Position numbers and translations under genes: made by a program
Assembly: GCA_018398765.1 (NCBI GenBank)
Contig: JAHBMJ010000256.1
Coordinates: 7,501-52,573 of the forward strand
DNA length: 45,073 nt
Direction of reading: 5' to 3'
Origin: Chromera velia
Lineage: Eukaryota > Sar > Chromeraceae
Notes under the pieces: generated by a model
What the model was told of the DNA's origin: nothing
Databases searched by the model: none
The model's input: only the letters and a program-made list of their open reading frames with translations
In this document: positions 1 through 45,073 of the stretch, one piece after another
How positions within the stretch are numbered: the first letter of the stretch is position 1
How the letters are laid out: each line of letters starts with the position of its first letter

Positions 1-70
1 CACACAAAAGCGCTCCTGACGGGCTGCTTCATGTAGTAGAGATAGAAGAAGACTTTGCACACACACTCAC

Positions 71-2028
71 GGCGGACTGTCTCTGCTTGGATCTCTGCTT
101 CTGAGAGAGACGCGTGGAAGGATACAGAGACGGGAGAGTGGCGAAGATACGGAAAAGGTTCGGGCAGTTGCGCATTCAGCAAAGATTGCCTGGGCAGCAA
201 CGTGGGGTTGAGGGGGGGATTGGGTGCGTCCCTCGGCGCGGGTGCTGTTGCGTTAGCGGCGGCAGAGGCGCTCTGGGGGTGGGCAGCAGGGACAGGTCCC
301 GGAAAGCCGTTGTGTGCGGTCGTGAGAAAGGACGAGGCGGACGCAGAGGTGAAGGACTGATGGGGAATCCCAACAGCTCCTGAAACTGCAGTGGCAGCCT
401 GTGTTTCTTCGGCTGCTTCAGCCTTGGGGCGTTTGGGTAAAGGTGCAGAGTTGCATGTGGCGTCAAACTCTTGCCTTCCTTTTTTCTGTCTGTCCGTTCT
501 GACTGGAGGGAGGTTCGGGGTACGGGCGGCGAGTTGGTGGATCAACGCCGTCACACTCGGGCACAGCGCTTGAGGGGAGTTGAGCGCTTTCAGGAGCAGG
601 ACCTTCAGACGTCTCTGCTGTTTTTCTGTGACGTAAGCGTTCGGGGAGCCAGGGCCGTCACAGAGGTCGTCACTCAGGTGGGAAGAACGGACAGCCCCCC
701 GAGGATCTCCAGGAGGAGGTTTGTTCTGCTGTGTGTGCTGCCGCAGTGTCTGTCCATGGATGCTGCTGCTCGGAAGCATGTGACTGGACAGACCGGCAGA
801 AATCCCGTCTGGGCAATGGGGTTTGGGGTCTGGGGCGCTGTGGTATGTCATTGGATTAAATCCAGTGGGAGGGGGGGAGGGGGGCAAATCCAGGAGGAGG
901 GGTAGGAAAGGGCGCATTCGAAGTGACGGACTGGAAAGGATCCCCTCCTAGCTCGGACCGACCCCCCTGCATGATTCCGCCTGCCGAGGCAGAAGCAGAA
1001 GAGGAGGAGAGGGGGTCTGGTGCCACCCCTGCCTGTTCGGTCGAGGGGACGGCGGAGGGATTTTTGAAGTAACGTGGTGCGAATGTGAGAACTTTTTCTC
1101 CTCCTTCCAAGTCTGAATGAGAGGAAGAGTCTGAAGAGGAGCAGGAGGACATGGATGAAAGACCACCTATAGAACCCCCTTCCTCCCCCCTCTCCAGTTC
1201 ATCACATCGACGAGCCGGAGCCTCACGAAAGTCCTCGTCAACCTGCAGGTGACTGAAGACATGCTCGACCCTGCTGGCAAAACTGCTGTTTGCGCTTGGA
1301 GCGACAGAGCCGGCAGGCCAAGAGGATGCCAGGGTCTCGAATTCAAAACTCTTCAGGTCTGCATTCTCGTCCCTTCCGGGTGCGAACACGACGCCCCGTC
1401 CAATACGAATGTGAAGGGGGGGCAGTGGTGTGGGCAGAAAAGAACGCTTCTGGCCACCGTCTCCCTCTCCAGGGGGACCCCCTTTTCGGTTGACCCCCCC
1501 GACTGAAGTGAAACTGCGGAGTGTTCTGTCGACCTGAGACTGGACCAATCTGGCGCTGAGAAACGCCCAGTCGCATTCAGAGACGAACGCCCTGTCTCCT
1601 CCGAAGAGGGTTCGAAGCAGTGCAGTCACTCTGGAAGCCTCTGCATGGGTCATAACGGGAAGGGCCATGCAGAACCGGGTCCAAAAAGCACGTTTCTTCA
1701 GGGATTTCAGCTTCAGCCTCCGCAAAGCCCTCGTACAGTCCCTCTGAGTCACTGATTCCAACAAGCATACGAAGAGTCGCTGGATGGCCATTGAAATGGC
1801 CTTCTTGTGGGCCTTTTGACGGCACTCTCCTGCTAAGGACACACAGATGTGGCTACCGTTTTCCTCTCTTGTAACAGAGGGGCCATCCAGATCCCACCCA
1901 ACAACCTTCCAAGCGTTACCACCCTTTGCTCCGTGCTTGGCCGATGTTTCTTTCCCTGTCCCTTTCCTTCCGTTTGCCCTCCCCCCCCGCCCGTCTCTTG
2001 GAGGACGCCGGTGGACATCCTGATTCAT
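71..2028 (-). CDS. Gene A: hypothetical Pro/Ser-rich protein, 3' end off window
   Basis: I do not recognise this protein. ATG at 2028-2026 has a purine at -3 and an in-frame TGA five codons upstream, so it is a credible start. The frame runs open for about 390 codons to a TAA at 856. The N-terminus is basic (Arg/Gly/Lys), followed by a helical Leu/Lys/Arg-rich stretch (about residues 95-170) and a Ser/Glu/Pro-rich tail. A second minus frame is open from 860 to base 1. My preferred model joins them by an intron 962-809 (donor GTCGGT, acceptor CCCAG, phase 1), giving exons 2028-963 and 808-71. A strong GTGAGT donor at 70-65 then sends the gene off the left edge. Alternatively a 1-base indel in the C-tracts near 870-885 joins the frames. 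At least 600 residues are visible. Reality of a gene is fairly secure; the junction is not. Confidence 0.6.
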
Positions 2029-2339
2029 GTTGGCAGCCAGAGTTCAGCTTGACGATCTGTGCTGTAGAAAGCTGGAGGATCTCTGCAGAAGCTTGATAAG
2101 CAGAGAGTCCAGAGGGTCCAGTACGTAGACGGTTGTGCAACCAATAAACACCCGTCAACCCTCAACGAGTTGCCAGCCTGACTCACAGAAGGCGCCTCTG
2201 ATCTGTCTCGAGGCCTGAAAAGCGCAGAGACGCAGAGATCAGCACGCCCACGACGAGAAGAACAAAGAATAAAACAAGACCAAGTCAGCTCTGAGAGCAC
2301 TGCGTCACTTGTCGAGACTCGAGATTTGGTCAAGTCATC

Positions 2340-3650
2340 CGGCCACAGTCACCATTCGTCATCAGAATCGCAATGTGTGTGTTTGTTGAAGGAGACTGCC
2401 AACTGCAGGAAAGCGAAGCGGGGGGCACTTACCACACATAGCCCCGGAAAGCGAAGCGGGGTTAGGTGTTATAGGTGTTCGGGGTGGCGCGGGCATCTCC
2501 CTAAGCCATGCACACATATGTAGCTACGCTCGAAATAACGCTCGAGATTCGGGGACCCATAGTAACCCATAGTAGGCTCTAGTAGGCTCCTAGAATCGAC
2601 TCAATCGAGAATAACAGGAAAAGGTGGAACTTTCTGATAAACTGGTATAAACTAGCTTAGATGCGCATCTGATATATGGGGACGCGGTATGCATAATAAA
2701 TTAAACCTTCAATCACCAAATCTATTATAAAATATTTTATGTAACGGCTAGCAACGGCATTGCATAACCCCACACAATTCCTTAATTCCGCGTTGACCCC
2801 CCTCCCGCTCTAATACAAGCTCGTTAAAGTTCGTTTATATTCGTTTATATAAGTTAACCAAAGGCCGATTACCCAGTGTTAGCCAGCGTAATCCCCTCCC
2901 TCAAGCCTCCATAACTGTCTGTAACCTATTATAATTATTAACGATTATAACTGCTCTCTAACTAATTTACTTTTATATCGGTGAGTGCCCCGCATCCAGT
3001 GGCCCGGAATCCACTGAGAAAGCATATCTGGAAAGAGATCGATATGCCCTTGTTATAGCTTTTTTTATTGTTGAACTGCCGGGGTTACTGCTCTCTAATA
3101 ACTGCAAGAGCACGCACTAGAGCACGCATATCATTAAAAAAAAATTAAAGCTCAAAAAAATACTAAAAAGTTTAAGAAACACTTATCCGTTGTAGTATGA
3201 GAAGAAAAATTGATTTGACGCTTTAAACGTTAAACTTTAAACGTGCTAGTGCAGTATACTGCAGTATACTTAACTAGGCTTTGGTTCAAAAAGTTAACAT
3301 ACTGTGATATTATTACCGTCGGCCAGGGGCCATGTATAACATGCATATGCATGCATACTTTGAGCTACTCTGAGCACTCGATATGAATTTTGAGTCACGC
3401 GGCTCACGCCCCGGCTTTGTATACTAATAAAAGACACTGCATCAGAGCATCTTTTCAAGAAAACTCTGCTAAGTAAGCAAAAAAAAGTTAGGCCCAATCT
3501 ATAATTTATTTTGATAGAAAAAAAAAGTGAAAAAAATGATTTAAAAAAAATGATACTCTTGTCAGACTTAGCGATATACTTCGCGGAATCTTTTAAAGTT
3601 TAAACAGTAAATTAAAGTATTTTGAAACACTCTCTCTTTCTTTTGTCAGT
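2340..3650. other. AT-rich gene-poor island
   Basis: Sequence here is clearly more AT-rich than the flanking genes and full of stops in all frames. It contains a direct repeat of a 16-base GGAAAGCGAAGCGGGG word near 2408 and 2447, short tandem words (CAGTATACTG near 3250) and A/T homopolymers. No domain-bearing frame was found. It resembles degenerate transposon or spacer DNA, but no terminal repeats or transposase remnant could be identified. Confidence 0.55.
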
Positions 3651-3718
3651 ACGCTCTGTATCCAAGCCCTAGTCCGCGCCTATTTTTTTGTTTTAGTCTG
3701 TCTAGGTCTCGGTGTATG

Positions 3719-3733
3719 TGCGTCTGTGTGTGT

Positions 3734-3773
<40 letters not shown>

Positions 3774-3800
3774 TGTGCGTGTGTCTGTGTCTGTGTTTCT
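3719..3800. repeat. (TG)n microsatellite
   Basis: A dinucleotide TG run with minor interruptions lies in intergenic DNA. The frame on the minus strand that reads alternating Thr/His is only a translation of this repeat. Confidence 0.9.
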
Positions 3801-3899
3801 GTGTATCTGTGAAAACAAAAAAACCTGAAAATGGAAATATTCTAAAAAGCATGTGTCTAAAACTCTGCACTAAGCCTCTGAGGCATCCATAATTTGCGT

Positions 3900-5486
3900 A
3901 CGGTTACTACGGTATCTCGCGTTTTTCCTCATGAAATGTTTCATACATTTGTTCTTCCACTTTTACTTAATGAGAGAGCGGTGTCCAGGAATTCCGGTCA
4001 TTTTAGCGAGATAGTCCGCCCTGCAAATAGGAGACAAAACCCGGAGAGGGTTTGGGCCAGGTCTTTTGCATTCAGCAAGATTTATTGATTTGAAAGCTTT
4101 AGCCAGCACTCTTACACAGCAAGTCTTCCTGAGGTGTTTGCCCTTCGTGAATCGAAACAAAAGATATTCGAATATAGTCGTAAACAAAATTCAGGTCAGG
4201 AAATGACAACCGACCTGCTGGTGTCGTGGGCCTGCATTTTGAGTCTGATAAATCGGTCAGAGCCCTCAAGCGCCTCTGCAGAGAGGAACACATAGACGCA
4301 ACGAAGGAGGACAGAAGATGTTTGAAGGGAGGACGGCAAGACGGGAGGTATTCGGAAAAGCATACTTTTGCGCATTCGGGGAAAGTCCTCCAATCCTTCC
4401 TGACACAATGCATCCTATGGATTCTTGACTCCTCACTGCTATCTTCATGCATGGATGTGTCCCATGTTTCGTGCTGCAATTGCGTGAGCGCTCATGCATG
4501 CATCTCATGCACTGAACATGAATCGGACCGACAAAGTAGTGAGAATTTCTGTTGTACACGAGGCGGAGGTCTCTGTTCAACTAAATTTCTGCCTAATTAT
4601 GTCTGTATGGCCCTATCACCCAAAATCCTAAGCTCCTCGCCCCCCCGCCCCCCCTCTGACCTTGAAAGGAGACCTCACAGAGGTCCGACACCCTTCCGAA
4701 AGCGGCTCTCAGATGGTCCTTGTAGATTACAATCTTCCCACTCAACTTCCGAAGCTGCGAGAAAAAAAAATGGAAAAAATGTTTCACTTCCTCATGCACA
4801 CGCACAAATTTCCAAAGCATCTCATGATCTCTTCGCACAGACGTGTATCAATTGCCTCTTTGCTTCAGCTCTCTCCCATGCTCCCCTTCACTGGATTGCG
4901 GAGAGAACAAAAAGAGTCCACAAAGAAGCGCCACAAACAGAACGGACAGACCATGAGAGCAAAAAATTTGATGTTGCTCTCCAGACAGCTGAATCATCAC
5001 TCGAATCGCGGCCTCAGAGTATTCAACGTTTGAGAGATTTGCCAAACTTTAAGGCAAAAGCAACATGTTCTTCTCACCTAGTCTAGTAGTGACAGTTTTG
5101 GTGTGATCAGCTGACCGTTCTTCGTTGCCATCTTCGGAGTCGAACCTTCACCGGCATATGCTCACGCTGCACAATCAGACGGGAGGGCAAATTTGGGTTT
5201 TTCATTTTTTCTCCACAGATACGCAATGAACTTTCATTCAAGCAGGTCTGGGCACAAAGAGACCATGAGAATCTCTACAAACCCCCCTTACTTTCTTGAA
5301 AGGTGAACAAGGCCCATAACACAACTTAACGAAATCTCCTCTCCTCTCCTTGACCGGGTCGGATGTCCTTTCAGTCATGGCAGCGAAGAGAGGAGGGGAA
5401 AGGGGGAAATTCGGTTTGACATTCTTTCTTCTCTTTTGACCAAATGGCCAATGACTCTCAAGCCACCTCCATTAGATGGGGTGACG
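3900..5486. other. Intergenic region without supported gene
   Basis: The longest open frame (plus strand, about 4226-5086) starts at GTG and has no recognisable domain. Its composition is erratic, and overlapping frames on both strands are also open. I see no convincing donor/acceptor pairs. Nothing here is annotated with confidence, although an orphan gene cannot be excluded. Confidence 0.4.
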
Positions 5487-5492
5487 TTTATT
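5487..5492 (-). terminator. AATAAA poly(A) signal of gene B
   Basis: On the minus strand an AATAAA hexamer lies 7 bases beyond the TAA of gene B (5502-5500). That placement supports the stop as the true end of the gene. The cleavage site itself cannot be seen. Confidence 0.5.
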
Positions 5493-5499
5493 CAACATA

Positions 5500-8400
5500 T
5501 TAAGACAAAAGCGCAACTGAATTGAGAGAACAACGGACCTGAGGGCCGAGTTTGAGCATCAGCTTGTCGATCTCCTCTCTCCACGCGCGCCTGTCATTTA
5601 GGCGTCTCCTCTCTTCCTCAATGTCGTTGCTTGTCATCTCCGCCTGCGTCTGCTGCTGCTGAGGAGCTTGTTGCTGCTGCCCTTGGCCTGCCGCTGCCCC
5701 GGCGTCCGCCCCCTCTGCCCCCGTACCCCCTTTCTCGTCCCCCTCGCCCTCTTTCTCTCTGGCCCCGCCCTCCCCTTCTGCGTCCTGCAGCGCTCTCTGA
5801 GAATCGGCCCTCCTCTGACTGTGGGGGGGAAGGGGGGCGTCCACGTGCACAGCTGCGTAGAGAGACTGACGGAGCCCGTTGCTGAGCTGATCAGGCCTTT
5901 GCCTGGGTGGCCGGGGCTTTCTGTGGTCCCCGTGAGTGTGGCGTCGGTGAGTCTTGAGTCTCCCTGAAGCTGCAGGGGAACAGTCGAAGAAAGCCGAGCA
6001 CAATCAGAAAGGACAGGGGAAAAGAGGGGAAGCCAAAGAGGACCAAAAAGTCAATCGAAATGTGTGAAATGATCCGAACAGGATATTATTTTGGTTTGGG
6101 GTTCTGTGATGCCCTATGGCTCTTCTGTCACACTGCTGTGTTTGTCTTTGTGCAACTCATTGATGGAATCCGTCTTGTCGTTTTGTCTGACTGCTTCTGC
6201 CCCTGCCTTCAATCGTCATCCTGTATCTTCTGAATAATTGTGCTTTGCCTCTCATCCGATATTCCGGTCCGAATTGTATTCTGCCTTCATTCCTTCATGT
6301 TTCCCCTTTGGCCCATTGTCGTTGTTTGCCTTTGCCGGACCCTGCAGGAACTTACGTGGTCGGGGAGTTCGAATTTTGTTCAGTGCCTGTATCATTTTGG
6401 GGTTGTCTTTGTGTTTCCTGCACGGAGATAAAAGGCGTCACATCAAGAGGCTTGGCAGAGGCAGCATGATTGATGTTTATGAGGAACACAGCCTGGACAG
6501 CTGGCACGGCTTTCTATCGATGACAAATGCGGGGAGGGTAGAACGAAGAGGTCGAGCGACAAAGAAAGCGGTTGGACGGCCGGGAGATGAAAGGCTTGGG
6601 GCAAGGGATGGGCATGCAAGCACGCAGAGGGAAGAGTGTATGGAACACTTTTTTACCCACGAATAGAGCAGGAGAGGGATTCTGAAGGAAAGATAATGCC
6701 GATGAATATGTATTGCCGTCATTTGAAGGAAAGAACGAAGGCAGGAAGGAAGGAAGGACGGAAGGAAGGAAGGAAGGAAGGAAAAAGGAAAGGAAGGAAA
6801 GAAGAGAAGAAGGAAGAAAAAAAGGAAGGGAAGCGACAAAAAAAAGGAGGAAAGGAAGGAAGGAAGAAAACAAGAAAGTAAGCAAGGAATGAGTGAATGA
6901 AAAAAAAAAGAAAGGAATTGAGGATTTTAGAAGCTGACTTGAACAATCCGTCCTCGTCCTCTTCTACGCTTGCCCTCCCACTGCTGACGGCCTGGCTCTG
7001 TCTCTTCGAAGAATTCACGGATTGTCTGGAGAAGAACGCCACTTCCCTCTTAGTGTGGCTGCCCCCCCCTGAGATAATTGCAGGTGCTGATGCCTGTCTC
7101 CATGGACTCATCTGCATCGCAGATCTCATCGAGCTCATGTGGGCATCATCTGTCACCGACTCCTCGGGGTGTCTCAGCCTCGTTCCCTGCACTCACGCAC
7201 AAAAGCACAATGAAGAAGAATGATGCACGATGAAGAGAGACTCCTTTGGAGATTGAAGAAAAGAGGTCCGATTTTGAAGAGGGCATTCGGGTGTCTTCTG
7301 GGCCTTCGCGTGGTCTCTGACCAAATTTCATTACTTTCAGAAGACTCGCATGGTTTGATTCCGTCACCAGCGCCGGGTCTTCTCATCCCCCCAGCCGTCC
7401 TGAAGAGTGTGTGCATTCACAGCGACAGGCACGGAGCACGAGCGTGAAGAGAGGAGAGAGACCTCCATGCTTGCAAGGCTAGTTGCTGGCCGACTGACAT
7501 CATGCATCCCCCCTCCGCCTTTGCCCTTCATGTGCCCGATCCCCATATGGTCGCCTTGTTCTGCGGGCAATCATTCAAAAAAGGAGACACAGACGAAGGC
7601 GAAGAGAAGCAAGGGACAGATATGAGAGCGACTCCGTCAAATCGCATGTATTGTTGCATGAGATGGGAGCACGTGCCTGACGTCTACAGCCAACATGGGA
7701 ACGTCATTTTCTCTTGCAGAACGACTGCCTCGATCTCTCCCAAGAAGGCCGCGGCAGGTCCATGAAATTGAAAGCCGCAAATGGACTTACACTGATTCCT
7801 AGTGAAAAAACAAATCCCGATTTGTGAATAAACATTGCACATGTTATGTGTTACGTTTGCATATTCTTTTTTTCGTACTTTTTCTGTCTCCATGCCCTTT
7901 TCCTCTTCCTGCTTCTCTCTCTTCCATTCGGTCATTCATTCATTCATTCATCCATTCGTTCATTCTCTCTCTCTCTCTCTCTTTCTTTCTGTTTCTCTCT
8001 GAGGTCGTGTGTGTGTGGATGACAGACCGGTGGTGCTTTGGACGTACCGCTTCGAGAGAGAATGTCACTTGAGGGATCCGCCAGGCTTGAGCACGAGACA
8101 CGGCCTGCACTTCCAACAAGGAAGCAATTTTTGAGTGCAAAGACCGCATCGTTCATCTGTATTTGTGATTCGGGGGAGCAAGACATAAGCAGGAGAAGCT
8201 GCCCGCCTGGCAATTCCTCAAGGAAAAAGTTTAGAAAAAAAAAAGAGACACACAGGACGCCTACAAATGTGGCCTCAGGAGTTTGTGCATACAGACAGAA
8301 GGCGAATCGCAGCGAAGGAGAAAGAGGAAAAAAACGAAGAAAGAAAAAAACGTAAAAGGAAGGAAACTCTTGCTTCTCTCTTTGTCGGTAAAGAGAAGTA

Positions 8401-10159
8401 ATGAACTGAAGTCACCAGCTCTCCCTGACGCACGCCAACCCTATCTAGACAGTGCTATGTATGTTCTTCAGGGCCACTTGATCAGGCCCCGGTCCTCTGC
8501 GCTCCCGCGCACGTCCCTTCTCCTCTCTTTTCTCTTTCCCGCTCCCCCTCGAGACGGCTTGAGCCACGGTACCCTTATCATGCCACAAAAGCCATCCCAT
8601 TCTCTGCATCTGCCGCGATGACCGACCTTGTTTGATAAGCTGTAAATGCCGTGAATGGGGATCCCCGCTTGCCCTCAGTCTGCGCATTTCCAGTCTCCGC
8701 CTATTCAGTCGCATGTGCTGCAGTCCAGAGAAGGGGGGGCAGAATCTTCAAAGAGGACGGAACATGCAGCGAAAGAAATGACCAGTCGTTGTCTAGTTGG
8801 TTCACAAAGGAGTGGACACAGGCTACTCGTTTGGCTACAGAATTTTCTTGCCCTTGTTGCGACGTTACATTTCGCTTCTCTTCTTCTGCCCGTTCAATCC
8901 CTAGTTTTTTCCAGCCACATTTTGAGTCCATTCATTCCAGTCTGTTCACACTTCCTCGAAAGACCCACAGCCCCCCATTGCACTCACATTTCGAAATTGC
9001 ATGTGCGCCTTCCGGCTTTCGTTGAGTTGCTGCTGGATTTTCCACTCGACGAAAGGAAGCTGCGGGGGGTGCACCGAGTAGGGCTCAGTTGCGGTTGAGG
9101 ACTCCATCAGAGACGGCTGGATGGCAAGAGAGTTGCACGCAGTGTCAGTCAGAGCCAGCATGTGCGAACCCCCAGGCGGGACACCCAGAGAAGCTCCACA
9201 GATTCGGAGGGGGGGGAGGGGGTTCCTTCGAATTTCCTCGGCCTCCCTCTTCACTCGTTCTCTCCACATGGTCTCCCTCTCCTGCCACGTCTGCTCTCTT
9301 CTCTCTCTTCCCCTCGCGGAAGCTTGCCAGCTCGACAGCGTCGGCCTTCGAAGAGAATTGTCGTGGGTGTCTGCTGTCGTTAGAATGCGGTCTGCTTGCT
9401 GCACGAAGGAAGTTTGAAGAGTATGCTATGCGTGTCGGTTTTCTAGGGTCGACGAGTGTAAGTGTGCAGCAAAGCTCAAATGTCGCGATACGGAACAGAA
9501 AAAGGTAGCTACCCATGCACAAAAGTAAAGTCTCTGTACCGAAAAAGTATAAGAAAATAGACATATAAAAGAGATTGACGGATGGTAGAACAGCCATGCC
9601 GGGAGGATCAAAAGATGGACAAACGTTGGATGGTAATTTTGCGTATATACCTCGATCATTGATTGGAATTTGCTGATGTTCGGGAAGGTCGTGTGCGTGC
9701 TGTCTCCCACGGAGCGTCGCACAGAGCTCTTGTCCCCAGGGGTCCACCTGGAGCTCCGGGGCTGGGAGCCGAAGAGCGATGAGGTCGCTCCCATTCCGGA
9801 TCCCTCGTTGGCAGTGTTGTCAAGGGCCGCAGCCGAAATGTCTCGGTAGTGGGAAGCATCTGGAGCGAAATGCTGCAATTAGACACGCAAGATAGAAAGC
9901 AAAACAAGAAATTGGGTATCAGAGGTGTATGGGATACAGGGAAAAGTAGTTGTCGAGACGAAAGAAAAGAGAGCATGATCGGGGCCCGCATGCGCGACCA
10001 CTCAGCCAAGCACACAAAGCAAGTGCTGACATCCAAGCGTACTTGACTGTCAATTGTCTGTAAACCCGAATGGGGATTGGCGGAGTATGCTGCTGTACAG
10101 AAAGCGGATGGACGCACCTTCGCAAAGTTCCTCCAGTATGTGTCTTTGGATTGGGGCAT
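5500..10159 (-). CDS. Gene B: orphan 484-aa protein, six exons
   Basis: Exons on the minus strand are 10159-10118, 9872-9651, 9398-8988, 7186-6939, 6417-6356 and 5969-5500; total 1455 nt, all phases agreeing. Introns are GT..AG; five of five acceptors end GCAG. The protein begins MPQSKDTYWRNF. It has a Ser/Thr-rich N-terminal third and an Arg/Glu-rich helical stretch with repeated Trp/Arg/Glu (exon 3). A Gly/Glu/Ala and Gln-rich linker (exon 6) precedes a short charged C-terminal helix (about residues 445-470, IEEERRRLNDR). No signal peptide or membrane segment is visible. I cannot assign a family; the charged helices suggest a structural or cytoskeletal role, which is only inference. It shares a divergent promoter with gene C. 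Confidence 0.78.
6721..6890. repeat. (GGAA)n tetranucleotide repeat in gene B intron
   Basis: A degenerate GGAA/GAAA array lies between exons 4 and 5 of gene B. On the sense (minus) strand it is a (TTCC)n pyrimidine tract. Long Phe/Leu/Pro/Ser frames across it are repeat translations, not genes. Confidence 0.9.
7930..7990. repeat. (TCAT)n and (TC)n repeats in gene B intron 3
   Basis: A short TCAT tetranucleotide run is followed by (TC)n and (TTTC)n inside the 1.8-kb third intron of gene B. Here the pyrimidine strand is antisense to the gene, an exception to the usual orientation in this window. Confidence 0.85.
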
Positions 10160-11049
10160 CACGCAAGAAAAATGGACGGCCAGAGCAAAAGACCGCTTCC
10201 GCAGATGGAGAGCAGTGTGTCAGATTGCGCGTCTGGCCAAAAGAGGTCTGATCAGCTGCCTGCAGGTCTCCCTGCACAGGTGTGTTAATCTTGAGCGGAA
10301 GAGTGTTGCAGGCGGTCGTGCATGCTTGTATCAATTGTGGGAGATTTGAGAAGGCAGTCGAGAAAGGCTCTGATCTGCGATGCGATTCTCCCCTTTGTCT
10401 GGACCCTCCCAGGACCTTATGCAGAGCCGTCGATCTGTCCTCAGAATGCGGTGTGAGTGTATAAACTGCACAACAAGACTTATATATATATAAGAGTTTT
10501 TCATCTGAATACGTACATATATATATATATATATATACGTATATATATACATCGATATTTATAAGAAAGAAATATTTATGAGTGCATGCATGCGATGTGC
10601 ATGCGTACATGAGATTTCACACTCAGAGGGCAAATCAGATTGCAAAAAGGCCCCAGACCACCTCCGCTTTCGCATACTGAAAATCAAGAGCTCCCGCGCG
10701 CAACCGAAGTCTTGAGGCACTTGCAAATATGGTCGATTCGTGAATTATATATGTAACGCATGCATGTCTGATACACCCTCCACAAGTTAGTGCCTCATTT
10801 GTCGCAGAACTTAAAGGGCAAACCGTCACAATAGGGAAAAAAAGTATGCTGAAAGAAGGGGCCCTCGGACAAGGCCAGTCTCTTTGACGCATGCATGCAT
10901 GCGCTTTAATTGACAGATCGAGCTCGAGCCGTCGACTTCAAACTGAACTTCGATCTCCATCTTGTGTATACCAGTGACGACCTGATTGACAGTGTGTACG
11001 TATGTGAACAGGTGAACAGTCAAAGAAACCTCGAAACACATGCAGTGAG
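10160..11049. promoter_or_regulatory. Divergent promoter region of genes B and C
   Basis: The 890 bases separate the two divergent start codons. The region contains GCATGC-type palindromes at 10583-10593, 10597-10605, 10758-10767 and 10889-10904 (the last is four overlapping repeats), and an AT microsatellite at about 10476-10560. TGCATGCA is a known binding word of some apicomplexan ApiAP2 factors. Regulation by such a factor here is inference. No TATA box or transcription start is assigned. Confidence 0.45.
10476..10560. repeat. (TA)n microsatellite
   Basis: Runs of alternating T and A separated by short GC-containing words lie between genes B and C. Confidence 0.85.
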
Positions 11050-13976
11050 ATGACACGCAGAGCAGTCGCCCCAGGGGTGTGTGGGATTTTGCTCCTGATT
11101 CTCTTTGCACTGTCTGAACTGTCCGCTGGCGTTAGCCTTCCGCCCTCAGACATCGGTGACCGTTCAACCTGGAGTAACGATTTTACATCGAACTACAATG
11201 GCATAGCAGGAAGGTACAAGGACTACGCAGGATCCGTATGTGCAGGGCGTTACAGGGCGATGGGAAATTCGCAATGGTACGATCACGGCCAGCCCGACGA
11301 GCTGTCACCAGCCGCGGCATTCGACAGAGTGCCGGGGTCCTGGACGAACAAGGCCATGTGGCTGGATGCCGTTTTCACTAATCCAGGAACAAGTGCGAGT
11401 GAAGACACGAACAAGACACTCGTTCTTGAAATTCCTTGCTTGGTAACTTTAGACGCCTACAGTTTGCAATCAAGAACCGACACCAGTGCGGATACCGTAC
11501 CAAGTAAAATGGAGGTTTTCGGTTCTGATGACGGGGTTGGGTGGACTCTCCTGAGCAGTTTTACGGGGGAAATGGGTTGGATTGTGGGGGAGACGAGGAA
11601 CTTTACTGTGAGCAGCGCTCTGGGCCCTTTCAGCATTTTTAAGTTCGTGGCAAAGCGTATCGCCAGAACGGGCTCGAGTTACATGGCAATCTCCGACATC
11701 ATTCTCTACGCAGAGACCTGGACCGGTGAGGCTCCACAGACGTTTTTTATGTGTTCCTCTTTCAAAAAATTTATGCAAACTGGTCACCCATCTCTCTCAT
11801 TCAATTTCATGAAATATGGTGAATATTATATAGGTCCTGAACTTGTTAGAGACAATGTGCATGCGTACTGCATTGCAGTGGCGAAGACATTGTATGAATG
11901 AAATAGAGTGGATGGGCTCGTCTCCGTGCAACTGAGATCTGCTTGACCGTTTTGTTACGGTAGTACTTGAACGTTCGATGCGACATGCTTCCAAGCAGGA
12001 CGCTTTTCTGCATGCGCGAGCGGTACTGAAACAGACGGACTGTGTCAAGCAGAAAATCCAGCGGCGCCACAATCCAAACTTTTCAGCGAAGAGAGTGAAC
12101 ACACGAGTATTAAGGCAGGAGAGAGGAGCAAAGCATACGACTACTTCCTCTCGCCGCGTTCCTTTGTGCAATACTCCCCGTACTGCAAATAATCGTGTGT
12201 GCATGTATTAATTAACACATGCTGCAGCTGACGACGCTGATGAGTGCTCAACCGGAGCTCACAACTGCGATTCTAACGCTGTGTGCACCAACATGGCAGG
12301 CTCCTTCACCTGCGCCTGTGCGCTAGGATTCAGGGGAAGCGGGGTCTCCTGCAGCACTACCGTTTTGTCCATCCCCCCTTCCGACATAGGCACCGAACCT
12401 GAATGGATTTTGGACGAGGACGTTCTTTACAACGGGGTGAACACTTTATATCGGGACTATGCAGGAGCAACCTGTCCGGGGCGCTTTCGAGCAAAGGCCA
12501 ATAACATCTGGTATCGATACACTCACTCGACATCTCAACTGAGTCCTGCCCATCTTTTCGACCATGTCGAGGGCGGCTGGCCGAGCTACACCATGTGGCT
12601 GTCGGGACTGAGCAATGTCGACGGAACAAATTCAGCCACGGATGCAAATGAGACGTTCGTCCTTGAGGTTCCTTGCCTAGTTACTCTGTACTCCTGGGCA
12701 GTGCAGGCCCGGTCTGACACAAATGCGTACATGACAGTGAGCAAGATGGAAGTCTGGGGGTCGAGGGATGAGCAGAGCTGGACGTTTTTGGGATCCATCG
12801 AGGGTGTGACCGCCTGGACGCCCGCCGAGTCGAAAGAATTCAATGCTGTGCCGGGGATGGGGTCGTTCAGCTTCTTCAAATTCGTCTGTCAGAGAATAGC
12901 ACGTACAGGGAGCAGCTTTATGGGAATGAGCGAAATCTCGCTGCACGCCTTAAATTGGACAGGTCAGTCCGACAGATCACTTTCGAACATAGACTGTTTT
13001 GTGTGTTTGCAATGTGCACGTGCACAAGTTTTGCTTGCATGACACTTGCAAACTGTGCAGCATGATGATCATGGCAGGACGGAAAAAAGAAAAGGAGCAT
13101 GAAAAGGCCCTCAGAATGGTCATTTCTGCGGTTGCTTGGCCGTTCTCACTTTCTGCACAGGGAGGCTTAGCTTACTTTTTGCGTGTGTATGGCTCTTCTT
13201 GGATTTCCCCCCCTTTGTCACCTTTGCGCTCTGCAGGCGTCGACGAGTGTGCACTTGCCACTCACAACTGTCACATGAACGCGACCTGTGTAAACAACGC
13301 AGAAAGCTTCACTTGTGAGTGCAACATGGGAGTGGATGGAGACGGGGTCTGGTGCGAGAACCTCCTGGTGCCCCCCCCTCACATTGGGGCTGGTCCGACT
13401 TGGACTCATGACTTTAAAATCTTGTGGGGGGGTGTCCCGACACTTTACAAAGACTATAACGGCACGAAATGCCCCGGCAGATACCGAATCTCCACGAACA
13501 CGTGGTGGTGGGACTACGGGGATATCGATGACGCGACCTCAATTGCGGGAGCGTTTGACAGAATTCAAGGAACCTCGGCAGACGGGACTGTGTGGTTGAC
13601 TGCTGACAAAGACGCTGCGGGGTTGAATGACGCATCCGATTCAAATATTGAGATTGTCGTTGCGTTGCCGTGTTGGGTCCAACCCTGGTCATGGACAGTC
13701 CAAACTCGTGAGGGGAGCAATTCGTACATGCCGAGCAAAATGAGTTTCTGGGGGTCCTTGAATCTGATCACTTGGATTCCTCTGGGCTCATTTGAGTCAG
13801 AGCTGTGGTGGGCAGACAGTGAAATCCGAGAATTTGATGCGGTGAGAACCTGGTATTTCAATTATTTCAAATTCGTTGTGGAGAGATCAACCTCCTCGAG
13901 CACCAATTGGGTCGGGGCGGGGGAAATCGAACTGAAGGCTCTCAACTGGACTGGTGCGTCATTACGTCTACCTCTT

Positions 13977-14027
<51 letters not shown>

Positions 14028-14031
14028 GTAC

Positions 14032-14085
<54 letters not shown>

Positions 14086-17000
14086 ATGCCTATCTTTCTT
14101 TCTTTCTTTCTTTTTTCCTTTCTTTCGTTCTGAGAAGAGAAAAGAAAGAAACATATTGTCCATCAGTCTGTAGGTCTCTTTCGCATGATTTCACCAGTTT
14201 CCCTTGCTGAGCATAATCTCCTTTGGATTCAGTCTTCTCTCATAGTGGGTCTTCTCTCTTGTTGACTGGCATATGTCACGTAAGACTCACTGTCTTGCCG
14301 GAGTCGAAAAGAAGTTTTCTTTCTCGCGTCGATCGTCTTCGGGTCTTCCAAAAGCGGTTGACCGCAATTAACACAGCAACGTGCAATCACAAGGCCTTTT
14401 ATTTCTCATTCTTCGCTTTTTTTTTCTGTGCAGCTGACACTGCCAACGAGTGCGCTGACGGTAGTCACAACTGTCACGCGAACGCCACTTGTTTGAACAG
14501 TCCGGGTAGCTTCCTGTGTACCTGTGACAGCCTCTTCAGAGGCAACGGTGTGGCCTGTGACCTTGAGTTACTCCAGATCCCGTCCTCTGATATAGGGGCA
14601 GGGTCGACATGGCTGATTGATCTGGACACCAAATACTCAGGCGTCGTCAGTCTCTACACAGACTACGCAGGGAACGTGTGCCCCGGCAGGTACCGGGCCG
14701 GCGTCAACCTTGCCTGGTACGACTTTGGAAACACGGCCGCACCGACTCCTGCGGGCTTGTTTGACCGCCAGGTTGGGTCATGGGCAGCTAAAACGACCAT
14801 GTGGCTCGGCCAGGCTGGACAAGCGGCAGGGCTGAACAGTGCGTACGAGTCGAATGTAGAGCTCATGTTGGAACTCCCTTGCTTCGTGACTTTGCATTCT
14901 TACGGCATCCAGCCGAGGAGTGACAATTATCGCGATACAACACCCAGCAAATTGGACGTCTACGGCTCTACGGACGGCGTGCAGTGGAGGGTCATCGGGG
15001 GCTACTCGGGGCACAAACACCACATGTACGGGCAGACCTATGAGTTCGGGTTGAATGTCACAGAAGCGTTCAGCAAGTTCAAGTTCGACTATCGGAAGAG
15101 TTCTCAAACCAGCGATGGCTGGCCGAGCATCGGGGAGATTGAATTGTTTGCTTTCAATTGGACAGGTCCGTTGGCTGATGAAATGAATCCATTTGACGGC
15201 TATGAGAGCGTTCATGCATACCCTTCCTGACGGTACACAGAGCAGAGAGGATTTCCTTTCGTTGACTAGTCCTCAATCTCTCATTTGCTTAGATTGTTCC
15301 TGCGATTGAGACTTTTGTCCTTGATGTCAATATGCTTCTCTCTTGTTTGCAGACGACAACATGGACGAGTGCTCAAATGGGACACACAACTGCCACCCAA
15401 ACGCTACTTGCACAAACAACGCAGGGAGCTTCACCTGTAAATGCGGCCCAAGTTTTAGGGGCGACGGTGTGTCATGCGATGTCCAAATTATTCTGCTCCC
15501 CCCTGCTGACATCGGCACCGCCAGTTCATGGACGGAGGACGCCACTTACCCTCATGGAGGGTTGAACACTGAGTGGAAGGTATACACGGGGACACAGTGC
15601 CCAGGAACGTACATAGCCAAAGCCAGCGAGCCATGGTGGGATTATGGGCAGTCCGATTCCCAGGGACCTGCAGGGGCCTTTGATCGAGTCGTTGGCTCCA
15701 GTGCCGATAACTCGGCCTGGGTTACCGAATGCTGTGCTAAGGGTGCTGGAACAAGCAGCGCATATGATTCCAATCAGACCGTGTTCCTCTCTCTTCCCTG
15801 CCAGGCCTGGATTTACTCGTATGCCCTACAGTCGCGTTCGGATGGGTTCTCTACTCAGATGCCCAGCAAGATGAACGTCTACGGATCTCTAAACGAACAA
15901 AATTGGACTCTGATCGGTTCCTATGACGGAGAGATGAACTGGGAAAGGGGGGACACGAAGGAATTCCTGGTTGACCCTTCAGTGGGCGGATTCGTATTTT
16001 TCAAATTTGAGGGTCTGAGGATCTCCAAAACAACCGACGACTACATGGGAATCGGGGACATCCACCTGAATGCTCTCAATTGGACTGGTAGGTGAGCATG
16101 CACCAAGAACTGCCTGCCACTCTACGCCCTAACGCTCTTTCAGCTTCCTTGCTTTGTTCATTCGTTCGTTCGTTCGTTCCTTGTTTCTTTGGCTTTTTTG
16201 CCTGCCTGCCTGCCTGCCTGCCTGCCTGCTTCCTTACCTGCCCGACGGCCTCTTTGAAATACTTAGATGAAGGTAACGAACTGCATGGGTGATCTCTCTC
16301 TCTCTTGTGTGGGTGTGTCTCTCTCTCTCTTGTGTGTGTGTGTCTCTCTCTCTCTCGTGTGTGTGTGTGTGTGTGTGTATGTGTGTGTGTGTGTCCCACG
16401 TGCATGCAGAGCTTCCTGACAAGTGCGCGAACCAGACCCACAACTGCAATGTCAACGCGACCTGCAACGACACAGTCATCAGCTTCATCTGCACCTGCAA
16501 TCGAGGCTTCGAGGGAGATGGCGTGGCCTGTGCGGGTGAGCAGAAGACTCGAAAAGAAAGAAAGAAACATTCAGTAACAATCAATCAATTTCTGTGCATG
16601 TCTCTGTAGCCCTTTAACGCTGCTCCAAGTCCGTTTGGGTGCATTCACGCCCATCTGAATTCGCCCTGACAGACCTGGTTTTTGTTTCCACCTCAATTTG
16701 ACTCTGCCCAGCTGCATGCTTCTCGTTCGGCCTTTCTAGTTTTTCCTCATACACACTTTTGGGCTCGGTTTAGTACCTCAAGTGCACCTGAATTCCACAT
16801 CTCTTCCCTGTTGAGCACATATGTGTACAAACCCCGCGACACCTCTCTTTCCATTTGGATGTCCGTCAAGGCGTCTGTGTCTATGTGCATCTTTCTGCCC
16901 GCCAAACTCGATGGTGGTCTCTGTACGGATTGCACCTTCCACCGGCCAGTCTGCATGCCTCACTCGTGACTCCCTGCAAGTTGCAGACGCTGAGGAGTGC

Positions 17001-19853
17001 GCGACCTCCATTCACGACTGCCACAGTAACGCGACGTGCAACAACACATTCGGAAGTTTTGTGTGCTCCTGCAACGACGGCTGGATTGGAGACGGTGTGA
17101 GCTGCTCAAGTGAGTGCATGAGTGCATGTTTTGTAAGCTGATCAAGTGAGGGGAGAGAAAAAAAGGGCAACCAACGGACGAGGTCAACCGATTGGAAGAG
17201 GTAAAGAGAAGAGAGATCGCCATGATACACGGAGGGCTCGACAGAACCTTTGCTGGCTGCATGATTGTTTGATACTCATCCACCCATCACGCGTGTCCTC
17301 GCGAAGCTTTGAGGTGCTTTGAAAACTCCAGTTCAATGGAGGCTCATTCGAGGATATCTGACTTAGAAAGCACACAATGATATCGAAGGAATCAGGTCGA
17401 GACCTTTCATACCCAACCGATCTGGTGACATTGCACGTCTTCACTCAACCTCTTGTGTTACTGTGCTCTTTCTCTCTACCTGCAGACGTGAACGAGTGCA
17501 GCAACGGCACCCACAACTGTCATGGAAACGCCACGTGCGCCGACAACATCGGGAGCTTCGTGTGCAGCTGCAACGATGGGTGGACAGGTGACGGCGTAAC
17601 CTGCACAAGTGAGTCAGTCAAAGAGCGGGTTGCGTGTAAAGGGACGAGCACATGCTACAGATTCGTGTTCTGACTGAAGACAAGGAGACGACAAATGCAT
17701 CTGGAAGCAAAAACTACCATGATGAAGGCAAGTGTGTGACTGTGTCTGCAGACGAGGACGAGTGCTCTCTGAGCAGCCACGACTGCAACCAGAACGCCAC
17801 ATGCTCTGACAACATCGGAAGCTTTATGTGCTCATGTAACGACGGCTGGATTGGAGACGGTGTGAGCTGCTCAAGTAAGTGCGTGAGTGCGTGTTTTGTG
17901 AGTTATGCAAATGGGCGAAAAGAAGAAAAGAACGGCGAGATCAACGAAATGGAGGAGGTGGGGAGAAGAGAAATGGGGAGAAGATCTGAAGATTCACGGA
18001 GGGTTCGAGAGATTCTTCCTTTTTTTTCTACTTCCCGATTCTCGCTCTCGCAAACCTTTGAGGTTTTTAGAAAACTCCAGGTCAATGGAAGCTGATTCAG
18101 GTCAATTAGCGGTCGTGCAGAGATTAGAGGAACTGCCGGCTACGGACATGTAGGTGGCTTCAGTTTATCATTCATTCTCCCCGCTTCATGAGCTCTGATT
18201 CAAACGGCATACAATTACATGGAACGAATAAACTTGAAAGCTTCCAGACCAAACCGATCTGATACTATTCTACGCGAATGATTTCACTCATTCACGTATG
18301 CTGTTTTGCTTTTTCTGTCCACCTGCAGATGTGAACGAGTGCAGCAACGGCACCCACAACTGTCATGGAAACGCCACGTGCGCCGACAACATCGGGAGCT
18401 TCGTGTGCAGCTGCAACGACGGGTGGACAGGTGACGGCGTATCCTGCACAAGTGAGTGAGTGAGTGAGTGAGTGAGTGAGACGCGGAGCAGGTTACGTTT
18501 AAAGAGGCACGCACACGCTGTAGTTTCAACTTCATGCAAAATGATTTGATGCCATTGGTAGCGAGGAGGAGAATGCATCCGGCAGCCAAACAACACCATG
18601 AGGAAACCAGGCATATGTGTCATCATGACTGCAGATTCGGACGAGTGCTCTCTGAATACCCACGATTGTCAAGGGAACGCCACGTGCACCGACAACATCG
18701 GAAGTTTCGAGTGCCCCTGCAACGCCGGGTTCAACGGAACCGGGGTGTCCTGTTCTGGTACGTGAGTTTCTTTCTTTCTGTGCCAAACTTACTTATCCAG
18801 AAGCTAATGGTCAAAAAACATACTTGCAAAAAGGAATCGGGTGAAAGATGGATCCACAGAGAGCACCTGATCGACATAGTTTCTCTAATTCCAGACGAGC
18901 GCACCGCTTTTCTCAGAAAAGTCCACCTCCCTCCCGTGTAAAGAAATTCTGAAACGTCCAGCTCTCCTCATTTGTTGTCCGTGTCTTGTCGTGCCTTTGT
19001 CTCTCTTTTCAGACGAGGACGAGTGCTCATTGTTCACTCACAACTGCCATGCCAACGCTTCGTGCGCGAATTCTGTTGGGAGCTTCGCCTGCGAATGTGT
19101 GTTTGGGTTCTCAGGAAGCGGCGTTAGCTGTACAGGTCAGCAGACGCAGAAAGAAACTTGGGGGTCTGGAGAGAAGAAGGCTGTACAGTTGGGGAACAAG
19201 AGGTCAATAGAGCCGTTTTCTGACAACCAAAGATTCGCGCCAATTGTCTGCTGTACGACTCTTTTCTACTTGAGCTCCCTCTGCCCTTGACCTCCGTCCC
19301 GTATGGCGGTAGTCATGTCTAGGGGGGTGGTAAAGATATCCTCTCCATTTTTTCTCTGCTGCTCTTACATCATCCATCATACAGCAGTGTCTCAACAAGC
19401 TTTGCCCAAGAGTGCCCAGCCAGCAAAAATTTATTCGTATTCTCTGTAGCTTTCATCAATTGAGCATATGCCTCTGCAGACGACGACGAATGTCTGCTGA
19501 GTGTCCACAACTGTCACTCTAAGGGGGCGTGTGCGAACAGCGAGGGCTCATTCTCCTGTGGGTGTAACTCTGGATTCTCTGGAGACGGCGTCTCGTCCTG
19601 CATTGGTCTGTCCGTTTGTCTCTTAGTCAAGGAGGCTGGGGGCTGGGGGGGTCAGTTTGTGTGTTCTACGTCCAGGAATGTAGATGGACTGGGCGGGGGA
19701 AAAGCAGAACATGGACGCAGCAAATCTCCAGGCGTGACAATCAGTGAGAGCATTCACATGAAATTGGGATGTTCGTTGTTTGAGTAGGTAGGTGCTTCTC
19801 TGGCAACACCTGTGAGCTCGCTATGCGTTTTTCGTGAACGATGCAAAGGGACA

Positions 19854-19891
<38 letters not shown>

Positions 19892-22800
19892 CCTCTTTCT
19901 GTGCAGACGTCGACGAGTGCACACTTGGAGCACACAACTGTCACGTCGATGCAGCCTGCCAGAACACAACAGGGAGCTTTGTGTGTGAGTGCAACTCACC
20001 TCTGGTTGGAGATGGCGTGGAGTGCGACGGTGGGTCGATCGACCGATCTCCCTGCATGCAAAGTGTAATCTCGTGTATTCTTGGATAGTCTACCTTTTGA
20101 AAACTTTTAGTGTCATAATTACAGGGTCACTTCAAGCATGCACACGCACCCGGCTGCTCTGGGGCTCACCTTTTCGATCGCAGTGACGGAAGGATTTGGC
20201 GTTCAATGGTTGGATCATAAAGTCTCATCTTCCGTTGACATCTTCGTTTGTGATTACATTTGGATGCATTCTGAGTTTGCCCTATTCATCTGCTGGAAGA
20301 ATTTCAGTGCCAACCACATACATCAAGGAATTTTCTTTCTCAATCTCTTCTTCTTTACTCGCGTTTTCACACGGGGCCGTTCTCATTCACGAATGCCTAC
20401 ATTCGTTCTGCTCTGAGGTTTGTGCTTCCACAATCAGGACGTGTATGGATTTGTGTGCCTGCTGTGACTGGTGTTCTTTTGCACATTTTTGGCACCCCCT
20501 ACCGAATCGACGCGCTTGCAGAGGCTCCGCTTTTTGACGTCAGTCTTTAATTCAGAACAGTCTGAGACTGAAGCCCTTGGGTTTCGCATGTTTCCTTCTT
20601 TCCCTTCGTTCCTAGTTTTGTTTTGTTTTTCTCTGTGTCAAGACCGAAGTCTTTTGTCGACTATGTGTGATGTAGACTTCTTTCGTACCGCGTTCGCGTG
20701 CGAGCAGGCCGTCCGGACTTCGGTGCGAAGTCTGAATCGGTTGGTCTGCATGTGATTCATTCATTCAATCAGGTGGCCGATATCTGTAGCGCCAACTCGA
20801 CTGCCGGCGACATTCAGGAGAACTACAACGCCGAAAAAGCCCGGATCCAGGCCTCTGGAGTCAGTCAGTCAGTCAGTCAGAGATGGGGGGGGGGAACAAT
20901 TGACCTCTACTGTGGAACGAGAATGTTCTTTGTACTATTCTGAAGGAACGTCCCGATGGTGGGCTCTTTGCTTCTTAACTTCTGAAGAGTCTCAGCTAGA
21001 GTGAAAGCGCTCGAAGTGTTTTTGTTGTTTTCGGAGCAAAATCGTCGTGCGGTCGCTGGCCGTTGCATCTGCGAAAAATTCGATTCTTGCATGATCAGAG
21101 CAGGACATGAATTCCTTTCCCCCTGCTGTGTCCTGACTATTTGATTGCAGGCAGAAGCAATTGCCTTCAGTCTCCTGGATACCAAATTTGAAGCATGCCT
21201 CGAGAACCTTCCCAAGGCAGAACAGGTGACCGTCCTCACAGAAGTGCTGGAGGAGACCATGGTGACAACCCCGGTGTTTCCGGTAAGTTGTGTATAATCT
21301 TAACTCTTTCTTCACTGGTCGTGGACACAAAAGCGCTTAAAGAGGAGTCACCCTTCATGCAGAAGAACAGTTTGTTTTGTTTTGGGGATTTCGTCGTACT
21401 TAAAAGCAATGTTTCTCATTGTCATTTGCCATTTTGAACTCAAGCAGCATTGGAGAAAACAATTGCTTTCCCTGCACAAACAATCCTCACTGTGCTTTCG
21501 ATCCGTGGATGACTGCATGCCACGATTCGATTGATTGTACTTGCAGGAAGATGATGCCGCCGCCCTTGCTCTTCTTGTCTCGCTGGACAAAATCGGTGAG
21601 TGATGGATGCATTCATTTTTCTTTCTGCATGTCTTCAGCAGCCTCGAGCGAGTACCCAGCGAGCTCTGCATGGGGAAGTGCGTAGAGATCTGAATAAGGT
21701 TTCTGCGACGTGGATTCTCTTTCTCGCATCTGAGTGCAATCAATCGAAGAAGGAAGTCTTGATGTCATCTTGAGGCCCAGCGCGTCTCTTTCGACGCATC
21801 TGTCGCCCCTCTTTCTGCATGCTCTTGCAGGCGATCTGATCTCGGAGCTCTCACAGACGGGGGAATCCGTCCAGGTGGACAGCCCCGACATGACGATGTT
21901 GGTCTCCACATTCGACCAGGCCACACTGGTGTTCTCTGCAGGGACTACAGACGTCTCAGTTTTCATGGAACTCAATGGTGCAGAAGATATCCAAGGTACG
22001 TGGGCGAAATCGTTAAGGAGAGGCACAAATGCGACGAGGCGATGGAGCCTTACTCGTCGTAGACTTTTTATCTTTTTTGAATTTTGGACAGAAAACGGAG
22101 GGATCGGACAGCAAGCAAGAGACTGACCGGATCACGCAGAAAGGAAGGGGGCCGTCATGTCACTTTTCTGCTTGAGCTCTTGAGTCTTTGGGGCCAGCCG
22201 TTCAATGACCTCCCATCGTGCGCAAAGTGATGCCTGCAGGTGAAACAGTCCAAGGAGGGTTCTCGGAGAGATCCCCTCCCTCTTGGTCCTCTCTGCTGGG
22301 AGCAATGGACCGATCAGAACGTCATTTTGCTGAGCAGCAGGAGGGAGAGGAAGGAAGGCGGAGCCTCGTGCTGCTAACGACGGTCGACAACCCGCACCCT
22401 TATGCAGCAGGGAGAACTAAGGAAGGAGGGTTCCTTCTCGAAGGGGCAACCAGGTTGGTTGGTTCACTCTTTTTTCTTTCTCCATCTGTTTCTCTCCACC
22501 AGTGTCTCTGTCTGCTTCGGACAACAGTGACTGGAGTCTCACTCTCTCTCTGTCTCTCACTCACTCTCAACTAATTGGTTCCTGCAGATATGTCCGAGTG
22601 CAAGCGCGACAGAGACGACAGGTAGTGGGGTCGGGGCGGATCCCTCAGGTCTCCCTCTCCTCCTTTGGGGGCGGAGGTTCCCGTGCGCAGGGGGGGCGAT
22701 CAAGCGGTAGGCGGCGGCTTGCGGAGATCAAAATGATTGACTCAGCGGAGCAGCTGGAGGTTCCCGTTGATGAGGCGAAGGAGACGGCGGGGGCCCTGAA

Positions 22801-25800
22801 GATCCGAGCACAAGGGCCGGACGCGTCTGCAATGCTGCAACAGCGGGGGCTCCTCGAGTCTTCATGGGAAGACCTCCACCTGGGTCTGCGGGGAGGGGAG
22901 TGGGTCCTCGAGTGCGCTCAGCTGGACGTGCAGCAGGAACTGTGGACGAACGCAGGTCAGCAGACACGAAAGGAGAGCAGTGCACTACCGATGCTTTACC
23001 GTGCTGGACAAACGGCACACCGCAATCGTTGGAGTCTGCTGTCAAACTGATGAGTCGGAAGCAAGTGGGAAGGCTTGTTCGCCCATGCAGCATGGGTTCT
23101 CTTACTTGATTGATCTCCCTTTGATTCAGAATGGTGATTCAGATTGGTTTACCAGGTGATTCAGAATGCAAGAAGGAACGTGTTCTGTGGGACAAATATG
23201 AATGAAATCAAATCTCTTGCTTTCATCGGTTGCAGGTTGTCGCTTTTACCTCTCAGAAGCTGAGGGCGAGTGGTGGTGTGCGTGTGCACTCCGGTCCCTT
23301 GCGACGACGCTGATTGCAGTCCAACGGGTTGGTGTGGAGGAAAGGGGGAGCTTTCATTTGCCGGTTGGGATGTGTTGTTTGAGTGGGGTCCCTACCCAGT
23401 CTGATGGAAGTGTTGCTGCCTATTGTCATGTGCGTCCTATGAGGTATTTCTTTGAGGCGGCAAGGCAAGAAGAGTCTTTTTTTTGCCAACTTTTTTTGTC
23501 CACTTTGGGGGGACACAGTCGAGAGCGGCCTGTTGTGGGTGGTCGTTTCCAGAGAAAAGTGTCTCACGGGGATAAGAATACGGAAAGACTGAAAAAGCCT
23601 CTCGCAGCAGAACCCTTCTTTGTTTTTTCTAAGACTCTCTCTTTTTCTGTCTTTCTCTCTTTGCAGTACATTCCACCCCCTCGTCATCCTGCCGTGAAGG
23701 GAGAGGCTGCGTGGGCTCACGAGAAGACCATCGACTGGCTTCCTGGAGCCGTAGCTGTTCTCTGGTTGTGGCTGCTTGTTCTCGCCCTTCTTGGCGGACT
23801 TGGCGTCCTCTATCTCTTGTAAGTTAGTTTCTGGAATTCAGATGAAGCCCATACTTTTCGTTAGTCATCTGTCTAAATCTATACTTTTTTGCTCGTTCTT
23901 TTGTTTTTGAAAACACTTTCTTGTTCCGCTTCCTTATGTTTTGCTCGTAGGAAGAGAAAAAAGGTCTGAAATGCATTCGTTCCTGATCTGTCCCTATGCA
24001 GTGCCATCCGGGCAGAGAGAGACCTGAGTCCCAACCTCACATCGCTGGACCCGCAACCTGACCAAAAGGCGCTGCTGGAGAAACAGAGCCAAGCACCCAC
24101 AGACAAACTCGCCTCTGGCAGTCTTTCAAAGACTTCAGCAGTCACGAGGGAAGTATTTGACTCTGAGCGTCACAGAAGGAGGCTTGGGGTCTTCTTTACC
24201 CCCAGGAGGGTGGTTGGGTTTCTGGAGGCGCGGGCGTGGATGTCCAAACGCGCACACAGAGACTCAAAGGGGGGGGGGCAGACGACTTCTGACAGCACGG
24301 TCCGTCACGGAAGTCTAGGAAGGCTGCGAGCTCTGGTCTCTCAGTCCCCTTGCGCCGTTTGCTGTCGGCGACTCCTTCTCCGCGAGGAGACGCTGGCGTT
24401 TGTGGACGCCCGCCAGCTCTCGCGGCTTCGTGAGTTGAATCGTCTGAAGCTGTCCGCAAAGATGAGAGGTTACCTGGATGGTGGAGAGGCAAGGCAGCGG
24501 CTGACGTGGCAGCAGTTGGATGCAGAGCTCGCGAGCAGAAAGTATGACATGGGGCTGCAGTTCAAGAGCCAGGCGTGGGAGGCAGAGGAGGGAAGGAATA
24601 ATTTTCTCCTCCCTGCAGATACGTGGCAAACGTCGGTGGCGACTTTCACGACTGCCCAGACCTTCCAGTCCGCACGCACGCAGGCAGAGGCAGAGTCAGA
24701 GTCTCGGTCAAAGAGCAAAAATCCTTTTTCCCAGTCTGCCTCGTCCTCCTCTGTCTCTTCCTGGGAGTCCACTCAAACAGAAGGAGAGGAACAGAGACCC
24801 CTATCTCCAAGTAAGCGTCCTGTCCAGCCTGTCGGGTTCGTGGAGTCTCCTGAGAGCGGTGGAAGAACGAAGAAGAAAAGTGCCGACGTGGACGCCAGCT
24901 CGCCCCTGTCTTCACAGACTGCTGACGCCGCATCACCCCTCCCACGTCCTCCCCGGTGGCTCGAGAATTCGCCTGCGGGGGCGCTGCTGTCCCACCTCCG
25001 TGCATTTAAGCACTCCGTGATGGAGGGTTTATCCCCTTCAGCCAAGAAGGGAAGTCCCGTCAGCGGCATTGCAGAGAAAGGAAAAGGGGAAGACTCAGAG
25101 AATGACGAAAGTCTGAGGAGCCGGGGTGAATCATCAGATACAGAAAAGTCGATCCAATCAGGCGAATGGAGTGTTGTAGAAAATCTGGAGCACTTGAAAT
25201 ACATTCTCTTTCGCAAGGACGGAGAAGAGGAGGGGGAAGACAAAAAAGAAGGAAAGGAAGATACAAATGGGGCAGAGAGTAAAAGAAGCGAGGCGTCTCT
25301 TGCTCTGGCCGAGCAGGAGCCCGAAAAAGAATTGTTGGAAATTCCAGAAAGCGGGAGCAAAAAGAGTGGGGATGGAGAAGACACGGCAGACCTTGAAATA
25401 GAGGAGGTAGAAGAGGAAAGCCCCCTGGTAAGAGGAAGAGAAAGCACAAAGGGCCAATCGTCTCCATGGAGAAAAGCCTTCGGGGGATCCCTTTTTTTCC
25501 CTAACCCTTCAGGTTTAGACCCTCCTGCGTCTAGGTCTGTCCCCCACACCCCCAAGACCCCAAAGGACCCATCGGAGGTCCTTCGCTCCCTTCCCTCGGA
25601 AAAGCAGCCGGAAACCAAAGAAGCCAGAAAGAAAAGAAAGGAAGAGCGCCTGCTGATGAAAGCGCTGAAGTGCCAGAGAGAGGTGCTCTTCAAGACAATC
25701 GAGGGCATGGATGAAAAGAAGAAGCACGGACAGGGGAGGTCAAAAATGGCTATTGTCGCACCTCAAGGGTATGCTAGACCTGGAAGGCTTCCCCTCAGGT

Positions 25801-27734
25801 AAGTCAGATACCATGGATAAGTTATTTTCTTGTTCATGGGTAGTTGCCAGTGTCCTTTCAGCTTTGAGAAAGAGAGACTTCTGATTTCGTGTGAGCAATT
25901 TCCTTCTCATTTTCATTTCTTCTGGCCAGGACCAGAATTTGGATTGTGTTAAGTACGACCGGGATCTATCACAGGCATCGATATGCCTTCCTTGAACGGC
26001 TGTCTGCAGGTCACGCTGGGTCCTTTGGGGCTTTGTTTGGCTTTACCTGTCAGTTATAGAGAGAGGCAGTAACAGAGATACATGGGGAGAGACAGAAAGA
26101 GAGAGACCTGCGGGGTACTTTTGCTTTGTGTAAAGTCCTGATCGACCTGAGGTGAATGGTATTCTCTCCTTTGCTTTCCCTCTGCACCTTTGGCGTCTGG
26201 AGTGGAAAACCTTCTCTTGGCTTTCGGTAGCACCCTTTGAAGAGAATCTGCTCCCTTTGCTCTGATTGACCGCTATAGAATCTTTCACTTTTTTGACCGT
26301 CATCCTCCCCCGCCTTTTATCTCTCTCTCATTGCAGAAAGAGCCTGGACACCGGGCACGTCATCCTTCGTCTCGTCAATTGGCCGCGTGTGTGGCTGCAG
26401 TCAGATGCGTCGCCCCTGACCGACACTCTACTCTTCATTCTTCGACTGGTTGGCACCTTCTGCCTCTGCCTCATTCTTAACGCAGCGACAGTTCTCGTCG
26501 GCGAAACCGACGACTTCCACACACCGCACACGCCTGTCACACTGACCACAGCCCCCCGCCAGTTCCACCTGCCGTCAAGTTTAGACCTCCTCTCCTTTGC
26601 CCCTGCTGCGGCAGTGAAGATTTTGATCTCATTCCTGGCCTTGTTGCTTGTCGTGGGGTCTCTCTTGAGACCGCTGTGTGCGCGTGTGTGGAGCGAGGAA
26701 TCGCTCTTTGAAGACCTTCACGTCGTCAGACAGAGCCCCTCTGATCCCTCTGAAGAAGGGGAAAGGACAGACCAGAGCCCCTTGGGGCGGCTGTCCCTGC
26801 CTGTCGGTGCAGAGGGAAGGGATCGGTCAGAGAGGCCTTTCTCGGCCCCTGACAGAAAGAGCACTCACAAAGAAACACGACGCAGCTCTCTCGCACGAGC
26901 AGAGACCAAACTAGCAGAGGAATTCTCGTCCGGTAGGCTGCTGTACTACAACTTTGGAGAGGCAATGAGCATACGAGCGCGCCCAGTGAGACTGCCACGC
27001 GCTGAGTGCGCACACCGGTTCGTTGCCAGACGGAATCTGGAGGTTGTGGTGCAGAAGCTCTTGTGGGTGGCGTGTGGGGTGGCTGCACTTGTCTACCTCT
27101 CTCTCCTCGCAGTGGCAACGGCGGAGTGGAAAGCGAGTCGGGAATCGGCCAATCGTGAAGAGTGGGGGGGCCTGAGAGGAAATCAATTCTGCAGCAGGCG
27201 GCCGTCGGTTGTGCTCTCTGAGCATTCGGTCGGCATTTTGATCTTCTTCCTGCTGGAGATTCTCTGGTGCTGTCTGCAGGCGCTCTCGCGGGCGATGCTG
27301 CTCAGGTCTGTCGCGGATGGTGGGGAGTCCGAAGGGAAGTGGGTAGAGACACTATTTTGGTTGAGGTGTCGTATTGTTGTAAGGTTGATGAAAGGGCAAA
27401 CAACATGCTGGAAGTGGAAGATGCCGCTTAAAAAGGGACAGGCATAGTAGACACGTCGCGGCGAGCGTCTATCGCTTGTCTCGATCAAGAGGTCTGGTCG
27501 CAACTTTTGCATCCACTTTGGTTTTCCCTTTGTTTTTCCAATGTCTGCAGGTTGTCTCTGAGATCTGGGCTCGTCCGGAGGTTTCTGAACTGTTTCCCTC
27601 GGGCGGCGATGTTCTCGGACCTTCACCCAGAGGCAGAGGTCAAATTCGGAAAGGACGTCGTCAAAGCGCTCGACGCCGTCCCCGCCTCCAACTGGATTGT
27701 CCCGCCTGAGAGGTTCGATTGCCTCGCAGACTAA
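11050..27734 (+). CDS. Gene C: polycystin-1-like discoidin/EGF receptor, 5 TM, no pore
   Basis: Exons: 11050-11725, 12228-12962, 13237-13953, 14434-15165, 15353-16087, 16410-16535, 16987-17109, 17486-17608, 17752-17874, 18329-18451, 18635-18757, 19013-19135, 19480-19605, 19907-20029, 20522-20538, 20773-20859, 21151-21282, 21547-21595, 21831-21995, 22240-22453, 22588-22955, 23236-23327, 23667-23818, 24002-25798, 26337-27305, 27551-27734 (about 2977 aa). All phases agree. Order: signal peptide (1-27), five discoidin-like modules, thirteen EGF modules, GAIN-like region (about 1570-1910), degenerate GPS, TM1 (about 1970-1992), a 600-residue Ser/Glu/Lys-rich cytosolic loop, TM2-TM5, short tail. 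GPS-TM1-large loop-TM2/3-loop-TM4/5 is the first half of polycystin-1 topology. The pore segments TM6-TM11 are absent before the stop. Likely a cell-surface adhesion or mechanosensory receptor (inference). An alternative to the 17-nt exon is an acceptor at 20708. Confidence 0.85.
11127..16087 (+). other. Five discoidin (F5/8 type C)-like modules of gene C
   Basis: Exons 1-5 each carry one ~200-residue module. Recurrent landmarks are IPPSDIG or PPADIG at the start, YxDYxGxxCPGRYR, an AFDR-type loop, an LEIPCLVTL-type strand with a single Cys, PSKMxVxGSxDxxxW, and a final (L/F)NWT sequon just before the splice site. The order of strands and the FDR and GSxDG..W signatures fit a galactose-binding-like discoidin fold, which in other proteins binds glycans or lipids. 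The family assignment rests on motif pattern, not a profile search. Modules 2-5 are each preceded by an EGF domain encoded in the same exon. Confidence 0.65.
13973..14110. repeat. (TC)n-(TA)n-(TG)n-(TTTC)n compound microsatellite
   Basis: The compound repeat begins about 20 bases after the exon 3 donor of gene C and fills the first part of intron 3. Open frames through it (Ile/Tyr, Cys/Val) are repeat translations. Confidence 0.92.
16158..16400. repeat. (TTCG)n, (TGCC)n, (TC)n, (TG)n repeats in gene C intron 5
   Basis: Several short tandem arrays lie in series between exons 5 and 6. All are pyrimidine-rich or TG-rich on the sense strand and run almost up to the acceptor at 16409. Confidence 0.9.
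19857..19896. repeat. (CT)n tract upstream of an acceptor
   Basis: About 40 bases of CT repeat occupy the polypyrimidine-tract position before the exon 14 acceptor (CAG at 19904-19906). The repeat probably serves as, or grew from, the splice-site pyrimidine tract. Confidence 0.85.
20522..23327 (+). other. GAIN-like region and degenerate GPS of gene C
   Basis: Exons 15-22 (including the 17-nt exon 15) encode a helical part followed by beta-rich sequence ([14 protein letters not shown] and following). This arrangement is seen in GAIN domains of polycystins and adhesion GPCRs. It ends with WTNAGC ... WWCACALRS ... TLIAV, directly before TM1. The spacing of Trp, Cys, CxC and the hydrophobic end match a GPS motif, but the autoproteolytic His-Leu-Thr/Ser position reads Leu-Arg-Ser. 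Self-cleavage is therefore doubtful. Identification as GAIN is from position and pattern only. Confidence 0.5.
23667..27734 (+). other. TM1-TM5 and cytosolic parts of gene C
   Basis: TM1 ([20 protein letters not shown]) is in exon 23 of the 26-exon model. One 1797-nt exon (24002-25798) then encodes a hydrophilic loop with CAVCC and long Ser, Glu and Lys tracts. I see no PLAT domain in it, although polycystin-1 has one here. TM2 (about 26430-26500) is preceded by [10 protein letters not shown] and ends LNAATVLVG, similar in position and character to TM2 of polycystin-1. TM3 (about 26610-26675), TM4 (about 27055-27120) and TM5 (about 27230-27300) follow. The C-terminal exon adds about 61 hydrophilic residues and TAA at 27732-27734. 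Confidence 0.65.
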
Positions 27735-29069
27735 CCGACTGACTGACTGACTGACTGCGTGGAGACGTCAGGCTTCTTACGATCGAGAGAGACCAAACAG
27801 ATAAGATATGGACAAACACAGAGCCTACGCGGCTCACGCGAAACTACAGAAAATGCACTCCTTTATGTCTCTTTATTGAGGAAGAAGACGACAGAGGGGA
27901 TCCCGAAGCGCTGTGCATTTATGGGGGGGGAAGATTTCATAGAAAAAGGGGGTGGGGTCGCAGGACGGGAGGGAATTGGGGTCTCGAGGGGCGAGATCGA
28001 TTTGTGGATGGACAGTGAGTGCGAGTAAGTTGTCAATGAGTAAATTTGAGTTCTGCAAGTCGTTTTGCTGCGCACATAAATGCGGCTGGGTAAGGTTCCT
28101 TCGTCGCTCTTTTCTCCACGCAACCACCTACTTTGCTGACTCTGAAAAAGTGGAATGAGTCGCCGCGCATTCCCTTTCACCTACTTTGCAAAACTTTTCG
28201 AAATAATTGAATGTCTAAATTCCCTTTCTTGCTGGACTCACACACAGTGGAGGGCAAGCTCCATGTTTCACTTTGATCAAATTCTGCGTCTGCAGACCTG
28301 ACTTCGAATGTGTACAGACCTTGGTGAGAGTGAAATCGGCTAACCGTTGAGCTCTCGCGTTGCTGACTTGCTCTTTCATCTATGCTTTCACGTTGTGATT
28401 GTATTTAAATTTGTGCTCACTTGAGTCCCCTTGAACCACTGGCATTCGTTTTAGTTGGTCAGATCTTCGGATCGATTTGATCAGTGCAACGCCAGTCAAT
28501 ACTGAACGTTACTGTACGCAATCAGATACGAATACATACCATCATCTCACCCGTCATTGGAAGCAATGAGGTTCATAAACACGTAAAAAGTACGAAAACT
28601 CTTCATGATAGCAAATTAAATCTTCAAAAATTGTATGTATTACTTCAATCACGTACAGCATAAATTGAGAATGATAAATAAATTATATAGTTACGTACAT
28701 TGTTGCCAGTGATTTAATTTTTCAAATCTAGTTCAAAATTTGCTTGAAAAACTAGCTGAAAATATGGCAATAAAAATTTAAATGAAATAGATTATTATTA
28801 TATAAATTTATATCTCTTAAATACGAGGCTAGATATAAAATATTGGAAGTTCTACTACTCTGAAGTTTTTGTCTTTGTTCGGTCACATAAGATAAAAAGA
28901 TATATCTAGAGATATATAGTAAATAAAAGAAAAAACTGGCCGAGTCCATTTTTTTTTTCCTTCCTACTATGTATGCGATGCCTACTTGTAGACGGCTGCT
29001 AGACGGTTCTGCAGCGAGTTCTCTAATAACACTAGCACAAAAAAAAAAAAAACAATAATTTTTTTAATT

Positions 29070-29135
29070 GATCTCTGCATACTACCAGTTATAAGCTCGA
29101 ATAATCGATCTCTGCACACTACCAGTTATAAGCTC
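29070..29135. repeat. 37-bp tandem repeat, about 1.8 copies
   Basis: The unit starting GATCTCTGCATACTACCAGT at 29070 recurs at 29107 with one mismatch over 29 bases. Confidence 0.85.
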
Positions 29136-29185
29136 TAACTTTTTTGATACTCTACTCAGGCTACTCAAATTAACTATAGTAGTGT

Positions 29186-29347
29186 GTAGTATCAAAAAAC
29201 ATTTAAACAGAGTTGTTAAGTCCCGACAAACCTAAGTACCGAAATCCGATACCGACCCCCCCTCTGGTACCGAGGTACCGAAAGTACCGAGACTTAACAA
29301 CACTGCATTTAAAAATTATGTATTGATTCATCGTTTTTTGATACTAC
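29186..29347. repeat. Nested inverted-repeat (MITE-like) element
   Basis: A perfect 15-bp inverted pair (29186-29200 and 29333-29347) encloses a second 18-bp pair with two mismatches (29208-29225 and 29288-29305). The inner segment carries at least five TACCG words and is GC-richer than its surroundings. CATTTAAA flanks the inner element on both sides, possibly a target duplication. No protein is encoded. A MITE-like origin is inference. Confidence 0.55.
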
Positions 29348-29607
29348 AATGTAACTACATTTTTAAAAAATGTGAATATTAAAATGACCAGAAGTTATCA
29401 TTACTTCATGATACATACTGACGCACGATATTAAAGCAACTGAATGATTTCATGTATAAAATTGCGCAGTAAAAACCTTTTTGGAAATTGGGAGCAAAAA
29501 GGAATGAAACATATAACGGTTTCCACCAGTCCTATGCATTGACAGTGAATTTGACACCTAAGTCACACCTTACATCTTTTCAAATAAATTTTGATGTCTT
29601 CCCGATT

Positions 29608-32600
29608 TTAGCCCCCTTTGATCACAAATTGAATTTTTCGTTTGTCACGAAGCTCCATAATCTGAAGGGCATTCGGAAGGTCGTTCATATCCCATCTGCA
29701 GAAAGAAAAGAAAAATACTCTACCTTGTGCGTCATTCGACCAGATCCGCTCAATCATGCCATAAACTCCGCACATCGTGAATGCAATTGCATGTCAAAAG
29801 CGGAGAGACACCACTCATGCAGAAACACATTCTGTACCCAAAAATTGCTTTCCTTCTTTGCAGCAACTCCGAAAAACAATTTTCGAACAAAAATCAGCAA
29901 GAGAGGCATTCAACCGACCAGCCAGCCAAATGAGCAACCAACAGCGGTGGCCACACCAACAAACTTGACTGCTTGCGGCGACAAAAAAAAGATACGAAAA
30001 AACGTGACTTCTCCATTAATTATTTCCACATGTCCGGCCACAAAAACAAAAGAAGGACCGACCTCTCCTTGGCGGACTCCGGGCTATCGCAGATACCCGA
30101 AGTGACATGACGCAGGACGACTCGTCTCTCAGCTTCCTCTCTGCACACATGCATCTACAGATCCCTCTGTCGGTGCAACACCATCCGATTCAACCAAGAC
30201 AGACAGACATGCATCAAAAGAGAACAAAGAAAGGGCCATGCACCTCCTTAATTTTACGGCTTGAAAGAGCAGCATGCGCATCAGCGAAAGACAACAAACC
30301 TAAATCGATTGCCCACAGACTCGATAGACAGCCAGACGCCAGCAGCAGGGAGAAGGTCGAATCCAAACCTGCATATACAGTCTTTCACCAGCCTTTCTGA
30401 CTTCTTATCTGCCGCAGAACTCCTAGCTTGACTGCTGCCTCACACCAGCAGTCTCTCTCATCCATCAATGGATGGCCGTCCTCTAGCTTGCCCCGCCCGC
30501 GTTGATCTCATTAGGAAAAAAAAGGTAAACGATCGAGGCAGGTAGATGCAGACAGACACATTTACATGCAGATGAAGGAGCTCACACGGGTGTATCCACA
30601 AAGACCGGCACATCGATGAATCGTCGGACGCTCCCGACCCAGGGCTCCTTCTCGAGAAGTAAGTAGTTGCCCTCACAAAAGACCAGTCTGCAAATGAGAA
30701 TGCGAGTGGAAAGTCGGAATGAGAAGAAACTCGGAATGCAAGGTTTGGATATTTTCGGGTTCTCAGGACCATGATGGGGTTAGGGAGTCCATTTCCTGTC
30801 CACACGCGCAAATGACTCCTCACAAGAAGGATCCCCCCCCTCCACGCCCTCTCTCCCCTCCTATAGAAGGCAAGAGACAGTCTCCCCTCCTATAGAAGGC
30901 AGGAGACAGAAAAAGAGGAAGAGAGAGAGAGAGAGAGAGAGAGAGGGGAGAGAGAGAAGGTGCTCCCTCACAAGTGTTCAGGCCGGACAGTCACACCGCC
31001 AGGCGAGGGATCCTGCACGGAAGTAGAGAAACAGGGCTCTCTAAGATCCGCAAATTGAAGTCAAGGGTCGGGTCGCGAGAACAAAAAATAACAGAACGCA
31101 GGATGCAATAGAGACGTCATGCATGAAAGGGAAATCAACACAACGGGAGCGAAGGCGAGGCTCAATACATTCATCAATGATTGAAGTCCAGCACAACCAC
31201 AGAGAAAGGTTGGAGAGCTGTAAAAGGAGAATTGGCACTAGTCTTCGAAAAAAAAAAACTGCTTCCACGAGATGGAGGGAAAGGAGGCCATCAACTCATC
31301 TTTTCAGAAGACAGGAAACGGCTCAAGCAGCTCGAAGCACGGGAGGGATCTGTAAAGGGAGGGGTTGGCCGCAAGAAGGGGTCGTCAGGAAAGGCGCTTG
31401 CGCTTCGAGTGACATTGGGATCTTCCACACAGATAACAGCCACGCCACTGTTGGCAGAAACCTGGAACAGAGCGCTTGTCACCTCTGTCTTTCTGTGTAT
31501 GTCGATGCATCTCTGTTTGCACAGAGAAGGCGTTTGTGCATTCTATATGCGTGCGAAACGAGTGTTGTGTACCTTTAGTGCGTGGTCGAATGTGGGAGCT
31601 TGAACGACTGTCCCTGTATCTTCCTTGGACTCCCCACTGCTTCGAAGCTGTTCCAGCAAAGCCCTGCAAATATCTCCCTCCACACATCAACGCACAAGAA
31701 CCATCAGCACCCGATCATCATCTTCTTTTCCGTAGATGCTCTCATAAAGAATCCCATCCTCTCTGACACAACTGATGCATTCTGTTTTGACCACATGAAG
31801 GAAGACGTTGGTAAATGTATGGATCAATGAGTGAACAAAGAGAGACAGAGAATCAACTCCTGCAAAGAACAAGGAGAATGGAGGTGAAAGGAGACCTGAG
31901 AGAACGAGGCAAAGAAAGAGAACCTCAAAAAGAGGAAGGGAAAAAAGGGAAGAGGGGTAGGAAAAGACCGGGGGCGAGAGGAAAGATACAGACTAGAACC
32001 CATTGAGACGTCATCTGCCACTTTTGTGTTCCCTCCCACTCTTTGAGTCATCCTTCTCTCTTCTTTCTGACTGACTGACTGACCCGAACCCCTCAGCATC
32101 GAAGGTCCACTCAGATCCCCGTCTCCTGTGGGCCTCTTCGGGATTTTCCATTCTGCATTCATTCTCCATACATGCACGCACACATCAACGGTGTGTGCAC
32201 ATGCTTCATCACGGCCTTCGTGCAAGGACATGGGAGCACAGACAGAAGGAAAAAAGCAGAGAGGCAACGAGGTGATGGTTGTTGAACTGTCTCTGAAAGG
32301 GGTCTGGGGGGGGGCAAAGAAGGGACCTGTGTGTGTGAAGAGTGAAAAACCAGCTGAACGCTGCACCCCAAAAAGATGGGGGGACTGGAGGGGAGGGCGT
32401 GCGGAGTGGGGAGCTGACATATGGGGAGTCTTCCTGCCTGTGCAGCCTTTCCTTGGGCCTCTCTGGGCCGGTTCGCTCTCTGTGTGCGTCTGTCTCCTTT
32501 TTTGACTTTCTTTTGCTCTGCCATTTAGAATGCTTCTCTTCCCTGCATACACTCCCCTGCTCCTTTTTTTCTCTGTGTGAAGCTGTCGTTGCTGTCAGTT

Positions 32601-33952
32601 CGACTGACCTGTCGAGCTGCGCCCTGGAGTAATGGAATCCATCCATGGGCACCACCACTGAGACCTCTGCAGACAGACAGACGCCCAAGAGGGAAAGGGG
32701 CTGTCTGAAGAAAGAAAAAGAAGAAGACACAGCAGAACAAAAAAGTACGGCGTACAAACGACAGGGGGGCGTCAAGTGGGAGCGGCAAGACAGGACGATA
32801 CTCTAGGCATCCAGAAACGCCCAGCTGGAAAAACGGTGAAGTTATAGTGGGAATGGACAAACGAATACAGCAGAAGAGAGACACGGCAGGATGTGGATGC
32901 AGAAGAAACAGAACAACACAAAAAAAGAATGGGAAAAACAGAGAATAATTCAATGGATGCTCGAACACTCGAATGGATCCACCCATCTTCAAACAACCTA
33001 AATCGAGCTGCAGCGCCCCCTCCCCTCCTTCCCTTTTCAAAATAGAAAGGCAACGAGCTACTTTCTCACGCCAATTATCCCCACCTCTTGAAGAGCCTTC
33101 GTTTCCCGTCATGTCCTCTTTTGCCTTCGTCTCTTTGAACCAAGCATTCACCTTCTCACAAACCGAACCGGCCAGTGTGGACTTTCCGCTCCCTGAGAAA
33201 GAAGAAGATGAGGGGCACAAGAGCATGGACAGATCTTCATATCAGCATTATTCTTACGTCCATAGAGGGAGACGGCCTGGTCTGTGCATGCATCTACAGA
33301 AAGAATGAGCAGGGGGAAGCGGGAGAGCGGGAGAGCGCGTACCCCTATGCACATCTTGATATATACTCAACTCCAAAATACTTTTACAAACGCATGCAGG
33401 TGCACACAAGAGTGAATTCCGTCTACTTCGGGGCTTTATCTTCAAACGCAGTTCAAAAGATCCAGAACAAGAGCATGGGGATCGTGAGTGCCCTCGTGAC
33501 CTCTTGAAAAGAAAAGCAGTCGACCACCTTCCAAAATTGTCCGACGGCTGTGCATGTATCTGCTCGCTTTACATCCGCCACAACAGCACTTTCTTTGCCT
33601 TCCGACCACTCATGTACTCACCGGGAATTCCCGCAATCCCAACGATAACTCTCTTCCCAGATTTGACGGCATCCGCGCAGAGCGTCTTCATCTGGTCCAC
33701 GAACACTTCTTCCGTGCATTCTGCTGGTCCGCCGTCTCCTGTACCATCACCTTTGCCGTCTCCGTCTCCTAGCGACAGACTCATCCCTCCTCGACCTCTT
33801 GAATGCCAAAACTCTGGGCTTCTACTGAGTGGACGGAGAAAGCCGTCCACTCTGATCGTCCGTAGACGGCCTGGGGCTGCCGAAAGAAAATCAGCTATCG
33901 GCGTCGACGGCGTGAAAATTGTGAAGACAACCAAGACAGTCCGGAGCGTCAT
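29608..33952 (-). CDS. Gene D: P-loop small-molecule kinase (PRK/uridine-kinase superfamily, YggC/FrcK-like)
   Basis: Nine minus-strand exons: 33952-33622, 33192-33085, 32666-32609, 32152-32084, 31663-31573, 31012-30972, 30687-30586, 30140-30063, 29695-29608; 966 nt, 321 aa, every phase consistent. In order: Walker A GIAGIPGSGKS split by intron 1, PMDGFHYSRAQLD, RRGSEWTFDAEGF lid-like motif, PTFDHALKDP, CEGNYLLLEKEPW, FVDTP, RRVVLRH and NDLPNA. This series is characteristic of phosphoribulokinase/uridine-kinase-like kinases, which phosphorylate a sugar, nucleoside or vitamin-like substrate with ATP. The substrate cannot be read from sequence. The first in-frame ATG gives a hydrophobic N-terminus (LRTVLVVFTIFTPSTPI) and an Arg/Ser-rich stretch before the kinase core. 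That suggests secretory or bipartite plastid targeting. Confidence 0.9.
30852..30909. repeat. 29-bp tandem duplication, two copies
   Basis: Two adjacent 29-base units beginning TCTCCCCTCCTATAGAAGGC differ at one base. They lie in the sixth intron of gene D next to a (GA)n run. Confidence 0.9.
30913..30960. repeat. (GA)n microsatellite, sense-strand (TC)n
   Basis: The GA run lies just downstream (in sense orientation) of the donor of exon 6 of gene D. It is pyrimidine-rich on the sense strand. Confidence 0.9.
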
Positions 33953-34781
33953 TACAACATGCAGCAGCCAGCCAGGAAAGAACCCATTGGGGTCTGAGTC
34001 ATTGCAAGTGACACAACATGCTGAAACCACGAGTACCGGTGAGTCTCTCCATGTGACTATGTGTGACTTGCACAACTTCTATAACACGGAGATGCTGGCG
34101 GCTGTGGACGGATATCATCATGGACGATCGGCCCCCGGGGTATCTTCTGTCTCGTATACGTGCGGGTGCATGCATGCCAGACTTAATTTCTCATCCCGTC
34201 TCGCCTCGTCTCCTCTCGATCGTCTCACACAGACTTCGTCTCATATCGCGAGGCCTCTAGCACTATATGTTTCGCCTCAGATCACGTCGTATTATGTCGT
34301 GCACGCCTGCTATGTTTTGATAGTGCGAGGCTATGTCATAGGCATTAATTGTTAATGTGTATGTGTCATAAGGGCTCTAAAGCTTCTAAGCATATCCAAG
34401 CAGAACAGCTTACTATAGCTCACTAGAGTTCTCTATAAACAGCCAGATACGTGGTTAATTATTGCATATTATTGCACTAAGTGAACTCTGCTATAACTTT
34501 TAACATATCTAAACATATCTCATCATCAGTTTAATACTGACATTTTTTTCTCTTTCTATTCTCTGCTAGTATATGCTAGGTAGACATACTTACTCACTCA
34601 CGCCCTTTGTCATTCACTTACATAAACATACAGTGCACTTAAACGCACTTATGCACTAAGAAGACACGGGCTTCTTATTCATTAAAACACGTATTTATCA
34701 CAAATGGACTGCGCAGGTTGCATAAACACAGACAAATTCAGTTTTAAACGCATTTGAGATACCATCAAAAACGGGCGTAAG
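33953..34781. other. Intergenic spacer between genes E and D
   Basis: This is the 5' flank of gene D and 3' flank of gene E. The part from about 34300 to 34740 is AT-rich and frame-poor. GCATGCATGC occurs near 34167, on the promoter side of gene D. No gene is visible. Confidence 0.5.
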
Positions 34782-37700
34782 CTACCGCTTCCAGGTGGGT
34801 TTCTTTCCCTTTTTTTTCTTTCCCTTTAATCGTTTTGCTTTTCCAGTCACAGAAGTTGCGTCTCGTTTGCTAAACTTCTTCTCCCTCTTCGACTTCGCCT
34901 TTTCCTGAACGGTCTGGGGCCTTCCTGGCGATCCCAAAAAGCCGTCCGAGTCCTCCAAGTCTTCCTCTTCTTCAAAGCTCTCTCCAACGTCCCGCCTGAA
35001 CCCACCCAGGCCCAATCCACTGCGGCCACCCCCCTTCCTTCGTTCCCCACCTGAAGAGCTAAAGAGGGGTGTCTCGTCTCCCTCTCCTCCTGCGGCACCC
35101 AACGACTCCTTCAACGCCGCACCCATCGGGAGGAACGAGTCTTTCCAGCCTTTCGGGGCCACACGAACATCAAAATTCGTATCGCTGCGGGGAAGAGGGA
35201 CACGCACACAAAGAAACACAGACAGAACGAGAGGACTCCATACCTTCCACAAGCGTGCCGTCTTCTCATGAAGAGGCACAAGCCTGAAAAAAAAATGGAA
35301 CCCGTATGTAGAGGAGACGAAATAGTGAGCCAGACAAGTAGACCCAGCCAAGGGAGTCAATCCAGTATCAAAACCATCCCAGTAGTAAAAAAAAGGGAAT
35401 CCGAAAAAGAGAGGTTCAACAGTAGGCACAACACTCACTGAGCATCCTTCACCCCCAACACATACATACAGACAGACAAACAGACCCTCCCGCCCCCCTT
35501 CCCTCCCAACCTCCAACCAATCAATCAAAAGGGCCGCTGACTGACCCTTGCCACCTCGCGAAAAAGAACCTCAGTGTCTCTCCGAGCCCCTTCCCTCCCC
35601 GAACCCCAGGAACGATGGATACTACAGGGTGATCCCAGTCGAGGAGCTCCATTGCTTCTTCCACTTCGTTGACCGACAAAGGGACGGAAGATTCGTTTTC
35701 CGAGGTTTCCCCTCCCATCAACGCTACGACCGACTCATGGAAAGGGCGGCAGAGGTCGCTGGTGCTACGCACAAGACCCGTGAGGGCAAAGTCCTCTGAA
35801 AGCCGACGACAGAGAGCGGCACTCCAGGCCGAACGTGCTGCCTCCCTACACAGCTGCATCATGCATGCAGACAGGTGCATGCATTTACTTTCATTCAAAG
35901 ATTTATTTCATGCATTTATTTATTCATTTCAAACGATTCTGCATGAAAATAAATGCATGCCTCCCTACACAGCTGCATGCAGGCAGGCACATTGGAGGAG
36001 GAGTGGTCCCTTCTCGTATGCAAGTTTTCACCACAAGGAAGGACATGAGCCTCTCTTCACACGGAGGAACGGTCGGCAGATTCAAAGACAGGAACAGGCA
36101 GAGAGAGGCACAAAACTGAGGAGAAGCAAATATCTCTCTGGCAAGTGGGAAGAGACAGACGACAGAGATCAAAAGCAGGACCTGATAAAGAGTTTAGCGG
36201 ATTTGACTGTCGAGCATCTGGCTGAATATTCCTGCCTGCTTGCCTGTACTTCTTACCCCTCTATTTGCCGCCCTCTCCATGTCTCCTTCGTCGACCCCTG
36301 CCATTCTTGCAGCCTCGAGGACGTTTAAGGCAATCTCGACGGCATCCTTGATTCCCTCTGCCTGCACGCACACACAGAGAGAGAGAGAGAGAGAAGGATG
36401 AGGTAGGCAGGCAGGCAGGCAGGCAGGCAGGCCAGCAGACGGGCATGCAGACAGATCTTTTTTTGTCGTTTTCTTTTTTTCGCGTACACAACAGACAATG
36501 AAAAAGGGAAGCAAAGAGAAACAGACAAACACACATGTGCTGTAGGGGAGGAAAAAACTATGTGTTGCGCGACACAACGCTTTTAAGCGCATCTTTTGTC
36601 TTGTGAAAGGCAATGGAGGAGTCAAAAGGACTTTGCGTCATCCGAACGAACTGATCGAAAGGGAAACTGCAACCTCCCCATGCAAAGACAGTGAGCCAAG
36701 CACAAATCCACAGCATCTTCTTTGGCCTGCACCTCTGTCTGTCAAACGTGTCCTCTGAACCTCCGCACTTCCTTTACCGGCCAACCCACGCACACATAAG
36801 TTGACCGACTGACTCACTGACCGACCGACCGGACATGTGCAGCTGATTTTGAGGGCGCCCCCTCCCCTCTGCAGTTCTGCGGATGCTTTTATTGCACACC
36901 CCCTGCACACAAAAGAACGCACCACTTTCAGATGCGTTTTTTACTCTCTCTGATCACACATCAAGAAGGGGTGCACACAAAAAGAGACGGAGAATACGGG
37001 CAGGCAGGCAGGCAGGCCTCTCCGAAATGCAGTCACAAAGTCAAACAGCCCCCCAATCATTGAATGGTCGGCACAGGCAGGGGAAAGTTCTGACACAGAA
37101 ATACTTGACAGAAACCGATAAAGCAAATCTATTTGCCCAACCCCCTCCCCTCTTCTCTCTAGAGGATTCTGCTGACCGCATAGCTTCGGCCACCCATGAG
37201 GAGTTCATGTCTCCAAACAAATCTGCCAGTGCTTCTAATTGCGTTCTGAATCTCAAGGCATCCGCAGAACTCCGAAACTCACGCACCCCGGGGGTGCGAA
37301 TCCAAATCGTGAATCTACTCATATCTTCTCGAACCGCCCCCCCACTGTCAGCCTTCGATTCTGGAAAAACAATCACGAGCCCCTTTCCCTTCTCCTTCTC
37401 CCCCTTTTCTGACATCTGCTCCTTCGGCGGTATCAACCGAGGAGCCCATTTTCTTTTCTCCCGGTGTAAGGGAGCAAACTCGTGTTTTGCACACAAAGGA
37501 ACAAAGTCAGCTAAAATACCGTCGCTTCCCCCCCCCCGTCCCTTCCTCTCTGTCAACACCTCCCGAGCAGTCAGAGCCTGAAGCAAACTTCCCCTTCCTG
37601 CAAATTCACCCTTCCCTTCCCACGCTCCTGGAGCCTTGAACACAAAATCTCCCCCTGCTGCTATTGCAGCCGAAGACGAAACTCCAGGGAACCACCCCGC

Positions 37701-39718
37701 GACAGACAGTCCCCCGACTCCCCCTTCCCCTTCCTTGCCTCCAAAAAGAGACCCAATGACTGAGGAAGCCAAACCCAAGTCTGGCGAGGCAACGGTGACT
37801 AGACCGTTAGAGGGAGTCCAAAAACGGTCGTAAAACGCCCTCAACTGCCCTTCGTGCAGCTCCTCGATCGAAGACTTCAAGCCGAAAAGCGGTCTTTCCA
37901 TCGACCCGAACTGAACTCCACCTTCGTTCTCACTCTCCTCCTCCCCCTCCCCCTCATTCTTCGTGCTGCGGCTACTGAAGAGGAGAGACTGCGTGATGTC
38001 CTTCACACGAGGGCTCTCCAGTCCGTCCAGTACCCCCCCTGTCCTCTGACGGATCTGCGAGCACTGTTTCCTGTACGGTAAAGAAAGGATGCGACAGGCA
38101 GGGGCAAAGAGTTCGGATCCCAGGAGGCAGGTCTGAACCACAACACCCGCAAACAAACACGAGGTCTGGAACCCAGAGAAGGAAAGTCGAGAAAGAGAAT
38201 GCGAGAGAGCGGCATTTGGTTTTTCAGGCGCTGCAGCCTCATGAGGCAAAAATCGGGATTCAAAAGGAAGGAAGGAAGGAAGGAAGCAAGGAAGGAAGGA
38301 AGAAAGGAAGGAAGGAAGAAAGGAAGGAAGGAAGGAAGGAAGGGAGGGAAGGAAAGAAGGAAGGAAGGAAGGAAGGAAGGAAGGAAAGAAAGAAATCGCA
38401 ACGGTGCAAGGAAAGAAAAGGACAGAAATCGTTCAAGAGGAAGGAAAGAAAGAAATTTTCGGCCATTCGAATGAGTTGTTGGGAGAGGATTCCCTGCCTG
38501 CTGACTTGATTGAATCGACCCGAGAAGGTTTCCAGTCGGGAAAGAGAACAGCCGCCTGCAGGCAGCGGTCATACGAAAACAGGGAACAAGGACGTGCGAG
38601 CAAGCATGCCGATGGGTATGCATATTCTCTTGGGATCAAAAGGGGGAAAAGGGGGTCAAGCGAACAAACGCGGTCCTCTTTGCAGACGGCCGCATTCGTT
38701 GGTGAGCTGCTGACACGCAAACTGGCAGGCAACTGACTTGCAGAAGACAGAGAGCGGGGACGACCGCCTCTTCGGGGACAGACATGGACAGAGAGGCGAG
38801 ATCGGAGTTGAGGGAGTACTCAAGCACTCCATCGGCAAGAAGGTCAACCGCCCTCTTCTCGGCCTCGTCCGCGTCTCCCAGGTCCACCGTTTTCGACACA
38901 GTTCGAGTCAGAATCCTCTGTGCGTTGTCATACAACCCACGGGCCACAGCGTGCGCTGTTCCAGGTGCTGCTTCACTCACGTGTTCAGCAGCGGTACCGG
39001 CAGCGAACGAAAGCCGGACATGCCACTCAGAGACGGCGTCTGAGGGCCTCTGTATGTGAAGAAACTGAAAGCCGTTCTTCAGACGCTGAAGAGAGACGCC
39101 CTCCCGTTGTGCCGAGAGTACAGGGTGGCTTTGGGACGGGGGGAAACGAGGGAGCGGGGGAGTGGGAGGACTCGGAGACGGGAGGAGACGGCCATCCATT
39201 TCCTGGTGGTCTTCCTCTTCACAAGCGACGAGCGAGTCCCGCAACGACTCTACAGCAAACACAAAAGGGATGCTCCTCGGACAGTGTCGTCCTCTCCTAT
39301 CATGCAGCCCTGCCTGACTCAGGAACGAAGCACAACACCCTCCAGTCCCCGTCGCTCGTCCCGTCAAATAAAAAAAATAAAAAAGAAGCGGGAGACTAAA
39401 AAACGCGGCCATTGCACTCCAATCACAACCCTCAACCAGCAGCAGAAAGGGAAGGAGTTGAGGCCGCGTGTCTCTCTGTCGGCACTTGTGAAATAAGGTC
39501 AGAAGTTCACGTGCGCTCCCCGGTTTATTCTCGTCAGTGAGACGAAGGTCAACGAACTCGTGTTGCTCTACGCACTCTTTTAAAGCATCAGACAGACACT
39601 TTTGCACACCAGCCGGCAAGTTGTGCTTCTGGAACAATGGTCGAAATGCAGGCGCAACATGCAGAAGATCTACACTGATTAGTCCCTGAAATCCGAACTC
39701 TGAGACATCCTCTTTCAC
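34782..39718 (-). CDS. Gene E: M16 metallopeptidase-like protein, catalytic motif lost, 5' end missing
   Basis: Minus-strand exons: 39718-39486, 39128-38738, 38555-38506, 38070-37177, 36902-36830, 36361-36257, 35853-35555, 35283-35251 (tentative), 35184-34782; 827 codons including the stop. Junction phases agree. LKNGFQFLHIQRP, an AAGTAAEH-type strand, GTAHAVARGLY, PLFGLKSSIEEL and FYDRFWTPSNGLVTVASPD follow the M16 (pitrilysin/MPP) order. The HxxEH zinc motif reads HAVAR, so the glutamate and second histidine are gone and peptidase activity is unlikely. The C-terminus is Glu-rich, then strongly Lys-rich. The first visible exon has no ATG, has an in-frame TAG six codons upstream, and starts at an apparent acceptor. 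Upstream exons, or an active first M16 half, would have to lie in 663 bases before divergent gene F. The gene may be 5'-truncated. Confidence 0.75.
35839..35978. repeat. 21-bp direct repeats flanking a 98-bp AT-rich insert at a splice site
   Basis: An identical 21-base word (TGCCTCCCTACACAGCTGCA plus T) occurs at 35839-35859 and 35958-35978. The first copy spans the acceptor and first bases of gene E exon 35853-35555. The intervening segment is AT-rich with ATGCATTTATTT inverted words. Confidence 0.85.
36371..36432. repeat. (GA)n and (GGCA)n repeats in gene E intron
   Basis: On the sense (minus) strand these are (TGCC)n then (TC)n, ending about 10 bases before the acceptor of exon 36361-36257. 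Confidence 0.9.
38259..38395. repeat. (GGAA)n repeat in gene E intron
   Basis: A 135-base imperfect GGAA array lies between exons 38555-38506 and 38070-37177. It is (TTCC)n on the sense strand. Phe/Leu/Pro/Ser frames here are artefacts. Confidence 0.92.
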
Positions 39719-40381
39719 CTGGCTAAATCCTTGCTAAGCAGCATTGAAAATCATTGAAAGCTAGAGCGCGCGTGCATCGAGATGTTGCAGAATCTCTTCG
39801 CGGGCCGGCCTATAGCTGCTCGCGCGGGCCGGCCGGCCGCGGGGGCCGTAGGGCCGCGGGCCGCGTGCATGCATGGGCCGAGGGGACAAGCCATGACAAG
39901 CCTTATTAGCTGCATGCATGCATGCGAGCGGCCAGGCAGGCCGAGTGCAATGGCCGTCTATGTGCCGTCTCCATGCCGTCTCCTGGCAAGCCGGACTGCA
40001 TGATCGACAATACTGCACGTCAGTGCGTCCGGTTCCTGTTTGGGCAGACGAGTGTAGACGGGATTAAGCGGGCCGATTGACTTGGCCTACATGGACCAAT
40101 CGATGGACGACATAATTGGTGGCCCGTGCCGTGCCCGACAACGCCTGATGACACGAATCAACGAGAAATGAAGATTCGTGGGATGTGTTCATAACAATTG
40201 GCTACATATATATCATACCCCCCTCTCTTGATTGTTCAGAATTTACGGTCTCCGTGCATAAAATGGTGCCACTCGATTGACCCGCGAATCTGGACTTTGC
40301 TGAGTAACTCCCGCGTACAACGCCTTTCTCATTTATCATCCCGAAAAATCTCTCACCGCTTTCAATTGTGATTTTCGGACT
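39719..40381. promoter_or_regulatory. Divergent spacer between genes E and F, GC-rich palindromic core
   Basis: The segment 39795-39880 is extremely GC-rich with GGCCGGCC and CGCGGGCC palindromes, followed by GCATGCATGC words at about 39867 and 39913 and three GCCGTCT repeats near 39952-39985. The remainder up to 40381 has ordinary composition. It would contain the gene F promoter and, if gene E is intact, its first exons too. No start for gene E was recognised. Confidence 0.4.
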
Positions 40382-41620
40382 ATGAGGGCAGATCCATTCC
40401 GAATTCTGTTCACGTCGGCTTTCTTCAACGCGGTCAGTCCTTGTCTCTCGCTCCATCCTTCTCACAATGCAGTCCCCGTTTTATGTACATAATACTCCCC
40501 ACCCCGTTTTGTGTCAGGTTCAAGGGGCTTCAGTCCTCAATCCCGATTCCTCCCTGGACAGAGAACGCATCTTCTTGGGTCCGTCAGCATGCTCGACCAG
40601 TTGAAGCCACGTGGTGCATTGTCGCCCCCTCGGCTCTTTCTGTTCTCTGTGCAGCCGTCCCCCTCAGCTGTCCAAGGTTCCACCTCACGTGGAATTGTCG
40701 CTCTCCGTTGCTTCCTTCGTTCTTTCTTTGTTTCATCCATCCATTCATCCATCCATCCATCTTTAATTCATTCATTCATTCATTCATTCATTTATTCATT
40801 CATTCATTTATTCATTCATTCATTTATTCATTCATTCATTCATTCATTCATTCATTCATTCATTCATTCATTTCATTCATTCATTCATTCATTCATTCAT
40901 TCATTCATTCATTCATCTTTCGTTCATCCATTATTCATTCATTCATTCATTCATTCATTCATTCCATTCATTCATTCATTCATTCATTCATTCATTCATT
41001 CATTCATTTATTCATTCATTCATCTTTCGTTCATCCATTATTCATTCATTCATTCATTCATTCATTCATTATTCATTCATTCATTATTCATTCATTCATT
41101 CATTCATTCATTCATTCATTCATTCGTTCGTTCGTTCGTTCGTTCGTTCGTTCGTTCGTTCGTTCGTTCGTTCGTTCGTTCGTTCGTTCGTTCGTTCGTT
41201 CGTTCGTTCATTCGTTCGTTTGTTCGTTCGTTCATTCGCTCCTGCGTTCGTTCGTTCATTCATTCATTCATTCGTTCATTCATTCATTCATCATACCATA
41301 TTCATTCATCTTTTCCCCCTTCCCCCTTCAGAGAAACAGAACACCTACCTGATTGATGCCGACAAACTTCTGCCCAACCAGGAGTACGAGATCAAACCGT
41401 CCTGGCTTGGATCGGTCAGCTGCCCTTCCGTCTCTATTTCGGTAGCTCTCTGCGTTTTTGCGTTTTTCTGTCCCTTTGTATGCTCTGCCCGCCTACTTCT
41501 TTGCCCATCTCTCTGTAACTGTCTCCTCTCCACTGCATGCGTGCATCTGTGTAGTTCGAGTCTGAGCCTTACCCTGAGTCTCTCTCTCTTTCTCTTTCTC
41601 TCTCTCTCTGTGTGTGTATG

Positions 41621-41652
<32 letters not shown>

Positions 41653-41729
41653 CGTGTGTGTGTGTGTAGGTGTGTGTGTAGATGTGTGTGTAGGTGTGTG
41701 TGTAGGTGTGTGTGTAGGTGTGTGTGTAG

Positions 41730-41773
<44 letters not shown>

Positions 41774-42456
41774 ATACCTGTGGTGTGGGTTGTGTGTTTT
41801 GGCTGCGTGTGCATCTAGAGAGGCCTTTCAACGTTCGCTGCCAATTGGAAGCTGATGTATCGGCCGTTGTTCTTGTTTGCTCCCATGGATTTGGGACCCG
41901 CTTTTGTCCGCGGCTTGTATTCTGACTGTCATTCTGCGCTCTGCATCACCTGACTGACCTGTTGCAGGCACACTCGAATTTATTCGTGGTGGTCCAGAGC
42001 TCAGACGAGGAAGGGGAAGGATCGGCGGGGCGGGGGGTGCTTGACGTGGAGGAACGCGCATTCTTCCGCACCGATGCAGACCGAGTACCACTCTTTGAGG
42101 CCTCACACGGTGTCAGTTAGATAGCTAGTCAATGAGTCATCAGTCAGTCAGTCAGACAGTCAGTCAGTCAGTCAGTCAGTCAGTAAATCTGCCTGCCAGG
42201 TCACTTACTGATACACGTGCACTCGCGATCTGAACAATTCACCTGGACTCGAGAAAAAAGGGAGCGAAGAAATTCTTAAGAGTCTTGCGTGTCGAAGAAC
42301 TTAGAGCACAAGGTGTGTTGGTCTGCCTGCAGTGTGGGTCTCAGAAAGAAAGAATGAAGGGAAGGAAGGAACGGAAGAAAGAAGAAAGAAAGCGAGGAAC
42401 AGAGAAAAGAAGAAAGAAAGGAAGGAAGGAAGGAAGGAAGGAAGAAGGAAGGAAGG

Positions 42457-42554
<98 letters not shown>

Positions 42555-43265
42555 AAGACAGAAAGAAAGAAAGAAAGAAAGAAAGAAATAAGGAAAAAAA
42601 GAAAGGAACGAAGGTCATTTTGGACGGATAGAAAGAAGGCAAGAAGGTCCCACGAGGGCCAGATGGAAGCAAAAGAGGAGAAGCTTGAAAGCTGGAAGGT
42701 TGAGGAGGAAGGGAAAAAGGTCTCCGAAAGCACAGGAAGACTTCAAGTGGCCGGTTCAAAAAAGGAAGCTAGAGGGATCCGGAATTCCAGTCTGAGGGAA
42801 TGGAAACACAGATAGATGACAGGTAGTGTAGAATGAGAGAATTCCTGTCTTATGATCTCTCAAAGGGGTAGAGATATTTCCGTCTGCCTCACTTTTTCTT
42901 TCTATGCATCCGTCTGCCTCTCTGTGTGGCTCCTGTTTTCCTTCCCCTATTTCTCGATGTGTTGACATCTTTTGCCTCCCTTCCAGTTGCGTGTTCCTTT
43001 CGGAAGGGCACCAGAAGAGGCCATCGAGGCGGCAAGGGGGGCGGTCAGTGGGCCTTACGGAGCCTTGTACGAATTTCGTCTGAAGGCCAGGTTGAGAAGC
43101 CCCCCTACAGACATGAAAATTTTTGAAGAGCCTGTAGAATTCAACTTGTGTCAGTCAGTCCACACGATGGATGGCATTGGTTGCCTTTGTTGGTGTGTCT
43201 TCAATTGATTGAAAGCCATCGTTCTTTGTTTGTTTGTTTGTTTGTTTCTTTCTTTCTTTCTTTCT

Positions 43266-43302
<37 letters not shown>

Positions 43303-43779
43303 CCGTTCTTTCTTTCTTTCTTTCTTTCTCTCTTTCTATCTTCCACGCTTCCTTCTTCGTCCCCCCCCGCCCTACCATCTGTCCTTGCCATCTCCTGTCT
43401 CTGCTCATCGTCCTGATAGTGACTTCGTTGTCCTGGTCACCTGCACCAATGGAATTGGAGAGTGGCGGGGAAGAAGAGTGACTGAATTGACCTCGCCTCT
43501 GTTCTTGCAGCGCTGACTGCGATGCCTTGGGGCATTCACCGAGCTGCCTTCTTCCTCTTGTTTCCCATTCTATTCGTCCTGTGGATATCGTACCTCTCGT
43601 GGAAAGCTGTCAAGGGACCGACAAAGGTGTATTTCCCGCCCTCAGGAGAAGAAAGCGGGAAAGTGAAGACAGTGGGCGGTCTTGAAGCCTCTATGAGAGC
43701 ACCGGCAGCAGGAAATCCGAGTCGGGGATGGTTAGACGACATTTCTTCTTGGGTCGATAGGACATGCGTGAGTGACTAA
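40382..43779 (+). CDS. Gene F: orphan type I membrane protein, six exons
   Basis: Exons 40382-40432, 40518-40578, 41332-41414, 41968-42111, 42987-43149 and 43511-43779 give 771 nt, 256 aa, all phases matching. The start ATG opens a signal peptide (MRADPFRILFTSAFFNAVQG). A lumenal or extracellular part of about 155 residues follows. It is rich in beta-type sequence (NTYLIDADKLLPNQEYEIKP, SNLFVVVQSS, YEFRLKARL). One membrane helix (about 179-198, AAFFLLFPILFVLWISYLSW) and a 58-residue hydrophilic tail complete it. I do not recognise the family; a small ER or surface single-pass protein is the safest description. All five donors have C at +3. The introns are dominated by microsatellites and make up most of the gene. 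Confidence 0.82.
40736..41300. repeat. Long (TTCA)n / (TTCG)n array in gene F intron 2
   Basis: About 560 bases of TTCA tetramers with small interruptions switch at about 41123 to a long pure TTCG block, then back to TTCA near 41250. The array ends just before the exon 3 acceptor. Phe/Ile/His/Ser and Phe/Val/Arg/Ser frames across it are repeat translations. Confidence 0.95.
41576..41772. repeat. (TC)n-(TG)n compound repeat in gene F intron 3
   Basis: The TC run is followed by TG runs interrupted by a regular TGTAGGTGTG unit repeated several times (41665-41730). Confidence 0.93.
42112..42184 (+). repeat. (GTCA)n array starting at a 5' splice site
   Basis: The donor GTCAGT of gene F exon 4 is followed by a run of GTCA tetramers with a few interruptions, so the donor hexamer is repeated many times in tandem. 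Confidence 0.8.
42340..42600. repeat. (GAAG)n, (GAAA)n and (GA)n repeats in gene F intron 4
   Basis: About 260 bases of purine-rich tetramer and dimer repeats lie on the sense strand, opposite in polarity to most intronic repeats here. Confidence 0.93.
43222..43345. repeat. (TTTG)n-(TTTC)n-(TC)n repeats in gene F intron 5
   Basis: Tandem TTTG, TTTC and TC arrays lie in series on the sense strand. Confidence 0.92.
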
Positions 43780-43902
43780 AAGATAACGGCACATGCGTAT
43801 CCGTCAATGAACTTAAACGAACTACTCACATATGTTGCTCTTCACCCTTCTGTCTTCCCCATATTTTTATTCCACGAAATTTTTCTATAAAAGTTCCTTC
43901 TC

Positions 43903-43913
43903 CCTCCCTCCCT

Positions 43914-44009
<96 letters not shown>

Positions 44010-44155
44010 CCTCTCTCTCTCTTTGTATCAGTGTGAGTGCGTGCGTGCGTGCGTGCGTGTATGTGTGTGTCTGAAAATGAGAGAGAAAGAGTCTTTCAGA
44101 GAGAGAGAGAGAGAGAACGAGAACGAGAAAGAGAAAGAGAAAGAGAGATCAGAGA
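43903..44155. repeat. (CCCT)n, (TC)n, (TG)n, (GCGT)n, (GA)n repeats
   Basis: Compound simple-sequence DNA begins about 125 bases beyond the gene F stop. No gene is seen in it. Confidence 0.92.
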
Positions 44156-44189
44156 GACAAAGGCACCTCTGCCAGAGTATAGGATTGAT

Positions 44190-44800
44190 TCTTTAATCTT
44201 AGGACGGACCATCTGACCAGCGAAGCATGTCTTTCAAAGATTTTATTGTCCTTCACGAGAAATGCTCAGAAATCCTTTGCTGTGGATGTTTATAGATGCT
44301 TAGTCAGAACAGTAAAATTGAGTAAATGTACATTGATATGTTCCTGTGCAGGTTGTAACATAACAGCTAGCACGTTATAGCTAGCATGGTTATTATGACT
44401 GTTTATAATGTAGTGTTACTATATTATTAATTACTATAAGATTCTTAAACGTATATGATGATTTCTGTGTCAGCATACACTGACACCTAATTTGATCTCC
44501 TAATTCTTGGAGAAAAAACTTTCACTTATAATTTACGCTTCAAAAGTTATAATTGTGAATTTAGTAGAATCAAGTGCTAGATCAAGTAGAATCTATAGAT
44601 AGCATAGCCGTAGCGTTGTGAAGGTCTGACAAGCAGTTGTGTTAGGATGAAATGAAGTACGAGCGCATAACGTGCGTAGGGCGCATACCCTGGACATTAA
44701 TTTGTGTGCATTTTTATAAAAAATAAATTATAGATGCATTCAACTTTAAAGAAATCTAGTCCTGAAGAAAATTTACTTTTCAAATCATTTACTGTCATTT
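44190..44800. other. AT-rich gene-poor island
   Basis: This AT-rich, stop-rich sequence has short repeated words such as TAGCTAGCA and CTATAA and resembles the islands at 2.5-3.6 kb and 28.5-29.5 kb. No coding frame is seen. Confidence 0.5.
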
Positions 44801-45073
44801 AACATTGACATGAAACTTTTCTTTCCTTGCAATTTGTGACACAAAGTCTGATTTCTCTGTTCTCTCCCTGGGTGCACCGCTCATCTCCAAAGCAAGGGGG
44901 GTGTGCGGGGTTTGCACGACAGATTTCACACTGCGTGACAGGGCGATGAGCCGGCCTGGAAGGTTCAGTCTCAGCGGAAGGAAGCATTCTGTTGCATCTC
45001 CGGACTCCCCCGCAGACTCTAAGGGGGCCTTCGCATTTAAAACACAAGGCTTTTACGTGCAACCATAAGAGTT
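44799..45073 (-). CDS. Doubtful cysteine-rich reading frame running off the right edge
   Basis: A minus-strand frame is open from the window edge to a TGA at 44799, about 90 codons. It contains eleven cysteines, including CFKC and CEIC pairs, which could be a zinc-binding or secreted Cys-rich tail. No ATG lies in the visible part and no splice acceptor was recognised. GC content rises sharply relative to the AT-rich flank, which slightly favours coding. It may equally be chance. Confidence 0.2.
   Translation of the reverse strand, partial: LLWLHVKALCFKCEGPLRVCGGVRRCNRMLPSAETEPSRPAHRPVTQCEICRANPAHPPCFGDERCTQGENREIRLCVTNCKERKVSCQC

What the first reader, a model, noticed from the sequence alone, without database searches (positions are those of the whole stretch)
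11050..27734. A polycystin-1-like receptor with a discoidin/EGF ectodomain that stops after TM5 and has no channel pore
The spliced frame gives signal peptide, five discoidin-like modules, thirteen EGFs, GAIN-like region, GPS-like motif, TM1, a large cytosolic loop, TM2/TM3, a loop, TM4/TM5 and a short tail. In established polycystin-1 proteins GPS-TM1-PLAT-TM2-5 precedes the TM6-11 pore-like half with its TOP domain. Here the protein ends after the TM5 equivalent, and the ectodomain uses discoidin and EGF modules instead of PKD/REJ repeats. This looks like a free-standing polycystin-1 receptor half in an alga, which could pair with a separate TRPP channel. I know of no described family with this exact order.
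Basis: partly seen in the sequence, partly recalled or inferred. Interest (0 to 1): 0.88.

Follow-up and report, generated by a model that had tools for sequence, protein, structure and literature searches.

The report
Five-pass GAIN receptor family in Chromera
This gene of the alga Chromera velia encodes a very large surface receptor with a GAIN domain, as found in adhesion receptors and polycystin-1, but with five membrane spans and no channel half, and it belongs to a large gene family in this alga.

Summary
The gene lies at 11050-27734 (+) in Chromera velia CCMP2878. A published model of this gene ends at the same residues. One search gives 43 exon matches = 37 loci of the TM2-5 module; of 20 other loci fetched, 18 carry the same tail after TM5 and the other two run into a contig end.

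Best reading: an expanded family of probably uncleaved five-span GAIN adhesion receptors with exchangeable ectodomains, laid out like the front half of polycystin-1. Descent from PKD1 and pairing with a TRPP channel are unproven.

The parts
11050..11725 (+). exon 1: signal peptide and discoidin-like module D1
   Evidence: open frame, GT donor; hydrophobic N-terminus
12228..12962 (+). exon 2: EGF1 + D2
13237..13953 (+). exon 3: EGF2 + D3
14434..15165 (+). exon 4: EGF3 + D4
15353..16087 (+). exon 5: EGF4 + D5 (F5/8C E 4.6e-4 on its own)
16410..16535 (+). exon 6: EGF5
16987..17109 (+). exon 7: EGF6
17486..17608 (+). exon 8: EGF7
17752..17874 (+). exon 9: EGF8
18329..18451 (+). exon 10: EGF9
18635..18757 (+). 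exon 11: EGF10
19013..19135 (+). exon 12: EGF11
19480..19605 (+). exon 13: EGF12
19907..20029 (+). exon 14: EGF13
   Evidence: inferred from P0003 and P0004 and from the phase
20773..22453 (+). exons 16-20 (20773-20859, 21151-21282, 21547-21595, 21831-21995, 22240-22453): GAIN domain, helical part and first strands
   Evidence: tblastx with paralogs; GAIN fold of the same stretch of P0003
22588..22955 (+). exon 21: GAIN domain, second part, ending in the first half of the GPS ([15 protein letters not shown])
23236..23327 (+). exon 22: second half of the GPS (CACALRSL) and last GAIN strand; H-L-T/S absent
23667..23818 (+). exon 23: stalk and TM1
24002..25798 (+). exon 24: 598-residue cytosolic loop; part 24131-24700 well conserved, the rest Ser/Glu-rich; no Pfam domain
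26010..26048 (+). exon 25: mini-exon before TM2 ([13 protein letters not shown])
   Evidence: tblastx in paralogs; present in P0003
26337..27338 (+). exon 26: TM2, TM3, loop, TM4, TM5
27551..27734 (+). exon 27: conserved cytosolic tail and stop

Best explanation
It is a member of a Chromera family of GAIN-domain adhesion receptors with five membrane spans. The discoidin and EGF modules form a long, glycosylated arm that binds an extracellular partner (matrix, cell wall or another cell; inferred from the domain types). The arm is anchored in a GAIN domain whose GPS keeps the Cys/Trp core but has lost the H-L-T/S cleavage triad, so the two halves most likely stay covalently joined (cleavage loss read from sequence, not assayed). 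Binding or pulling force is passed through the last GAIN strand and the stalk to TM1 and the TM2-5 bundle (inferred by analogy with adhesion GPCRs and polycystin-1), and is read out by conserved cytosolic parts: the block at 24131-24700 and the tail at 27551-27734 (inferred from conservation). There is no channel half in the protein. Paralogs keep the membrane part and change the ectodomain, so the family looks like a repertoire of surface recognition receptors.
Confidence: 0.6

Rival explanations
1. One reading: a true polycystin-1 (PKD1-family) receptor half that lost TM6-11 and its PLAT domain, and works by pairing with a separate TRPP channel.
For: Same order GAIN - TM1 - long first cytosolic loop - TM2-5. 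PKD1-family members with fewer spans are known: sea urchin SpREJ1, 8, 9 one, SpREJ2 two, SpREJ7 six (PMC1934368, passages). PKD1L1 and PKDREJ also lack HL(T/S) (PMC9672506, passages). A TRPP-type TOP exon flanked by hydrophobic segments exists in the genome (C1117, E 1.3e-11).
Against: No PLAT, REJ or PKD repeat found by Pfam. TM2-5 profile and model gave no polycystin. None of the 7 PKD_channel or 3 Polycystin_dom exons lies on a contig of the 37 loci.
Confidence: 0.2
2. A relative of the apicomplexan/chromerid CRMPs (cysteine repeat modular proteins, EGF-like modules and nine spans), with fewer spans.
For: CRMPs are large surface proteins with EGF-like modules and many spans, and many diverse CRMPs are reported in Chromera (PMC9815656, passages).
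Against: Nine spans there, five here; no GAIN is mentioned in the CRMP passages I saw. CRMP sequences were not at hand, so no direct comparison was made.
Confidence: 0.07
3. A degenerate adhesion GPCR that lost two spans or whose other spans were missed.
Confidence: 0.06
4. Gene-model artefact: the channel half exists but its exons were missed downstream.
For: No RNA data seen.
Against: Stop and tail conserved in paralogs; one hydrophobic segment only (a 26-residue frame) on the + strand from 27735 to 34000; no PF08016 or PF20519 match on the window's contig.
Confidence: 0.03

Closest known systems
Polycystin-1 family (PKD1, PKD1L1-3, PKDREJ; sea urchin SpREJ1-10)
   Same: GAIN domain before TM1, isolated TM1, long first cytosolic loop, TM2-5, adhesive ectodomain; some members lack the HL(T/S) triad and some have fewer than 11 spans.
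   Different: No PLAT, REJ, PKD repeats, TOP or TM6-11 found; TM2-5 not recognisably similar; discoidin/EGF ectodomain.
Adhesion GPCRs
   Same: EGF-type ectodomain and GAIN domain; best structural matches are their GAIN domains.
   Different: Five spans instead of seven, with a 598-residue loop between TM1 and TM2; GPS triad lost.
Apicomplexan and chromerid CRMPs
   Same: Large EGF-bearing, multi-span surface proteins of the same wider lineage, diverse in Chromera.
   Different: Nine spans; no sequence comparison was possible.
Ectocarpus Esi0130_0068 (REJ + GPS, 6-7 spans)
   Same: Algal receptor-like protein with GPS before several spans (PMC4700764, passages).
   Different: Has a REJ domain and a weak polycystin channel match; no EGF hit in the text ('egf' 0 occurrences).

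Membership tests
Polycystin-1 (PKD1) family | GAIN domain upstream of TM1 | tested here: met
   Model of P0003 2464-2886 matches GAIN structures; low-confidence model, paralog not window protein
Polycystin-1 (PKD1) family | GPS with cleavable HL(T/S) | tested here: not met
   LRS in the window; L-R or I-R in 16 of 16 readable loci; cleavage itself not assayed; PKD1L1 and PKDREJ also lack it
Polycystin-1 (PKD1) family | PLAT domain in the first cytosolic loop | tested here: not met
   No PF01477 in the loop at E up to 5 nor in P0001-P0007. The genome-wide PLAT search was silent, but so were its controls; fold of the loop not predicted
Polycystin-1 (PKD1) family | REJ domain and/or PKD repeats | tested here: not met
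   Pfam scan of P0001 lists EGF-type and F5/8C families only; PKD1L3 also lacks REJ
Polycystin-1 (PKD1) family | 11 spans, TM6-11 with TOP and channel homology | tested here: not met
   Five spans; no PF08016 or PF20519 on the contig; no hydrophobic exons downstream. SpREJ members with fewer spans exist
Polycystin-1 (PKD1) family | TM1-TM5 similar to PC1 | tested here: inconclusive
   Profile: no polycystin at E up to 10. TM2-5 model: no Foldseek match at E 0.001, 17 chains in the second look; TM1 was not in that model
Adhesion GPCR | GAIN domain | tested here: met
Adhesion GPCR | seven-span domain after the GAIN | tested here: not met
   Five spans, TM1 and TM2 598 residues apart; no 7TM Pfam match
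CRMP | conserved core of two EGF-like domains and nine spans | tested here: not met
   Five spans; definition from passages of PMC9815656
CRMP | sequence similarity to the CRMP core | not tested
   No CRMP sequence at hand
F5/8 type C (discoidin) domain | Pfam PF00754 above cut-off | tested here: met
   P0001 36.2 bits, P0003 43.1 bits against 28.2; single modules of the window below cut-off

The most novel reading that the evidence does not exclude
A third class of GAIN receptor beside adhesion GPCRs and polycystins: GAIN - TM1 - long cytosolic loop - TM2-5 - conserved tail. It forms in Chromera a repertoire of at least 37 loci with interchangeable ectodomains, and its blocks are kept alike by gene conversion between distant loci while other parts diverge, as one would expect of a surface recognition system.
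Probability: 0.45. Interest if true: 0.75.

Novelty: new variant of a known kind. Interest (0 to 1): 0.6.

Why it matters
GAIN domains are mainly known from adhesion GPCRs and polycystins. A large alveolate family that couples a GAIN domain to a five-span membrane part without a channel would separate GAIN signalling from both the seven-span fold and the polycystin pore. It would let one test what the GAIN-TM1-loop unit does alone, and bears on how channel and receptor halves of polycystin-1 came together. It also shows a sizeable receptor repertoire in the closest photosynthetic kin of the apicomplexans, of which the three protein searches made here found relatives only in Chromera.

Full report
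What it is. The window lies on contig C255 of a 178-Mb assembly. The organism is Chromera velia CCMP2878: UniRef/EukProt hold a 3010-aa protein, P0001, that is 97% identical over 97% of the queried part and is a published model of this gene.

Gene model. Frames and splice sites give 14 exons for signal peptide, five discoidin-like modules and 13 EGFs, all joined in phase 1, and 12 more from the GAIN region to the stop. Comparison with paralogous loci confirmed the frames and ends of the later exons. One junction did not fit in phase; published models of paralogs P0003 and P0004 carry a short EPPVFE/EAPLFA piece there, and a 17-base exon with the right phase, 20522-20538, lies in the window. 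The result is 27 exons and 3001 aa. P0001 differs at four small places noted under the observation check.

Ectodomain. The five modules are 36-47% identical to each other. Pfam's F5/8 type C model is above its cut-off in P0001 and in paralog P0003, but the three single-module pieces of the window that I scanned stay below it. Thirteen EGF_3 stretches.

Membrane part. Hydropathy gives five spans. Sequons, 30 outside and 1 in the loop, fit an outside N-terminus and an inside loop. The loop between TM1 and TM2 is 598 residues without a Pfam match; 24131-24700 is its well-conserved part. A 17-sequence alignment of TM2-5 found no polycystin among solved chains. Its predicted model, pLDDT 67.9 and pTM 0.62, had no significant Foldseek match and only middling rows in the second look. 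So similarity to PC1 TM2-5 is neither shown nor excluded.

The end. The tail exon ends in a stop at 27734. In 18 of 20 fetched loci a matching tail follows TM5; in L026 and L030 the gene is at a contig end. Genome-wide, 26 tail exons were found at E up to 1 (10 at E up to 1e-3), 24 of them on contigs of the 37 loci. Nine of nine published models, P0001-P0009, end 0 to about 80 residues after TM5. On the + strand only one hydrophobic segment occurs from 27735 to 34000.

Family. 43 exon matches make 37 loci, the window included; the count is a lower bound. Membrane part and GAIN are kept, ectodomains vary: F5/8C + EGF, RCC1 repeats + EGF (P0004), Sushi + EGF (P0008). Three protein searches found nine proteins, all Chromera; because of their word filter this does not show that the family is absent elsewhere.

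Partner question. The genome has 7 PKD_channel and 3 Polycystin_dom exon matches and 14 GPS exon matches, none on the contigs of the 37 loci. The C1117 exon has a TOP-type domain between two hydrophobic segments and is the best TRPP candidate. Some PKD_channel matches may be other channels; the C3867 one looks to me like a voltage-gated type (my reading). No PLAT was found genome-wide, but the controls were silent too.

Verdict. The layout is that of the front half of polycystin-1, and the GAIN domain gives that analogy substance. But four tested PKD1 features (cleavable GPS, PLAT, REJ/PKD repeats, 11 spans with channel half) are not met, although single PKD1-family members lack one or another of them. 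I therefore describe it as a five-span GAIN receptor that may work like polycystin-1's receptor half, not as a polycystin-1.

Noticed in passing
window 22240-27734 against L023 (C2130): Mosaic identity to the closest paralog on another contig: 99% of 720 bases at 26501-27220, 95% in the tail exon, 93% at 24131-24700 and 85-90% in exons 22240-22955, but 55% in the TM1 exon, 51-53% in the rest of the loop and mostly 37-66% in introns. This looks like gene conversion in patches between loci.
   Followed up: partly
C1117:53527-54165 (L043): Exon with a polycystin TOP-type domain (PF20519, E 1.3e-11) between two hydrophobic segments: a likely TRPP channel of Chromera.
   Followed up: partly
14 contigs, e.g. 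C859:31728-31853 (L046): Fourteen exons with GPS motifs above Pfam's cut-off; the nine I read have H-L-T. What these genes are was not worked out.
   Followed up: partly
C3867:43789-44529 (L006): A PKD_channel match in a long open frame that reads, to my eye, like a repeat of a four-domain voltage-gated channel rather than a polycystin.
   Followed up: no
P0004, P0008: Paralogs with the same membrane part but RCC1 repeats + EGF (P0004) or Sushi + EGF (P0008) outside.
   Followed up: partly
window 32212-33241 (-) and 37044-38432 (-): Minus-strand frames that recall a P-loop kinase (GSGKST, PMDGFHY) and an M16-type peptidase; recalled motifs only, Pfam gave nothing at E 0.01.
   Followed up: partly
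C3267:10842-10994 and C3462:24842-24973: Two tail-exon matches on contigs that are not among the 37 loci: probably further family members.
   Followed up: no
C3014:4988 onward (L056): Family TM2 exon cut by a run of N; the reported 1771-aa open frame is that gap.
   Followed up: yes
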